Part shown: piece after piece, positions 1 to 64,000 of the stretch
Numbering within the stretch: position 1 is the stretch's first letter
How the letters are laid out: each line of letters starts with the position of its first letter
DNA from: Paludisphaera rhizosphaerae
GTDB taxonomy: Bacteria; Planctomycetota; Planctomycetia; Isosphaerales; Isosphaeraceae
DNA length: 64,000 nt
NCBI RefSeq assembly: GCF_011065895.1
Contig: NZ_JAALCR010000026.1
Span: forward strand, 26,587 to 90,586
Direction: 5' to 3'
Program-made: the position numbers and the translations under genes
The notes under the pieces: model-generated
The model's input: the letters and a program-made list of their open reading frames with translations, nothing else
Told to the model about the DNA's origin: nothing
Databases searched by the model: none

Positions 1-61
1 AGGACGGCGGAAGCCGACGGCTTCACCTCGTCCGGGAAACTAGACGAAGGGAGCGACGATC

Positions 62-310
62 ATGATCGCTCAAGACCTGGAGCGAGGGCGGCCGGATCTT
101 GCGGCCGCGTCACGATCGATCCAAGCTTCGACTTCGAATGACGCTCGGGGCTTTCACGTCGGCGTCCGCTGCGTGCACGTCGGCCTGGCGATCCTCCTGC
201 TCCCCGCGCTCGCGACGGTGCTCGTCGTCGGCGGGCTTGGGGCCGGGGCGATCAAAATGGCTGCGGTCGTGAGCCGCGTCGTGCATAAGGAGCGGTCTTC
301 GACGCTCTGA
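62..310 (+). CDS. small hypothetical membrane protein
   Basis: An 82-residue open frame starting with ATG after a GGGAGCGA-like ribosome site about 6 bases upstream. The only recognisable feature is one hydrophobic stretch at about residues 41-66 (Leu/Val/Ala-rich), so it would be a single-pass membrane peptide with a short basic C-terminus. It ends 3 bases before the stop of the convergent EpsI-like gene. I recognise no family. The frame could be fortuitous in GC-rich DNA; the ribosome site and the hydrophobic helix are the only support. Confidence 0.4.
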   Translation: MIAQDLERGRPDLAAASRSIQASTSNDARGFHVGVRCVHVGLAILLLPALATVLVVGGLGAGAIKMAAVVSRVVHKERSSTL

Positions 311-313
311 ACG

Positions 314-1090
314 TTATCGAGCGGCGACCTCGGTCCCATTCCCGGTTCGCGCCTTTGAGTCGATCTCGGCGGCCAGCGCGCTGAGCAAGTCGTTGCACGC
401 CTCGTCGGGGGGCTCGGAGGATTTGATCGTACGCTGAACCTGGACCTTGAACATCCCCGGGTTGTACCGGAAGAGTTTCCAACGCCCTCCCATGGAGGGA
501 TCCCAGGTTCCAGCGTTTCGGAACGAGTAGTAGACGTCATGGAAGACGTTCATTCCACCCTCGATGCGGCTGAACACTCCCGCACGGAAGGGAATGGGAG
601 GGGCTGACTCGTTCGCGCCGGCGATCATCACAGTCCGAGGGACGGATACCGCCTTGCCCCCGGTGGCCGGGTAGCAGACCTCAGGCGTATGGCCCCAGAC
701 CAGCTCCGCGAGGCCGTAGAGCACCAGGACGGTGGCAGTCTCCCCCGTTCGCTGGTTTTCATAGTTGCGCACGATATGGTCGCTCGACCCGGCGATCCTT
801 GCGATCTCGGGATCGAGAGTGGCTTCCGCCCCTTCGATCATCCGCCAATCCCCCAGAATCTTGGGGATGTCTTTCAGCGGAAACGGGGATTCCTTCTCCC
901 GAGTCAGGATGGAGGCGAACTGGAATTCCCGCCAGTATCGTACCGCTCCAGAGACTCCGAGCAGCAAGCAGATCATCGCCAACCAGCGCACGTCGAGCTT
1001 CCAGGCGGAAGAACGACTGGCGGTCTGGGGACGTCGGACCACTGACTCGGAGTGGCTCGCGGCCGGTTGATCGACCAGGGCGTTTTCCAT
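314..1090 (-). CDS. exosortase-associated EpsI-like protein
   Basis: A 258-residue protein of the EpsI family, which accompanies exosortases in exopolysaccharide export and PEP-CTERM-type protein sorting. Visible marks are an N-terminal transmembrane helix at about residues 34-51, LGDWR at 79-83, the DHIVRNY segment at 104-110 and HTPEVCYPATG at 134-144 with the family cysteine at 139. The rest should be extracytoplasmic. The start is supported by GAGGAG seven bases upstream of the ATG. No exosortase gene lies beside it: the neighbours are a divergent carbamoyltransferase and a short convergent frame. Whether it belongs to the planctomycete XrtU group cannot be decided here. Confidence 0.82.
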   Translation of the reverse strand: MENALVDQPAASHSESVVRRPQTASRSSAWKLDVRWLAMICLLLGVSGAVRYWREFQFASILTREKESPFPLKDIPKILGDWRMIEGAEATLDPEIARIAGSSDHIVRNYENQRTGETATVLVLYGLAELVWGHTPEVCYPATGGKAVSVPRTVMIAGANESAPPIPFRAGVFSRIEGGMNVFHDVYYSFRNAGTWDPSMGGRWKLFRYNPGMFKVQVQRTIKSSEPPDEACNDLLSALAAEIDSKARTGNGTEVAAR

Positions 1091-1405
1091 GAGCTCTCCT
1101 CGGTGCCTGGGAGGGGGCGGGCCAGTTGCGGGTGATGCCGTGGATGCGCTCCACCCATTATTATGACATCACGAAGACGACGCCTTCAAGACTGCGCCGA
1201 CCCTGAAAACCACGAAAGTCTATATAAAAACCAAGTAGGTCCGGAATCGCCGTCCGTCCAGCGGCGGCCTGCTCGGCGCGAGGACCGCGCCGGCCGGCCT
1301 CGCCAGGATTGGACGCTCGTGATAACCTGGGAATCGCCGGTATACAGGAGGGGGGGCGGGAGGCCCGCCGCCCGGCTCGCTCGAGAAACAGGGACGAGGA
1401 CGAGC
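1091..1405. promoter_or_regulatory. divergent intergenic region, EpsI-like / carbamoyltransferase
   Basis: A 315-base gap between two divergent genes, so it must hold both promoters. An open frame reaches upstream of the carbamoyltransferase ATG through this region, but its residues do not resemble the family. An AT-rich stretch (TATATAAAAA at 1221-1230) stands out in otherwise GC-rich DNA and is a possible plus-strand promoter element. No clear -35 partner was found. Confidence 0.3.
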
Positions 1406-3262
1406 ATGACGGCGATCCTGGGGGTTTCCGCGTTCTACCACGACAGCGCCGCCGCTCTGGTGGTGGACGGCCGGATCGCCGCCGCCGCCCAGGAGGAGCG
1501 GTTCACGCGCATCAAGCACGACGCCGCGTTTCCCACGAGGGCCGTCGCGTATTGTCTCGAGGCCGCCGGCCTGAGTCCGGCCGACGTCGATTACGTCGTC
1601 TTCTACGACAAGCCGCTCACGAAGTTCGAACGGCTTCTCGAGACCTATCTGGCCTACGCACCCGCCGGCTTCAAGAGCTTCCGTTTGGCCATCCCGCTCT
1701 GGCTGAAGGACAAGCTTCACATGCGGCGGATGATCCGGGAGGCCCTGGGCCTCGGCTGTCGCGCCCGCTTGGTCTTCACCGACCACCACGAGAGCCACGC
1801 CGCCAGCGCCTTCTTTCCGAGCCCCTTCGACCGCGCCGCGATCCTCACCCTCGACGGCGTCGGCGAGTGGAGCACGACGACCGTGGGCGTCGGCGAGGGC
1901 TCGCGGATCGATCTGCTCGAGCACATCGCCTTTCCGCACTCGCTGGGCCTGCTGTACTCGGCGTTCACCTACTACTGCGGGTTCAAGGTCAACAGCGGCG
2001 AATACAAGCTGATGGGCCTGGCCCCTTATGGTCGGCCCATCTATAAGGATGCGATCCTCGATCGCCTGATGGACCTCAAGCCCGACGGCAGCTTTCGGCT
2101 GGACATGGATTACTTCCAGTACTGCCAGGGGCTGACCATGACCAACGCCCGGTTCGATGAGCTGTTCGGCGGCCCGCCGCGGTCGCCGGAGTCGAACCTC
2201 GAACAGCGGCACATGGACCTGGCGGCGAGCATCCAGTGGGTGACGGAGGAGGTCGTCCTCCGGATCGGCCGCGAGGCGCACCGGAAGACGGGGGCGAACA
2301 ACCTCGTGATGGCGGGCGGCGTGGCCCTCAACTGCGTGGCCAACGGTCGGCTCCTCCGCGAAGGGCCTTTCGACGACATCTGGATCCAGCCCGCGGCCGG
2401 CGACGCCGGTGGGGCGCTCGGTGGGGCGCTCTTCGTCTGGCATCAACTACTGGAGAAGCCTCGTGAGCCCCACGGCCGCGACTCCCAGCAGGGGAGTTTC
2501 CTGGGCCCTCGGTTCACGAACGAGGAGATCGGCCGGTTCCTGGCGGGGCAGGGGGTGGACGCGGCTCCCTGTGAAACCGAGGCCGAGCTTTGCGAGCAGG
2601 TCGCCGGTCACCTCGCCGACGACAAGATCGTCGGCTGGTTTCACGGCCGGATGGAGTTCGGCCCGCGCTCGCTGGGCGCCCGCAGCATCATCGGCGATCC
2701 CCGATCGCCCGCCATGCAGGCGACGATGAACCTCAAGATCAAGTTCCGCGAGAGCTTCCGCCCCTTCGCACCGGCCGTCCTCCGCGAGCGCGCCTCCGAC
2801 TGGTTCGAGATCGACCCGGAGCACGAGAGCCCCTACATGCTCCTCGTCGCCCCGGTGCGTGAGGATCGCCGCACGCCGATCGACGCCGAGGCTCTCAGGA
2901 CGATGCAGGACGATCCCGACCTCCGACGGCGGGTCAACGTGGTCCGCTCCGAGGTGCCGGCGATTACGCACGTCGACTACAGCGCGCGGCTTCAGACCGT
3001 CGACGAGGAACGCAACCCTCAGTTCCACAGGCTCATCGAGGCTTTCGAGCGGCTCACCGGCTGCCCGATTCTGGTCAACACCAGCTTCAACGTTCGCGGC
3101 GAGCCCATCGTCTGCACGCCCGAGGACGCCTACCGCTGCTTCCTGGCCACCGACATGGACGTCCTCGTCCTGGAGGACTACGTGATCGTCAAGGACGACG
3201 CCGCGCGGAAGGCCGGCGCGAGCGTCCGCGAACGGTATCTCTCCCAGTTTCAGCTCGACTGA
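1406..3262 (+). CDS. NodU/CmcH-family carbamoyltransferase
   Basis: A 618-residue carbamoyltransferase of the NodU/CmcH/TobZ type, which moves a carbamoyl group from carbamoyl phosphate, via a carbamoyl-adenylate, onto a sugar or other hydroxyl. The N-terminal Kae1/ASKHA-like fold shows YHDSAA (11-16), QEERFTRIKHD (29-39) and the metal-site motif DHHESHAAS (about 126-134). The C-terminal YrdC-like domain begins near GWFHGRMEFGPRSLGARS (about 410) and contains LVNTSFNVRGEPIVCTP. I chose the ATG at 1406 because the family homology starts there and AGGGACGAGGA lies just upstream. It heads a short operon with SxtJ and DUF5989 genes, a set usually found in polysaccharide or natural-product loci. 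The acceptor is unknown. Confidence 0.9.
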   Translation: MTAILGVSAFYHDSAAALVVDGRIAAAAQEERFTRIKHDAAFPTRAVAYCLEAAGLSPADVDYVVFYDKPLTKFERLLETYLAYAPAGFKSFRLAIPLWLKDKLHMRRMIREALGLGCRARLVFTDHHESHAASAFFPSPFDRAAILTLDGVGEWSTTTVGVGEGSRIDLLEHIAFPHSLGLLYSAFTYYCGFKVNSGEYKLMGLAPYGRPIYKDAILDRLMDLKPDGSFRLDMDYFQYCQGLTMTNARFDELFGGPPRSPESNLEQRHMDLAASIQWVTEEVVLRIGREAHRKTGANNLVMAGGVALNCVANGRLLREGPFDDIWIQPAAGDAGGALGGALFVWHQLLEKPREPHGRDSQQGSFLGPRFTNEEIGRFLAGQGVDAAPCETEAELCEQVAGHLADDKIVGWFHGRMEFGPRSLGARSIIGDPRSPAMQATMNLKIKFRESFRPFAPAVLRERASDWFEIDPEHESPYMLLVAPVREDRRTPIDAEALRTMQDDPDLRRRVNVVRSEVPAITHVDYSARLQTVDEERNPQFHRLIEAFERLTGCPILVNTSFNVRGEPIVCTPEDAYRCFLATDMDVLVLEDYVIVKDDAARKAGASVRERYLSQFQLD

Positions 3263-3280
3263 CGAGACGAGGACGCCCGC

Positions 3281-3697
3281 ATGCAGTGGTCCGACATCAA
3301 GTTCGACCCGACGCTGAAGACGCTCCGGCAGTTCGCCGCGATCGGTTTCGTCTTCTTCGGGGGGCTCGCCCTGCACCAGGGGCTTTACCGAGGCCGCACG
3401 ACGGTCGCCATGGTCCTGGGCGGGGTCGCCCTGGTCATGGGCCTGCTGGGACTGGTCGCCCCGGCTCTGCTGAGGCCGATCTACGTCGCCTGGATGGTTC
3501 TAGCCTTCCCGATCGGCTGGACGGTCTCGCTGTTGACCCTGGCTGTCATGTATTACGGGCTGTTCACGCCGCTGGCCCTGCTGTTCCGGCTAATCGGCCG
3601 CGACCCGCTCGACCGTCGATTCGAGCCGGCCGCCGAAACGTACTGGACTCCCAAGACGACCCCCACGGATCCCCGCCGCTACTTCAAGCAGTTCTGA
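3281..3697 (+). CDS. sxtJ: SxtJ-family membrane protein
   Basis: A 138-residue membrane protein 18 bases after the carbamoyltransferase. It starts with a short amphipathic segment (DIKFDPTLKTLRQF), followed by about three to four hydrophobic segments between residues 18 and 105. It ends in the polar tail typical of the family (RDPLDRRFEP..TYW..K). SxtJ proteins were named from the saxitoxin cluster, but most sit next to NodU-like carbamoyltransferases in polysaccharide loci; their biochemical role is unknown. Same operon as the flanking genes. Confidence 0.8.
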   Translation: MQWSDIKFDPTLKTLRQFAAIGFVFFGGLALHQGLYRGRTTVAMVLGGVALVMGLLGLVAPALLRPIYVAWMVLAFPIGWTVSLLTLAVMYYGLFTPLALLFRLIGRDPLDRRFEPAAETYWTPKTTPTDPRRYFKQF

Positions 3698-3705
3698 GGC
3701 CGACC

Positions 3706-3909
3706 ATGTCCGAAGCCCCGCGCCGAACCGAATTTGAGAAGGCCGCCGCCGAAGGCGAGGGCGAAAGCCTCGTCGCCGAGTTCCTGGCCTTCCTTGGAGA
3801 GAACAAGAAGTGGTGGCTGATGCCGATCGTGGTCGTGATGCTCTTGCTGGGCGTCCTGATCTGGCTCTCCAGCACGGCCGCCGCCCCGTTCATCTACACT
3901 CTCTTCTGA
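3706..3909 (+). CDS. DUF5989 family small membrane protein
   Basis: A 67-residue protein with an acidic N-terminus (about 1-30), the motif FLAFLGENKKWWLMPI and one transmembrane helix at about 40-60, ending FIYTLF. This pattern matches DUF5989 proteins, which regularly follow SxtJ. The start at 3706 lies 8 bases after the SxtJ stop; a longer frame upstream overlaps SxtJ and is not supported. It probably acts with SxtJ and the carbamoyltransferase at the membrane; function unknown. Confidence 0.75.
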   Translation: MSEAPRRTEFEKAAAEGEGESLVAEFLAFLGENKKWWLMPIVVVMLLLGVLIWLSSTAAAPFIYTLF

Positions 3910-3913
3910 GCCG

Positions 3914-4471
3914 ATGCCCAGCGAACGCGAGAAGATGCTGGCCGGGGAGTTGTACGACCCGGCCGACCCCGAGCTGGTCGCGGCGCGCGAGCGAGCCCGC
4001 GACCTTTGCTGGGCCCTCAACGCCACGCGAGACGCCGACGCCGACGAGCGTCGGCGAATCCTCCGCGAGTTGTTCGGGGCCGGTGGGGATACCGTTGGGA
4101 TGCAGCCGCCGTTCTTCTGCGACTACGGTTCGAACATCCGTATGGGAGAGCGGGTCTTCTTCAACTTCAACTGTGTCGTGCTGGACGTCGCCGAGGTCCG
4201 CATCGGCTCGTACACGATGTTCGGCCCCTCGGTCCAGATCTACACGGCGATGCACCCGATGGACGCCGCCGCTCGTCGCCTGCGCGAGTACGCTCGCCCG
4301 GTGTCGATCGGCGAGGACGTCTGGGTCGGCGGCGCGGCGGTGATCTGCCCGGGGGTGACGATCGGCTCGCGGTCGGTGATCGGCGCCGGCAGCGTCGTCA
4401 CCCGCGACGTCCCCGAGGGCGTCTTCGCCGCGGGCAATCCCTGCCGCGTCATCCGGCCGATCGAGGGCTGA
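3914..4471 (+). CDS. maltose/galactoside-type sugar O-acetyltransferase
   Basis: A 185-residue left-handed beta-helix acyltransferase of the Maa/LacA/NodL group, which transfers acetyl from acetyl-CoA to a sugar hydroxyl. The N-terminal helical segment (MLAGELYDPADPEL) is the family's substrate-side domain. Hexapeptide repeats run from about 74 to 180. The catalytic histidine is His114 in YTAMHP, and NFN at 84-86 lines the active site. It starts 4 bases after the DUF5989 gene, so it is probably co-transcribed and may decorate the same glycan. Its stop (TGA, ending at 4471) directly abuts the stop of the convergent DUF1697 gene, with no room for a terminator. Confidence 0.87.
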   Translation: MPSEREKMLAGELYDPADPELVAARERARDLCWALNATRDADADERRRILRELFGAGGDTVGMQPPFFCDYGSNIRMGERVFFNFNCVVLDVAEVRIGSYTMFGPSVQIYTAMHPMDAAARRLREYARPVSIGEDVWVGGAAVICPGVTIGSRSVIGAGSVVTRDVPEGVFAAGNPCRVIRPIEG

Positions 4472-5059
4472 TCAGTCCTCGACGGCTGCGGCCAGGTCGC
4501 GGAGCGTTTCCATCGTCCGCCAGTTCCGCATGGTCATCGGGACGCCGGCCGCTTTCTCCATCCCCTCGGCGAACTTCGAGCGGCCGAGGCCGTCGGGGGC
4601 GTGGAGATACACGACGTCGCCTCGGATCTCGAACGCCTCGCGTCCTTTGGCCTTGGCCAGCAGCGCCGCCATACGCTCCGCGTCCGGGGTGCCGAGGCAA
4701 ATGCCGACGTGGACCGTTTTCGGGTCTTCCGCGGCGGGCTCCGAGTAAGGATTGCCCGCCACGATCTCGGACCACCGAGTCGCATCGACGAGCATGACCC
4801 GCGACGAGAACCCGAAATCGCGGGCGAACTCCACGGCGCAGGCCTTGGCGACCTCTTCGATCGGCCCGTCGGCCGCGAAGACGACGTTGCCGCTCTGGAT
4901 GTAGGTCTTCACGCCGCGGTGTCCAAGCCGCTCGTGCATGGAGCGCAGGGACTCCATCTTCACGGCGTTATTGCCGCCGACGTTGATACCCCGATACAGC
5001 GCGACGAGGACGGTCCGAGAGTTCGGGCCGTCCTCGCCGGTGCGGCTGATCTGGGTCAC
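4472..5059 (-). CDS. DUF1697 domain-containing protein
   Basis: A 195-residue soluble protein of the DUF1697 family. Characteristic segments are the N-terminal [21 protein letters not shown], the YIQSGNVVF strand, a central NPYSE segment and the C-terminal [11 protein letters not shown]. Members are small cytoplasmic alpha/beta proteins of unknown biochemical function. The ATG overlaps the gpmA stop by four bases, so it is translationally coupled to and transcribed with gpmA. Confidence 0.85.
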
Positions 5060-5802
5060 TTCGCCTTGCCCTGGGCGGCGACCGCGGCGGCCTTCTTGGC
5101 GATCTCGTCCTGGTCGCCCAGGTAGTAGTTCTTGATCGGCTTGAGGTCGTCGGTCAGCTCATAAACGAGCGGGATGCCCGTCGGGATGTTGAGGCCGACG
5201 ATGTCGTCGTCGGAGATCCCGTCGAGGTACTTCACCAGCGCCCGGAGGCTGTTGCCGTGGGCGGCGATGATGACCCGCTTCCCGGACTTGATGGCCGGGG
5301 CGATCGTCTCGTTCCAGTAGGGGAGGACCCGTGCGACCGTGTCCTTGAGGCACTCGGTCTTGGGGAGCTCAGCCTTGGTCAGTCCGGCGTAACGGGGGTC
5401 GGTGCCGGGATAGCGGGGGTCGGACTCCTCCAGGGCCGGCGGAGGCGTGTCGTAGCTGCGGCGCCATACGAGGACCTGCTCATCGCCGTACTTGGCGGCC
5501 GTCTGGGCCTTGTTCAGCCCCTGGAGCGCCCCGTAGTGCCGCTCGTTGAGCCGCCACGTCTTGAAGACCGGGAGCCACATCTGGTCCAGCTCGTCGAGCG
5601 TGTACCAGAGGGTGCGGATCGCCCGCTTGAGGACCGACGTGTAGGCCACGTCGAACGCGAACCCCTCCGCCTTGAGCACCTCGCCGGCCTTCTTGGCCTC
5701 GACCTTCCCCTGATCCGACAGGTCGACGTCGTACCAGCCGGTGAACAGGTTCTCTTTGTTCCAGATGCTTTCGCCGTGGCGCAACAGGACGATCTTGGGC
5801 AT
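5056..5802 (-). CDS. gpmA: 2,3-bisphosphoglycerate-dependent phosphoglycerate mutase
   Basis: A 248-residue cofactor-dependent phosphoglycerate mutase interconverting 3- and 2-phosphoglycerate in glycolysis. The phosphohistidine motif [10 protein letters not shown] has His9. The ERHYGALQG segment carries the acid/base glutamate, and the second histidine is in [16 protein letters not shown]. The length matches the family. It is first in a two-gene minus-strand operon with the DUF1697 gene. The C-terminal Ala/Lys-rich tail ([14 protein letters not shown]) is slightly longer than usual. High confidence. Confidence 0.96.
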
Positions 5803-5817
5803 CGCTTCTCCTCAATT

Positions 5818-5859
5818 GGGACAATCGGCGGCGGAGGCCGCTCACCGCCCTATTGTCCC
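5818..5859. promoter_or_regulatory. inverted repeat upstream of gpmA
   Basis: GGGACAAT at 5818-5825 is exactly complementary to ATTGTCCC at 5852-5859, and GGCGG/CCGCC pairs further inside. The structure sits 16 bases upstream of the gpmA start codon, so it could be an operator or a leader hairpin. No bound factor can be named. Confidence 0.35.
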
Positions 5860-6604
5860 CGTCACCCGGACCCTGGTCAACGCGACCGCCCGTCGCATCG
5901 GATTGAGGCTCACCCTCGACGGATATCAACTCCCCTTCGATGGCTTCGCTTTGGGTTCGATCGGCTTGAGCAGCCTCCCGGAATCAGGTCGCAATGACTT
6001 GTAAGCAAACGTGTTGCGCTGTTGGGTCAGTCGCTTCGTTCGGCGAGAAACCGGAGGACTCGCTCCCGCCTCATCCTGAGAAAACCTCCGGTCGGGCGGC
6101 TCTTCCAGGCAAGCCTGTGGAGACGGCCGCGGAGCCGCCTGCGCCTGGGCTCGGCGATTCTCACAATCCAACCGAGATGTCAAAGATCCCGCACGCAGCG
6201 GTTCTCTCTATGGGGGAATGTACTCTCCAAACCTCATCGACAGCTGGAGTCCCGGCGTAATCAATACGATCGATCCAGACTTTCATTCAGCAACATAATT
6301 TCGATTATCGGACCCACTGGTAGCTTGGGATGTCGACCTAGATTAAGACCACCTTCGGACTGCCCATCCAGCAGTCCGCGTTCTGGTTGTCGCTCCAGAA
6401 GGCTGTCGGCGTTTGTAGGAGATAATGGGCGTTCTGCCCGGTAATCGGCACGAGGGCAAGGGGAAGATAAAGGGGTTTATCCTGCACAAAGCCTCCCGGC
6501 AATCTGCTCGGCCTGCTGACGTCCGCGTGGCGTCCTTGGGAGAGCTTCGCTTGAGCCCCCCCGCTCATCTATCCAAGTTCTGCTCGATGAGATGAAATGG
6601 CCCC
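5860..6604. other. gene-poor intergenic stretch
   Basis: About 745 bases with no convincing gene. The short open frames here have no recognisable residues, no good ribosome sites and overlap one another. Base composition is visibly more AT-rich than the flanks, especially 6240-6340. It must contain the promoter of the CDF transporter. It may be the remnant of a lost gene or insertion, but I see no terminal repeats or transposase fragments. Confidence 0.4.
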
Positions 6605-7519
6605 ATGAGCACTTCACCCAACACCGTCCCCTCTCGGAACGAAAGTCTCGCCTCGCCGGCCGAACGCGGCATGAAGGCCGCTTTGACGGGCCTCGGGGTC
6701 AACGCCGCGATGGTCACAGTCAAACTCCTGGCCGGAATCCTCGGCCACTCGTACGCCCTTGTGGCTGACGCCGTGGAATCGTCGACCGACATCTTTTCCT
6801 CGCTCATCGTTTGGGCTGGTCTGCGGGTCACCACGCGACCCGCAGACGAGGATTACCCCTACGGATATGGGAAGGCTGAGACACTCGCCGCCGCCATCGT
6901 TTCGCTCATGCTTCTCGGTGCAGCCCTCGGCATCGCCGTCGCCGCCGTTAGGGAGATACGGACGCCGCACCACATGCCCGCCCCGTTCACGCTCGCCGTC
7001 ATTGCCGTCGTCGTCGTGGTGAAAGAGGTGCTTTCGCGAAGAGTGCTGCGGGTCGGCGAGGAGACCGGAAGCACGGCGGTCAAGGCCGACGCCTGGCATC
7101 ACCGCAGCGACGCCCTGACCTCAGCCGCTGCGTTCATCGGAATCTCCGTCGCCCTCTGGGGTGGTCCAGGCTGGGAGTCGGCCGACGATTGGGCGGCCCT
7201 GGTCGCCTCCGGCATCATCGCCATCAACGGCTTCCTGCTGCTTCGTCCCGCTATCCGCGACCTTATGGACCGGATGCCTGAGGATTTCCCCACGGAGCGA
7301 ATCGCGGAAGCGGCCCGAGGCGTCGAAGGGGTCCGGTCCATCGAGAAACTACGAGTCCGAAGGCTCGGCACCGAATTCTTCGTCGACCTCCACGTCCAGG
7401 CGGACCGCATGATTCCCCTCTGGGAGGCTCATGTGATGAGCGGCAAGGTCAAAGGAGCCATCCGCTCGGCCGTCCCCAACGTGGCCGGAGTCCTCGTGCA
7501 TATGGAACCGTTCGATTGA
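6605..7519 (+). CDS. cation diffusion facilitator (CDF) metal/proton antiporter
   Basis: A 304-residue CDF-family exporter of divalent metals (Zn2+, Co2+, Fe2+, Mn2+ or Cd2+) using the proton gradient. Six membrane helices span about 28-225. The transport site is formed by VADAVESSTD (Asp55, Asp62; Glu58 where His is often found) in helix 2 and by WHHRSDALTS (His and Asp) in helix 5. The PYGYGK loop at 85-90 and the C-terminal ferredoxin-like dimerisation domain (about 230-304, FFVDLHVQAD) are typical. Substrate cannot be fixed. Its ribosome site is weak. It is followed 15 bases later by a small membrane protein, probably co-transcribed. Confidence 0.92.
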   Translation: MSTSPNTVPSRNESLASPAERGMKAALTGLGVNAAMVTVKLLAGILGHSYALVADAVESSTDIFSSLIVWAGLRVTTRPADEDYPYGYGKAETLAAAIVSLMLLGAALGIAVAAVREIRTPHHMPAPFTLAVIAVVVVVKEVLSRRVLRVGEETGSTAVKADAWHHRSDALTSAAAFIGISVALWGGPGWESADDWAALVASGIIAINGFLLLRPAIRDLMDRMPEDFPTERIAEAARGVEGVRSIEKLRVRRLGTEFFVDLHVQADRMIPLWEAHVMSGKVKGAIRSAVPNVAGVLVHMEPFD

Positions 7520-7534
7520 CCGTAGGAGGTCGAA

Positions 7535-8032
7535 GTGACTCGTTACCGAATCTCGCTCGGCTGGCTCATGCTCGCTATCGCCCTAATCGGGTTTCATCTC
7601 GCGGTCGTCTGTTCCTCTTCTCCGCCTCTTGGTCTGGGCAACCTAGAAGTCGGCCTGTTGCCGAGCGTCACCGTTCTGGCCATCTCACTTATGTCTGTGT
7701 CGACGAACGGGCGACGCGGGGAACAAGGCCGGACCTTCGTCAGGGGCTTCGCGGCGTCTCTTGCGGTCACGGTCTGCATCTATCTTGTCTGCTGCCTGAC
7801 GACCCCTGAACTCGTGAGGCGGTCCGTCGTGTACTACATCAACGAGATTGAGCCGAGCCTTTATGACGCCGACCTGGGCGAGGTCTATCGGTTGAGCCTG
7901 GAAGTCCAAGGATTGGTCCTCGGTTCGCCGCAACTGCTCGTTGCACTGGCCGGGGGGACGGTGGCGATGGGCATCGCGAGAGCGAGACGGAATGCGGCCG
8001 TTGCGACGGACCGGCGACTGGCCCCACGGTGA
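7535..8032 (+). CDS. hypothetical membrane protein
   Basis: A 165-residue protein of no recognised family, starting with GTG behind a perfect AGGAGGT at 7524-7530, which decides the start. Hydrophobic segments lie at about 8-27, 40-55, 70-88 and 130-148. The N-terminal RISLGWLMLAIALIGF pattern resembles short planctomycete membrane proteins often annotated only as hypothetical. It follows the CDF exporter by 15 bases on the same strand, so a linked role is possible but unproven. Confidence 0.65.
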   Translation: MTRYRISLGWLMLAIALIGFHLAVVCSSSPPLGLGNLEVGLLPSVTVLAISLMSVSTNGRRGEQGRTFVRGFAASLAVTVCIYLVCCLTTPELVRRSVVYYINEIEPSLYDADLGEVYRLSLEVQGLVLGSPQLLVALAGGTVAMGIARARRNAAVATDRRLAPR

Positions 8033-8089
8033 AATGGGCCGACCGAATAAGGCCACTTATCAGACGATTCCTCTGACGTCACCGATCGT

Positions 8090-8989
8090 TCAAATCCGCC
8101 GAGCCAGGTCGCCTTTCAGTCTGAGGACGGCGACTTCCTTCGCCTTCGCTTCGACCTCCACCGTTACGTCGAGGCTTCGCCAGCAGTCGGGGAAGTCGGT
8201 CGTGTCGATGAAGTCGTGGTGGCGTTCGGGGCGGGCTCCGGTCCAGCCGTCGATGGGGCTGGAGATGTGCAGGAGCGGCTCGCGGTTCCAGGTGGCGAGG
8301 GCGGCCGTCGTGGCCTCCTCGACGGACAGGCCGTCGGGGCGGCAACGGTGGTGGTGGACGTCGTAGACGAGCGGCACTCCGGTTGAGCGACAGACGGGCA
8401 GCAGGTCGGCCGGGGTGAAGACGCGGTCGTCGTTCTCGACGGTCAGGCGCTCGCGGGCTCGGGGAGATAGGCGGTCCAGGGCCCTGGCGAAATCAGCCAG
8501 CGCAGTCGGCTTGTCGCCGAACGCCCCGCCGCCGTGGACGTTGATCACGTCGGCCCCAATCCATTCGGCGACCTCGGCCTGATACTCAAGCTCGCGCAGC
8601 GAGGAGTCCACCACGTCCGCTCGCTTCGAGTTCAGGACGACGAACTGATCGGGATGGAAGCACGTCCGCAGGCCGTGGGCGCGGACGAAGTCGCCGCACT
8701 CCTTGAACCGGGCGACGACCTGGTCGGAGTTCGGCAGGTCTTCCACGTTGTAACCCAGCAGCGGGTGCGTCTTCAGCGGCAGGATCTGGCTGTTGACCCG
8801 GAAGCAGCCGATCCCATTCGCCGCGCAATACGTCAAGGCCGAGCGCAAAGACCCGGCGTTCGCCAGGCCGATCGCGGAGAGCTTCGCCAGGCCGGCCGCG
8901 CGGTCCAGCTTGCCGAGCGAGGCGGCCGTGGTCGTGGAGAACTTGATGGGCTCGTTGAGAAAGACGCAGCAGAGGCCGAACCGGATCAC
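8090..8989 (-). CDS. uvsE: UV DNA damage endonuclease UvsE/UvdE
   Basis: A 299-residue TIM-barrel endonuclease that nicks DNA 5' of UV photoproducts, in the alternative excision repair pathway. Family features are the N-terminal IRFGLCCVF strand, the [12 protein letters not shown] and [12 protein letters not shown] segments, and the metal-binding VENDDR and VYDVHHH motifs (Glu, Asp, His ligands). The open frame extends 80 codons further upstream, but that part is read inside the GH15 gene and looks like a shadow. The GTG at 8989 overlaps the GH15 stop as GTGA and fits the family start. It is the last gene of the minus-strand glucan operon, an unusual neighbour for a repair gene. Confidence 0.92.
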
Positions 8990-10809
8990 GAGGACCGTCC
9001 TTCGTCGAGAGCGCGGTCGAGGTTGAACGCGGCGCTGATCAGCGACAGGTGGGTCAGCGCCTGGGGATAGTTGCCCAGGGCCTCGCCGGTCGCACCGGTC
9101 TCCTCGCCATAGAGGCCGAGATGATTGGCGTATCCGAGCATATGTTCGAACATCAGGCGGGCGTCTCGCAGGTACTTGGGATCGGCCTTCCCGGCCCGGG
9201 TCAGGGCCTCGACCATCCAGAACGAGCACATATTGAAGGCGCCCTCTCGGCCGTCGAGCCCGTCGGGGCTCAACTCGGGGTCATAGCGGTAGACCAGGCT
9301 GTCGGATGACAGCCCCCCCTGCGCCAGCGGGCGGCGAATCGCCTCGACGGTCTTCAACAGCCGCGGGTCGGTCGGCGACAGGAAGAAGACCAACGGCATG
9401 ATGAGGACCGAGGCGTCGAGCGCTTCGGCGCCGTACGCCTGGACGAACGAGCCCTGTTGATTGCTCCAGCCGTTCTTCATCACGTCCAGGTAGACCTCGT
9501 CGCGAGCCTTGATCCAGCGTTCGCGATCGGCGGGGAACGACCGCTTGTCAGCCAGTCGGATCGCCCGGTCGATGGCCACCCAGCACATGAGCTTGGAATA
9601 GACGTAATGCCGGCGGCCGCTGCGAGCCTCCCAGATTCCCTCGTCCTCGCGCTTCCAGTTGTCGCAGACGAAGTTCACGATCCGTTCAAGCTGGACCCAC
9701 AGGTCGTAAGAGATCGGCGCGCCATGCTTGTTGTAGAGGTAGACGGCGTCCAGCAACTCGCCGTACAGATCGAGCTGAAGCTGGCCGGCGGCGCCGTTGC
9801 CGATTCGGACGGGCTTCGAGCCGCAGTAGCCGTCCAGGTGGCTCAATTCCTCTTCTGGCAAGTCGTGTCGACCGTCGATGCCGTAGACGACCTGGAACGG
9901 GGCGTCGCCGCAGTCCTCATGGCAGCGAGCCTCGATCCAGTTCATAAACCGACCGGCTTCCTCCGTGAAGCCGATCCGCATTAAGCCGTAGAGCGTGAAG
10001 GCGGCGTCGCGGATCCAGGTGAATCGATAATCCCAGTTCCGCTCACCGCCGATCTTTTCGGGAAGGCTGCACGTCGGCGCGGCGACGATCGCGCCGGTGG
10101 GTTCATAGGTCAGCAACTTCAGGGCCAGCGCGGAGCGCTCGACCATCTCGCGCCATCGCCCCTTGTAGGTGCAGTGCGACAGCCACGTCTGCCAGTAGGC
10201 GATCGTGGCGCGCATGAGCTCCTCCGCCTCGTCATGACCGAAGGGGCCGTCGGAAGGTCGGCGAAGGGCGAAGGCGACCGTCTCGCCCGGCTTGAGAGTG
10301 AACACCGCGGCGACGCCGTCGTCCTCGGGCGTCAGATCGATCGAGCCGACGAGTTCCAACTCCAGGCTGGGACCTTCGAACACGGCCCTGGCGCCGTCGA
10401 TCCTCGTCTGGTGACGCGTGCGGGCGTAGTCGAACGCCGGCCGACAATGGAGGCGGAATGGGGCCGAGCCTCGGATGACGTGGACCTTTCGCACGAGGAA
10501 CGGCGCACCGGGGACGTTGTGCAGGCCGACCGGCATGAAGTCGGTGATCTCGGCCACGCCTTTTTCGGAGAGGAAGCGCGTCACCAGGACGTTCGTGTCG
10601 GGCCAGTAGAGCTGCTTCCGGGTTGCATGCGGGCAGCTCGGGGCGATCCGGAACGATCCGCCCTTGTGCTCGTCGAGAATCGCGCCGAAGAGGCTCGGCG
10701 AGTCGAACCGTGGGTAACATAGCCAGTCGATCGACCCGTCCTGACCCACCAGGGCGGCCGTATGCAGGTCGCCGATCAGCCCGTATTCCTCAATTGGTCG
10801 ATAGCCCAT
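8986..10809 (-). CDS. GH15 family glycoside hydrolase (glucoamylase/trehalase type)
   Basis: A 607-residue cytoplasmic GH15 enzyme: N-terminal trehalase-like beta-sandwich ([34 protein letters not shown], 6-39) followed by an (alpha/alpha)6 barrel. Landmarks are [17 protein letters not shown] at 255-271 and the catalytic-acid region [11 protein letters not shown] at 388-398; the second acid lies near the C-terminal [14 protein letters not shown] segment. Proteins of this architecture hydrolyse trehalose or alpha-glucans; the exact substrate cannot be read from sequence. No signal peptide is seen. It lies 79 bases downstream of the glucoamylase-like gene and is coupled to uvsE by a GTGA overlap. 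Confidence 0.9.
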
Positions 10810-10888
10810 CGCGGCCCTGCCCTCCCCGGCGACGCGGAAGCGGAACGTCCGAGGAGGATGTCCGCAAACCGGGCGCCGGGGATCAAAC

Positions 10889-13000
10889 TCAGCGTGAAGC
10901 CGCCGTCAGGCTGAGGATCGTCAGGTCGAGCGGTTTCCCCTTCGAGCCCGGTCCGAACGTCAGGACGACTTCCTTGACCTGGGCCAGGCCGGGGGTGGCG
11001 GGGAGTTGGAATTTGACCTCGGCCTCGCTGGTTCCAGTCCGGGCCAGTTCGGCGGTGATCTCCGTGGGGATCATCCCGGAATGAGTGTTGGTCGCCGTCT
11101 TGGCCGGCTTGAGCGCGATCTTGACGACGCTCGCCTCCGACTTCAGTTGATACCGCAGCCGAAGCTCGACGCCCGAGAGGTCGAAACCCTCATCGCTCTT
11201 GGCGACGACGGCGACGCCCGGATCGGCGATTCCCATGCTGCGAACGAAGAACCCTGCGCCGTCGCGGCCGGATTCGATCGGGTGGTCCTTGGAGTCCCAG
11301 GCGAAGGCCGAGGAGGAATCGTCGTGGAGCAGGCCGGCGGTAACCCCAGGGTGGAATAGATCGTCGAGCGCCGCGCCGAGACTCTTGGAGGCCAGGTACG
11401 ACTTCATATGCTCCGACGCCGTTCCCAGAAGGCCCAGAATCAGCGAGAACGTATGGGCCGAGGTCTGGAACCGAATCGGCTCCTTGGTCGTCGTGCGATA
11501 GCCTTCCCAGGGGCCGTGCTCGGTTAGGAGTTCGTCGATCGTCGTCCAGTTGGCGGCCAGGAACGACTCGACGGCCGCGGGCGAGACGGAGTAGGCCGGG
11601 CCGATCGTGTAGAGCGAGGGGGCGTCGGTGATCCGAGGATCGGGCGAGACGGTCACGTCGGGGATGCCGATCGATCCGGTGTACTGCAATCCTCGGCCGC
11701 TGTACGACTCAGAGAGGAAGCCGGGGAGCTTGTTGCGGGTCGAGTAGTCGATCTCGACGGCGACGAAGTCCTCCAGCAGGCGCCGCCAACTCGGACGGTC
11801 GAGCTCGGTCATCGCCAGTTCGAAGCCCAGGCCCTGGAAGGCTGAGCCCTCCCACGGCGCCAGGACGTTCAGCGTCTTGCCGTCGACCGTCTGATAGGGC
11901 CGAAGCTTGAAGCCCAGGTTCTTGATCGCGTCGGTCGGCAGCCCGTAACGCAGGACGATGAACGTGGCCGGGCCGCGGAACTCGTTGACGAGGTAGTCGA
12001 CGTGGCCGTCGACCCACTTCCCTTCCAGGTCGTTCCAGCCGAAGAGGCGGTTGTGGGTGGCGTCGCGGCCGAAGTAGAACTGGCCGGCGGCCGGGTCGTA
12101 GAGACGGGCGTAGCCGTCGCGCTGAAGTTCGAGGAACTGCTCCATCTTCTGGCGAAGCTCGACGACCTCGGGCATGTCGCGGACGTCGGCCCGCGAGAGG
12201 GCCCCGATGCAGCGGGCGACCGATGACGAGAGGTTGGCGTTGTCGACGAACACGGTCATCACGACTCGGTCGTCGAGCACGTCCATGATCTTCTGCTTCG
12301 TCTCATTGTCGCGGAACGGCTGCAATTCGCCGTCGAAGTGCGACCAGCCGTAGGTCTGCGTGCGGTTGACGGAGGCCTCCTGGCCGTCCTTGCGAGGGGT
12401 GATCCACCCCTTGGCGGCGAGCGCCTTCCAGGCCGCTTCGGCCTTCTCGGCCCCGAGGGCCGCGGCGAGCTTGCTCTTCTCCACTTCCCCGGTCAACGGT
12501 CCCAAACGCTTGCCGGTGGCCAGGTCGAGGAAGTTCCCCAGCAATCCGTCGGCGCTCAGGCGAGGATCGGCCTGGTCCTTCAACAGACTTCGGGTCTGCT
12601 GGTGGAGTTTCGCCAACGCGTCCTGACGCGAGAGGAAAGGAGCATCGCAGAGCCCGGCGGCGACGTTCGCGAGGATCTCCATCCCCTGCCCGATCGCCGT
12701 CAACTGTGTGAACGACCGCAGGAAAAGACCCTTCGGCGGATCCTGATTCCAGCCCTCGAAGGGATAGCCCGATTCCGGGTCGAAGATGCGGTTGTCCGGG
12801 CCCAGATACTGGAGCGCGTTCGCCAGCAAGGCGCGGGCGTGGGGGTGCTCGGCCGGGACGGTGGGGAACCGGAACCCGGGGGAGACCTCCGGAGGCGGCG
12901 GGGCGGCCGAGGCCGCGCCGGCCAGGGCCAGCGACAGGCCGACGAGCGCGCGTTGGGGCGTCTTGAGGAGGGCGCCCAGCCAGTTCGCACGGATGATCAT
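10889..13000 (-). CDS. secreted glucoamylase-like (alpha/alpha-barrel) protein
   Basis: A 703-residue protein with a signal peptide (basic start, hydrophobic 14-32, AAS/ASA cleavage area), then a large region of helices with aromatic-rich turns such as [45 protein letters not shown] and [16 protein letters not shown]. These suggest an (alpha/alpha)6 glycosidase of the glucoamylase-like type (PF10091/GH144-like), acting in the periplasm or outside. A beta-rich domain follows at about 600-703. The substrate is inferred as a beta-glucan because its ATG overlaps the stop of the GH94-type gene by four bases (ATGA), giving coupled synthesis. The exact GH family needs a profile search. Confidence 0.6.
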
Positions 13001-16000
13001 CGTTCGATCCTCGAAGCGGCCGGCCGGTCCTCGGGAGCGCCGGGGCCGGTCGCGGCGAACGGGCTGCAGGAGACGTCACGCACGACGTGGACGGTTCCCA
13101 ACTCCTCGGCGGCCTCGACGTCCGTCGGCTCGAAGGCGGTCCCGGCTGCGAGTCGCAGGCCGAGGACCGACTCCATCGCCTGGCGGAACATCCAGCCCGC
13201 CGCGCCGGTGTAGCCATTCCAGATCATACGGCCCGGATCGAACGTCGTCACCATGTCGGCCGCCTGCTTGTTGGGCTGGCCCCCGTAGATCTCGATCGTG
13301 GTCGGGTCTGAATGGAAGACGGCGGCGATCTTCTTCCAGAGGCGGAAGGCCGTTTCGGTATAAGCCTTCGCCGCCTCGATGTCGCCGCGTTTCGCGGCCT
13401 GCTCGGCCAGCACGCGAGCCGCGCCGACGAGCCACTGGACGCCGTGGCTGTACATGCCGTTCTCGCGAACCCCCTCGGGATACCAACTGCTGCGGCCGAG
13501 GTAGGGTTTCGTATCCTCGCGCAGAGGGGGATACCCCAGGAGGATCGTGTCTTGCTGTTCCAGGACCTCCAGGGCGGTTTCGAAGACGATCCGGCCTCGG
13601 TCGGGGTCGATCCCCGACATCACGGCCCAGGCGGCGGTGAGGGCGTCGATCTCCCAGACGCCGCTCCCCTTCACGCCGATCTCCGTGCCGTCGTCGTGGA
13701 TCGCCCGCAAGTAGCGGTCGCCTCGCCAGGTCTTCTGGATCGCCTCGTTCAGGGCGGCGAGTCGACGGGCATAGGATTCGGCTCGCGCCTTGCCGTCGCG
13801 GGCCTCGATCGCCGGGATGAACCGCTGGAGGATGTACGACAGGAAGAAGCCCAGCCAGACGCTCTCCCCCCTGCCCTCGCTGCCGATCTCATCCAGGCCG
13901 TCGTTCCAGTCGCCCGTGCCGATCAGAGGGATCCCGTGCGCCCCCATCCGTTTGTCGAGGACGAGGTTGATCGCGCGGAGGCAGTGGCGATAGACCGTGT
14001 CTGACCGCGTCGATCGGATCGGGTCGAAGCCCATCCCGTGCTTGCCCCTCGGCAGGGGCTCGAAGGGCTGCTCCGATTCCAGATAGGGCGTCCGCTCGTC
14101 GAGGAGCGAGGCGTCTCCAGTGGCGTCGAGATAATCGGCAACGGCCCAGGCCAGCCAGAGGAGGTTGTCGGAGGCGTGCGACCTCCCCACAAAGCCCGTG
14201 CGGCCATCCTGGAGCCGGTGGAACCAGTGGACGACGTCCCCTTCGAGGAACTGCTGAGAGGCGTGCAGAATGATCTGCCGCCGCGCGATTTCCGGGTCGA
14301 CCCAGATCAGGTTGACCGAATCCTGCAACTGGTCGCGGAACCCATACGCGCCGCTGGCCTGGTAGAACCCCCGCCGCGACCAGATCCGCTCGGCGAGCGC
14401 CTGGTATTTCAGCCAGTCGAGGTAGGCGTCGAACTCCTGCGAATCCGAGTCGACCTGGACGGTCGCCGCGAGATTCAACCACCAGCGGCGGGTAGCCTCC
14501 AGGCCTTCTTCGACGTCGGCCACGTCCTGATACTTCCGGATGACGGCCTCGGCCGAGGCCCGATCGTCGGCCTGGCCCAGCACGACGACGACCGTGTACG
14601 AGCCCCGCGCCGGGACCTCGATCGTCGTCAGCAGGCCGGCGATGGGCCGGTCGTCGTCGATGTTCGTGTTCGGATCGCCCTGTTCGACGAGGAACGGACG
14701 ACTCAGGCCGAGCCTTCCCTGACGGCCGAAGAACCGGCCACGGCGGGTCTCGAACCGCTCAACGTCTTCCGAGACGGCGACGAACGCCGGGCCGGTCCGG
14801 AACGTGTTGCGGGGGTTTTCGAAGAAGACGGCGTTGAGCGTCTTATCGATCCGTACCGCGAGCGTGCCGGCGAATTCGGGCTGGCCAGCCAGAACCATCT
14901 GGAAGTACGGGGCCACGCGCAGCCGTCGCGGCGAGTCGGCGTTGTTCTTCACCATCAGGAGATAGACGCCGACTGGATCGTCGGGCGGGACGAAGGTGGT
15001 CAGCTCGGTTTCGAGAGTCCCCTTGCTCATCCGAAAGACGGCCGTACCGTCGACGCCGAACTCGGATTCCGTCGCCGCCTCGGGATCGTTCAGCGGGTGG
15101 TACGTCGGCGAGAACCATTCGCCGGTCGCCGGGTCGTGGAGGTAGAACGCCTCCGACGGAACTTCCTTCGTCACGATGTCCGACCAGTCGGGCGTCAGTC
15201 GGTTCTGCTGGGCGTTGACGCTCGCCGACGTGTGCAATCCCCGATTCGTCACGACCATGATGTGGCCCAGTCCGTTCGACATCGTGTGGTCGAACGGTCG
15301 AGGCGTGAAGGGCGTGCGGACGAGGAGCTTCGAGCCGTCCTCGACGAATTCGCAGTAGGGCGACGGCGTTCCCTCGGGGATCTCGCCGTGACCGATCCGG
15401 TGCCGTTCTTTTCGCGTTCGAGCCGGGGGCCCCGAATTCGCGCCGGGGATCTCGAGATGCTTGGCGATCAGATCGGCCGTCTGGGCCTTGTCGGTCGCCA
15501 GGCCGATCAAAAAACGGACCGAGACTTCCCCCCTCGGAGGCACGATCACATCCACGAGGAGGCTTCCGATGGGATCGAGCGTCGGATGCGCCGCTTCGTC
15601 TCGCGCGGGCGTGAAGTCGAGCGTCTCCAACGCCCGAGGCTGGTCCAGGGATCGAGCCCGGCCGATGAAGTCCATCCGAGACGTCAGGAACCCTTCGGGC
15701 TTGCGGTCGGTCGCCAGGAAGCCCATCGCCTTGGCGTGCTTGTCCCAGGCGAGGATCGCATGGAGCGCGTCGACGTACTCCAGCTCGGCGAACAGGCGGT
15801 TGTACTGCGTGTGGTTTCGATCGGCGTCGGCGCGGTTCAGAACCCACTCGATGTAGGGAACGAGTTTGACGGTGCGCAAGGAGTCGGTGGGGTTGCCGAC
15901 GGTCAGCGTCCACAGTTCGACGGGGTCGCCGTCTTCCGGGAGGCTGACCTTCATCATCGTCCCCAGGTGAGAGGCCTCATGCCCCTTGCCGTGGTCCAGG

Positions 16001-19000
16001 GAGTCTCCGTGTCGCCGCCAGTCGGAGAGGTAGCTCCCGGCGAGGATCGAAGACGACTCGCCCCCCTCCACCAGGAAGAACTCGCGGCCGGCCGGGTCGA
16101 GCAGATCGTACGAACGACGGCTCACGTCCTGATCTTTCAGCGGAGACCGCCCGATGACCGCGCCGTCCTCCCGGACTGTCAACTCGTAAGAGGCGTTGTG
16201 GAGCGAGAGCGTCGTCGGCGCCTTCACTCCCAACAGGCGGCGGACCAATCGGACGATCATGCAGACAGCAGCGCAGGCGAGGGCCGCCAGCGCCAGCAGC
16301 TTGAATTGTTCGCCGATCGGCCGCGCGGCGAGATCGCCCCAGAAGCTCCCCTCCTGGCTGATGATGGCCTGGGATGCGGTCCAGGCGTGGTCCCAGTCCG
16401 CGCCTCGAGGGATGTAGAACGGCAGGAGCAACGGCGCCCAGGTGGCGAATCGCTTGACGGCTTCCGGGATGCAGCGAGCCGTCGACGACGGCGCCAGGAA
16501 GCGGGCCAGCTTGCGCTCCCCGGCGTCGACGCCCAGGAAGCTCAGGTTGACGAGCGTCGCCACCCGAAGGCCCATGTGGTCCATCCAGATCAGGACCCGG
16601 ACCGCGTCGTAGGCCAGAAGGTAAATGAACATCTGCAACGACCAGGCACGGAACGCCTCGGGCGTCTTCGTTAGCGACTCGAACGTCGCGACGACGGTCC
16701 GCAACGCGCCGTCCTGGTTGTACCAGGTCGGGTCGCCCATCGGTCGGAGGAACGAGTTGATGATCGGCGACATCCAGAGGCCCCACCGCGCCACCTGGAT
16801 CGAATTTTCGCCCAGTTGCCGCAGCCCGGCCGCCGAGAACATCGCCCGGATCGGGGCGGTTTGCTTCTCGAAGCCGGCCGCCATGAAGGTCCGATTGAGC
16901 GCGAACAGCCAGGCGGCCGTCGACCAGGTCAGCACCCCGGCGAGCGCCTCGGCGAAGAGGAGGTCGGCCCCCCCCTGCACGGTTCCCAGCCTCATGAACC
17001 CCCATTTGCTTACGAGCGGATAGATCCCGAAATCCTCGGCCGGTCGTCCCACCGACGTGTACTTGAGGAACTTCGCGATCACGACCCCGACCTGGGTCGC
17101 ATCAAGGTAAAACCCAATCGCCGCGCCGATGAGGCCGCCCAGCAAGACCCGCACGCCGTAGAACCGCAGGGCCTGCAAACCGCCCCGGCTCAGAGCCCCG
17201 CGGATCGAGTCGCGAACGGCGTCAACCCCCGCGTAAGCCGCGGCTCCAATGAGGAAGCCCAGGGCCGCGCGGTGCGACATCTCTCGGTCCTGCCAGGAAC
17301 CCAGGAAGCCGAAGGCCAACCCAAAGCCGATGATCGCGCCCCGAGCCGTCAGCCAGGGGTCGCGATAGCTCCGCGCGAGTCGCTCGAAGAACGGCGGACT
17401 GCCGTCGAACGACTCGAAGATCGTCTTCACGAACGGGAAGGCGATCGCCCCCAGCAGAGCCGACCACGGCAGCGGATGCGCGTCGAACAGGCCGCGGAAT
17501 CCAGGACGCGCGACGAGCGTTGCGACGACGTACAGCAAGGTCATGAAGATCCCGCTGTAGATCATCCCCTTCTTCATCCCCTGCCACGGATGCGACCGCA
17601 TCGAGGTCCCCGTCGGAGGCCGTCCGTTCACGGCGTCGATCGCCAGGCCCGTGCAGAGGTAGGCCTCGGCCCACAGGCCGGCCTGCGAGAAGATCGTCGC
17701 CAGCACGACGATCGGCAGGCGGAGGTCGGGCATCAGGCCGGCGAGGTTCGCCCCCGATCCCAGCGAGGCGATCCACGGTCCCGCCGCGACCGCGGCCGCC
17801 GCCGCCAGCATTGCCAGGAATCCGGCCGCCGATCGCGAAGCCTTCCCCGAGACCCATCCCAGGCCCTCGGCCAGCAGCACGTTGAACAGGAAGACGACCC
17901 CCGCACGCATCAGGTAGGCGGCGATCGCCGAGCTTCCCGCAAGGCCGTCGAGCAGCCCGCTCGGTTCCAGCAGCGTGAGCCCGCCGGCGACGAATGGCGT
18001 TCCCGCGATGAGAGCCGCTCCGGCCGCTCCCAGCCCCTTCCCCGTCGTCGACAGACGCACGACGTGGGCCAGGACGTACACCGCCAGCGTCACCGCCGCG
18101 CCCGTCTGACTCAGCCAGAGAATCTGCCGCCATTCCCCGGGCGGTTGGATCAGCGTCATGGGACTGGACGCCAACGCCAGCAGACCGGCGACAGCCGCGT
18201 GCCGCGCGGCCTCCCACGGGCTGGGCGTCCTGCCCGACAGCACGAGCGACCACCAGGCCCCGACCGCCGCTCCCCCTAGCGCGATCCAGGCCGCTCGCCA
18301 GCCGGCCGCCAGAGCGTCCAACTCGCCGATCCCATAAACCGCGGCGATCAAAGCAGCCGTCGCCGCCCAGCCCGCGCCCAGGGCGAGATCTCGCGCCACG
18401 GCCTTCGCGCCCGTCGTCCAGGTTTGACGGCCCTGGGCGTGCGTTCCCAGCCAGGGCCGCAGCGCCAGAGCGATCATCGCGGCCGCCAGAGCCGCCAGCG
18501 CGACGGAGCCAAGCCTGGCGAATGGATTGAAGCTGAGTTCGCGTAACTGGCTCATGGGCTGAAACCGAACGTCGAAGCTGATCTTGCCGACGACGGGGTC
18601 TGGCGAGCCGGGGCGGCGTTTCACGGCCAGAACGACTTCTTGGAGATTTCCGACGGTGCGGGAATCGAAAAGATGTTCGGCGGTCGTCCATCCCGGCCGA
18701 AGCGTGATGGGCAGACGCTGAACTCCGGCGGAACCCTTGATTTCCAAAGTCGTTTCGACTTCGGCGATTTCTTCGGAAGTGCTGGGTTCGACGAGGATTT
18801 CGACGATTGAGGAACGTTCATCGACGGGGGTTTCGCGAAATTCTTTCGCAAAGACACCTACAGTCGCGTCGGAATGGACCGTATACTCCAGACGCGACAC
18901 GTTTCCGCCGGCGGCCGGCTCGAACGTCCGAGTCACGGTCCCCTGCGCGAGCCCCACGTTGAACGTACCTTGTTGACCAGCATTCCCGAGGGACGTCGTC

Positions 19001-19125
19001 CCGGGGATTTCGACGTCGGCGAAGCCGGCGGTCGAGACGCCGAGGATGACGACGGCCCACTGAGTCGCCGCCGCGAACGCCACGCGCCGGGGGCGGCCGG
19101 GCCGGATCCTTCCTCGCTCGCACAT
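12997..19125 (-). CDS. giant membrane-anchored GH94-type (NdvB-like) protein
   Basis: A 2,042-residue protein. Residues 1-36 look like a signal peptide, about 37-190 are a beta-rich extracytoplasmic domain, about 200-900 contain many hydrophobic helices, and about 930-2000 carry two GT36/GH94-type beta-sandwich regions plus an (alpha/alpha)6 catalytic domain. GH94 hallmarks include GAYGFRDQLQDS (about 1590), GTGDWNDGLDEIG followed by GRGESVWLG (about 1738-1760, with the catalytic Asp) and SSWYPEGVRENG. Cyclic beta-1,2-glucan synthases end in the same domain, but no family-84 glycosyltransferase motif is visible in the membrane part, so it may be a membrane-bound glucan phosphorylase or processing enzyme. 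First gene of the operon; the start is the upstream-most ATG with a plausible signal peptide. Confidence 0.78.
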   Translation of the reverse strand: MCERGRIRPGRPRRVAFAAATQWAVVILGVSTAGFADVEIPGTTSLGNAGQQGTFNVGLAQGTVTRTFEPAAGGNVSRLEYTVHSDATVGVFAKEFRETPVDERSSIVEILVEPSTSEEIAEVETTLEIKGSAGVQRLPITLRPGWTTAEHLFDSRTVGNLQEVVLAVKRRPGSPDPVVGKISFDVRFQPMSQLRELSFNPFARLGSVALAALAAAMIALALRPWLGTHAQGRQTWTTGAKAVARDLALGAGWAATAALIAAVYGIGELDALAAGWRAAWIALGGAAVGAWWSLVLSGRTPSPWEAARHAAVAGLLALASSPMTLIQPPGEWRQILWLSQTGAAVTLAVYVLAHVVRLSTTGKGLGAAGAALIAGTPFVAGGLTLLEPSGLLDGLAGSSAIAAYLMRAGVVFLFNVLLAEGLGWVSGKASRSAAGFLAMLAAAAAVAAGPWIASLGSGANLAGLMPDLRLPIVVLATIFSQAGLWAEAYLCTGLAIDAVNGRPPTGTSMRSHPWQGMKKGMIYSGIFMTLLYVVATLVARPGFRGLFDAHPLPWSALLGAIAFPFVKTIFESFDGSPPFFERLARSYRDPWLTARGAIIGFGLAFGFLGSWQDREMSHRAALGFLIGAAAYAGVDAVRDSIRGALSRGGLQALRFYGVRVLLGGLIGAAIGFYLDATQVGVVIAKFLKYTSVGRPAEDFGIYPLVSKWGFMRLGTVQGGADLLFAEALAGVLTWSTAAWLFALNRTFMAAGFEKQTAPIRAMFSAAGLRQLGENSIQVARWGLWMSPIINSFLRPMGDPTWYNQDGALRTVVATFESLTKTPEAFRAWSLQMFIYLLAYDAVRVLIWMDHMGLRVATLVNLSFLGVDAGERKLARFLAPSSTARCIPEAVKRFATWAPLLLPFYIPRGADWDHAWTASQAIISQEGSFWGDLAARPIGEQFKLLALAALACAAVCMIVRLVRRLLGVKAPTTLSLHNASYELTVREDGAVIGRSPLKDQDVSRRSYDLLDPAGREFFLVEGGESSSILAGSYLSDWRRHGDSLDHGKGHEASHLGTMMKVSLPEDGDPVELWTLTVGNPTDSLRTVKLVPYIEWVLNRADADRNHTQYNRLFAELEYVDALHAILAWDKHAKAMGFLATDRKPEGFLTSRMDFIGRARSLDQPRALETLDFTPARDEAAHPTLDPIGSLLVDVIVPPRGEVSVRFLIGLATDKAQTADLIAKHLEIPGANSGPPARTRKERHRIGHGEIPEGTPSPYCEFVEDGSKLLVRTPFTPRPFDHTMSNGLGHIMVVTNRGLHTSASVNAQQNRLTPDWSDIVTKEVPSEAFYLHDPATGEWFSPTYHPLNDPEAATESEFGVDGTAVFRMSKGTLETELTTFVPPDDPVGVYLLMVKNNADSPRRLRVAPYFQMVLAGQPEFAGTLAVRIDKTLNAVFFENPRNTFRTGPAFVAVSEDVERFETRRGRFFGRQGRLGLSRPFLVEQGDPNTNIDDDRPIAGLLTTIEVPARGSYTVVVVLGQADDRASAEAVIRKYQDVADVEEGLEATRRWWLNLAATVQVDSDSQEFDAYLDWLKYQALAERIWSRRGFYQASGAYGFRDQLQDSVNLIWVDPEIARRQIILHASQQFLEGDVVHWFHRLQDGRTGFVGRSHASDNLLWLAWAVADYLDATGDASLLDERTPYLESEQPFEPLPRGKHGMGFDPIRSTRSDTVYRHCLRAINLVLDKRMGAHGIPLIGTGDWNDGLDEIGSEGRGESVWLGFFLSYILQRFIPAIEARDGKARAESYARRLAALNEAIQKTWRGDRYLRAIHDDGTEIGVKGSGVWEIDALTAAWAVMSGIDPDRGRIVFETALEVLEQQDTILLGYPPLREDTKPYLGRSSWYPEGVRENGMYSHGVQWLVGAARVLAEQAAKRGDIEAAKAYTETAFRLWKKIAAVFHSDPTTIEIYGGQPNKQAADMVTTFDPGRMIWNGYTGAAGWMFRQAMESVLGLRLAAGTAFEPTDVEAAEELGTVHVVRDVSCSPFAATGPGAPEDRPAASRIER

Positions 19126-19341
19126 ATTCCTACTCCCTTCCGGAACGACTCCGGGTCCTCGCGCCGCATCGCGGCGCCCGCGTCCCGGACGGCGCCCGGA
19201 AGCGTACCGCGACGCCGCGGCTTAAAACAAGCGGGCGCCCCCTAAGGCAGGCTCGCGTCGGCCGGTTGCGACAATCCGGCCCATCGTATAGCTTTTGGTG
19301 ACTTCCATTCGATTTCCTTGACCCACAGGACGAGACGAGCG
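19126..19341. promoter_or_regulatory. divergent promoter region, glucan operon / respiratory operon
   Basis: 216 bases between two divergent operons. The actA-proximal half is more AT-rich. TTGCGA at 19266-19271 and TATAGC at 19287-19292 are a possible -35/-10 pair, but the 15-base spacer is short. No other element was recognised. A TTG in frame at 19318 is a less likely actA start than the ATG at 19342. Confidence 0.3.
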
Positions 19342-19998
19342 ATGCCCCAGGTCTTCCCCCCGAGTGCCAACACGCTCTCGCGCGTGGTCCTGTTCGGCCT
19401 CGCGGCCGGGCCGGCGGCGGTGCTGGGGACCATGATGCTGCTGGTCCGGTCCCCATTGCAGACGCAGGTCGGCGTGGTCCGCGAGCAGCCCGTCCAGTTC
19501 TCGCACGAACACCACGTCACCGGTCTGGGGATCGACTGCCGCTTCTGCCACGCCTCGGTCGAGACGTCGGCCGCCGCCGGCATGCCGCCGACCCACACCT
19601 GTATGACGTGCCACTCCCAGATTTGGTCCGGCAGCCCAATGCTTGAGCCGGTGCGGGCCAGTCTGAAGGAGCAGAAGCCGATTCAGTGGAACCGGGTCCA
19701 CGACCTGCCCGACTTCGTGTACTTCAACCACGGCGTCCACGTCCAGAAGGGCGTCGGCTGCGTCGAGTGCCACGGCCGCGTCGACAAGATGCCCCTGGCC
19801 TGGCGTGAGAAGCCGCTGACGATGCAGTGGTGCCTGGACTGTCACCGCAATCCAGAGCCCCATCTTCGTCCCAAGGAGGCCGTCTTCGCCATGGACTGGA
19901 CGCCCCCCGAGGGGAGCGGGCTCGAAGCGGCTGAGACGAAACCGATGAACCATGTGGAGGTCGGTCAGTTGACGAACTGCTCGATTTGTCACCGATGA
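19342..19998 (+). CDS. actA: ACIII subunit ActA, pentaheme cytochrome c
   Basis: A 218-residue membrane-anchored multiheme cytochrome c, the electron-output part of alternative complex III (quinol to cytochrome c/oxidase). An N-terminal helix lies at about 15-38, then a periplasmic domain with five CXXCH heme sites: CRFCH, CMTCH, CVECH, CLDCH and CSICH, the last at the C-terminus. Additional histidines (FSHEHH, FNHGVH) can serve as sixth ligands. The ATG at 19342 follows a GACGAGACGAG purine stretch. First gene of the respiratory operon, overlapping actB by four bases. Confidence 0.93.
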   Translation: MPQVFPPSANTLSRVVLFGLAAGPAAVLGTMMLLVRSPLQTQVGVVREQPVQFSHEHHVTGLGIDCRFCHASVETSAAAGMPPTHTCMTCHSQIWSGSPMLEPVRASLKEQKPIQWNRVHDLPDFVYFNHGVHVQKGVGCVECHGRVDKMPLAWREKPLTMQWCLDCHRNPEPHLRPKEAVFAMDWTPPEGSGLEAAETKPMNHVEVGQLTNCSICHR

Positions 19999-22900
19999 TG
20001 AAGCCACCAATCGACGACGTCGAGAAGCCGCTGACCCTCGCCGAGCTGATGGGGGCCGCCGACGCCGACCCCGAGCCCACCGGCCCCCGATTCTGGCGCA
20101 GCCTCTCCGAACTGGCCGACGACGGCTCGTTCGCCGAGCAGGCCCGCAGCGCCGCCGCCCGAGCGCAGGCCGCCATTTACGGCCTCGACGAGGCCAGCCG
20201 CCGCAAGTTCCTGACGCTCATGGGGGCCTCGTTCGCCCTCTCCGGCGTCGTCGGCTGCGGCGTCCAGCCGGTTGAGAAGATCGTCCCCTACGTCGAACAG
20301 CCCGAGCTGATCGTCCCGGGACGGCCGCTCTTCTTCGCCACCGCCTCGCCGGCGGGCGGAGACGGCCTCGGCCTGCTGGTCGAAAGCCACATGGGCCGGC
20401 CGACCAAGATCGAAGGGAACCCCAGCCACCCGGCGAGCCAGGGGGCGACCGACATCTTCGCCCAGGCGGAGATCCTCACCCTCTACGATCCCGACCGCTC
20501 GCAGGTCCTCGTCCATGACGGCCGCGTCGACACCTGGGACCACTTCCTGAGGTTCGCCGTCGATCTCCGCACCCGCAAGCTGGAATCCAAGGGCCGAGGC
20601 CTGCGGATCCTGACTCGCTCGGTCTCCTCGCCGACGATGCTCGACCAGCTCCGGCGGCTCAAAGAGGCCATGCCCGAGGCCAAGTGGCACACCTACGAGG
20701 CCGTCTCTCGCGACGCCGCCCACAAGGGCGCCGAGCTGGCTCTGGGAGCTTCCCACGAGCTTCGGCCGCATCTTGATAAGGCTGACGTCGTCGTCGCCCT
20801 CGACGCCGACTTCCTTAGCTGGGGGCCAGCCTCCGTCCGCCTCTCGCGAGCCTTCGCCGATCGCCGCGACCCCGACCTCACCGGCGGGACGATGCTCCGG
20901 CTCTACGCCTTCGAGCCGACCCCGACCGTCACCGGCGCGGCCGCCGACCACCGGACGCCCGTCGCCGCGGCCGACGTCCTGCTCGTCGCCGCCGCTCTGG
21001 CCAAGGCCCTCAAGGTCGAAGGGGCTCCCGCCCTGGCGACCGATCGGATCAGCGCCCACTCGGACGCGATCACCGCTCTGGCCGCCGAGCTTGAAGCCCA
21101 CAAGGGGAAGGCGATTGTCCTCGTCGGCGACTCGCAGCCGGCCGAGGTTCACGCCCTCGCCCTGGCGATCAACTCCGCCCTGGGCGCGATCGGGACCACG
21201 CTCACGTTCGGCCCGGCCGTCGAACAGGGGGCCTCGCTCGTCGAGCTGGTCCGCGACATCGACGCCGGCAACGTCGACACCCTGCTGGTTCTGGGGGGCA
21301 ACCCGGTCTACGAGGCCCCGGCCGACCTCAAGGTCGCCGAAGCGCTCAAGAACGAGAAGCTCACGACCCTGGTCCACATGGGCCTGTACAACGACGAGAC
21401 CGGCGCGATCAGCCACTGGCATCTGCCGGAAGCTCACTTCCTCGAATCGTGGGGCGACGTCCGCTCGTCCGACGGCACCATCGCCCCGATCCAGCCGCTG
21501 ATCGAGCCGCTGTATCAGGGTCATTCGCCGATCGAGGTCCTGTCGGCCCTGCTCGGCGAGGTCGGCGTCCCCTCCCGCGAGGTCGTCCGCAACTACTGGC
21601 GGACCAAGCTGCCGGCCCCCTCCTTCGAGCAGACCTGGCGGGCCGCCCTCCGCGACGGCGTCTTCCGGCTCCCCGGCGAGAGCGAGGCGGCTCCGACCGT
21701 CGCCGCTCCCAAGCTGGATAAGGTGACCTGGCCGGCCCCGGCCGCTCCGGGCGGCGAGGATCTGGAAATCGTCTTCCGGCCCGACCCCACCATCTGGGAC
21801 GGTCGGTACGCCAACAACGGCTGGCTCCAGGAGCTGCCCAAGCCGATCACCACCATGACGTGGGAGAACGCGGCGATGGTCAGCCCGGCGCTGGCCAAGA
21901 AGCTGAACCTCCGCGACGGCCAGCTCGTCGTGCTCGACTTCCGCAGCACGCCCCTCGAGAAGAAGATCCCGATCCTGATCCAGCCGGGTCAGGCCGAGAA
22001 CTCGGTGACGGTCCACCTCGGCTACGGCCGCGCCCGCGCCGGCCGCGTCGGGAACGACATCGGATTCGACGCCAATCTGCTGCGACGGTCCGACGCCCTC
22101 TGGTCGAGCTTTGGGCTGGCCCTCAAGCCGACCCAGGAAACGACCAAGCTGCCGATCACGCAGCACCACAACTCGATGAGGAGCGAGGAGGACGGCCGCG
22201 ACATCCTCCGCGTTCACAAGCTCGGCGAGCATCCTCACCACCATGAGGAGCCCACGGGCAGCCTGATCCCCGACCCGCCGGTCCCGCAAAGCGAGGACTA
22301 CGCCTGGGGGATGGCCATCGACCTGAACCGCTGCTTAGGCTGCTCGGCCTGCACGATCGCCTGCCAGGCCGAAAACAACATCCCGGTCGTCGGCAAGGAC
22401 CAGGTGCTCAACTCTCGCGAGATGCACTGGATCCGCGTCGACCGCTACTACGAGGGGGGCGAGGAGAACCCGGCGACCCACTTCCAGCCGGTCCCCTGCC
22501 AGCAGTGCGAAAAGGCCCCCTGCGAGTTGGTCTGCCCCGTCGAAGCGACCTCCCACAGTGATGAAGGTCTCAATGAGATGACCTACAACCGCTGCGTGGG
22601 GACGCGATACTGCGGCAACAACTGCCCCTACAAGGTCCGGCGGTTCAACTTCCTCGGCTACAACAACTACGAGCCGAACGTCAGCAACCTGCCGATGGTG
22701 AACAACCCCGACGTCACGGTCCGGATGCGGGGCGTGATGGAGAAGTGCACCTACTGCGTGCAGCGGATCAACGAGGCTCGACAGAACGCCAAGATCGCCG
22801 GCGGCAAGATCGGTCGCGACGAGGTCGTCACGGCCTGCCAGGGCGCCTGCCCCACCAAGGCGATCGTCTTCGGCAACCTCAAGGACCCCGAAAGCGCCGT

Positions 22901-23048
22901 GTCGAAGCTGAAGGCTTCAACCCGGAACTACTCGCTGCTCGGGGAGCTGGGGACGCTGCCGCGGACGTCCTACCTGGCGAAGCTGACCAACCCCGCCGGC
23001 GGCGCCGGCCACGAGGCCGAGGCCCCGAAGGAGTCGCACCATGGCTGA
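19995..23048 (+). CDS. actB: ACIII subunit ActB, Mo-oxidoreductase-like iron-sulfur protein
   Basis: A 1,017-residue periplasmic subunit. It begins with a cytoplasmic-type tail and a twin-arginine signal (SRRKFLTLMG, 68-77) with a lipoprotein-like Cys (VVGCG) shortly after. A molybdopterin-oxidoreductase-like domain (about 95-745) without an evident cofactor motif follows. The C-terminal ferredoxin domain (about 765-990) has four cysteine clusters: CLGCSACTIAC, CQQCEKAPCELVC, CVGTRYCGNNC and CTYCVQR..CQGAC. This fusion is diagnostic for ActB. The ATG at 19995 overlaps the actA stop. It passes electrons between quinol and the ActA/ActE hemes. Confidence 0.95.
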   Translation: MMKPPIDDVEKPLTLAELMGAADADPEPTGPRFWRSLSELADDGSFAEQARSAAARAQAAIYGLDEASRRKFLTLMGASFALSGVVGCGVQPVEKIVPYVEQPELIVPGRPLFFATASPAGGDGLGLLVESHMGRPTKIEGNPSHPASQGATDIFAQAEILTLYDPDRSQVLVHDGRVDTWDHFLRFAVDLRTRKLESKGRGLRILTRSVSSPTMLDQLRRLKEAMPEAKWHTYEAVSRDAAHKGAELALGASHELRPHLDKADVVVALDADFLSWGPASVRLSRAFADRRDPDLTGGTMLRLYAFEPTPTVTGAAADHRTPVAAADVLLVAAALAKALKVEGAPALATDRISAHSDAITALAAELEAHKGKAIVLVGDSQPAEVHALALAINSALGAIGTTLTFGPAVEQGASLVELVRDIDAGNVDTLLVLGGNPVYEAPADLKVAEALKNEKLTTLVHMGLYNDETGAISHWHLPEAHFLESWGDVRSSDGTIAPIQPLIEPLYQGHSPIEVLSALLGEVGVPSREVVRNYWRTKLPAPSFEQTWRAALRDGVFRLPGESEAAPTVAAPKLDKVTWPAPAAPGGEDLEIVFRPDPTIWDGRYANNGWLQELPKPITTMTWENAAMVSPALAKKLNLRDGQLVVLDFRSTPLEKKIPILIQPGQAENSVTVHLGYGRARAGRVGNDIGFDANLLRRSDALWSSFGLALKPTQETTKLPITQHHNSMRSEEDGRDILRVHKLGEHPHHHEEPTGSLIPDPPVPQSEDYAWGMAIDLNRCLGCSACTIACQAENNIPVVGKDQVLNSREMHWIRVDRYYEGGEENPATHFQPVPCQQCEKAPCELVCPVEATSHSDEGLNEMTYNRCVGTRYCGNNCPYKVRRFNFLGYNNYEPNVSNLPMVNNPDVTVRMRGVMEKCTYCVQRINEARQNAKIAGGKIGRDEVVTACQGACPTKAIVFGNLKDPESAVSKLKASTRNYSLLGELGTLPRTSYLAKLTNPAGGAGHEAEAPKESHHG

Positions 23049-24456
23049 GAATCATCACGAGGCCGGCGGCGACTCCAAGACGCCGGTCCTGGCCCCGGGG
23101 CACGACTACGCCTCGGTCACCAGGACGATCAGCGACATCGTCCTGGAGCGAGCCCCCGACTGGCGGTGGGCGCTGGGGATGGGAGCAGGCTCCTCGCTGC
23201 TGATGATCTTCGGCATCGCGGTGGCCTACCTGATCTACATGGGCACCGGGATCTGGGGCATCAACGCCCCGGTCATGTGGGGCTGGGCGATCATCAACTT
23301 CGTCTGGTGGGTCGGCATCGGCCACGCCGGGACGCTGATCTCGGCCATCCTCTTGCTGCTCAAGCAGCAGTGGCGGACGTCGATCAACCGGTTCGCTGAG
23401 GCGATGACCCTGTTCGCCGTCGCCTGCGCCGGCGTCTTCCCGCTGCTGCACATGGGTCGGCCCTGGAAGTTCTTCTGGATGATGCCCTACCCGAGCACCA
23501 TGGCGCTGCTGCCCCAATGGCGCAGCCCGCTGGTCTGGGACGTGTTCGCCGTCTCGACCTACGCGACGGTCTCGGCCCTCTTCTGGTATGTGGGCTTACT
23601 CCCCGACCTGGCGACCCTCCGCGACCGGGCCAAGAACAAGTACATCGCCATGATTTACGGCGCCCTGGCCCTGGGCTGGCGGGGATCGGCCCGGCACTGG
23701 GCGCGTTACAAGAGCGCGTACATTCTGCTGGCCGCCCTGGCCACCCCGCTGGTCGTCTCGGTGCACTCGGTGGTGTCGCTCGACTTCACCGCCGGCGTCA
23801 TCCCGGGCTGGCACGCCACGATCTTCCCGCCGTACTTCGTTGCGGGCGCCATCTTCTCGGGCTTCGCGATGGTCGTCACCCTCTGCGTCCCCCTGCGGTC
23901 GTGGTACGGGCTGAAGGACTTCATCACCGACCGCCACCTGGACAACATGGCCAAGGTCATGCTGGCCACGGGCATGGTCGTCGGTTACGGCTACGTCACC
24001 GAGCTGTTCATGGCCTGGTACAGCGGCAACCCCTACGAGCAGTTCTTGCTGCTGAACGCCCGCCCCTTCGGGACCTACTCGAACGCCTGGCGGTTCATGT
24101 TCTTCTGCAACGTGATCGTGCCGCAGTTGCTCTGGGTGCCTTCGATCCGGCGGAACACGGCGATCCTCTGGGTGATCTCGATCTTCGTCAACATCGGCAT
24201 GTGGCTCGAACGCTATGTGATCGTGGTCACGAGCCTCAGCCAGGACTTCCTGCCGGGCGCCTGGGCCGACTACAGCCCGACGAAGTGGGACGTCATGACC
24301 TACCTGGGGACGCTCGGCCTGTTCACCTTCTGCCTGTTCCTGTTCGTCCGGACTCTGCCGGCGATCGCCGTCGCCGAGATGCGAGAGCTGGTGCACGAGA
24401 CGCACATCGAGCACGCCCCCCACGCCGCGTCCGGGGCGCACGGAGAGACCGCATGA
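23041..24456 (+). CDS. actC: ACIII subunit ActC, NrfD-family quinol-binding membrane protein
   Basis: A 471-residue integral membrane protein of the NrfD/PsrC family, with about ten hydrophobic helices between residues 45 and 440 and the family segments [27 protein letters not shown] and [14 protein letters not shown]. ActC contacts ActB and binds the quinol. It overlaps the actB 3' end by 8 bases and actD by an ATGA. Confidence 0.94.
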
Positions 24457-25013
24457 GCGCCCAACACGCCCCCGTCGCCGCCGAGCCCGAGGTCTACGGC
24501 CTGCTGGCCGAGTTCGACGACCCCGACCGCCTCGTCGCCGCGACCAAGACCGCCTACGAGAACGGGTACCGGTCCATCGAGGCCTACGCCCCCTTCCCGG
24601 TGGAAGGCCTCGACCACGCCCTGGGCTACTTCAAGAACAAGGTGCCGATCACCGTGTTCACGGGGGCCGTCCTCGGCGGGCTGACCGGTTTCCTGCTGCA
24701 GTGCTGGTCGGCGATGTACTACTACCCGCACAACATCGCGGGCAAGCCGCTCTACTCGTGGCCGGCGTTCATCCCGATCACGTTTGAGCTGACCGTGCTG
24801 GGCGGCGCGTTGTCCGCGGTCTTCGGCATGCTGATCTACAACGGCCTGCCGCGGCTCTACCACCCGATCTTCAACGCGCCGGCGTTCGCTCGGGCCTCCG
24901 ACGACCGGTTCTTCCTGTGCGTCCAGTCTCGGGACCCGCAGTTTGATCCGGAAGGGACGCTGGCGTTCCTGGAAGCCTGCTCGCCGCTGTCGATCTCCGT
25001 CGTACCGTACTGA
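24453..25013 (+). CDS. actD: ACIII subunit ActD (DUF3341)
   Basis: A 186-residue protein with the DUF3341 pattern. The soluble N-terminal part (VYGLLAEFDDPDRLVAATKTAYENGYRSIEAYAPFPVEGL, about 14-52) is followed by two transmembrane helices (about 66-88 and 105-130) and a C-terminal soluble part (FFLCVQSRDPQFDPEGTLAFLE). The start codon ATG at 24453 overlaps the actC stop; the long upstream open frame is a shadow within actC. ActD is a structural subunit of the complex. Confidence 0.92.
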   Translation: MSAQHAPVAAEPEVYGLLAEFDDPDRLVAATKTAYENGYRSIEAYAPFPVEGLDHALGYFKNKVPITVFTGAVLGGLTGFLLQCWSAMYYYPHNIAGKPLYSWPAFIPITFELTVLGGALSAVFGMLIYNGLPRLYHPIFNAPAFARASDDRFFLCVQSRDPQFDPEGTLAFLEACSPLSISVVPY

Positions 25014-25071
25014 CCCGGCCCGGGCCGGGGCTCCGGCCGCCCTCAACTTTATTGGGATCCGCCCGCCCACG

Positions 25072-25710
25072 ATGCTCCCGAACATCCCAACCACCCGCGC
25101 CTGGAACGCGAAGGCCCGCCGGCCGATCCGGCTCGCCGCCGCCTTCGCCGCGCTGCTGGCCGTCGCGCCGGGCTGCACCGACATGTACGACCAGGCCAAA
25201 TACGAGCCCTACGAGGCCAGCCCGTTGTTCGCCAACGGCGCAGCGTCTCGACCGCTGGTCCAGGGGACCGTCCCCCACGAGGACCCCCGAGGGTTGCCGA
25301 AGGTCGAAGACCGCGACCTGCTGGTCACCGGCCTCAAGGACGGCCTGCCGTCCAAGGTCACCCCGTTCCCCATCGATCGGGAAGCCCTCGAACGCGGCCG
25401 GAACCGCTACAACATCTACTGCACCCCCTGCCACGGCATCGCCGGCGACGGTCGGGGCGTGATCGTTCAGCGAGGCTTCACCAAGCCCCCCGCGTACACG
25501 GAGGCCCGCCTGGTCGATTCGCCGATCGGGCACTTCTACCAGGTCATGAGCAACGGCCACGGCGCGATGTACTCGTTCGCCGCCCGCATCGCCCCTCAGG
25601 ACCGTTGGAAGATCGCCGCCTACATCCGGGCCCTCCAGCTCAGCCAGGGCGCCGTCCCCTCCGAGCTGCCTCCCGAAGACCAAAGCAAGCTCCAGGAGGC
25701 CGCCCGATGA
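25072..25710 (+). CDS. actE: ACIII subunit ActE, monoheme cytochrome c lipoprotein
   Basis: A 212-residue periplasmic cytochrome c. It has a lipoprotein signal peptide (basic 14-18, hydrophobic 21-32, lipobox ending in Cys near 35: VAPGC), a DMYDQAKYEPYE segment usual for ActE, one heme site CTPCH followed by GIAGDGRG, and a distal methionine candidate in SNGHGAMYSF. It takes electrons from ActA/ActB. The ATG at 25072 fits the signal peptide; the 58-base gap from actD is the largest inside the operon. Confidence 0.92.
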   Translation: MLPNIPTTRAWNAKARRPIRLAAAFAALLAVAPGCTDMYDQAKYEPYEASPLFANGAASRPLVQGTVPHEDPRGLPKVEDRDLLVTGLKDGLPSKVTPFPIDREALERGRNRYNIYCTPCHGIAGDGRGVIVQRGFTKPPAYTEARLVDSPIGHFYQVMSNGHGAMYSFAARIAPQDRWKIAAYIRALQLSQGAVPSELPPEDQSKLQEAAR

Positions 25711-26981
25711 GCATCGAAGCCAACGGCGCCCGCGCCTCAGCCGAACTCGAAACCCGATTCGACCTGATCCAATCGACGGCCGGCCGCATCGGGCTCGTCG
25801 GACTGGCCGCCTGCGTGGCCGGGGCCGTGATCGCCCCCGCGGCGTTCTTCCCGTCGTACCTGGCCGCCTTCCTCCTGTGGACCGGCGTCTCGTTCGCATC
25901 GATCGGGCTCTGCCTGCTGCACCAACTCACCGGCGGCTCGTGGGCTGTGCCCCACCGGCGGTCGTTCGAGGCGGCTGGGTCGCTGATCGTCCTCATGGCC
26001 CTGTTCTTCGTGCCGATCCTGCTCGGTCTCGGGTACACCTACGCCTGGGCCGACAAGGCGGTCGTCGACGCGAACCACCACGTCGCCAACAAGGTGCACT
26101 GGCTGAACCCCGGCTCCTTCACCCTGCGCGCCGTGATCTACTTCGCGATCGCGACCGCCGCCGCCTACATCGTCAACGCCTGGTCCCGCCAGCAGGACGA
26201 CGCGGCCGACAAGGCCCCCAGCCGTCGGCTCAACGCCGTCGCCGGACCGGCCACCGTCTTCATGTTCCTGACGGCGTCCTTCGCGTCGTTCGACTGGGGC
26301 ATGTCCCGCGACCCCGACTGGTACTCGACCATCTACGGCGCCCTGTTCATCGTCGGCTCAATCCTGTCGACGCTGGCCCTGGCCGCGGTCTTCTCGATCC
26401 GCAACGGCAAGTATGAGCCGATCCACTCGGCGCTGACCGTCGGCCGGCTCAACGACCTGGGCAACCTGATGCTGGCCTTCACCATGCTCTGGGCCTACAT
26501 GTCGTTCTCGCAGTTCCTCATCACCTGGTTGGGGAACCTGCCGGAAGAAGTGGTCTACTACCAGCGCCGCGTCTTCGGGATCTACGGCGCGATCGCCCTG
26601 GGCCTGATCGCCTTCGGCTTCTTCGCCCCGTTCCTCGCTCTGCTCCAGCGGTCGCACAAGCGCGACGCCAACTGGATTCTGCCGATCGCCTCGTGGATTT
26701 TGGTGATGCGGGCGGTCGACCTCTTCTGGGTGATCGTTCCCGGCTTCGGCAAGATCCCCGGCCCGCACGGCGAAGAGGGCGACTCGTTCGCCTGGGGAAG
26801 CCTGCTCTGGTACGCCGCCGCCCTGGCCGGCGTCGGCGGGATCTGGGTCGCCGCCTTCATCCGACGGCTGCGGACCGCTCCGCTTGTCCCCCTCCGCGAC
26901 CCCCGCGTCGTTGAGGCCCTGGAGCGCGACCGAGCCCACGCCCACGCACACCAGCAGCACACCGGAGGTGCCGTCCTATGA
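25707..26981 (+). CDS. actF: ACIII subunit ActF, integral membrane protein
   Basis: A 424-residue polytopic membrane protein with about ten helices, related to ActC (NrfD-like) but more divergent. Segments include SFASIGLCLLHQLTGGSWAVPHRR, a TASFASFDWGMSRDPDWYSTIYG motif and a MLWAYMSFSQFLITWLGNLPEE helix typical of ActF. The start ATG at 25707 overlaps the actE stop. It completes the membrane core of ACIII. Confidence 0.92.
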   Translation: MSIEANGARASAELETRFDLIQSTAGRIGLVGLAACVAGAVIAPAAFFPSYLAAFLLWTGVSFASIGLCLLHQLTGGSWAVPHRRSFEAAGSLIVLMALFFVPILLGLGYTYAWADKAVVDANHHVANKVHWLNPGSFTLRAVIYFAIATAAAYIVNAWSRQQDDAADKAPSRRLNAVAGPATVFMFLTASFASFDWGMSRDPDWYSTIYGALFIVGSILSTLALAAVFSIRNGKYEPIHSALTVGRLNDLGNLMLAFTMLWAYMSFSQFLITWLGNLPEEVVYYQRRVFGIYGAIALGLIAFGFFAPFLALLQRSHKRDANWILPIASWILVMRAVDLFWVIVPGFGKIPGPHGEEGDSFAWGSLLWYAAALAGVGGIWVAAFIRRLRTAPLVPLRDPRVVEALERDRAHAHAHQQHTGGAVL

Positions 26982-27514
26982 GCGAGATCGACCCCAGCAT
27001 GCTGGAGGGGGACAAGGTTCCCCAGGGCCGCTTCGTCGCACACCACGACCTCGAGGAGTTCCACGAGGACACCGATCTGGACATCCGCGGCGTCCTGGTC
27101 AACACGGGCGTCCTGATCGGCCTTTGCGCGGTCACGTTCTGGGTGATCAGCCTGGTCATGGGCCACTTCCAGTCGGAAGAGGCCGCGCTGGACAAGGACC
27201 GGCTCTCGCTGCGGTTCTCCAAGGACCAGCCGCCGCCGGCGCCCGTGCTCCAGGCCCATCCGGAGCTGGAGACTCACGAGATCGTCGCCGAGGCCAAGGC
27301 CCGGCTCGAATCGTACGGCTGGAACGACGCCGCGAAGAAGTCGGCCCACATCCCGATCGATCGAGCCATCTCGATCCTGGCGGAGAAGGGCCTCCCCGAG
27401 CGCGGCGTGATGGACCAGTTCCACCCTCAACCCGGTTCGTCCAACACTCCCAAGATCGGACTGCCCGCCGCACCGTCGCCGGCGGCCGCGCCGGCTTCGG
27501 AACCCAAACCATGA
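26978..27514 (+). CDS. one-helix protein of the ACIII operon, unknown function
   Basis: A 178-residue protein with an acidic N-terminal region (1-36), one transmembrane helix at about 38-60 and a periplasmic part containing the short motif SAHIPIDRAISILAEKGLP. The tail is Pro/Ala-rich (about 150-178). The IPIDRAI phrase is common in small proteins found between actF and SCO genes; their role, perhaps in complex stability or assembly, is unknown. It overlaps actF and the SCO gene by ATGA on both sides. Confidence 0.75.
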   Translation: MSEIDPSMLEGDKVPQGRFVAHHDLEEFHEDTDLDIRGVLVNTGVLIGLCAVTFWVISLVMGHFQSEEAALDKDRLSLRFSKDQPPPAPVLQAHPELETHEIVAEAKARLESYGWNDAAKKSAHIPIDRAISILAEKGLPERGVMDQFHPQPGSSNTPKIGLPAAPSPAAAPASEPKP

Positions 27515-28425
27515 ACCGGCACTCGCTCCCGATCCTCACCCTGCTGACCGCCGGCCTGTTGCTGGCCGCGGCGCCTTCGGTCGTCGGCGACGAGCCGATC
27601 GACCCGGCCGCGCCCCGGCCGACTCCGGTCTCGGACCCTTCGGCGTTCGAGAGCACGGCGTCGAAGGTCAAGTTCGAGCAAAAGCTGGGATCGCAGATTC
27701 CGATGGACGCGACGTTCATCGATGAGGAAGGGCGCGAGGTCTCGCTCTCATCGTGCTTCGGCCGTCGTCCGGTCGTCCTGGCCCTGGTCTTCCACCGCTG
27801 TCCGCTCTTGTGCAATCAGGTGCTCGCAGGTCTGACCCGCAGCCTCAAGCCGCTGCCGCTGCTGGCGGGCGTCGATTTCGACGTCCTCGCCGTCAGCATC
27901 GACCCGGAGGACACCCCTGAATCCGCCAAGAAGAAAAAGCTCGGCTACCTGGAGCGGTACGACCGCCCGGGGACCGAGGCGGGATGGAAGTTCCTCACCG
28001 GCCGCAAGGACTCGATCGACGCCCTCTGCAACGCTGTTGGATTTCAGTACGTCCAGAACCCGACCACCAAGCAGTTCGCCCACGCGGCGGGGATCGTCGT
28101 CCTCACCCCCGAAGGCCGGACCTCGCAGTACTTCTTCGGCATCGACTACCCGCCCAAGGAGCTCGACGCCGCCGTCCGGGCGGCCGCCGAAGGGCGGGTC
28201 GGCTCGAAGATCGGCGCCCTGCTACTGCTTTGCTACGACTACGACGCGGCGACGGGCAAGTACACGCTCTCGATCGTCCGCTTGCTGCGGGCGTTCGGGA
28301 CGCTGACGGCTCTGTCGCTGGGCCTGTATCTCTTCCTGATGTTCCGGCGCGAGCGCCGGGGGCGGACCGGGGACGGGCCCCCCGACGCGGCCCCGGCGGC
28401 TGCCGTCGAAGGCCCTCGGATCTGA
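27511..28425 (+). CDS. SCO1/SenC-family copper chaperone
   Basis: A 304-residue membrane-anchored thioredoxin-fold protein that delivers copper to the CuA site of the oxidase encoded next. It has an N-terminal signal (hydrophobic 7-22), the CXXXC copper ligands in HRCPLLCNQ (about 97-101) and the distal His ligand in FAHAAGIVVL (about 190). Unusually for the family it has a second transmembrane helix near the C-terminus (about 262-282, LTALSLGLYLFLMF), followed by a basic Arg-rich cytoplasmic tail. It starts by ATGA overlap inside the ACIII operon, 18 bases before coxB. Confidence 0.92.
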   Translation: MNRHSLPILTLLTAGLLLAAAPSVVGDEPIDPAAPRPTPVSDPSAFESTASKVKFEQKLGSQIPMDATFIDEEGREVSLSSCFGRRPVVLALVFHRCPLLCNQVLAGLTRSLKPLPLLAGVDFDVLAVSIDPEDTPESAKKKKLGYLERYDRPGTEAGWKFLTGRKDSIDALCNAVGFQYVQNPTTKQFAHAAGIVVLTPEGRTSQYFFGIDYPPKELDAAVRAAAEGRVGSKIGALLLLCYDYDAATGKYTLSIVRLLRAFGTLTALSLGLYLFLMFRRERRGRTGDGPPDAAPAAAVEGPRI

Positions 28426-28443
28426 AACGAAGGTATTTCATCC

Positions 28444-29402
28444 ATGTGGGATTTCCCCCTGCTTCCCGACCAGGCCTCGGTCAACGCGCCGAAGCTGGAC
28501 GCCTTGATGCTCTTCGAGCTAGGCGTCGTCGTCTTCTTCACGTTGATGATCGGCCTGCTGGTCCTGGCCTTCTGCGTGCGTTTCCGCCGCGGCAACCCGG
28601 TCGACCGAAGCCACCCGCCGACTCACAGCAAGGCGATGGAGGTGGTCTGGATCGGCGTCCCGCTGATTCTGTCGTTGATCATGTTCGTCTGGTCGACGCG
28701 CCTGTTCTTCGACCTGTACGAGGCTCCGCCCGACGCGGCCCAGATCGACGTCGTCGGCAAGCAGTGGATGTGGTACCTCCAGCACCCCCAGGGCCGCTCC
28801 GAGACCAATGAGCTGCACGTCCCGCTGGGTCGGCCGATGAAGCTCAACATGACGTCGCAGGACGTGCTGCACAGCTTCTACATCCCGGCCTTCCGCATCA
28901 AGCAGGACGTGCTGCCGGGACGATACACCTCACTCTGGTTCGAGCCCACTAAGGTGGGGGTGTACAACCTCTTCTGCGCCGAGTACTGCGGCACGAACCA
29001 CTCGGTGATGATCGGCAAGGTCCACGTCATGGAACCGGCCGACTACGAGCACTGGCTCACCGAGAAGGGCTCGGGCCCGTCGCAGGCCGAGGAGGGCGAG
29101 CGGTTGTTCGTCCAGAACCACTGCGCCGGCTGCCACCGCGGCAGCCAGATCGTCCACGCCCCCAGGCTGGAAGGCGTGTACGGCAAGCCCGTGCCGATTC
29201 AGAACGGCAACAACGTGGAATTCGCCACGGCTGACTATCTCTACATCCGCGACTCGATCCTCGACCCCAAGAAGCAGGTGGTCGCCGGTTACGAGCCGAT
29301 CATGCCGTCCTTCAAGGACCAGATCAGCGAGCCCGATCTCTTGAAGATCATCGAATACATCAAGTCGATCTCGAACGCCAACGCCACCCCGGAGACCGCC
29401 CA

Positions 29403-29406
<4 letters not shown>
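28444..29406 (+). CDS. coxB: caa3 cytochrome c oxidase subunit II with C-terminal heme c
   Basis: A 320-residue subunit II: two transmembrane helices (about 24-46 and 65-88), a cupredoxin domain with the CuA site [12 protein letters not shown] (Cys179, Cys183, His187, Met190 approximately), and a C-terminal cytochrome c domain with CAGCH at about 228-232 and a methionine ligand candidate in EPIMPSF. The fused heme domain marks the caa3 type, which receives electrons directly from ACIII. No N-terminal lipobox is seen. Overlaps coxA by ATGA. Confidence 0.95.
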
Positions 29407-31061
<1,655 letters not shown>

Positions 31062-31781
31062 CTCGGGGCGACAGATCCTTCTGTCGCACTTCGACGACCT
31101 GGAGCAGCAGAACCTGTCCTCCACCCTGGGCATGTGGTTCTTTCTGGTCAGCGAGGTCATGTTCTTCAGCGGCCTCATCGCGGCTTACGCCGTGTATCGC
31201 GGCCTTTCGCCTGAGGCCTTCCACCTGGCCAGCCGGCACATGGACAAGTGGTGGGGGTTCGCCAACACGCTCGTCCTGCTGACCAGCTCGCTGACCATGG
31301 CCCTGGCCGTCCGGGCGACCCAGACCGGCGATCGCAGGGCCATCGTCCGCAACCTGCTGTGGACCGCCGTGCTCGGCTCGGCGTTCCTCGGCGTCAAGGT
31401 CTTTGAGTGGAAGGCCGAGATCGACCACCACCTGTTCCCCGGCAAGCACTTCGTCGTCCCTGACCACGACGAGGAGCACCTCAAGGAATACCTTGAGAAG
31501 ACCGACGGCCACGTCGACCCCGTCAAGCTCGAACGCGAGAAGGGGCGATTCCAGTTGATGTTCGTGCTGTACTTCTTCATGACGGGAGTGCACGCGTTCC
31601 ACATGATCGTCGGCATCGCCGCCGTGGTGCTCTTCGCCCTGCTGACCCATTTCAAGTGGTTCTCCGGCTACGGCCAGACGCAGACCGAGTCGCTGGGGCT
31701 TTACTGGCACTTCGTCGACGTCGTCTGGGTGTTCCTCTACCCGTTGCTTTACCTGATTGAATGACAGGTGGATCACGACCA

Positions 31782-32132
31782 ATGAGCAGTCATCCTCATC
31801 TTGGACAATCGAAGACGGCGCACCATATCACGCACCATATCACGCCGGTGAAGACGTATCGGATCATCTTCATCCTGCTGGGTCTGTTGCTGTTTGCGAC
31901 CGTCTTGGCTTCCGAGCTGCCCCTGAGCCGGTCGGGCCACCTGATCGTCGCCATGACCATCGCCATGATCAAAGCCGTGCTGATCGTGCTGTTCTTCATG
32001 CACGTCTACTACAGCGCACCGCTAACCTGGGTGATCGCCGCGGGCTCATTCCTCTGGGTGGGTCTGTTGCTCGCCTTCCTCACCTCCGACTACATCTCCC
32101 GGGGTTGGCTGCACAACATCCTGGGTAAGTAG
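31782..32132 (+). CDS. coxD: cytochrome c oxidase subunit IV-type protein
   Basis: A 116-residue protein with three transmembrane helices (about 28-46, 55-76 and 80-102), of the prokaryotic subunit IV family (LIVAMTIAMIKAVLIVLFFMHVYYS). Two starts are possible: ATG at 31761, overlapping the coxC stop, or ATG at 31782, preceded by AGGTGGA at a good distance; I prefer the latter. A histidine/threonine repeat (HHITHHIT) precedes helix 1. Last gene of the respiratory operon, followed by a strong terminator. Confidence 0.88.
   Translation: MSSHPHLGQSKTAHHITHHITPVKTYRIIFILLGLLLFATVLASELPLSRSGHLIVAMTIAMIKAVLIVLFFMHVYYSAPLTWVIAAGSFLWVGLLLAFLTSDYISRGWLHNILGK
31821..31844 (+). repeat. perfect tandem 12-mer inside coxD
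   Basis: The 12-base unit CACCATATCACG occurs twice in direct succession (31821-31832 and 31833-31844). It encodes the duplicated residues His-His-Ile-Thr in the N-terminal tail of the subunit IV protein. Likely a recent slippage duplication without effect on frame. Confidence 0.8.
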
Positions 32133-32154
32133 ACTCGGACCGAAACGACCAACG

Positions 32155-32198
32155 AAGAACGCCGCGGCCTCCTCTGTCGAAGGGGCCGCGGCGTTCTT
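32155..32198. terminator. strong intrinsic terminator after the respiratory operon
   Basis: A perfect 15-base-pair stem: AAGAACGCCGCGGCC at 32155-32169 pairs with 32184-32198, with a 14-base loop, followed on the plus strand by TATTTC. It lies 22 bases after the coxD stop and 24 bases before the stop of the convergent DUF4126-like gene, so it can serve both directions. Confidence 0.88.
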
Positions 32199-32222
32199 AT
32201 TTCGAACAACCAGGCGTCGTTC

Positions 32223-32777
32223 TCAGATGTGGCTAGGAATTGGGTCGGGTTCCGAACCGGGCAGCGCCGGGATTTCCAGGTCAGGGGCGACCTTGTCGCG
32301 AAGATCGCTGATCGCCTCCTTGGCCGCTTCCCCCATCTCCTCGATCGACAGCCCGACAGCCTCGCCGCCGAACTTCAAGGCGAGATAGTCTTCGGCCAGG
32401 CCGATCACGGCGTCATTGACTCCCAAACCCTTGTTCAGGGCCATTCGGGCGATGGGGGCGACGCTGGCCACGCCGGCGGCGACCACGGCGCCCATGATCG
32501 GGACCGTCCGATCATCGGCGACGCCGTCGCGTCGCATGCTCTCACGAGCGGCGTACGCGCCGGCGAGGGCGTGAGGAACCATCAACATCGGTCGATACCG
32601 CCGCGTGAACAGCCCCACCTTGTCCAGAGCCATCTCGCCGAGCGCGGCGAGCACCCAGTTGTTGCTGCGGGACGTCCGCCGCGACGTCTCCAGCAGCGCG
32701 GGGCCCAACGTCGCCTTCAGTCCGCTGACGGCCGCGAGAGTCATCGCGCGCTCAAGCGGCGTTTTTGAATCCGCCAT
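32223..32777 (-). CDS. DUF4126-like membrane protein
   Basis: A 184-residue protein that appears to match DUF4126: GLKATLGPALL near the N-terminus, ALGEMALDKVGLFTRRYRP, a Gly/Ala-rich hydrophobic middle (LAGAYAA; IMGAVVAAGVASVAPIARMAL) and the late GLAEDYLAL helix. Function unknown. The frame is open seven codons further upstream, but the ATG at 32777 has CGAGGAG nine bases before it and gives the cleaner start. First of three small minus-strand genes that look like a stress or metal-response group. Confidence 0.6.
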   Translation of the reverse strand: MADSKTPLERAMTLAAVSGLKATLGPALLETSRRTSRSNNWVLAALGEMALDKVGLFTRRYRPMLMVPHALAGAYAARESMRRDGVADDRTVPIMGAVVAAGVASVAPIARMALNKGLGVNDAVIGLAEDYLALKFGGEAVGLSIEEMGEAAKEAISDLRDKVAPDLEIPALPGSEPDPIPSHI

Positions 32778-32807
32778 GGAAGTCACTCCTCGCCACATAC
32801 TGGAACG

Positions 32808-33098
32808 TCACGAAGGCTCCGCGAAGGCCGCAGGCCGATGACTGGCTGGATCCGCAACAATCGTGCCGTGATCTTCAGGACGCCCGGCCCTGTCCTCATA
32901 GCGGATGCAGGCGTTGCAGCAATAGATTTCGCCCTCTTCTTCGACGCCGTGGCCGATCACCCGGCACCCGCAGTGGGCGCAGGCCGGAGCCAGTGCGTGA
33001 ATCGCGCATTCAAAGCAGTCGAATGTATGATCCACGCCGTCCATCGTGACGGAGAAGGCTCTCTCATAACTATTGCCGCAGACTTCGCAGATCCCCAT
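32808..33098 (-). CDS. metallothionein-like Cys-rich small protein
   Basis: A 96-residue protein with cysteine pairs CEVC (4-7), CFEC (28-31), CAHCGC (40-45) and CCNAC (59-63), in the frame MGICEVCGNSY..FDCFECAIHALAPACAHCGC.. that is widespread as prokaryotic metallothionein-like protein. It probably binds zinc or other soft metals in the cytoplasm. About eleven Cys/His ligands are present. Start supported by GGGAGAAAAGG upstream. It precedes the DUF4126-like gene on the same strand by 30 bases. Confidence 0.78.
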   Translation of the reverse strand: MGICEVCGNSYERAFSVTMDGVDHTFDCFECAIHALAPACAHCGCRVIGHGVEEEGEIYCCNACIRYEDRAGRPEDHGTIVADPASHRPAAFAEPS

Positions 33099-33225
33099 GG
33101 TCCTTTTCTCCCGGCATGAGGTGATCGAAAGTCCGGCGCCGATCTAAGAGGCATCGTCCCACACGACCAGTTCCCGGCCTATCGCGGCGCGGCTGATTCT
33201 AGACGGTCCGCCAGGACGATTCCAC

Positions 33226-33441
33226 TTAAAGACGGGTTCCGGTGTAACTCGGCGGATCGCTGGCGGGGAATGAGTCCTCCGACGCCTCGTCGACCATCTC
33301 CTCGGAGACGATCGGACGATCGATCTCAACATGGGGCGGCGTCTTCGCGGCCGGCGTCGCTCTGGAAAACAATCGGGAGAGGGCCCCCTTGATGCTGTGG
33401 AGCCAGGAACACTCCCCCTGACGAGCGGTGTGAGCGGTCAT
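33226..33441 (-). CDS. small protein with SFPASDPP motif
   Basis: A 71-residue protein ending in DEASEDSFPASDPPSYTGTRL. The SFPASDPP signature is a recurrent motif of short uncharacterised proteins in alphaproteobacteria and planctomycetes, often near stress genes. The N-terminal half is weakly amphipathic (LHSIKGALSRLFSRA). The start at 33441 has AGGAG about ten bases upstream. Function unknown. Confidence 0.7.
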   Translation of the reverse strand: MTAHTARQGECSWLHSIKGALSRLFSRATPAAKTPPHVEIDRPIVSEEMVDEASEDSFPASDPPSYTGTRL

Positions 33442-33513
33442 TTCATCATGCTCCTGAAATCGCCGATATTTCGATATCAGAGAACTTCAAAAGCAAATGC
33501 GGCGCCGATCCGT

Positions 33514-34683
33514 TCAAACGGACGCCTCGGGCGGAGTGCATGGGATCCAGACGACGAACTCGCTCCCCTTGCCGTCAGGACCTGAGCGGGCCCGGACGTG
33601 ACCCCCGTGAAGCTCGACCAGTCGTTTGACCAGCCAAAGGCCGACTCCCAGGCCGCTGGCCACGCCGTCGTCTCCCTCACGCTTGACCTGGGTGAAGATC
33701 TCGAAGACGGCTTCAAGCATGTCCTCGGGGATGCCCGGTCCATCGTCCAGCACGCGGAAAAGAACCCCGTCCCCCTCGCGGCCAACGTCGAGGTGGATAT
33801 GGCCGCCGGCCTGGGTGTACTTGGCCGCGTTGTGCAGGAGGTTGTAAACCACCTGCACCATCCGCTCGGAATCGGCCTGAAGCAGGACGGGCTCCTCGGG
33901 TATCGTCACTTCTAACTCATGACGATTCCTGGAGAGGAACGGCCGGACGTTCTCCGTGGCGGTCTCCACCACGCGCCCTGCCGCCACTGATTCAAGCTTG
34001 AGCTTGATCAACCCGCGCGAGATTCGGGCCACGACCATCAGGTCGTCGATGAGGCGGACGATGTGTTTGACCTGGCGCTCGATCATGGCCCGGCTGTTCT
34101 CGACGACGTTCGGATCGTCGCCGGCCAACCGCATGATCTCCAGGGCGTTACGGATCGGCACCAGGGGATTGCGCAGCTCGTGCGCAAGGGTGGAGAGATA
34201 CTCGTTCTTGCGACGGTCGACCTCGCGGAGGGCCTGGTTGGCGCGGGCCAGTTCGGCCGTGCGTTCGACGACCCGACGCTCCATGTCCTCGGCGTGGGCC
34301 TTCTCCTGAAGGCTGTAGCGGATCGAACGCTCCAGGAGCGTGGCGCTGAGCCGGTTCTTCTCCAGGAAGTCGGCGGCGCCGGCGCGCATGGCGTCCAGAT
34401 CGATGGTCCGTTCGTGCAGGCCGGTCAGCAGGATCATCGGCGCGGGGGCTCCCCGGGCGACGGCCTCCCGGATGACGCTTAGGCCGTCGCGATCCCCCAG
34501 GCTGTAATCGATCAGATAAAGATCGTGCGAGCCCTCGCAGACGGCTTCGACGGCGCGATCGGCGTCGGCGAGCCAGTCCAACTCGAAGCGGACGTCGGCG
34601 ATTTCCGCCAGGAGATCGCGGGCGAGGATGTAATCCTCCTCGTCGTCGTCGATCAGCATCAGGCGAATCGTCTTGCCCTGCAT
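33514..34683 (-). CDS. receiver-histidine kinase hybrid (REC-HisKA-HATPase)
   Basis: A 389-residue soluble protein: an N-terminal response-regulator receiver domain (about 5-125; LMLIDDDEEDYILA acidic pocket, phospho-Asp in DLYLIDYSLGDRDG, Thr in LLTG, Lys in LEKN), a coiled-coil linker (about 128-160) and a histidine kinase core. The kinase has HisKA with the phospho-His in LSTLAHELRNPLVP and HATPase boxes NLLHNAAKYT, DDGPGIP and GLGVGLWLVKRLVELHGG. There is no membrane segment, so input comes from phosphorylation of the receiver. Start supported by GAGGAG. It follows the PAS kinase by 45 bases and probably shares its transcript. Confidence 0.9.
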   Translation of the reverse strand: MQGKTIRLMLIDDDEEDYILARDLLAEIADVRFELDWLADADRAVEAVCEGSHDLYLIDYSLGDRDGLSVIREAVARGAPAPMILLTGLHERTIDLDAMRAGAADFLEKNRLSATLLERSIRYSLQEKAHAEDMERRVVERTAELARANQALREVDRRKNEYLSTLAHELRNPLVPIRNALEIMRLAGDDPNVVENSRAMIERQVKHIVRLIDDLMVVARISRGLIKLKLESVAAGRVVETATENVRPFLSRNRHELEVTIPEEPVLLQADSERMVQVVYNLLHNAAKYTQAGGHIHLDVGREGDGVLFRVLDDGPGIPEDMLEAVFEIFTQVKREGDDGVASGLGVGLWLVKRLVELHGGHVRARSGPDGKGSEFVVWIPCTPPEASV

Positions 34684-34728
34684 GCGCCGTCTCTCCTCAA
34701 ACCCAACTTCGCCGCTGGTCCATCCGCA

Positions 34729-35817
34729 TCATAACCCGACAGCCTCCTCGGCCGGAGGCTCGGCCGGCAAGACCACCCGGAAGACCGAACCTACGCCCGG
34801 CACGCTCTCGGCGGCGATCGTCCCGCCGTGACGGTCGACCACCCCCTGGCAGATCGCCAGCCCCAGCCCCGATCCCGGGTACGCGCTGCGACCGTGAAGC
34901 CGCTGAAACGGCTCGAAGATCCGCGACGCCTCCCTCTGGTCGAAGCCGATGCCGTCGTCCGCCACCTCCAGGACCCACGCCGGGCCGTCCTCAACCGCCT
35001 CGCGGACCGACACCCGCACCGAAGGAACCTGGCCGGGTCGGTGAAACTTCAACGCGTTGGCGATCAGGTTCTGAAGAAGCTGGCGCATCAAGACCGCATC
35101 GGCACGGATGGTCGGCAGGGGACCGACCTCGACATGAGCCCCGGAGCGTTCGATGGTCGCCCCCAGATCGTCGACCACCTCGCGAGCGATCGCCCCGAGG
35201 TCGACGTGCGTCTGCACTCGCGCCCCTCCCGAAACCCGCGCCAGGGAGAGAAGGCCGTGCACAAGCTCGTGCATTCGAGCCGCCGCGGCGATGATCCGTC
35301 CCAGATGCCCGCGCGACCGATCGTCGATCCCACCGCCGGCCGCGATCCGTTCGCCGAAGGCCCTCACCTTCCGAACGGGTTCTTGAAGGTCGTGGGCGGC
35401 GATCGCGGCGAAGCGTTCCAGGGCGGCGTTGCTTCGCCGCAACTCCTCGCGGGTCCGCACCAAGCCGTCGACGTCGGTCCCGGTCGTCAGCCATGAGTCG
35501 ACCGCGCCGGCGGCGTTGAACCGCGGAACAGCCCGGATCAAGAACCAACGGTGCCCCCCTGCCCCGTCGCGCAGTCGGCACTCCGTCTCGAAAAGACGCC
35601 CGGCTCGCGTCGCCTCGGCCCATTCATCGCGGCGTGAGCGGTCCTCGGGATGGAGGCGGTCGGCCCAGTCGCCGGGGGAGGTCGCGCCGACGTAATCGCG
35701 CCATCGTTTATTGCAGCGATCCGGTCGGCCGTCCGGCAGGCTGGTGAAAACAATGTGTGGCAGCGCCTCCGCAAAGGCGGCGTCGGGGTCGGCGTCAGAT
35801 TGCATTTCGGTCGTCAT
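34729..35817 (-). CDS. PAS-domain histidine kinase
   Basis: A 362-residue soluble kinase: PAS domain (about 15-125, HIVFTSLPDGRPDRCNKRWRDY..GDWADRLHPEDR), short coiled coil, HisKA with the phospho-His in AAIAAHDLQEPVRKV (a His-Asp-Leu-Gln-Glu-Pro box typical of phytochrome-like kinases), and HATPase with QNLIANALKF, DDGIGFD and GSGLGLAICQGVVDRHGG. I prefer the ATG at 35817 over an upstream TTG because the PAS domain begins soon after; the ribosome site is poor. It is divergent from an NtrC-type regulator, which could be its partner. Confidence 0.87.
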   Translation of the reverse strand: MTTEMQSDADPDAAFAEALPHIVFTSLPDGRPDRCNKRWRDYVGATSPGDWADRLHPEDRSRRDEWAEATRAGRLFETECRLRDGAGGHRWFLIRAVPRFNAAGAVDSWLTTGTDVDGLVRTREELRRSNAALERFAAIAAHDLQEPVRKVRAFGERIAAGGGIDDRSRGHLGRIIAAAARMHELVHGLLSLARVSGGARVQTHVDLGAIAREVVDDLGATIERSGAHVEVGPLPTIRADAVLMRQLLQNLIANALKFHRPGQVPSVRVSVREAVEDGPAWVLEVADDGIGFDQREASRIFEPFQRLHGRSAYPGSGLGLAICQGVVDRHGGTIAAESVPGVGSVFRVVLPAEPPAEEAVGL

Positions 35818-36042
35818 CCGCCGTTCCGCCCGTCTGATGAAGTGGCCTGTTTCGGGTCGCCCCTTGCGTCGCTTCCACGAGCCGTCCCGGAGGATTTGAA
35901 ACTGCAAACCTTATTCCGCAAACCATGTCCGTTGGATCCTCGGCCGTCTTCTTCGGCTACTGACTCGGGGCGCGTCGTTTGTGATAGGATTGAACCTGGC
36001 CCCGACGACCGCCAGAGGCCGACCGGCCCAGGAGCGTAGCGA

Positions 36043-37500
36043 GTGACTTCAGCCGTTCAGCCCGACCCCAAGGACGCCGCCGCGACAGCCTCAACCGTCG
36101 AGCCGGTTCGACGTATTTTGCTCGTCGAGGACGAGGAGGACACCCGCACCTCGTTTCAGCAACTCCTCAACATGGCGCTGGGAATCGAGGTCGACCTCGC
36201 GGCCGACGGCGCCCAGGCCCTGGAGATGCTCGACAAGAAGCCGTACAGCATCGTCGTCACCGATTTGAGGATGCCCAAGGTCGACGGCCTGAAGCTGATC
36301 GGCGAGATCCAGGCTCGCCGGCTCCCCGTCACCGTCATCGTGACGACCGGCCACGGCAGCATCGACGACGCCGTCCACGCCATGCGGATGGGCGCTTACG
36401 ACTTCCTCACCAAGCCGCCGGACCCCCAGCACCTTTGCCTGCTCATCGAGCGAGCTCTCCGCGAGCGGACGCTCCAGGACGAGCTGGCCGCGCTCCGGTC
36501 GCAGATCACCGAACGCCATCGTTTCTGGAACGTGCTGAGCAAATGCCCGAAGATGTACGACATCTTCGAGCTGATCGGCAACATCGCCGACACCACGACG
36601 ACCGTCCTCATCGAGGGCGAGACCGGAACCGGCAAGGAACAGGTCGCCCGCGCCATCCACCAGGCCTCGGCCGAATACCGCAAGGGTCCCTTCGTCCCCG
36701 TCCACTGCGCGGCCCTCTCCGAGGCCCTCCTCGAATCCGAGCTGTTCGGCCACGAGAAGGGGTCGTTCACCGGTGCGGCCGGCCAGCGCAAGGGGCGGTT
36801 CGAGATCGCCCACGGCGGAACCCTCTTCCTGGACGAAGTCGCCGACATCCCCATGTCGATGCAGGTGAAGCTCCTCCGCGTCCTTCAGGAGCGGAAGTTC
36901 GAGCGCGTGGGCGGCAACCAGCCGATCGAGGTCGACGTCCGCGTCATCGGCGCCACCAACCAGGGGCTGGAAAACCTCGTCAAGGAAGGCAAGTTCCGCG
37001 AGGACCTCTATTACCGCCTCAACGTGGTGAAGATCGAGCTTCCCCCGCTCCGACGCCGGCCCGAAGACATTCCGATGCTCGCCACCTACTTCGCCCAGAA
37101 GTACGCGCGGCCGGGTCACAACGCGGCTCACATATCGAAGGAAGCGATGGACCGGCTCCTCGCCTTCTCGTGGCCGGGGAACATCCGCCAGCTTGAAAAC
37201 GCGATGGAACGGGCCAGCGTCACGGCCCGCGACGGCGAGATCAAGCCCGAGAACCTCCCGCGCGACCTCGTCCCCAAGACGGGCCGTCGGGCCTCGATGA
37301 ACGTCGACCTCGCGCGGCCGCTCACCGAGCAGCTCTCCGAACTCACGTCCAGCTTTGAAGAGCGATACCTGCGCAAAGCCCTGAGGAAGTGCCGCGGCCA
37401 CGTCGGCCGTTGCGCCAAGATCAGCGGCCTGTCACGTCGGAGCATCTCCGCGAAAATCGCCCACTACAAGATCGACACCTCGGCCTACAAGCCGAAGTGA
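36043..37500 (+). CDS. NtrC-family sigma-54 response regulator
   Basis: A 485-residue activator: receiver domain (about 23-140; phospho-Asp in VVTDLRMPKVDG), sigma-54 AAA+ ATPase (about 160-400; Walker A GETGTGKE, the sigma-54 contact loop GSFTGA where GAFTGA is more usual, Walker B LFLDEVADIP, arginine-finger region FREDLYYRLNV), and a C-terminal Fis-type HTH (about 440-480, CAKISGLSRRSISAKIAHY). GTG start at 36043 with AGGAGCG upstream. It activates sigma-54 promoters in response to a kinase; the adjacent divergent PAS kinase or the hybrid kinase are natural candidates. Confidence 0.93.
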   Translation: MTSAVQPDPKDAAATASTVEPVRRILLVEDEEDTRTSFQQLLNMALGIEVDLAADGAQALEMLDKKPYSIVVTDLRMPKVDGLKLIGEIQARRLPVTVIVTTGHGSIDDAVHAMRMGAYDFLTKPPDPQHLCLLIERALRERTLQDELAALRSQITERHRFWNVLSKCPKMYDIFELIGNIADTTTTVLIEGETGTGKEQVARAIHQASAEYRKGPFVPVHCAALSEALLESELFGHEKGSFTGAAGQRKGRFEIAHGGTLFLDEVADIPMSMQVKLLRVLQERKFERVGGNQPIEVDVRVIGATNQGLENLVKEGKFREDLYYRLNVVKIELPPLRRRPEDIPMLATYFAQKYARPGHNAAHISKEAMDRLLAFSWPGNIRQLENAMERASVTARDGEIKPENLPRDLVPKTGRRASMNVDLARPLTEQLSELTSSFEERYLRKALRKCRGHVGRCAKISGLSRRSISAKIAHYKIDTSAYKPK

Positions 37501-37771
37501 CGACGGCTCTGCGAGGACGGGAACAAGGCCGAGGCGGACGCCGGTTCCAGCCCATGCTTGCGCGGCGATGCCGCCAATTCCAGTAAAGACTTGCAACGGG
37601 CCCCGTTCCGGGCAAACTCCTTAGTACGCCGAGCCGCTCGACGGGCGGCCCGGCGACTTCCGACGCGCATGCGGATTCCATGCATCGGCGCGGCGTTTGC
37701 TAACCCTCTGACGACGGCGGCGAAAAACATCTCTGCCCGACTCCGGGATCCGTGCGAGTGAATTAGCGGCC

Positions 37772-39592
37772 ATGAACATCGACGTCGCCACCACGCGGCT
37801 CCTGCGCATCCTCCTGATCGGCGGCACGATCGTCCTCGCGATGTCGGTCGCCGCCGACGTCTTCAAACCGCTCGCCCTGGCGATCCTCATCACGTTCCTG
37901 CTGGCCCCGATCGTGAGCCGCCTGGAACGCATGGGCCTGCCCCGAGTCTTCAGCGTGGCGATCGTCCTGCTGGTCGGCATGGCCGCCGTCGGCGCGACGG
38001 CGTACATCGTCGGCGGCCAGTTCGCCAGCATCGCCCGGGACGTGCCCAAGTACACGGAGAACATCCAGGCCAAGGTCTCCCGCCTGCGACCCGGCGAAGA
38101 ATCGACGATCGCGAAGATCGTGAATGCGGTCACCCGCCTGTCGAAATCGAACGCTGCCGAGGAGGAACGCGCCCAGCCGGTCCGGATCATCTCGGGGAGC
38201 GACTTCTGGGAGAACCTGCACGCGTTCCTCGGGCCGTTCGAGTCCGCCCTCGCCATGGGGGGCATCGTGCTGCTGCTGGTGGTCTTCATCCTCTTCGAGC
38301 GTGACGAGATCCGGGCCAAGCTCATCCAACTCGTCGGCTGGGGACGGATCGGGGTCACCACCAAGACGCTCTCCCAGATTGGAGAAAACCTCAGCTCGTA
38401 CCTCGCGGCGCTGGCCATGGTGAACGCCGGCTTCGGGCTGGTGATCGGCCTGGGGTGCTGGGCGATCGGCCTGCCGTCGCCGGCGCTCTGGGGGTTTCTG
38501 GCGGCTCTCTGTCGATTCATCCCCTACCTGGGAACGCTGCTCTCGTTTTCGTTCCCGTTTCTCATCTCGATCGCCCATTTTGCGGGCTGGACCCAGCCGG
38601 CCCTGGTGCTGGCCCTGTTCGCCGGGGCGGAACTCGCGGTCAACAGCGTCGAGCCCCTGGTCTACGGCAAGTCCACGGGGATCTCGCCGATCGGTCTGTT
38701 GATCTCCGCCCTTTTCTGGGCGTGGCTGTGGGGTCCGCTCGGCCTGCTGCTGGCCAACGCCCTGACCGTCTGCCTGGCCGTCGCCGGGCGGTCGATCCCC
38801 GGACTGGAGGCCCTCGGCATCCTGCTCCGCCACGACGTCTCGGTGAGCGACGACCTGCGCTGGTATCAACGCGTCCTCAGTCATGACGTCGACGGGGCGA
38901 TGACGATCCTGGACGACGCCCTCAAAACGAAATCCCTGGAAGAAGTCTGCGACCAGATCGTCATCCCGACTCTCTCTCGCGCCGAGCAGGACCGCACCCA
39001 CGAGCACGTCGACGGCCGCGACGTCGCCTTCATCTGGCGGACCGTCCGCGACTGGATCGACGAGGTTTCCGAGCGCGACGACGTGATCCTAACGCCCAAG
39101 GTCGCCGACGCCGCTGAACCGCTTCCAACGCCGGTTCTGGCCGGCGAGTCGCCCGCCCTGGTGGGAATTGCGTCCGGCGGCGGGGCTGACGCACTCGTCC
39201 TGCGGATGCTCAACGTTTTGCTGCAGCCGACGGGCGTTCGGCTGACCATCATGTCGGCCAGCGGCTCCTCGCTGCGGGTCACCGACAGGGTGGGCGAGTT
39301 GGATCCGGCTCTCATCCTGATCTCGCACGTCCCTCCTGAGGGGCTCACTCGGGCGCGTTATCTCGTCAAGCGGATGCACGCCCGCCGGCCGGAGACTCCC
39401 ATCACGGTCGGCTACTGGGATTACGACGTCCCGCCGCTCGAGCTGACCGAGCGTTTCCGTCCGGCTCGGCTCGTGGTGAGTTTGGCCGCGGCTCGGGCCC
39501 TGATCCTCGAACGCATCTCCGCCGTCCAGGGCGCGCCGTCGGGCCCGTCCGGGGACGCAGCTCCCGCCCTGGTGGACGCGAGCCGCCCCTGA
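37772..39592 (+). CDS. AI-2E-family permease with C-terminal Rossmann-like domain
   Basis: A 606-residue protein. Residues about 10-365 form the AI-2E/PerM-type membrane domain with roughly eight helices (signatures FIPYLGTLLSFSFPFLISI and NSVEPLVYGKSTGISPIGLLISALFWAWLWGPLGLLLANPL-type ending). The remaining 240 residues are cytoplasmic, with the pattern ALVGIASGGGADALVLRMLNVLL..GVRLTIMSA..DPALILISHVPP..ITVGYWD, suggesting a Rossmann or B12-binding-like fold that lacks the usual DXHXXG. The family exports autoinducer-2 or ions; substrate unknown. No clear ribosome site precedes the ATG. Confidence 0.82.
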   Translation: MNIDVATTRLLRILLIGGTIVLAMSVAADVFKPLALAILITFLLAPIVSRLERMGLPRVFSVAIVLLVGMAAVGATAYIVGGQFASIARDVPKYTENIQAKVSRLRPGEESTIAKIVNAVTRLSKSNAAEEERAQPVRIISGSDFWENLHAFLGPFESALAMGGIVLLLVVFILFERDEIRAKLIQLVGWGRIGVTTKTLSQIGENLSSYLAALAMVNAGFGLVIGLGCWAIGLPSPALWGFLAALCRFIPYLGTLLSFSFPFLISIAHFAGWTQPALVLALFAGAELAVNSVEPLVYGKSTGISPIGLLISALFWAWLWGPLGLLLANALTVCLAVAGRSIPGLEALGILLRHDVSVSDDLRWYQRVLSHDVDGAMTILDDALKTKSLEEVCDQIVIPTLSRAEQDRTHEHVDGRDVAFIWRTVRDWIDEVSERDDVILTPKVADAAEPLPTPVLAGESPALVGIASGGGADALVLRMLNVLLQPTGVRLTIMSASGSSLRVTDRVGELDPALILISHVPPEGLTRARYLVKRMHARRPETPITVGYWDYDVPPLELTERFRPARLVVSLAAARALILERISAVQGAPSGPSGDAAPALVDASRP

Positions 39593-39695
39593 ACCGGGCG
39601 GCATGCGATGTGCATGTCAATGACCGACATCGAGCGACAGCAGCCCCGAATACGGGCTGGCCAGGTCGCTGGAACCGACCCCTGGAGCCTTGCCA

Positions 39696-40175
39696 ATGAG
39701 CGCCGGTTCGACCGAACCCACTCCCGCCGCGACGACGCCTGAAGACCTGCTCGTCTCCGACGTGATGACCCCCGTGGCCGCCACCTGCTCTCCGTTCAGC
39801 ACGGTCACGGAGGCCGTGATGATCTTCAAGGCGCAGGACGTGGATGTGGTGCCGGTGATCGACGCGGGCAAACCGGTGGGCGTAGTCGTCGACCGCGACG
39901 TCGCCCTCGCCGTGGCCGACGCCCCCGACCTGGCGACGCGACCCGTCTCTGAAATCATGGTCAAGGACTGGCCCACCGTCCCCGTCGACGCTCACGTCGA
40001 CCAGGCGCTCCAGGCGATGTCGGCCGTCGGTTCACGACTGGCGCTGGCCGTCGACGCCTCTGGATTGCTCGCCGGCCTGGTCTTCTGGGCCGAACTCGCT
40101 CGACGACTTCCGCTCGAAGCCGCGCCGGCTCCGAGCCCCGACGTTGAGGTTCCCGCCGAGGTGACCAAACCGTGA
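39696..40175 (+). CDS. CBS-domain pair protein
   Basis: A 159-residue protein made of two CBS motifs (about 18-72, VSDVMTPVAATCSPFSTVTEAVMIFKAQDVDVVPVID, and 82-135, VSEIMVKDWPTVPVDAHVDQAL), a module that binds adenine nucleotides. No catalytic partner domain is attached, so it probably acts as a nucleotide-responsive regulator. ATG at 39696 has GGAG ten bases upstream. Coupled by a GTGA overlap to the next gene. Confidence 0.87.
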   Translation: MSAGSTEPTPAATTPEDLLVSDVMTPVAATCSPFSTVTEAVMIFKAQDVDVVPVIDAGKPVGVVVDRDVALAVADAPDLATRPVSEIMVKDWPTVPVDAHVDQALQAMSAVGSRLALAVDASGLLAGLVFWAELARRLPLEAAPAPSPDVEVPAEVTKP

Positions 40176-40696
40176 GCCAGGTCGACGACATCCGCCGCCA
40201 GATGGCCCTGATCCGCCACGAGATGCATTACGACGTCTCGAACGTCGTCAGCGACGTCGAGAGCGTGATGGACTGGCGGTCGATCATCCGCAGGCACCCT
40301 TACATCACGATCGGCGCCGGTCTTGCGGTTGGATATTTCCTCGTGCCTCGTCGCAAACCCGCAACGCGAACCGTGCCGCTGCCGCAAGCCCTGGCGGAGA
40401 TCTCGCCCGAAACCCTCGCGGCCGTCATTCCGCCGGTCGTCGAGGCTTCAAGAAAGGCTGAGAAGCCCTCGAAGCCACTCAGCCGGCAGTTGTTGGGATG
40501 GGGCGTGGGCATGCTCTGGCCGCTCGTCGGCCAGTCGGTGCAGGCTTACGCCGCGATGTGGCTGGAAGACCAGATCAAACAACACCTCAACCCGAACCCC
40601 AAGCCTCCCGGCGACCGTGTTCCTCCCTCATCATCAGGGAGGCCGGGAGAACCCTATGACGGCGCCCCCGCCACGCGGGACGCCCGGCGCGGCTGA
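40172..40696 (+). CDS. hypothetical one-helix envelope protein
   Basis: A 174-residue protein starting with GTG inside the CBS gene stop. An N-terminal helix rich in charged residues (MALIRHEMHYDVSNVVSDVESVMDW) is followed by a short membrane-anchor segment (HPYITIGAGLAVGYFLVPRRK, about 40-60). This matches the general plan of DUF883/DUF3618-like ribosome- or membrane-associated stress proteins. A second hydrophobic segment (GWGVGMLWPLVGQSVQAY) lies near 110-128. Function unknown. Confidence 0.65.
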   Translation: MSQVDDIRRQMALIRHEMHYDVSNVVSDVESVMDWRSIIRRHPYITIGAGLAVGYFLVPRRKPATRTVPLPQALAEISPETLAAVIPPVVEASRKAEKPSKPLSRQLLGWGVGMLWPLVGQSVQAYAAMWLEDQIKQHLNPNPKPPGDRVPPSSSGRPGEPYDGAPATRDARRG

Positions 40697-40733
40697 GCCC
40701 CCGCCGATCCTCTTTGCGAAAAGGAGCTTCACC

Positions 40734-41039
40734 ATGGGTTCCCACATGTTCGGCAGCTGGGCCGAGAACGCCCGACGCCCGATGGAAGACGCCCGCCAGG
40801 CCGTTGGTGAGGTCGGCGAGGCCGCTCGCCGCAGCTATGAAGACGCCGCCCACCGCGCCCGTCAGGCCTATGGAGACGTCGCCGACCGCGCCCGCGACGC
40901 CTACGGCGATGTGATGGACGACTACATCGGCCCGTATCGCCAGTCCTTCGAGGACGCGATCGTCTCCAATCCCGTCAAGGCCGTCGGCGCTGCGCTCGCC
41001 GTGGGAGTTCTCCTCGGATGGCTCATCAAACGGTCCTGA
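40734..41039 (+). CDS. DUF883/YqjD-like membrane-anchored protein
   Basis: A 101-residue protein with an amphipathic, alternating-charge helix (RRPMEDARQAVGEVGEAARRSYEDAAHRARQAYGDVADRARDAYG, about 14-60) and a C-terminal glycine-zipper membrane anchor (NPVKAVGAALAVGVLLGWLIKRS). This is the layout of YqjD/ElaB-type stress proteins. AAGGAG lies at about 40721-40726, fixing the start; the longer frame upstream is a shadow of the previous gene. Confidence 0.8.
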   Translation: MGSHMFGSWAENARRPMEDARQAVGEVGEAARRSYEDAAHRARQAYGDVADRARDAYGDVMDDYIGPYRQSFEDAIVSNPVKAVGAALAVGVLLGWLIKRS

Positions 41040-41470
41040 ACAACGGCGCAGGCGCTCCCGCAGCGTCTCAAAACCGTCCAACCGGGTTGATGGACAACGT
41101 CAGCTCGTTCGGCAGCGATCTGGCGTCGCTGGCGTCGCTCCAGGGCAAGCTGGCGGCGGCCGACGCCAAGGAGAGTCTTCAGAAGGCCGCGCCGGCGATC
41201 GCCGGCCTGGTTCTGGCGACCCTCCTGGCGTTCGCCGGCGTCGTGGCGATTCTTGGGGGCCTCAGCCTCTGGATCGCCGAGGCCTTCTCCATGAAACCCT
41301 ACGCGGCGCTGATGTTCACGGGCCTCGGCGCCCTGGTGCTGGTCGCGATCCTGGCCGCCGTCTGCGCGCGGATGCTCAACTCCAGCTTCACCACCTTCCG
41401 ACGCTCCTCCGAAGAGTTCGAGCGCAACCTCGCCTGGATCAAAACCACCCTCACCCACAGCGGACGCTGA
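41018..41470 (+). CDS. phage-holin-like (DUF1469-type) membrane protein
   Basis: A 150-residue protein with a polar N-terminus, an amphipathic helix (LASLQGKLAAADAKESLQKA), two transmembrane helices (about 58-82 and 92-116) and a basic amphipathic C-terminus (FRRSSEEFERNLAWIKTTL). The pattern matches the Actinobacterial Holin-X/DUF1469 group, which in chromosomes usually accompanies DUF883-like genes and is not a phage lysis gene. It overlaps the previous gene by 22 bases. Confidence 0.75.
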   Translation: MAHQTVLNNGAGAPAASQNRPTGLMDNVSSFGSDLASLASLQGKLAAADAKESLQKAAPAIAGLVLATLLAFAGVVAILGGLSLWIAEAFSMKPYAALMFTGLGALVLVAILAAVCARMLNSSFTTFRRSSEEFERNLAWIKTTLTHSGR

Positions 41471-41505
41471 TTTCTCGATAGATGGATCGATCCGGTTCAA
41501 TCCCA

Positions 41506-41536
41506 GGCCGTACGCCTCCCCGAGGGGCGTGCGGCC
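41506..41536. terminator. hairpin shared by convergent genes
   Basis: GGCCGTACGCC (41506-41516) pairs with GGCGTGCGGCC (41526-41536) with one G-U wobble and a 9-base loop. It lies between the holin-like gene and the HupE stop codon at 41538-41540. There is no good T-run on either side, so it is a probable rather than certain terminator. Confidence 0.5.
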
Positions 41537-41537
41537 C

Positions 41538-42797
41538 TTAAATTGCGCCGGCCGGTTCCACCAACTCGCGGCGACCATTCCAGCCGGCCGCGACGGCCAG
41601 CGCGATCAGGCCGACCAGAAGCCAGACGCCGTGGGCCGCGACCCCTTCCACGAGCGGGCCGATCGGGTTCGGCCAGTCGAAGGCCCGCTCCGCGAACCAG
41701 GCGGCCGCGGCGATCCCGGTGAAGACGGCCCCGGCTGTGCGAAGGGGGCCGTAGACCCTCGTCCGGGCCAGCAGCACCAGCCAGGGCATCGTCGCCAGGA
41801 CGACCAGGATCTGGAAGGCTTCGATGCCCAGATTGAAGCCCAGCACGGTGAGGGCCAGCGTCCAGGGATCGAGCCCGAAGCCGTCGAGCGTCGCCGCGAA
41901 CGCCAGGCCGTGCACCAGGCCGAAGCCACCGGCGATGTAGACTTCGCGCCCGCGGAAGATTGGAACCAGGGCGTGAACGGCCGAGATGAAGATCGACAGG
42001 GCAATGGCCGACTCGACGAGGGCGTCCGGGAGGCGAGCCCATCCCAGGGCGCCGACGACCAGCGTGATCGAATGGCCCACGGTAAACGCGGTCACGACCT
42101 CGACGATCCTTCGCAGGGCCGTCCTCACCCCGGCGTAGCCTCCCCAGCGCCAGCCCTCGGCGACCAGCGGTGCGGGGAGAATCAGGGCGAGCAGGAACAG
42201 GAGGTGGTCGGTCCCCTCGGCGATATGTCGGACGCCCAGGCGGAACATCGCGGCGAAGCCCCGAAACCAGCCACCGCCGGATCGGTCGACGACGAGCGTG
42301 ACGTCGGTGTCGCGCATCGTCCCCAGGATCACCGGCTCGTCGGCCGTGACGCCGTTGCGCCAGTCGCCGGCCAGCGAGACGACCGCCCGGTGAGTCACCA
42401 GGCGGTGAAAGATCGCGTCGTAACCGAAGGTCAGCCGATCCACGGGAGCGCCGGGGGGCGGGGTCATCTTCAACGAAACCCGCACGTCCGGTTCCTGCTC
42501 GACGACCGGGGCCACCTCGCCCACCGCGACCGTCCACGGCCGGCCGTCGGGGGCGATCGGGCGGACGTGGGCCCGGACGTAATCCTTCAACTCCTCGCCG
42601 TACTGTTCGACGATCGCCACGGCGTCCGGGGGCAAGGGTTTGTCCCATCCCACCGCCAGCTCGCCGATCGGCAGAGTCAGTTCCGCGTCGATCGCGTCAC
42701 GATGAATGCGCAGCACGACGGCGGAGTTGGGCATGGGGTGTCCCCATGCGGTCCCCGCCACGGCCAGAAGCAGGAGTGCCGGAAGAAGTCGTCGCAT
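41538..42797 (-). CDS. HupE/UreJ-family membrane protein
   Basis: A 419-residue protein: signal peptide (1-19, cleavage after AWG), a periplasmic domain of about 160 residues and a membrane domain with the HupE/UreJ_2 signatures GVRHIAEGTDHLLFLLALILP, VVTAFTVGHSITL, ALSIFISAVHALVPIF and GLVHGLAFAATL. The conserved histidines suggest metal (nickel or cobalt) handling, but the role of these long HupE-like proteins is unproven. It follows the DUF3500 gene by 11 bases in the same operon. Confidence 0.85.
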   Translation of the reverse strand: MRRLLPALLLLAVAGTAWGHPMPNSAVVLRIHRDAIDAELTLPIGELAVGWDKPLPPDAVAIVEQYGEELKDYVRAHVRPIAPDGRPWTVAVGEVAPVVEQEPDVRVSLKMTPPPGAPVDRLTFGYDAIFHRLVTHRAVVSLAGDWRNGVTADEPVILGTMRDTDVTLVVDRSGGGWFRGFAAMFRLGVRHIAEGTDHLLFLLALILPAPLVAEGWRWGGYAGVRTALRRIVEVVTAFTVGHSITLVVGALGWARLPDALVESAIALSIFISAVHALVPIFRGREVYIAGGFGLVHGLAFAATLDGFGLDPWTLALTVLGFNLGIEAFQILVVLATMPWLVLLARTRVYGPLRTAGAVFTGIAAAAWFAERAFDWPNPIGPLVEGVAAHGVWLLVGLIALAVAAGWNGRRELVEPAGAI

Positions 42798-42808
42798 CGA
42801 TCGGCGCC

Positions 42809-43933
42809 TCAGAACGAGAACTCGGCGCCGTAGTCGGTCAGGCGATCGCGCCAGATGGTGTGGTAGTGGTCGCTCCCCTGGGTGGCGAACTCGATCCAGA
42901 CGCGCGGGCCGTCGATCCGAACGTAGTCACCGCGTTCGCCCACGTCCGTCGTGCCCGAGTACGACACCCTGATCTTGTCGAGGTCGGCCTCGTAGAGCTT
43001 CATGTAAGCAGCGCCCTGCGGGCTGTCGCCCGTCCAGGCGGCGATCGCCTTCCGGACGAAGTCCTTCGAGACGTCAGACAGTTCGGAGACGAGAACCCCC
43101 TCGCTCTTCGCGGGGAACTTGCCGTCCTTTTGAGGGCCGACGTAGACGTCGTTGAACCGCGCTTCGAGCTTCGCCTGCTTCGATTGCTCGGGCGTCAGCG
43201 AGGCCAGCAGGCCGTGGAGCGAGTCGCGCATCGGGGCGAGCGGGTCGTGGGTGTTGCCTTGCTCGTCCTTCCACACGGTCGGCTGCGCGGCGACGTGGTA
43301 GGGAGTCGCAGCTCCGGCCGTCCCCTTGTAGTAGATGTTGATGGCGAGATGGTGCCCGCCTAGCTGCAAGATCCAGGGCGTGGTCTTGGACGGCTTGCCC
43401 AGGAACGCGATCATGTAGTTCTGCGAGCCGAACATGGCCCCGCCGCCGCCTGGGCCCCCGCCCTTCTTCTGGGCCGGGCCACCCGGCCCGCCGGGCCCTC
43501 GGCCGCCGCGGCCCTTGGCGAAGGCGTCGTCGGCCGCGCGGACTTCCTGATAGCGGGCGAACCCTTCCTCCCCGAGCGCGACCTTCGCAACCTTGATGGC
43601 CGCGTCGACCTGCTCCGGCTTGAGATCGCGGTAGAAGACGCCGTTGCGACGCTCGGAGCCGCCGGGGAAGTTCGTCCAACGGATGGCGAGCGAGGGCTTG
43701 AGCTCGATCTGGGCGATCGCCCGTTGCTCATCCGAGAGCGTGGCGAGGAAGGCGTCGGCGGCGTCCACAACGTCGGCCGCTCTGGGCGAGGCGAGCAGTT
43801 CGACCGCGACCGACGCCGCCGCAGGGGCCTGCGCGGCGGCAAGGGGGGCAGCGGGCTCCAGGCCGGCCGCCATCAGGCCCAATGACAGGACGCCGGACGC
43901 CCCCGCAAGAACGAGCAAAGTAGGCCGCTGCAT
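42809..43933 (-). CDS. DUF3500 secreted protein
   Basis: A 374-residue exported protein: signal peptide (1-34), then the DUF3500 pattern with WTNFPGG..RRNGVFYRDLKPEQ, GSQNYMIAFLGKPS, WILQLGGHHLAINIYY and the C-terminal GPRVWIEFATQGSDHYHTIWRD. A Gly-rich low-complexity insert (GRGGRGPGGPGGPAQKKGGGPGGGG, about 142-166) interrupts the domain. Function of the family is unknown; several histidines suggest metal binding. Upstream partner of the HupE-like gene. Confidence 0.85.
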   Translation of the reverse strand: MQRPTLLVLAGASGVLSLGLMAAGLEPAAPLAAAQAPAAASVAVELLASPRAADVVDAADAFLATLSDEQRAIAQIELKPSLAIRWTNFPGGSERRNGVFYRDLKPEQVDAAIKVAKVALGEEGFARYQEVRAADDAFAKGRGGRGPGGPGGPAQKKGGGPGGGGAMFGSQNYMIAFLGKPSKTTPWILQLGGHHLAINIYYKGTAGAATPYHVAAQPTVWKDEQGNTHDPLAPMRDSLHGLLASLTPEQSKQAKLEARFNDVYVGPQKDGKFPAKSEGVLVSELSDVSKDFVRKAIAAWTGDSPQGAAYMKLYEADLDKIRVSYSGTTDVGERGDYVRIDGPRVWIEFATQGSDHYHTIWRDRLTDYGAEFSF

Positions 43934-44056
43934 ACGAGGCTCCCCCGATCATGGCCGTTCGAGACGTCGTCGACTCAGGAATCCGACCGTAAATCGGCGT
44001 CGATTTCGCTCCGGCCGTCCCGGATTCCCTGCAATGATCGATCGGCGGCCCTCCGA

Positions 44057-44515
44057 CTAGGCGCCGAGGGAGATCAGCAGGACGACCCCGAACAGCAGGC
44101 GTCCGGCCGACTCGACGGCCGACGGCCTGCTTGCGACGACGAGCCGGATGCACTCGTATTGATAGACCTTCTCGGCCAGGTTCTGGAAGTACCGGCGTTC
44201 GGCCGAGGTCTGGAGTCGATCGAGGTTGAACAGACGGTCGAGGACGGCCACGGCGTCTCGATACGACGAATCGTCCTCGATCGGTCGCAGCCGCAACCCG
44301 CACGTGATCTCCAGGAAGTCTGGATTCGGGACGCCGTCGGCGTCGTCCCGTGAATCGGGTCGGATGGGATCGAGCACGATTGGAGACGCGCCGGGCTGTC
44401 CGTCGCGGCCGGGGAGGGCGGCGATGACGGCAAGCGATTTCGCTCCCACCGCCAGGGGGACCAGGACCCCCAGAGGCAGGACGAAACTCCAGAACACCAG
44501 GTCGATCATGTCCAA
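44057..44515 (-). CDS. small membrane protein with HigA-like helical segment
   Basis: A 152-residue protein with hydrophobic segments at both ends (about 6-32 and 134-150). Between them lies RLRPIEDDSSYRDAVAVLDRLFNLDRL..SAERRYFQNLAEKVYQYE, which closely resembles the N-terminal helices of HigA-type antitoxins (I.TEEDY..AL..I..L). The DNA-binding HTH that should follow is absent and is replaced by the C-terminal helix. No toxin gene is adjacent. The origin may be a captured or decayed antitoxin fragment. It is divergent from the ECF sigma gene. Confidence 0.6.
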   Translation of the reverse strand: MDMIDLVFWSFVLPLGVLVPLAVGAKSLAVIAALPGRDGQPGASPIVLDPIRPDSRDDADGVPNPDFLEITCGLRLRPIEDDSSYRDAVAVLDRLFNLDRLQTSAERRYFQNLAEKVYQYECIRLVVASRPSAVESAGRLLFGVVLLISLGA

Positions 44516-44646
44516 ACTCCGCCGCTGGTTTCCGATCCGATTGGGAGGGCGCGTCGACGGCTCGTCGTCCGACGTCGCTTGTCTCCCATAAGAGGCACGC
44601 GGAAAATGAGACCGGCGGCCTTAACGACGTTTTCGGAGAAGCGACC

Positions 44647-45225
44647 GTGCCCGAGTCCGGGGCGGATTTGACCACCATCCTCGCCCGAGCGCGGGAGGGG
44701 GACGCCCGAGCCCGGGGCGAGGTGCTCACCCGCGTTTACAGCGAGCTCCGAGACGTTGCGGCGCGGATGATGCTGCGGGAACGTCGCGACCACACGCTGT
44801 CGCCCACGGCGGTCGTCCACGAGGCCGTGATGCGCCTTCTCGGCGACGAGGTCTTCGACCGAGCCACGAACCGCGCCTTTTTGTTCTCGGCGGCCGCCCG
44901 CGCCATGCGGGAACTCCTCATCGACCATGCGCGGACACGGTCGGCGGCGCGTCGGGGAGGGAAATGGGAGCGGGTCCCGCTCGATTCGCTGGTCGACTAC
45001 TTCGAAGGTCAGAACGTCGGGATCGGCGACGTTCACGAGGCGATCGATCGATTGACAGCGATCGACGAGCGGCAGGGGCAGGCCATCACGCTCCGCTACT
45101 TCGGCGGCCTGACGGTGGCCGAGGTCGCCACGGCGCTGGGGGTGTCGGCCGGCACGGTCGAGCGGGATTGCCGGCTGGGGCGCGCCTGGCTCCACAGTCA
45201 GTTGCGAGGAGAAAAAGCAGAATGA
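44647..45225 (+). CDS. ECF-type RNA polymerase sigma factor (TIGR02999-like)
   Basis: A 192-residue sigma factor of the planctomycete/acidobacterial ECF group: region 2 (about 10-90, LTRVYSELRDVAARMMLRER..LSPTAVVHEAVMRLLG..FLFSAAARAMRELLIDHAR) and region 4 (about 130-185, AITLRYFGGLTVAEVATALGVSAGTVERDCRLGRAWL). No anti-sigma gene follows; instead it is coupled by ATGA to a Ser/Thr kinase, the usual arrangement for this group. The start is GTG. Confidence 0.92.
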   Translation: MPESGADLTTILARAREGDARARGEVLTRVYSELRDVAARMMLRERRDHTLSPTAVVHEAVMRLLGDEVFDRATNRAFLFSAAARAMRELLIDHARTRSAARRGGKWERVPLDSLVDYFEGQNVGIGDVHEAIDRLTAIDERQGQAITLRYFGGLTVAEVATALGVSAGTVERDCRLGRAWLHSQLRGEKAE

Positions 45226-47054
45226 ACTCCGAACGCTGGGGCCGAATCGGCGAACTGTTCGACGCGGCCGCGAGCGTCCCCCCGGCCGATCGCCGCGAAT
45301 GGCTCCGCACCGCTTGCGACGGCGACGACGGGCTCCAGGCCGAGGTCGAATCCCTCCTGCGGCACGACGACGCGGCCGATCGCGAGGGGTTCTTCCCCGA
45401 CCCGACGCCTCCGGCGGAGACCGTGGATTGGCCCGCGCCCCCGAGCCCCCGTGGAGAGTCGTCCACGGATCCCGCCGGACAGAGCGACGTCTTCTCTCCC
45501 AGGGCGGCGATCGCCGCTACCGGAGGGACGAGGTCGGACGAACTCAGGTCGGTCGTCCAGTCGCGTCTCCGACAGTTGCCGCTCATTCACATCTTGACGT
45601 TCGGCATGATGATCCTGCTCCGACCGTTCTTCCTCGGCCGGGTCTCCCCGTGGATCCTCGTCCCGTTCATCGTCGTCGTGCTGGGCCTGGCCGGGGTGGT
45701 CGCGCTGCTCTCCACGCGCCGCGTCTCGCTCCCGTGGCTCCGCAGAATCGAGCTTGGGATGGTGGCCGTCCTCGCCGGCCTCCTGCTCTTCTACTCGGCT
45801 CGGGGTCTGCTGACCCCCGTAACCGACGACGGCAGGCTCCGGGTGGAGCACATCTCGGCGGAGCGGATCATGAAGAACGCGGTTCTGCTCGCCTCGCTGT
45901 TGATGTTCATCCACGCCGTCTACATCCCGACGAACTGGCGACGGGTTGCGATCGTCTCCGGCTTGCTCGCTCTGCTGCCGCTCGTCTCGCCGGCGGCGGC
46001 GGCGTTGTACGACCCCTCGGCCGCGCATTGGCTCGTCGAGCCGCGGCCCGACGGCAATCGGATGATCTGGGTTCTGGCGATCGACGTCGGCTTCTTGTTC
46101 GTCCTGGCGGGAATCTCGTCCTTCGCCGCTCAGGCGCTCTCGAAGCTGCGGTCGGAAGTGGTCGCGGCGCGGCGGTTCGGGCAGTACCGCCTCGGCGAGC
46201 GGATCGGCTCGGGGGGCATGGGGGAGGTCTACCTCGCTGAGCACGAACTCCTGAAACGGCCGTGCGCCATCAAGCTGATCCGCCCCGACGTCGTCCGCGG
46301 GCCCGGTGCGATCAGGCGGTTCGAGAAGGAAGTCTACATCAACGCGACGCTCTCTCATCCCAACACGGTGGAGATCTTCGATTACGGCCTGACCGAGGAT
46401 GGGACGTACTACTACGTCATGGAATACCTGCCGGGGATGAGCCTGGCGGATCTGGTTGCACAATACGGCCCCTTGCCTCCCGGACGCGTCGTCTATCTGC
46501 TCCGCCAGGTCGCGCTGGCGCTCCACGAGGCGCACCAGGCAGGCCTGATCCATCGCGACGTCAAGCCGTCGAACATCTTCGCCGCCCGTCGAGGCGGGAT
46601 GGACGACGTGGCGAAACTCCTCGACTTCGGCCTGGTCCACGCCGCGGGAGCCCCGGCGTCCACATTCAGTGATGAAGAGGAGCGGCAGATCCTCGGCACC
46701 CCGCTCTACATGTCGCCCGAGCAGGCGAGCGGCTCTCGCACCCTCGACCCCCGGAGCGACATCTACTCGCTCGGAGCGGTCGCCTACTACCTGCTCACCG
46801 GCTGGCCTCCGTTCGAGGCTCGGACCCCGATCGAAGTGTTCGTCGCCCACGCCCGCGACCCGATCATCCCCCCTTCCCAACTCCAAAGCGCCGTGCAGGA
46901 CGACCTCGAAGCCGTCGTCCTCCGATGCCTGGCCAAGGCCCCCCAGGATCGCTTCCCAGACGCCGAGGCCTTTGAAGCCGCCCTCGGCCTCTGCCGATGC
47001 GCCTCCGACTGGGACAAGGCCCGCGCCCGTCAGTGGTGGCTGAAGCGTCGGTAG
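45222..47054 (+). CDS. membrane Ser/Thr protein kinase with C-terminal kinase domain
   Basis: A 610-residue Hanks-type kinase with unusual order. The N-terminal anti-sigma-like helical segment (RWGRIGELFDAAASVPPADRREWLRTAC..EVESLLRHDD, 4-50) is common in planctomycete kinases. About six transmembrane helices follow (roughly 125-310), then the kinase domain (about 318-600). It has the Gly-loop IGSGGMGEVYLAEH, catalytic Lys in CAIKLI, HRDVKPSNIF, DFGLVH and TPLYMSPEQ. All catalytic residues are present. ATG at 45222 overlaps the sigma stop; the upstream frame is a shadow. It probably controls the sigma factor by phosphorylation. Confidence 0.92.
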   Translation: MNSERWGRIGELFDAAASVPPADRREWLRTACDGDDGLQAEVESLLRHDDAADREGFFPDPTPPAETVDWPAPPSPRGESSTDPAGQSDVFSPRAAIAATGGTRSDELRSVVQSRLRQLPLIHILTFGMMILLRPFFLGRVSPWILVPFIVVVLGLAGVVALLSTRRVSLPWLRRIELGMVAVLAGLLLFYSARGLLTPVTDDGRLRVEHISAERIMKNAVLLASLLMFIHAVYIPTNWRRVAIVSGLLALLPLVSPAAAALYDPSAAHWLVEPRPDGNRMIWVLAIDVGFLFVLAGISSFAAQALSKLRSEVVAARRFGQYRLGERIGSGGMGEVYLAEHELLKRPCAIKLIRPDVVRGPGAIRRFEKEVYINATLSHPNTVEIFDYGLTEDGTYYYVMEYLPGMSLADLVAQYGPLPPGRVVYLLRQVALALHEAHQAGLIHRDVKPSNIFAARRGGMDDVAKLLDFGLVHAAGAPASTFSDEEERQILGTPLYMSPEQASGSRTLDPRSDIYSLGAVAYYLLTGWPPFEARTPIEVFVAHARDPIIPPSQLQSAVQDDLEAVVLRCLAKAPQDRFPDAEAFEAALGLCRCASDWDKARARQWWLKRR

Positions 47055-47195
47055 GGCGCGAGCAAAGCACCGATTTTCCGGATGGCAACGCCCGAGCACC
47101 TGGGAATTCCAGCGTCGGGTGAATCAAGAATGCCGATCAGGGACCCTTTTCTAGACAAATGGAGGTTCTCACAAACACCTGGGAGACGGCCCGCC

Positions 47196-48494
47196 ATGCC
47201 CGCCACCGAAGCGCAGATCCGCGCCAATCGCGCCAACGCTCAGAAGTCGACCGGGCCTCGGACCGAGGCCGGCAAGGCCCAGAGTCGACTCAACGCTCTG
47301 AAGCACGGCGTCCGTTCCAGGACGACGCCCCTGGTTCTGCCCCAGGAAGACCCGGCCGAACTGGAAGCCCGGATCCGCGACTGGATGGAGGACTGCCAGC
47401 CGACGAACGCCGTCGAGCAGGAACTGGTCGTCCGCGCGGCGCGGGCCTCGTGGGCGCTCGATCGGGCCGAGCGGTTCGAGACCGCCCTGCTCTCCCGCCG
47501 CGTCCGCAAGGCGATGCTCCAATCACGGACGAAACGAACGGCGAAGGTCGGCGATCTGGGACGGAAGCTCTTCGCTCTGGCCGGTCGAGGCCCCCTGCCG
47601 AGCTCCCTTCCCGACGATCCGGCCGCGTTCGTCGCCGCCCTGGAGGAATCGCCCGAGGGCGTGCGCTGGTTGATCGCGCGATGGTCGGAAATCGACTGCC
47701 TGATCCGTTCAGACCAGCCCTGGACGTTCGGTGATCAGTACAGGTTCGTCCGGCTGCTGGGAAAGCAGCCCCGCGACGCGGTCGACGACCCCGAGTTGAA
47801 CGCCGTCTTCCTGGCCTGGGAGGTCGCCGAGGAGGGCTGGGGCGTCGACTTCTGGAAGAAGATGCTGGACATCACCGCCTACGACGAACCCGCCTTCAAC
47901 TCCTGGCGCACGTGGCGCGAGATCGCCCCTCGCCCCGCCGACCCGGACGCGGCCATCGCGATGCTGCGGGAAATCGTCGACGGTCAAGTCGAACGACTGG
48001 AGGTCCTGGCGGTCGAGCTGAATGAGATCGAGGGCGAGAACGCCGTCGAAACAGCCGAACGGGCGTCGTTCGCCGTCGACGACACCGGCGAACGCCTGCA
48101 CCGGTTCCAGACCGCCCGCGCCCGCGAACTGATCAAGACCGTCGAGACTCTAGCCCGCCTCCGCAGGGAAGCCGGTCGGCCGGAGCCTCGCAAGGTCGCG
48201 ACGCAGGAGAATTCGCCGAACGAACCCGCCGCCGCGACGCCCGAAACGACGATTCAACATGAAGTTAAGATACAAAGCGACGATCCGTCGATCGACGAAC
48301 GAACCCGTCCGGCGGCGACGGGCGGACCTCGGCTGCGGGTGGTCGCCAGGGATGGAAAAGGCGAAGGCCCGAGGGGGACGCCCTCGGGCCTTCGGGATGG
48401 TGGTCAGGTTGCGACGGGCGGAAGCCGGATCAGCTCCGCTTCTTCCGCATCGAAGCGAGCCGGACGCCGTCGAAAGACTGGATCGCCTGGCTGA
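47196..48494 (+). CDS. planctomycete 'ANRANAQKSTGPRT' family protein
   Basis: A 432-residue protein opening with AQIRANRANAQKSTGPRT..GKAQSRLNALKHGVRS, the signature of a large uncharacterised paralogous family of planctomycetes. The rest is charged and helical, with predicted coiled coil at about 250-330. I chose the ATG at 47196 (GGGAG fifteen bases upstream), directly before the signature. The last 55 residues look low-complexity, are read through the hairpin at 48364-48392 and overlap the 3' end of the convergent giant gene by 65 bases, so the native C-terminus may be shorter or frameshifted. Confidence 0.75.
   Translation: MPATEAQIRANRANAQKSTGPRTEAGKAQSRLNALKHGVRSRTTPLVLPQEDPAELEARIRDWMEDCQPTNAVEQELVVRAARASWALDRAERFETALLSRRVRKAMLQSRTKRTAKVGDLGRKLFALAGRGPLPSSLPDDPAAFVAALEESPEGVRWLIARWSEIDCLIRSDQPWTFGDQYRFVRLLGKQPRDAVDDPELNAVFLAWEVAEEGWGVDFWKKMLDITAYDEPAFNSWRTWREIAPRPADPDAAIAMLREIVDGQVERLEVLAVELNEIEGENAVETAERASFAVDDTGERLHRFQTARARELIKTVETLARLRREAGRPEPRKVATQENSPNEPAAATPETTIQHEVKIQSDDPSIDERTRPAATGGPRLRVVARDGKGEGPRGTPSGLRDGGQVATGGSRISSASSASKRAGRRRKTGSPG
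48364..48392 (-). terminator. intrinsic terminator of the giant surface-protein gene
   Basis: AAGGCCCGAGGG (48364-48375) and CCCTCGGGCCTT (48381-48392) form a perfect 12-base-pair stem with a 5-base loop. Read on the minus strand it is followed by CGCCTTTTCC, a T-rich tail. It lies 38 bases after the giant gene's stop and inside the 3' part of the convergent gene. Confidence 0.75.
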
Positions 48495-51400
48495 AGGCGT
48501 CGGACGCGAGCGGAGCGGCCGTGGTCGCCGCCGCCGAGGCTGCGACGACCGACTTGACCACGACGCCCTGCGGCGAGGTCGACGACTCGGCGGTCGCGGC
48601 CCCAGCCTTCGCCTTGGCCTTGATCGCAGCCGCGGTCGACTGGGCGAACCGCCCCCGAACCGGGGTGCGGAGCCTGGCGGCGGCGGCGATCTGGAACGTC
48701 ACGGCCGCGACCGGAGTCGTCGAGCCGTCGGCGCCCAGGATCTCGGCCGTCAGCGAGTAGTTGCCGGCGCGGAAGCCCGCGGGAAGCTGGTAGGTGTAGC
48801 CGCCGCTCGCGTCGGCGACGACCGTCCCAACCTTCTTCGAGGCCGCGACGCCCGCCTTGCCGAGGTAAAGCTCAACCGTGGCCCCCGGCGCGGTCGTCCC
48901 CAGGAACCAGGGCTGCGAGGCCCCCTTCTCGGTGGTCGCCGCGAGAGAGAGCGACGGCAGGACGACGGGCGAGGACGCCTGGATGACGGGCGTCGTCGAG
49001 GCCGCCGGAGCCGTCGTCTCGACCACTGGGGCGGTCGTTGCGGTGGTCGTCGTCGTGGTGGTCGTTGCGGTGGTCGTGGTCGCAACCACATCCCCCGTGG
49101 GGGCGGGCGCCACCATGATGGAGGCCGTCGCGGAGGCCTTCTGAGCGACCGGCGACGTCCCGGCGATCAGGGCCGACGACGAGAGCTGACGGTAAGCCAG
49201 CGGCGAATTCACCGGGACGACGGGCGTTCCCGCGGCCGAGAAGACGGCCACCTGCGAGTCGGACCCGTTGGACTGCAACTGATCGTTCTTCACCAGGAAC
49301 TGGCCCGTGCTCGGACGGTAGACGCCGGGGATGTCGTAGCCCACGCCGGCGTAGTCGGCCGGCGACGGGATGTCGCCCGCCTTGAAGACGACCGTCGTCG
49401 GGAAGGGCGAGCCGGACAGCCGGGCGATCGTGAACACGCCGGTCGCCGGATTGAAGACCGCCGGGATCATCTTGTACGGCTGGTTGGTCTTGAAGGAGAT
49501 CCAGTTGTCGTACATCCCCGGCGCGGGGACCTGGTTCGCCGGCAGAGTGGCGACGACGGAGGACGTCGACGTGCTCCGGTTGAAGGCGATGAACTGGCCG
49601 GTCGAAGGACGATAGACGGCGATCTGATCGTAACCCAACCCCAGGTAGTCGCCGACGAGCGGAACGTCGCCGGTCTGCCCGAAGGTGTAGTTCTTGACCG
49701 TCCCGGTGGCGCTGGTCAAGCTCCACTTGCCGACCCCGCCGACGAGGTCGAAGACGCCGTACTCACTGGCCCCCGGCCCATCGAAGTTGCCCACGACAGG
49801 CTGGCTGGAGTTCGCCGTGCCGAACTTGAAGACCAGGCCGCCCTGCGTCGACCGCCAGACGACCCAGGTGCTGTCGCCGGGGCGGTAGGTGACGATGTCT
49901 TCCTTGCCGTCGCCGTCGAAGTCGCCCGCGAGCGGGATGTCCGTGACGAGCCCGACCTTGGTTCCGTTGGGGAACCAGATGGGGACCAGCGACGGCGGAG
50001 TCCGCCGGCCGAACCACTGACCGCTGTTGGCGGACGAGTTCCGCAGGTAGAGGATGGCCTGCGATTGCGACTTGCTGACGGTCCCCGAGTAGTCGAACGA
50101 GCTGCCGGAGTAATCCATGCCGGTCGTCACGATGGTCGTGACGAGCTTCGAGCTGTTGCTCGGCGCGGGGTTGCCGGCCGGGTCGACGGCGGTCGCCGTC
50201 AGGGAGATCACGCCGTTGTCGAGCGAGAGCGGCAACTGGACCGAGTAGTTGCCCGAGGCGTTGGCCGTGACCTGGGCCAGGACCGAGCCCGTCGGGGCGC
50301 CCGTGCTGGAAGCCTGATAGATCCGGATGATCGAGCCGGCGTTGGCCGCCCCGACCGTCCCGGTGAAGATCGGCTTCCGGACGTTGGTGATCCCGTCGCC
50401 GACGATCCCGGAATCGGTCGTCGAGCTGAGGATCAGGGTCGGCGGCGCGGTCGGGGCCGTCGTCTTGATGTGGAACGTCACCCCCGGGCTGGGGTTGTTG
50501 GCCGGGCCGGCCGCGTTGGACGCGAACGCCGCCACGGTGTAGGTCCCGTCCGGAGTGGTGGGGATCTGAAGGACGAACGCCCCGTTCGCTCCGGCCGTGG
50601 TCGTGACCGCGGGCGAGAACGAAACGTAGACGCCGGAGGAGTTCTTGTACTTCAGCTCGACCGTGGAGCCGGCAGTCGTAACGCCGGTGAACCGGGGGTT
50701 GGACTTGTTGGTGTAGTTCTGGGTCGGGTCGATCCCCGTGTTGTCCGCCGCGAGGAGCGACAGCGTGGGATCGGCGGGGACCGTCGAGTTCCCCAGGTCG
50801 GAGGCCTGCAGGTTGATCGTCAGCGTGATCACGTTGCCGACCGCGCCGGCGTCGTCGGTGGCGTAGATCTGGATGACCTTGAGGCCGTTGGTCGGGATGG
50901 CCCCGGCGTTCACCTTGAGGTTGGTGAAGTTGCCGAAGCTGTCGGTCCAGTTGGCGGCGTTGTTGGTGCTCAGCAGGCTCTTGTCGAAACCGCCGATGAC
51001 CTTGCCGTCGGTCAGGTCGTAGATCGTGATCCGGGTGGCGTCGCCGAATCCGGTCGCCATGCTCAATCCCGAGACCCGGAACTGCGACGTGGTGACGATG
51101 GTATTGCCGCTGGTGTCGACGCCGCCGGTGTCGGCCGGGTTGAGCTTCACGGTTCCGGGGACGACCACCGGGGCCATCCGGATGGCGAACATGCCTCGGC
51201 CCCAGGTCGTGGCCACCAGCACGTCGGGGTCGGCCGCCGAGGTCGACGTCGGATCGTAGGGCCCGGCCAGATTGGACATCCCCGTATTGGGATCGATCGC
51301 ACCCAGCGACAGGTCGAGGTCGGTCGTCGAGGTCCTGGGGAGCAGACCGCCGTCCGCCACCGAGCCGTCGATCGATTGGTTGGGGAAGGACGTCCAGGTG

Positions 51401-54400
51401 ACGCCGTTGTCAATCGACCGGTAGACGCCGGAATTCGCGGAGACGTAGAGGACCGGGTGCAACCCCGAGCCCACCGGGTCGGCCGCCGAGTTGGGGATCG
51501 AGTACCGCCAGTCGACGACCATCGCCGTGAGGTACAGCGACTGACTGAGCTTGGTGGAGTTGGGGTCGGTGCTCTGGTCGTAGTTCTGGCCGAAGATCGT
51601 GTAGGCGATGTCGCGGAGGTTCCCCGTGACGTTGATCCACGCCGCGTTCGCGGCCAGCGAGTCGGCGACGTAGTAGACGCCCACCTGGGTCACCGCGTAG
51701 GCCGCGTGGCTACCGCGGGTCGGGCTGGGGACGATCCGCAGGATGGACGAGCCGTCGAGACCGGTGGAGGATTCGGTCCAGGCGTTCCCCGTCCCGCCGC
51801 CGCCCGTCTGCGTGATGAAGATCCGGCCGCTCGAGGTGCCGACGTACATGAAGTTGCCGAGGTTGCCGATCCCGCCCGGCGCGGTCGGGTCGGGGGCGCC
51901 GTACGCCAGGGCCTGGCTGTAGCCGCCGGGGGTGCCGAAGACGGAGGGGTCGCCGATCTGGAACCAGGTCTGGCCCTGGTTCGTGGTCGCGAAGATCCGC
52001 CCGGTCCCCGAGCTGATGATCATCTGCTGACCGGTGAGCGGGTTCACCGTGAACGTCGCCCCAGGCCCGGGAGCCCACTGCGGGTCAGGCGTCGTCGAGT
52101 TGCCGCTCGACTGGATCAGGTTGAACGTCCGGCCCGTGTGGTCGACCTGGAAGAAGGTCGTGCCCAGGTTGAGCGGCATCGAGCCCGGCTGGAAGGACTG
52201 GTAGATCGTACCGGTCCCCTGCTGATCGAACGCGACGCCGCCGGAGTTGGCGCCGCCGGACGTCTGGAACCAGGTGAGGTACCCGGTGTTCAGGACGTTG
52301 CTCGAGGAGACCTGACCGCCGTCGTTGCCGGCGGCGGCGAACAGAGCCGCGTCGACGCTGCTCGCCGTTCCGGCGTTGTTCGGCTGCACGGCCCCGTAGT
52401 AGAACTGGGCGATCTGAAGGTTGCCGTTGCGGTCGGCAACCGGCGTCGGCGTCGTCCCGACGCTCGTTCCGACCAGCTGCGTGCCGTTGTCGTCGAGCAC
52501 CGAATAGACGCCGCGATTGCTGCCGTAGATCAGCCGCGGCAGGCCGGTGATCGGGTCGACGATTGTCACCAGCCTGTTATAGGTGGGCGTGGTCGTATCC
52601 GCGATCGACAATGGGGCGTCGAAGGGGATCCACTCGGTCCCGAAGCCGTTGTTCGTGAACTGCCCCAGCCCGACGGCGAATCGGGTGGCGGTGGCGTTGA
52701 ACGGGTTGTCCGGATCGCGGATGTAGTTGATATAGGTCTGCTGGCTCGGGATCGGGAAGCCGACGGTCGGGATGCGGGTGGCCCAGCCGTTGACGATGCT
52801 GTCGACGGTGACCGGACCGGTCGAGCTCCAGTCGGTCTGGCCGTCGGCGGCCACCGAGGAGAACGTGGTCAGGTTCTGGGCGTCCCAGATCTTGGTGGAG
52901 TCGACCCGGATGATCCCCGTGTCGGAGTTGGCGGCCTCGTAGCCGCCCAGGTAGACGATGTTGGGATTGGTCGGATCGATGGCCAGCGACAGAGCCTCCT
53001 GGCCCCGACCGTTGGTGATCGTGTAATCGTTCAGAGCGATGTCGTTGCTGGGAATCGCCGGAACGTGTCCACCCAACGGCGGCTCGGTCGGGATCCGGAC
53101 CTTCACCCAGTTCTGTCCGAAGTCCTTGGTCATGAACAGGCCGTAGAACCCGCCGTCAGGGCTCGATACGGCGGCGTAGAGCCAGCCGGCGTAGATCTTG
53201 TCGTAAAGCGCGACGCCCGTCAGGGCGGGCTTCGCCAGGACGATCCGGCCATGAGCCCCGTTGGGGTTCACCGTGCCGTTGGCCACCGCCACGTTGTTGT
53301 TGTCGCGGGTGTCGATGATCAGCGGGTTGCCCACTCCGCCGGCCATGAGATTCCAGACCTGGCCCTTGTTGGGGCTGATGTAGACGCCGTCGCCCTCGAA
53401 GGCGGCGTAGACGATCTGGAGGTTGGGGTCGGTGCCGCTGCCCGTGCTCGACGGATCGAGGATGACGTCGGTGGCGTCTCCCGCCTTCATGAGCTGCCAG
53501 GTGGCGCCCGTGTTAAGGCTGCGCCAGAGACCGCCGTTGTTGCCGCTGACCGCGGCGTAGATGATCACCTGGTTGGTCAACGTCGCCTTGGGATCGACGA
53601 CCACCTTGAAGACCGTCGAACCGACGAAGGCCCGGTCGCGGAGCGGCGACGAGATCGGCAGGAGGTTGCCCGAGGAGTCGACGTTGGTGGTGCTGTCGTA
53701 CAGGCCCCAGGTCGCCCCGCCGTCCTTGGAGATCAAGAAGCCGACGCCCGTCGTCCCCTGGTCGGCGTTGCCGGTGGACGCGATCACGATCGACTGGTTG
53801 GGGTCGTTGTTGCGGCCGAAGACCGCGATCGATCCGATGTTCAGGCCGCTGGTCGGACCGAAGTCGGTCAGCGGGATGTAGGTGGGGCCCTGGCTGTCGG
53901 TGGTCAGGAAGTTGGTCGTCTTCCAGACGCCGCCGGTGGCCCCGCCGATGAAGAACGTGTTGCCGCTGGGATCCGAGGGATCCTGGGCGATGGCGCCGAT
54001 CAGGCCGCTCGAGCCGCTGACCGTGGCCGGACCGACCGACGTCCAGGTGTTCCGCGACAGGGCGTTGGACGGGTCGGACTGGAAGATCCGGAAGCTGCTG
54101 CTGATGCGGTCGGCGACCGGCTCGCCCAGGCCCGAGGTCGGCAGCGGCTTCTCGAACAGGAGCGACCAGTTGTTGAGCGTGGCCGTCGTGCCGCCGGTGC
54201 TGGTGATCTTCAGCTGCCAGGCTCCGCCCGAGATCAGGTCGAGGAACCCAGACGCGGTCGTCAGCGGCGTCAGCGGGTTGAACGAGGCCGCGGAGTAGGG
54301 CGGCAGGCTCTGGCTGATCGGCGTGGACGCGTTGTCGTCGAGGATCGCGTCGACGAAACCGCCGGTGTTCGGGCCCTGCGTGAGGCTCGTGAACAGCGTG

Positions 54401-57400
54401 ATGGTCTTCTGATCGGCCTGGCCGGGATGATAGGTCAGCGTGGCCGTCAGCGGCGCCACGTTGGCGGTCGACAGGCTCAACCGCAGTCGGAGCCCGGAGA
54501 GGCCCGACGTGGCGCTCGTCCCCTGGATCAGGAAATTGTCAGGGACGTTGATGGTCGAGGTGATCGTGTTGGCCACCAGCGACTGGTTCACGGTCCCGCT
54601 GTTGTACGTCACCGAGGTCGTCGGGACGTTGACCGCCTCGCCCCGGAGGACGTCGACGCCGGCGTTGAGGTTCGAGTCCACCGCCTGGCCGTAGCGGTCG
54701 ACGATGGTCGGCGCGACCTGGAACGTGTAAGTCCCGCTGAGGCTCTGCATCGGGAAGCCGATGGCGAAGGTCCGGGCGTAGAGGCCCACCAGGCCGACGG
54801 GCGTCACCGTGATGTTCGGCGTGACGCTCATCGACCAGGAGTTGAGGACCCCCACCGATCCGGTCTTGCTGTTGACGACCCTGAGCGTCCACGCCCCGTC
54901 GATGGACATGTTGCCGAACGTGGTCGCCAGGCTGCCCCCCGCCGGTCGGTACGATCCGGTGAACGGAGCCTGCGCGGACGTCACGCTCGTGATCGACTGA
55001 GCCGCCGAGTCGCTGAACGTGGTGTTGGTGAAGTTGGCCCCCGCCCCGCCGACTCCGGAGAAGAGCAGCAGCGAGGTCCCGTTGGGGGCGACCAGGTAGA
55101 CGGACAGGCCGGAGGCCGTCGGGAAGGTGACGTTGAGCGTCACCGTGAGGTTCTTCGCCGTAAACGTCCCACCGTAGCTGGGCACCGTCAACGTCGACAG
55201 CAGAGTCCCAGCGACCGACGACGAAAGAGGCGCGGGAATCGACTGGCCCGTCTTATCGGAGGCGAAGTACTGCGGCCCGAGCAGCGAACCGGTCGGCCCC
55301 ATGATCGAGAGCACGTCCGCGGCCGTGAACGACGAGGCCAGGATGTCGCGGTCGAAGGTGAGGTTCATCTTCGAGTTCGTGCCGTTCAGCACCAGGTTGT
55401 CCGACCCGGTGCTATTGGTCGCCGACGTCGACGCGACGTGGGCCCCCGGCACGATCAGCGGCAGGGTCATCGAGCTGAACGGAGCGGTCAACAGGTCGGT
55501 GATGGTGCTCCCCCAACTCACCGCGGAGGTGCGAGTCGGGTAGGGCGCGAGATAGTAGTCGCCCGGGGTCTTGCTGACGTAGCCGACCTGGAACGGGCTC
55601 TCGCCGGCGATGCCGTTGGCGTTCTCGTCGATCTGGTTGCCCGTCACGAGACTGCCCAGCGCGTTGTAGCGACGGATCCGGTCGGTGATCGTACTCGACG
55701 GAATCACCGCGTAGCTGTAGGTGCCGACCAGGTTCGTGTAGGCCGACGTCGAGCCGCCGTTCCAGGGGTCGAAGACCACCTTGAACATCGTGTATCCGAT
55801 CAGCACCCCCTGGCTGGTGAAGACCTGGGAGCCGTCAACCGGATCGACCCTGACGATCGGCAACGAGACGTACGACGAAGTGTTGCTCGTCCCCTTGAAG
55901 AAGACGGCGATGTTGGCGTTCGTCATCACGGCCACGGGCCGGTCGAAGGTGATGACGAAGGAGTTGGCCACCGGCGACCCGTCAGCCGCGCGGAGCGTGT
56001 TGATCACATCCCCCGGCTGACCGACGACCCCCTGGGTGCTGCCGAGGATACGAGGTCCGACCGCGACGGTCAGGCGCTGGACGTAGGTCTGGAAAGTCCT
56101 GCCGATGACGTTGTTGGAGCTGTCGAGAGTGGACCTGTTCTGGTTGCCCGCCCAGGCGACGTAGACCTGCCCTGCCCCCACGGCCAGGCCCATCTGGACG
56201 CCGAAGCCGTAAGCCGAAGCCGCCGGGCTGACCCCAGTGAAGTTGTCGCCGGCCGGGTTGAGGACGACCGTCTGGCCGGTGATGGCGTCGATCGAGGTCT
56301 GAGTCGGGCTAGCGTTGGACTGGGCGCTGAAGGTGCCGCCGCCGTCGAGGCTGGCCGCCACGTAGATCGCCGACCGCGAGCGGTCCGAGTCGTCGCGGCC
56401 GTCCCGCCAGGACATCACCAGCGTGCCTGTCGCCTGGTCGACGGCGGCCTGAGGCAGGAACTGGGCCCGGCCGACGATCTGCCCCAGAGTCGTGTTCTTG
56501 TTGGCGCCGCTGTAGCCGTCGACCGATCCCTGGTCGTCGTTGACGATTCCCTGGTTGACCCAGGTCACGCCGCCGTCGTCGGACGTCACGAGGAAGATGT
56601 CGGTGTTGTCCGCCGGGTTGTCCTGACCCGACGTCCTGATGTTCATGTAGCCGACGTAGGTGACGTAGATCCGGCCCTGGTACTGACTGTACGAGCCCAG
56701 GGTGTTGTCCTGCGCGACGCTGATCTCAGGACCAATCCCCTGCGGCCCGGCCGCGGCGGAAGCGCGGGCGAAGGTGCCGCTGAGACTGCCTCGAACGTTC
56801 GTGTAGTCCGTAACAGACTTGGTGGCCGAGTCGGCCACCGTAAACGTCGTGGTGTTGGCCACCGCGCCCGACGTGGCGGTGATGCTGAAATCACGCAGCA
56901 CGGGGCCGGGGTTCGTGCCGTTGTTGCGATTGGCGATGATCGTCAGGGTCCACGTACCCGAGACCTGGGCCGCCGTCAAACCCAAGGTCGAGAGGTACTG
57001 GAGGCTTCGATAGCCGTTGGCGCCTTGATCGAAGGCCTCGGTGCGGTACGTGCTCGTATAGGCGCCGGCGGTGCTGCGGTCGTTGACGCTCCGGGCTGCG
57101 CCGTCGTCGAACGTCGTCGGAATTTCGCCGTAGGGAATGAGGTTCGGCGCCGTACCGAACGTCCCTGCCATGCCCATGTTGGCCCCGGTCACGCCACGAT
57201 TCTGAGGATTGGGCGTGGTTCCGGAAGCGTCCATGCCGGGAGAGAACAGAAGAATCCTCACCGGCTGGCCCGTGGCCGGGTCGATGACGCCGGCCGGCGC
57301 GGTCAGGTAGGCTCCCAGCCAGGACACGTCGGTCTGCTGGATCTCCAGATTGACGATCAGCTTCGAGAGCGAGGAGAACTTCGTCGGATCGACCGTCAAG

Positions 57401-58506
57401 TTGACGGGGAAATCCGTGGTTTGAACGATGTAGGGCCCAGACGACGTGGTGATCGCCTGGTTGATGGGGACGCTGCTCCCCGCGATCGGGTAGACGGCCT
57501 GGTACGAGTACCCACCCGACACCTGGGTCGCCTGGATGGCGTCGCTGGTGAAGTTGGAAGCCCGGCCGAAGTTGTCCCAGACCACCGTGGCGCCGCCGCC
57601 GGCCGTGGCGGACGTCCCCTGCGCGGCGACGATTTTGGGAGTAGCCATGGCGTAGACGCCGGCCGACGACGTCCAACGTCCCCAGGCGTTGGCGCTTCCC
57701 CCGGCGAGATTGTTGACCTTAACCGCCCCGCTGAAGGTGTTACCGCCGTCCGAGGACGAGATCACCTGGATCGAGTTCGCGTTCCAGGACGACCCGTTCT
57801 GATTGAAGATCCCCGTGGGAGTCGTTTCCTGGGTCGTCCAGCCGATCCAGACGTTCCCGGCATAGGGATCGGTCTGCGTGGCCCCGCTCGTCGGGTCGGT
57901 GAAGGACGTCTGATTGTCGTCGACGGTCAGCGTCGGATTGAGTACCGGATCCGTCGTCCACTGGCGGACGATCTGGTTGCTGATCACCGCGGTCGGCGTC
58001 CCGCCGGAACCGGTCCCCGGGAAGTTGAACTTCTGCAGGACCAACGCCCCGGACGAGTTCGACGCGTTGCTCTGCTGGGTCAACACATAAAAGTGGTGGC
58101 TGTTATCGAACGCGATCAGGGGGTTGGTCGTCTGGGTGTACCTCGTGAACACCCCGTTGGAAGGCGCGATCGCCGCATCGATCTGCGTACCACCGCCCGC
58201 GATGTTGCTCCCCATCGCGGTCCACGTCGCGCCGCCGTCGTTCGAATAGGACCCCTGAACGAGGGTCGTATTGCCCGGCGCCAGCGACGGGTCGTTACGC
58301 ACCCAGATCGACACCAGGTGATACGGGTTGTAACGGTCCACGACGACCGTCGGGCTGCTGACGTTGCCCCCCGTCGTCGAGATCCCCGCCACCGAACCCG
58401 CTACCTGGGGCGCCGGCAGAATCGCCAGCAACGTCCGGGGCTCCAGGTGCTCCAGCACGGTTTGACGCGCATGCGCCTTCCGGGCCCTCTTCAGCCGGGC
58501 GTCCAT
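48430..58506 (-). CDS. giant LEPR-XLL surface/secreted mosaic protein
   Basis: About 3,358 residues. The basic N-terminus with LEHLEPRTLLAIL (about 19-31) is the planctomycete LEPR-XLL signature of large exported proteins. Sialidase/BNR-like segments (WTAMGSN, WVNQGI, WTSFPNQ) alternate with at least three proprotein-convertase P-like domains: a Thr/Val/Leu beta core ending GAWTLRVV, GAWQLKI or GTWTLTI. A sortilin-like multi-BNR block starts at WTSVGPATVSGSSGLIGAI. Two or three Ig-like repeats follow, then FG-GAP/VCBS-like repeats (LAGDFDGDGKEDIVTYRPGD), a Thr-rich linker and a basic C-terminus. Start at ATG 58506 (AAAGG upstream) is preferred over TTG 58575 or ATG 58560. Likely cell surface or secreted; function unknown. 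Confidence 0.85.
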   Translation of the reverse strand: MDARLKRARKAHARQTVLEHLEPRTLLAILPAPQVAGSVAGISTTGGNVSSPTVVVDRYNPYHLVSIWVRNDPSLAPGNTTLVQGSYSNDGGATWTAMGSNIAGGGTQIDAAIAPSNGVFTRYTQTTNPLIAFDNSHHFYVLTQQSNASNSSGALVLQKFNFPGTGSGGTPTAVISNQIVRQWTTDPVLNPTLTVDDNQTSFTDPTSGATQTDPYAGNVWIGWTTQETTPTGIFNQNGSSWNANSIQVISSSDGGNTFSGAVKVNNLAGGSANAWGRWTSSAGVYAMATPKIVAAQGTSATAGGGATVVWDNFGRASNFTSDAIQATQVSGGYSYQAVYPIAGSSVPINQAITTSSGPYIVQTTDFPVNLTVDPTKFSSLSKLIVNLEIQQTDVSWLGAYLTAPAGVIDPATGQPVRILLFSPGMDASGTTPNPQNRGVTGANMGMAGTFGTAPNLIPYGEIPTTFDDGAARSVNDRSTAGAYTSTYRTEAFDQGANGYRSLQYLSTLGLTAAQVSGTWTLTIIANRNNGTNPGPVLRDFSITATSGAVANTTTFTVADSATKSVTDYTNVRGSLSGTFARASAAAGPQGIGPEISVAQDNTLGSYSQYQGRIYVTYVGYMNIRTSGQDNPADNTDIFLVTSDDGGVTWVNQGIVNDDQGSVDGYSGANKNTTLGQIVGRAQFLPQAAVDQATGTLVMSWRDGRDDSDRSRSAIYVAASLDGGGTFSAQSNASPTQTSIDAITGQTVVLNPAGDNFTGVSPAASAYGFGVQMGLAVGAGQVYVAWAGNQNRSTLDSSNNVIGRTFQTYVQRLTVAVGPRILGSTQGVVGQPGDVINTLRAADGSPVANSFVITFDRPVAVMTNANIAVFFKGTSNTSSYVSLPIVRVDPVDGSQVFTSQGVLIGYTMFKVVFDPWNGGSTSAYTNLVGTYSYAVIPSSTITDRIRRYNALGSLVTGNQIDENANGIAGESPFQVGYVSKTPGDYYLAPYPTRTSAVSWGSTITDLLTAPFSSMTLPLIVPGAHVASTSATNSTGSDNLVLNGTNSKMNLTFDRDILASSFTAADVLSIMGPTGSLLGPQYFASDKTGQSIPAPLSSSVAGTLLSTLTVPSYGGTFTAKNLTVTLNVTFPTASGLSVYLVAPNGTSLLLFSGVGGAGANFTNTTFSDSAAQSITSVTSAQAPFTGSYRPAGGSLATTFGNMSIDGAWTLRVVNSKTGSVGVLNSWSMSVTPNITVTPVGLVGLYARTFAIGFPMQSLSGTYTFQVAPTIVDRYGQAVDSNLNAGVDVLRGEAVNVPTTSVTYNSGTVNQSLVANTITSTINVPDNFLIQGTSATSGLSGLRLRLSLSTANVAPLTATLTYHPGQADQKTITLFTSLTQGPNTGGFVDAILDDNASTPISQSLPPYSAASFNPLTPLTTASGFLDLISGGAWQLKITSTGGTTATLNNWSLLFEKPLPTSGLGEPVADRISSSFRIFQSDPSNALSRNTWTSVGPATVSGSSGLIGAIAQDPSDPSGNTFFIGGATGGVWKTTNFLTTDSQGPTYIPLTDFGPTSGLNIGSIAVFGRNNDPNQSIVIASTGNADQGTTGVGFLISKDGGATWGLYDSTTNVDSSGNLLPISSPLRDRAFVGSTVFKVVVDPKATLTNQVIIYAAVSGNNGGLWRSLNTGATWQLMKAGDATDVILDPSSTGSGTDPNLQIVYAAFEGDGVYISPNKGQVWNLMAGGVGNPLIIDTRDNNNVAVANGTVNPNGAHGRIVLAKPALTGVALYDKIYAGWLYAAVSSPDGGFYGLFMTKDFGQNWVKVRIPTEPPLGGHVPAIPSNDIALNDYTITNGRGQEALSLAIDPTNPNIVYLGGYEAANSDTGIIRVDSTKIWDAQNLTTFSSVAADGQTDWSSTGPVTVDSIVNGWATRIPTVGFPIPSQQTYINYIRDPDNPFNATATRFAVGLGQFTNNGFGTEWIPFDAPLSIADTTTPTYNRLVTIVDPITGLPRLIYGSNRGVYSVLDDNGTQLVGTSVGTTPTPVADRNGNLQIAQFYYGAVQPNNAGTASSVDAALFAAAGNDGGQVSSSNVLNTGYLTWFQTSGGANSGGVAFDQQGTGTIYQSFQPGSMPLNLGTTFFQVDHTGRTFNLIQSSGNSTTPDPQWAPGPGATFTVNPLTGQQMIISSGTGRIFATTNQGQTWFQIGDPSVFGTPGGYSQALAYGAPDPTAPGGIGNLGNFMYVGTSSGRIFITQTGGGGTGNAWTESSTGLDGSSILRIVPSPTRGSHAAYAVTQVGVYYVADSLAANAAWINVTGNLRDIAYTIFGQNYDQSTDPNSTKLSQSLYLTAMVVDWRYSIPNSAADPVGSGLHPVLYVSANSGVYRSIDNGVTWTSFPNQSIDGSVADGGLLPRTSTTDLDLSLGAIDPNTGMSNLAGPYDPTSTSAADPDVLVATTWGRGMFAIRMAPVVVPGTVKLNPADTGGVDTSGNTIVTTSQFRVSGLSMATGFGDATRITIYDLTDGKVIGGFDKSLLSTNNAANWTDSFGNFTNLKVNAGAIPTNGLKVIQIYATDDAGAVGNVITLTINLQASDLGNSTVPADPTLSLLAADNTGIDPTQNYTNKSNPRFTGVTTAGSTVELKYKNSSGVYVSFSPAVTTTAGANGAFVLQIPTTPDGTYTVAAFASNAAGPANNPSPGVTFHIKTTAPTAPPTLILSSTTDSGIVGDGITNVRKPIFTGTVGAANAGSIIRIYQASSTGAPTGSVLAQVTANASGNYSVQLPLSLDNGVISLTATAVDPAGNPAPSNSSKLVTTIVTTGMDYSGSSFDYSGTVSKSQSQAILYLRNSSANSGQWFGRRTPPSLVPIWFPNGTKVGLVTDIPLAGDFDGDGKEDIVTYRPGDSTWVVWRSTQGGLVFKFGTANSSQPVVGNFDGPGASEYGVFDLVGGVGKWSLTSATGTVKNYTFGQTGDVPLVGDYLGLGYDQIAVYRPSTGQFIAFNRSTSTSSVVATLPANQVPAPGMYDNWISFKTNQPYKMIPAVFNPATGVFTIARLSGSPFPTTVVFKAGDIPSPADYAGVGYDIPGVYRPSTGQFLVKNDQLQSNGSDSQVAVFSAAGTPVVPVNSPLAYRQLSSSALIAGTSPVAQKASATASIMVAPAPTGDVVATTTTATTTTTTTTATTAPVVETTAPAASTTPVIQASSPVVLPSLSLAATTEKGASQPWFLGTTAPGATVELYLGKAGVAASKKVGTVVADASGGYTYQLPAGFRAGNYSLTAEILGADGSTTPVAAVTFQIAAAARLRTPVRGRFAQSTAAAIKAKAKAGAATAESSTSPQGVVVKSVVAASAAATTAAPLASDAFSQAIQSFDGVRLASMRKKRS
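49003..49095 (-). repeat. low-complexity Thr-coding tract
   Basis: A run of ACC/ACG codons on the minus strand encodes an almost pure Thr/Ala segment followed by a Pro/Val/Thr stretch, about 30 residues in all. It separates the C-terminal beta domain from the VCBS-like repeats and resembles a glycosylated stalk or linker. Such repeats are prone to length change. Confidence 0.7.
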
Positions 58507-59048
58507 GCGAAGGCCTTTACCAAGACCACGAGAGGGGACGTCCGAAGCACCCGTGCGCATGACCTGGATCTCCAAATCTCACGTTGAGGATTCGCCCTTC
58601 GCCCGGCGACGACGGTGGCGATATAGAGCGACTGCGCGGCTTATCTCGATCGACGCATTGAGCGAATCTATGGTGGATCGTCAAAACATGCCGGTTTATC
58701 CCACCGGTGTCAACTCCCCAAACGACCCATTTTACCCGTCCACCCACCCTCGCCGACCTAATCGCCCCACACATTCTCCATCGTCCCAAACGGACACATG
58801 TTTGTTATCATCCATGCCGCTAATCATCCATGTCAAGTATCTTCTCGTTTTTTATTCGACGGCCTGTCCCAAATCGAAAACCTGCGCGTACTGAGCCGCC
58901 CTCCCCTCCCCTGCCCCACCTGTCGTCCGCTCGTGAACCCGTCCCCTCGCTCCTCCCTTGAAGAGGAACTCTTGGCCGCTTCGAGGCACCGTAGAACGAG
59001 CTTCGTTCTGAAGGTGTGGCGACTCTCACGAGCCGCACCCGTGGTCGC
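58507..59048. promoter_or_regulatory. upstream region of the giant gene, with direct repeat
   Basis: About 540 bases without a supported gene, less GC-rich than the flanks. It should hold the promoter of the giant surface-protein gene. ATCATCCATG occurs twice, at 58807-58816 and 58823-58832 (16-base step), a candidate operator some 300 bases upstream of the start codon. TTGACG (minus strand, near 58683) is a possible -35 element without a convincing -10. The octamer array begins at the far end. Confidence 0.35.
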
Positions 59049-60320
59049 CTTGGAACCCCGCGATCAAGGCCGCCGAAGCACCATGCTCACCCCATCAGAT
59101 TGACGGCGATAAACCGATGTCGCTTGGTGCCAATACCGCAAGGCTTCAAGACGACCGATGAACCAAGGCGCCAAGTTTCCAAGGTGCCAAGAATCACCAG
59201 TCCTCAAGGGGCCTTGAAACCAAGCTTCTGCGAGTGCCTTGAAGTCATGGCTTCCTGGCATCCGAATGCCAAGCGACCCAGGCGTCAGGATTCCAAGCGG
59301 GCGATTCTTCAATTCGCCAGGGCGACAAGATTCCTTGGAACCCAGCTACCTAGCATGACCAATCACCTTGTTTCCTATGAACCCACACACCTTGACGCCT
59401 TGGTATCAAGGCCCCTGGATCAGGCGTCGCCTTGATTCATGGACAGCATGGAGCCTTGGTTTCAAGCAGTGCCGGCCCGCTTGACGGCTCGACGAATTTA
59501 GAGGTTGTCCGCCGGCGGCTCTCGCAATGCCGCTCGGCCGATCCCACGACTCGCAGGGTCCAACCGGTGATTGGAGCGAGCCGCCTGTCGTTCTACTGTT
59601 GCAGATTCCAAGGCTCCAAGCGACCAAGGCCTCCAGATGCCTTGGCACCTTGGTTCCAAGTCGACCGCATCGACTTGATGACGAGTTGTCAATAAACCAA
59701 GTTCGTCGAGGCGATTTGCTGAGGTTGGCGACTGGTTCACCTTGAAGTCAAGGAGCCACAGGCGACATGACGGCAGGATTGACTTGGAATCCACTCGCCT
59801 GGAGTCCGATTCCTCAAGCCCCCAAGGATCATGGCCGATCGATGCGCCAATCTATCAAGGCTTCAAGGTCGCCCTGACGTCTTGGCGTCTGCTAGTCCAA
59901 TGTGACTTGAACTCAAGGTTCATCGTGCGCCATGACGACTTGACGCCCAGGCCCCTTGATCATCTTGGCGCCTTCATCGCTGGGAACCGATGCAACAAGA
60001 GCCCATGGGACATGGAGCGGCTCGATGCCTTGGCGCCTTGCTTCCAGATTCCACTTGGTCGCTGGACGACTTGAAGACGAGTCGTCGAGGTGATCCAGCG
60101 ACATTGGCGTGTCGTCGCCAAGGTTCCAAGGCGAATGGGGACCTCGGTAGATGGGAGCCGATTCGTCGAGTTCCCAAGGAAACGACAAGTCATGGATACC
60201 AGCGACCGATAAACCAGGATGTTAAGCGATCGAGGCTTCAATTCTTCAAGAGATCGAGGCCTCAAGGCGCCATGAAACGTCGGAGCCCAGCGACCCAGGG
60301 ACCAAGGTTCCAAGGCCTTG
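59049..60320. repeat. 8-bp-phased CNNG tetramer array, candidate partition centromere
   Basis: About 1.27 kb with no credible gene, made of CAAG/CTTG and related CNNG tetramers (CATG, CCAG, CTAG, CCTG, CGAG) separated by 4-base spacers, so boxes recur every 8 bases. I count about 60 CAAG/CTTG by hand against about 10 expected by chance. Exact 8-base runs include seven boxes at 59609-59657, five at 59318-59350, five at 60054-60086, four at 59164-59188 and four at 60287-60311; one-base slips separate runs. A box-free stretch lies at about 59492-59608. It ends about 70 bases before parA. RHH proteins bind such 8-base phased sites, so a parS/parC role for the downstream RHH protein is inferred. 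Confidence 0.8.
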
Positions 60321-60393
60321 TTGTAAGGCCGTTTCGCATCAGACTTTCGCCGCGACGAAGAGAGTCCGACCTGGGCGCAGGGGAGGGGGGATC

Positions 60394-61254
60394 ATGAGGA
60401 GCGTTGCGGTCACCAACGCCAAGGGCGGAGTCGGCAAAAGCACGACGGCCATCAACCTGGCCGCCGCGCTGGTCGAGCTCGATCAGCGCGTGCTGCTGGT
60501 TGATGCGGATCCATCGGGCAACGCAGCGCTGGGATACTTCCCCCGGGGGGCACCGGAGATCGGTCTCGCCGACGCGCTGCTGGAAGGCTCGGGACTGGCC
60601 GACGTGGCGATGGCCACGGAATACCCCGGGCTCGACGTGGTTGCTCCCGGCGACCGCCTGGGGAACTGTTCGGATCAGATGGGCGGCGTCCAGGGATTGG
60701 GGCAGGGGCGTGAGTTCCGCATCCGCCGACTGCTCAAAGGGCTGACCGGATACGACGTGGTCATCTTCGACACCAGCCCGGTTCTTACGCCGTTGAACGT
60801 GGCGATCCTTTACGCCGTGTCCGAGATCATGATCCCCATCGATCCTTGCGTCGCGGCCCTCGCCGGCGTGCGGGCGCTCGAGGATCTGGTGCGGACCGTC
60901 AGCGAGTTCCGCCTCGAGTTCACCGACGCCGGACCGCTGGCGATTTCCGGTGTGCTCATTACAAGGGTCGACCGCACGCTGGTCTCGAAGCAGATTGAGG
61001 CCGAGGTCCGCAACTACTTCGGGCCCATCGTCCACGAGATGGTCGTGCCGGCGTCGGTCAAGTTTCGCGAGGCTTATGCGCGCGGCATGCCCCTGATCCA
61101 CTACGACCGCCTGAGCCCGGCGGCCTCGGCTTACCGGGCAGCCGCTCAATCGTTCCTGGAAGGTCGGGCCGCCGAAGCCCCCGCCGCAGCCTTGTCCGAG
61201 GCCGAGAACGAGGACGTCGACCCCGTCGACTCCGAGTACCGCGAAGCCTCCTGA
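60394..61254 (+). CDS. parA: ParA-family partition ATPase
   Basis: A 286-residue Walker-type ATPase for DNA segregation. Deviant Walker A KGGVGKST with the signature lysine lies at residues 10-17, Walker A' is LLVDADPSGN, and Walker B is DVVIFDTSP. No HTH domain precedes the P-loop, so it is the short (type Ib-like, ParF/Soj-size) form that leaves operator and centromere binding to its partner. A Glu/Asp/Ala-rich tail (about 255-286) is added. AGGGGAGGGG precedes the ATG. It lies between the octamer array and the RHH gene. Confidence 0.93.
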   Translation: MRSVAVTNAKGGVGKSTTAINLAAALVELDQRVLLVDADPSGNAALGYFPRGAPEIGLADALLEGSGLADVAMATEYPGLDVVAPGDRLGNCSDQMGGVQGLGQGREFRIRRLLKGLTGYDVVIFDTSPVLTPLNVAILYAVSEIMIPIDPCVAALAGVRALEDLVRTVSEFRLEFTDAGPLAISGVLITRVDRTLVSKQIEAEVRNYFGPIVHEMVVPASVKFREAYARGMPLIHYDRLSPAASAYRAAAQSFLEGRAAEAPAAALSEAENEDVDPVDSEYREAS

Positions 61255-61369
61255 ACGTCCGTCGGTACCGATGTATGGACCATAGTTGTCCGCGGCGCGA
61301 CCGCGGGCGCGAGCGAGACCCCAGCCGACCCCGACGCCCGACGGATGCGGCGACGGAAGGAGGTAGACG

Positions 61370-61840
61370 ATGAGCAGCCCAACCCGCCGCGGAGGCATCC
61401 CCGGTCCCGAGAGCCGGACCGGCCTGACCCGGCCGAGCATGACCGAGGCCGAATTCGAGCGCCGGCTTACCGCGCAGACCGGAGCAGGGGATCCCCCAGC
61501 AGCGCAGGCGGCCGTCGCCGAGCCGATGGACGCCGACGCCTCGAACGATCAGGAGCCGGTCGGCCGGACCGCGTCGGCGTCCTCGACGTCGCGCGCCCGC
61601 GCCTCGCGAGCCAAGCCGGCGAAGCCCCGGCGCGTCCAGCGGATGTTCGCCATCGAGGAAGACGTTGACAAGAAGCTCTGGCTGTACGCGATCCACATGG
61701 GCAAGGACCGCTCGGAAGTCGTCAACGATCTGCTGCGGCCGCTAGTCGCGTCGATGGTCCTTTACGACTCGCGCGACCGCCGCTCGGGACGAAATTCCGA
61801 CGCCGCCGCCGACCGCGATGCGGAGGGCGACGCCGCCTGA
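61370..61840 (+). CDS. ribbon-helix-helix partition protein (ParG-like)
   Basis: A 156-residue protein with a long, flexible, Arg/Ala/Ser/Pro-rich N-terminal tail (1-88) and a C-terminal RHH domain: beta strand QRMFAIEED, helix 1 VDKKLWLYAIHMGKD, helix 2 RSEVVNDLLRPLVASM. Centromere-binding ParG-type proteins have this layout, the tail stimulating the ParA ATPase. AAGGAGGT at about 61357 gives a near-perfect ribosome site. It follows parA by 115 bases and ends 6 bases before the stop of the convergent rep gene. Identification as the ParB-type partner rests on RHH pattern plus position. Confidence 0.8.
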   Translation: MSSPTRRGGIPGPESRTGLTRPSMTEAEFERRLTAQTGAGDPPAAQAAVAEPMDADASNDQEPVGRTASASSTSRARASRAKPAKPRRVQRMFAIEEDVDKKLWLYAIHMGKDRSEVVNDLLRPLVASMVLYDSRDRRSGRNSDAAADRDAEGDAA

Positions 61841-61846
61841 TCGAAG

Positions 61847-63382
61847 TCAGGCGGAGTCGCCTTCGGGGAAGAGCAGGGGCTGGCTGGAGCCCAGCTTGCC
61901 GTCGCGGATTTTGACTTCCAGGGCGGCCAGGCAAAGTGGTTCGAGCATCTTCTTCCAGCGGCTCAGGCCGGGATTCTCGGCCTTGACGGTCGCCAGGATC
62001 GCGTCGCGTTGATCGGTTGGGAGCTTTTCCCAGGCGGCCTTGAGTCGAGCCTCACGCTCCTCCTGGTCGCGGGCGGACGCCTTGGCCTCGGCCTTCGATT
62101 CAGCCGCTTTGCGATCGGCCTCCTCGCGCCGGGCCGCGGTCGACTTCTTCGCCGCGCTGGTTTCCGTCTCGGATCGGAAGTCGTTCGGCTCCTGGTAGTC
62201 GGACCGGATCGAGGCCACGAGGTAGCCCGCCGGGTTCTTGCCGACCCGCTTGTCCTCGTTGCGAATCAACCAGTCGAAGACCTCGATCTTGGTGAGGATG
62301 CGGGCGGCGGGATGCTCGGCCACGAGTTCCTGGGCGGCCTTGGCCACCACACCTCGGCTCCGAAGCGCCTCGACCAGTTCCGAGGGCTCGTCCTCGCACG
62401 CGTCGACGCCCTCGCCGGCGGCCGCGCCGCGACGCCCACGGATCAGGATGATCCGCCACGTCCCCCGTTTGACGTACGAGTAACGCTCCTCGGGCGTCAG
62501 GACCTCCAGGAACCCGAGCTGCTCCAGTTCGTCCAGGGCGGGCTTGAGCCGTCGCTTCAGCTCGGTCGGCGCATAGGTCCGGCTCAGGCCGATGTGCTCG
62601 CAGGCCAGCGTCCGCAGGTCGAAGTCGAGCCGGGTCCGACGATAGAACCGCTTGTCCAGGAACCGGTACATCCGCTTGGTCGTCGGAAGACGGAGCTTCA
62701 GGTAAAGCTCCAGGTCGAGCTGCTTGAGGTTGCCGCTCTGGAAGCTCTGGAACATCACGTCGTTCCACTTGAAGCTTGAGAGGGGCAGGGGAGGCTTCTC
62801 CGCCTTGGCGGAGCCCTTGCCGGCCTTGCCCGCCCGTGCCGAGGACTTCCGCCAGCGCTCGCGGTCGTAGAGGGTGACGTTGTCCAGGACGTGGAACTGC
62901 TCGTCGACCCAGCTCTTGGCCGTGTTGTCCCACCAGGCGTTCTCGTACATCAGGACGACGCCCACCCAGCGGTGCAGCGCTTCCTCGATCCGACGATAGC
63001 TCTGGCCGCTCTGGGGCCACCCCAGCAGCTCGATCAGCTCGTACCGCGAGAACGGAACCCGGGCGTCGGTGAAGTTGCTGCGACGCTTGGTGAGCTGGAT
63101 CAATCCGACGAGCACCTCGTCGTCCAGCGAGGTGGGGAGACCGTGCTTATGGGTCCCCATGATCGTCAACCGACGGATGATCGGTGGGCTGTCGCGCAGT
63201 TCCAGGCGGTCCTCGAAGACCAACGTCGTTTGACCATCGGGAACCCGGTCGGTCAGAGCGGCGATCGGGAATTCGGCGAGGTTCAGTTCATCTTTCCAGC
63301 CTGCGTCTCCCGCAGTCGTCGTCTCCTCGGTCGGCGGTTCAACGGCCTCGCCGTCCTCGAACATCAGCTCCAGCTCTTCCAT
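61847..63382 (-). CDS. plasmid-type replication initiator protein (RepA/RPA family)
   Basis: A 511-residue protein matching the replication initiator protein A family of iteron plasmids. Conserved stretches are ELNLAEFPIAALTDR, DRLELRDSPPIIRRLTIMGTHKHGLPTSLDDEVLVGLIQLT, RYELIELLGWPQSGQSYRRIEEALHRWVG, FQSFQSGNLKQLDLELYLKLRLPTTKRMYRFLDKRFYRR and an HTH-like LRTLACEHIGL. The C-terminal third (about 400-470) is a charged Ala/Glu/Lys helix. GGGAGCATCGGG precedes the ATG. It should bind the iterons upstream of its own gene and open the origin. Confidence 0.9.
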   Translation of the reverse strand: MEELELMFEDGEAVEPPTEETTTAGDAGWKDELNLAEFPIAALTDRVPDGQTTLVFEDRLELRDSPPIIRRLTIMGTHKHGLPTSLDDEVLVGLIQLTKRRSNFTDARVPFSRYELIELLGWPQSGQSYRRIEEALHRWVGVVLMYENAWWDNTAKSWVDEQFHVLDNVTLYDRERWRKSSARAGKAGKGSAKAEKPPLPLSSFKWNDVMFQSFQSGNLKQLDLELYLKLRLPTTKRMYRFLDKRFYRRTRLDFDLRTLACEHIGLSRTYAPTELKRRLKPALDELEQLGFLEVLTPEERYSYVKRGTWRIILIRGRRGAAAGEGVDACEDEPSELVEALRSRGVVAKAAQELVAEHPAARILTKIEVFDWLIRNEDKRVGKNPAGYLVASIRSDYQEPNDFRSETETSAAKKSTAARREEADRKAAESKAEAKASARDQEEREARLKAAWEKLPTDQRDAILATVKAENPGLSRWKKMLEPLCLAALEVKIRDGKLGSSQPLLFPEGDSA

Positions 63383-63493
63383 CCCGATGCTCCCGGTGTT
63401 CGGCCCAAAAGGCTTCGCATCGAGATCCGTCCCGTCCCCGTCTTCCTGGTCGAAAAATCGAAGAACAACAGCAGGCCGTGTTGTTGTCTTTCT

Positions 63494-63514
63494 GTCTAGA
63501 ACAAGAGTCTAGAA
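63494..63514. promoter_or_regulatory. GTCTAGAA direct repeat, candidate rep operator
   Basis: GTCTAGAA occurs at 63494-63501 and 63507-63514 (13-base step). Each copy contains the palindrome TCTAGA. The pair lies 112 bases upstream of the rep start in an AT-rich stretch, between gene and iterons, where autoregulatory operators of iteron replicons usually sit. Confidence 0.4.
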
Positions 63515-63564
63515 ACAAATTCTCTGCATCGCAAGATGCTGGTAATCAATAACTTACAGAGCCT

Positions 63565-63998
63565 AAGTATGTCCCGTTAATCGGTAGTGGTATGCCCGGT
63601 CTATCGTGAGTGCACGCCCCAAGTATGTCTGGGCTATCGTGAAAAGTATGTCCGGTTAATCGCCGATTGACCCCAGTTTCATGCTCGGTCTATCGGTGTG
63701 TTCTCTAGTCCACTACGGGTAGATAATCGTTAGTGTTCTAATGCGCGCAAGGAGCCGTTCCACGAAGTATGCGCCATGAATCGTTATGATCGCCTGATCA
63801 CGATGAAAAGGGGCTGTGGATCGAGAGAGAACCTGTTCGCGGCTCTTTGAGTGCCGATCGACGGCGACGCTGACGGAGAAGAGGGGTGAGGGCCTGGAGA
63901 GCTTGTGGATGAGTATGCTCGGTCTATCGTTATGTACCTCTGAATCGTTTCGACGCGGCGTACTCGCGATCGCTTCCGAAAGTATGTCCGGTTGATCG
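63565..63998 (+). other. iteron-type replication origin
   Basis: Eight 19-base repeats of the form AAGTATGTCCGGTTAATCG lie at 63565, 63588, 63621, 63644, 63677, 63766, 63911 and 63980 (start positions). Two subtypes alternate: ending GTTAATCG/GTTGATCG (first, fourth, eighth) and ending CTATCG (second, third, fifth, seventh). The sixth ends ATGAATCG. The first five follow alternating 23- and 33-base steps, close to whole helical turns. The array reaches the window end and may continue. Together with the adjacent initiator gene it is a probable oriV. Confidence 0.85.
63816..63912 (-). promoter_or_regulatory. two degenerate DnaA-box-like sites
   Basis: TGTGGATCG at 63816-63824 and TGTGGATGA at 63904-63912 each match seven of nine bases of the reverse DnaA box TGTGGATAA. 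They lie between the sixth and seventh iterons, a usual place for host initiator sites in iteron plasmids. Weak individually; position adds some support. Confidence 0.4.
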
Positions 63999-64000
63999 TT

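Follow-up and report, generated by a model that had tools for sequence, protein, structure and literature searches.

The window, i.e., the whole stretch of 64,000 nucleotides of Paludisphaera rhizosphaerae DNA analysed here, carries a parA gene that is preceded by a long array of short boxes and followed by genes for a predicted ribbon-helix-helix (RHH) protein and a replication initiator protein A (RPA), as listed in Table 1. ParA is a Walker-type ATPase without an N-terminal DNA-binding domain, its ATPase domain starting from residue 1. Such a short ParA is a mark of type Ib partition systems, as is a repeat array upstream of the par operon, and both are present here.

Table 1. Coordinates of the features at the parA locus (positions within the window)
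Feature	Position	Strand	Description
Distal lattice block	59038..59493	.	56 CNNG-type slots, 8- and 9-bp steps; from HMM decode and whole-contig scan
Inter-block gap	59494..59606	.	From HMM decode
Main block, outer part	59607..60092	.	CNNG-type slots, 8- and 9-bp steps mixed
Main block, parA-proximal zone	60093..60316	.	28 slots, all steps 8 bp
Leader, last slot to parA	60317..60393	+	77 nt; purine-rich just before the ATG
parA	60394..61254	+	286 aa; PF13614, E 1e-29, residues 1-171
Predicted RHH partner	61370..61840	+	156 aa; variable linker, conserved N-terminal motif
RPA	61847..63382	-	PF10134, E 2.8e-11; not counted in the array system

The 156-aa protein is likely an RHH centromere-binding partner of ParA, as suggested by weak profile evidence. 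It had no match in Pfam or NCBIfam and no related solved structure was found by sequence, while its profile matched the RHH proteins of the sister class described below only modestly (probability 57%, E 1e-4). Its structural model is poor, with a mean pLDDT of 61.9 (40-65 for residues 1-80) and a helix at the place of the RHH strand, a two-chain element that a single-chain model cannot form. The invariant N-terminal motif reads RRGGIPGPE.RTGL.RP.MTEAEFERR.

The RPA gene is convergent to the partner gene. The order parA-partner-RPA, with more than 1 kb devoid of annotated genes before parA, recurs on three complete circular plasmids, namely PALBO1 (Paludisphaera borealis), pPL62-1 (strain SH-PL62), and pOJF2_1 (Aquisphaera giovannonii). 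The partner gene is present in 12 genome records, those named including Paludisphaera soli, Aquisphaera insulae, and Tautonia sociabilis. Beyond the array, two very long open reading frames overlap on opposite strands (48430-58575, minus; 48259-58587, plus); the first, of 3381 aa, occupies the place at which two related plasmids have a giant Ig-like or P-domain gene.

Anatomy of the array in the window

Between 59049 and 60320, 60 CAAG/CTTG tetramers (34 CAAG and 26 CTTG) were counted, compared with a mean of 13.1 and a maximum of 24 in 2000 dinucleotide-preserving shuffles. Pairs at a lag of 8 numbered 21 for CAAG/CTTG (shuffle mean 0.13, maximum 4) and 57 for CNNG (mean 8.1, maximum 20), the region containing 133 CNNG in all. 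The autocorrelation of CAAG/CTTG peaks at 8, 16/17, 24/25, 32/33, and 40/41, with values of 0-1 elsewhere (lags up to 40); the step of the array is therefore 8 with an occasional 9. To decode this lattice, a hidden Markov model (HMM) was built around an 8-state box that tolerates inserted or deleted bases, and 14 orthologous upstream regions, including that of the window, served as its training set. Its gain over base composition amounted to ~3770 nats over 17,780 bp, and steps of 7 or 10 received less than 1%. In the window, 143 four-base slots were decoded over 59038-60316 (1.28 kb) in two blocks, not counting four stray boxes at 57521. When the cost of entering the lattice was raised in a second decode, 56 + 88 slots were returned and the stray boxes disappeared. 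The main block (59607-60316) comprises 87 slots.

The initial annotation had anticipated much of this anatomy. Its ~60 CAAG/CTTG tetramers in 1.27 kb were borne out, its ~150 slots proved a good estimate of the number decoded, the seven-box run that it placed at 59609-59657 is there (with CCAG at 59633), and the 8-bp autocorrelation that it proposed as a check rises far over shuffled sequence. Its chance expectation of ~10 tetramers was low, as the shuffles give about 13. The strict 8-bp phase that it described applies to 119 steps, the other 22 being of 9 bp; an exact 8-base step holds for the 28 slots nearest to parA, and the 9-bp steps farther out belong to the design.

Exact CNNG is found at 100 of the 143 slots; the inner letters of the box are mainly A/T, and the spacers are 56% G+C. 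The gap between the two blocks is present in 9 of 13 close loci (the window counted), among which no sequence conservation of the gap is evident. No sigma-70-like promoter was found in the leader. A whole-contig HMM scan found no second such array anywhere in the 90,586-bp contig, and the complete PALBO1 (111,833 bp) has one array, at parA, with only stretches of 7 and 5 boxes elsewhere. In the 8.05-Mb genome, the pattern CWWG-N4-CWWG-N4-CWWG occurs at 8 places, 7 of which lie inside the array; since the reversed control of this pattern occurs 21 times per strand, it is the clustering that is unusual and not the total.

Arrays beside related parA genes

Orthologues of parA with 62-100% identity, hereafter class A, were found at 21 loci among 45 family genomes, comprising the window, 17 loci of other genomes, and the three plasmids, and all 21 were examined. 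An array lies directly 5' of parA in each of these Isosphaeraceae loci. Lag-8 counts of CNNG beat all 300 shuffles in 21 of 21 (z 4.6 to 21.4), and sequence identity at lags 8+16+24 over the 560 bp before parA exceeded 1000 of 1000 shuffles in every locus (z 5.0 to 14.5), including G033, where lag 8 taken alone did not reach significance over these 560 bp (71 of 1000 shuffles reach it). The number of decoded boxes ranges from 68 to 184 per locus, and from 68 to 134 in the 7 loci outside the HMM training set. The array usually ends 73-79 nt before parA (14 of 21 loci); the distance is 82 nt in two loci, 61 nt in PALBO1, where 15 further boxes were decoded as a stray segment downstream, and 115-117 nt in the four loci belonging to the genus of Tautonia sociabilis.

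At a distance from parA, most letters of the array have diverged. The coding region around parA is ~75-80% identical between the window and six relatives, and the alignment reaches at most ~290 bp upstream into the array. Under laxer scoring, some of the array could be aligned in 92 of 210 class A pairs, over the greatest length in G039/G041 (1220 bp, 61%) and G018/G017 (731 bp, 75%); the longest for the window, with G029, covers the 404 bp nearest to parA at 63%. In the array of PALBO1 (L009, ~5350-5460), near-copies of a ~66-bp unit were noted by eye, suggesting growth by duplication. Across the 21 loci, CAAG followed by CTTG favours a distance of 17 bp over 16 (33 vs 11), and CTTG followed by CAAG favours 16 bp over 17 (30 vs 13).

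The alignments also identify which letters are retained. In 8 pairs chosen out of the 92 with any alignment, the outer C/G of the boxes are 74-90% identical vs 52-73% for the spacers and 50-74% for the inner letters. Alignment of such arrays is biased towards the shared lattice, and the best-aligned pair, G018/G017 (1101 bp), therefore weighs most; here, the outer C/G reach 90%, the spacers 73%, and the inner letters 72%. By this comparison, conservation within the box is highest at the outer C and G.

From its step pattern, the class A array is seen to have two zones, a near-strict 8-bp zone beside parA and, beyond it, one with many 9-bp steps. With steps numbered from the parA end in 19 class A loci (all but G033 and G036, whose steps are almost all of 8 bp), the share of 9-bp steps is 1.6%, 6.3%, and 16.8% in the first three ten-step blocks and 22-37% in the nine blocks beyond. 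At least 27 unbroken 8-bp steps next to parA occur in only 7 of the 19, the window among them, the others meeting a 9 earlier. A model-free count in 13 loci agrees: CNNG pairs in the zone from -301 to -77 number 151 at lag 48 vs 49 at lag 49, and from -800 to -400, they number 50, 125, and 167 at lags 48, 49, and 50, respectively. In the same direction, CWWG makes up a growing share of the boxes, 0.22 close to parA and 0.40 at a distance. The proximal 200-400 bp are partly alignable between close relatives, and thus the strict zone that these have in common is partly a matter of shared descent.

A sister group of loci, class B, carries a parA that is 34-38% identical to that of class A (32% in one locus), with a different RHH gene directly 3' of it. 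The encoded protein is of the GRKIYLPEDVHFRLR... type (8 loci aligned; at the G033 contig-10 locus, the type was shown by tblastn), and among solved RHH proteins its profile matched MatP (E 5e-4), ORF56 (E 0.39), and a CopG-family chain (E 0.67). The 8-bp lattice is found in 11 of 11 class B loci by lags 8+16+24: ten exceed 1000 of 1000 shuffles (z 4.1 to 15.5), and the eleventh, G027 contig 14, was reached by 0 of 1000 shuffles and by 2 of 1000 on repeat. A lag-8-only test over 1440 bp had missed the sister loci L090, L091, and L094, all of which pass the combined lags. At G029 contig 5, lag 8 alone was reached by 4 of 1000 shuffles, and the decode, which mixes steps of 7, 8, and 9, gives no support for a lattice by itself. 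In two loci, all 62 decoded steps are of 8 bp, and in a third 71 of 72, as read by a model trained on the same DNA; a chromosomal control decoded in this manner gives 7, 8, and 9 about equally. Learned without a prior, the box was CTNNAG at two loci and resembled CYNNRG at G024; the box of EP7 pEP7_03 is weakly CYNNRG-like, and the remaining G+C-rich class B boxes are less clear. Like the window, the class B plasmids (e.g., EP7 pEP7_03 and the 23.6-kb A. giovannonii plasmid) have an 8-bp lattice directly 5' of parA and an RHH gene (in the window, a predicted one) 3' of it; unlike the window, they have a divergent parA, another RHH class, CTNNAG or CYNNRG boxes where the box is clear, and, at some loci, (nearly) all steps of 8 bp.

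Outside these two classes, no lattice by lags 8+16+24 was found upstream of four chromosomal parA genes (0 of 4). Among the matches listed from the other families of the class, 0 of 15 parA loci pass this test, the nearest to passing being reached by 75 of 1000 shuffles; for L092, L093, and L095, the upstream edge is approximate, the match starting at residue 3. A clear 8-bp lattice was missing from nine named plasmids belonging to other phyla, with borderline values for Geobacter and Methylobacterium.

Other periods were seen in the course of these comparisons. The planctomycete loci L092 and L093, of another family, have a 9-bp period in the ~300 bp before a class-B-like parA (z 4.1 and 6.2). 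Downstream of parA, a 9-bp periodicity occurs on a plasmid of Deltaproteobacteria bacterium Smac51 (L132, ~2700-3260; z 8.5), and Nostoc and Pseudanabaena plasmids have a 7-bp periodicity immediately 3' of parA (L138 and L136, 2700-3260; z 5.5 and 3.6, respectively). In Rhodococcus aetherivorans pRaL13f (L135, ~1221-1990), a partly duplicated 9-bp lattice of TGCA palindromes stands upstream of parA (z 13.5), which is followed by a 50-aa RHH-like open reading frame; this is possibly an independent lattice centromere of another period.

Proposed function of the array

As judged from sequence comparison, the lattice upstream of parA is probably the centromere of what is likely a planctomycete plasmid. 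The initial annotation had taken it for a centromere of the adjacent pair, and the excess over shuffles together with the linkage to parA at 21 of 21 loci supports this assignment; the arrays that it expected beside orthologous parA genes are present at all 21, the window counted. Two of its details call for adjustment. The boxes are CNNG as it described, with the outer C/G rather than a CWWG core as such being conserved, and the RHH protein that it named as partner has a weak profile match, which leaves the identity less secure than was implied. 

One competing assignment is a replication origin whose iterons are bound by the nearby RPA, which we regard as quite unlikely. RPA lies 3' of and convergent to the partner gene in 19 of 21 class A loci, and direct repeats upstream of parAB in the secondary replicons of Deinococcus are described as an origin together with a parS-like site (PMC7671480). 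However, the array adjoins parA in 21 of 21 loci while the parA start and the near end of RPA are 1.3 to 4.6 kb apart; in the remaining two loci, RPA was not seen in the flank examined, the contigs ending nearby. Moreover, no RPA was seen in the flanks examined at 8 of 10 class B loci, which do carry the 8-bp lattice, and at the other two, an RPA gene lies upstream at a distance. The iterons of Deinococcus, at 18 bp (PMC7671480), are also far longer than a 4-bp box repeated every 8 bp. The partner gene of class A, for its part, stands 3' of parA without exception (21 of 21); since the partner is constant and RPA variable or not seen, the array is to be assigned to the partition pair and not to the replication gene. 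The linkage to the initiator gene that RPA iterons should show was not found, although the same DNA could conceivably also have some part in replication.

That the array serves solely as a parA operator for the RHH protein, without a centromere role, is very improbable, even though it ends within 61-117 bp of parA at every class A locus and its most regular zone is the one closest to the gene; 143 slots over 1.28 kb would presumably go far beyond the need of an operator, every one of the 21 loci has at least 68 boxes, and the CWWG share climbs away from parA. A structural or recombination feature unrelated to parA, such as a satellite-like repeat, a restriction-site cluster, or a platform for nucleoid proteins, could account for the fast turnover of letters away from parA and for the near-copies of a longer unit seen by eye in PALBO1, but hardly for a constant place beside parA at 32 loci of two classes, for outer box letters that are kept better than the spacers, or for a box that differs between the two RHH classes; the chance that the array is of this kind appears very slight.

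We therefore favour a type Ib-like partition centromere, and we predict that the lattice is coated by dimers of the likely RHH protein. The mechanism proposed here is modelled on type Ib systems as outlined in the literature (PMC5016525, PMC9499535, PMC7308502). Each CNNG box would be read by a single RHH dimer, and dimers 8 bp apart would touch, forming a continuous nucleoprotein filament, which the 9-bp steps would break or bend into short clusters of a few dimers. The filament would offer many N-terminal tails to ParA, whose stimulated ATPase activity could then carry the plasmid across the nucleoid. Autorepression of the operon by the RHH protein would act through the strict zone beside parA as its operator. 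On the sister plasmids, a different RHH protein would read the lattice through CTNNAG or CYNNRG.

A more ambitious form of this proposal, which we hold only tentatively and with some doubt, is that the Isosphaeraceae possess a centromere of a new kind, in which degenerate palindromic slots form a lattice that can exceed a kilobase, spacing is conserved more than sequence, a strict 8-bp zone acts in nucleation and as operator, the 9-bp steps of class A cut the filament into ParA-activating clusters, and the box alphabet is rewritten with the RHH class on an unchanged lattice, the same principle having arisen as the 9-bp TGCA lattice in Rhodococcus.

Comparison with known partition systems

The ParG box at parH is ACTC, with a box step of 8 bp, and parH agrees with the window array in its place as well. 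Like the window, where the RHH partner is a predicted one, TP228 parFGH combines a Walker-type ParA, an RHH partner, and degenerate tetramer boxes with spacers (PMC7308502). Such boxes with short spacers are found in the window array, where 22 of 141 steps are of 9 bp; the spacers described for parH are AT-rich (PMC7308502), whereas those of the window are 56% G+C. The window further differs from TP228 parH in its 143 slots over 1.28 kb, its palindromic CNNG box, its 9-bp steps, and its two zones.

The delta/omega/parS system of pSM19035 resembles the window, with its predicted RHH partner, in having an RHH partner and contiguous short repeats, each of which binds one dimer there (PMC9499535). 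Its repeats are described as non-palindromic 7-bp heptads, 7-10 per site at six sites, at least 4 contiguous repeats being required for full activation of ParA (PMC9499535). The window, in contrast, has palindromic slots at 8- or 9-bp steps, with all 143 at one site, and differs in this from the pSM19035 parS. Its array has more than ten times as many repeats per site as this best-studied RHH centromere. If our interpretation is true, we know of no ordered RHH-type centromere that exceeds it in length. Given that pSM19035 needs at least 4 contiguous repeats, the 9-bp steps, which would leave clusters of a few dimers, gain a testable meaning, and the two-zone layout yields a prediction on the number of adjoining dimers that ParA requires, as has been asked for pSM19035.

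In Deinococcus radiodurans, cisII/cisMP likewise form a repeat array upstream of parAB with a parS-like function; cisII consists of 11 iterons of 18 bp, which were probed with ParB2/ParB3 and DnaA, and the available portion of this source describes no 8-bp lattice (PMC7671480). For the Isosphaeraceae, no description of like arrays or partition sites was found in the open-access literature searched, nor were partition studies on planctomycete plasmids. A genome paper of 2017 places ParA and RPA on PALBO1 and assigns as partner a ParB-like nuclease on another P. borealis plasmid, with ParA and the ParB nuclease both required for partition, according to its plasmid account (PMC5352709). If the centromere assignment is true, that account would be corrected, PALBO1 having its own predicted partner gene and a likely centromere. 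The 32 loci, with two RHH classes and different box alphabets on one lattice, would then also constitute a natural experiment in protein-DNA co-evolution. Taken against type Ib systems, the window matches in its predicted protein pair and in principle, and it differs in the length of the array, the box, the two zones, and the re-coding of the box.
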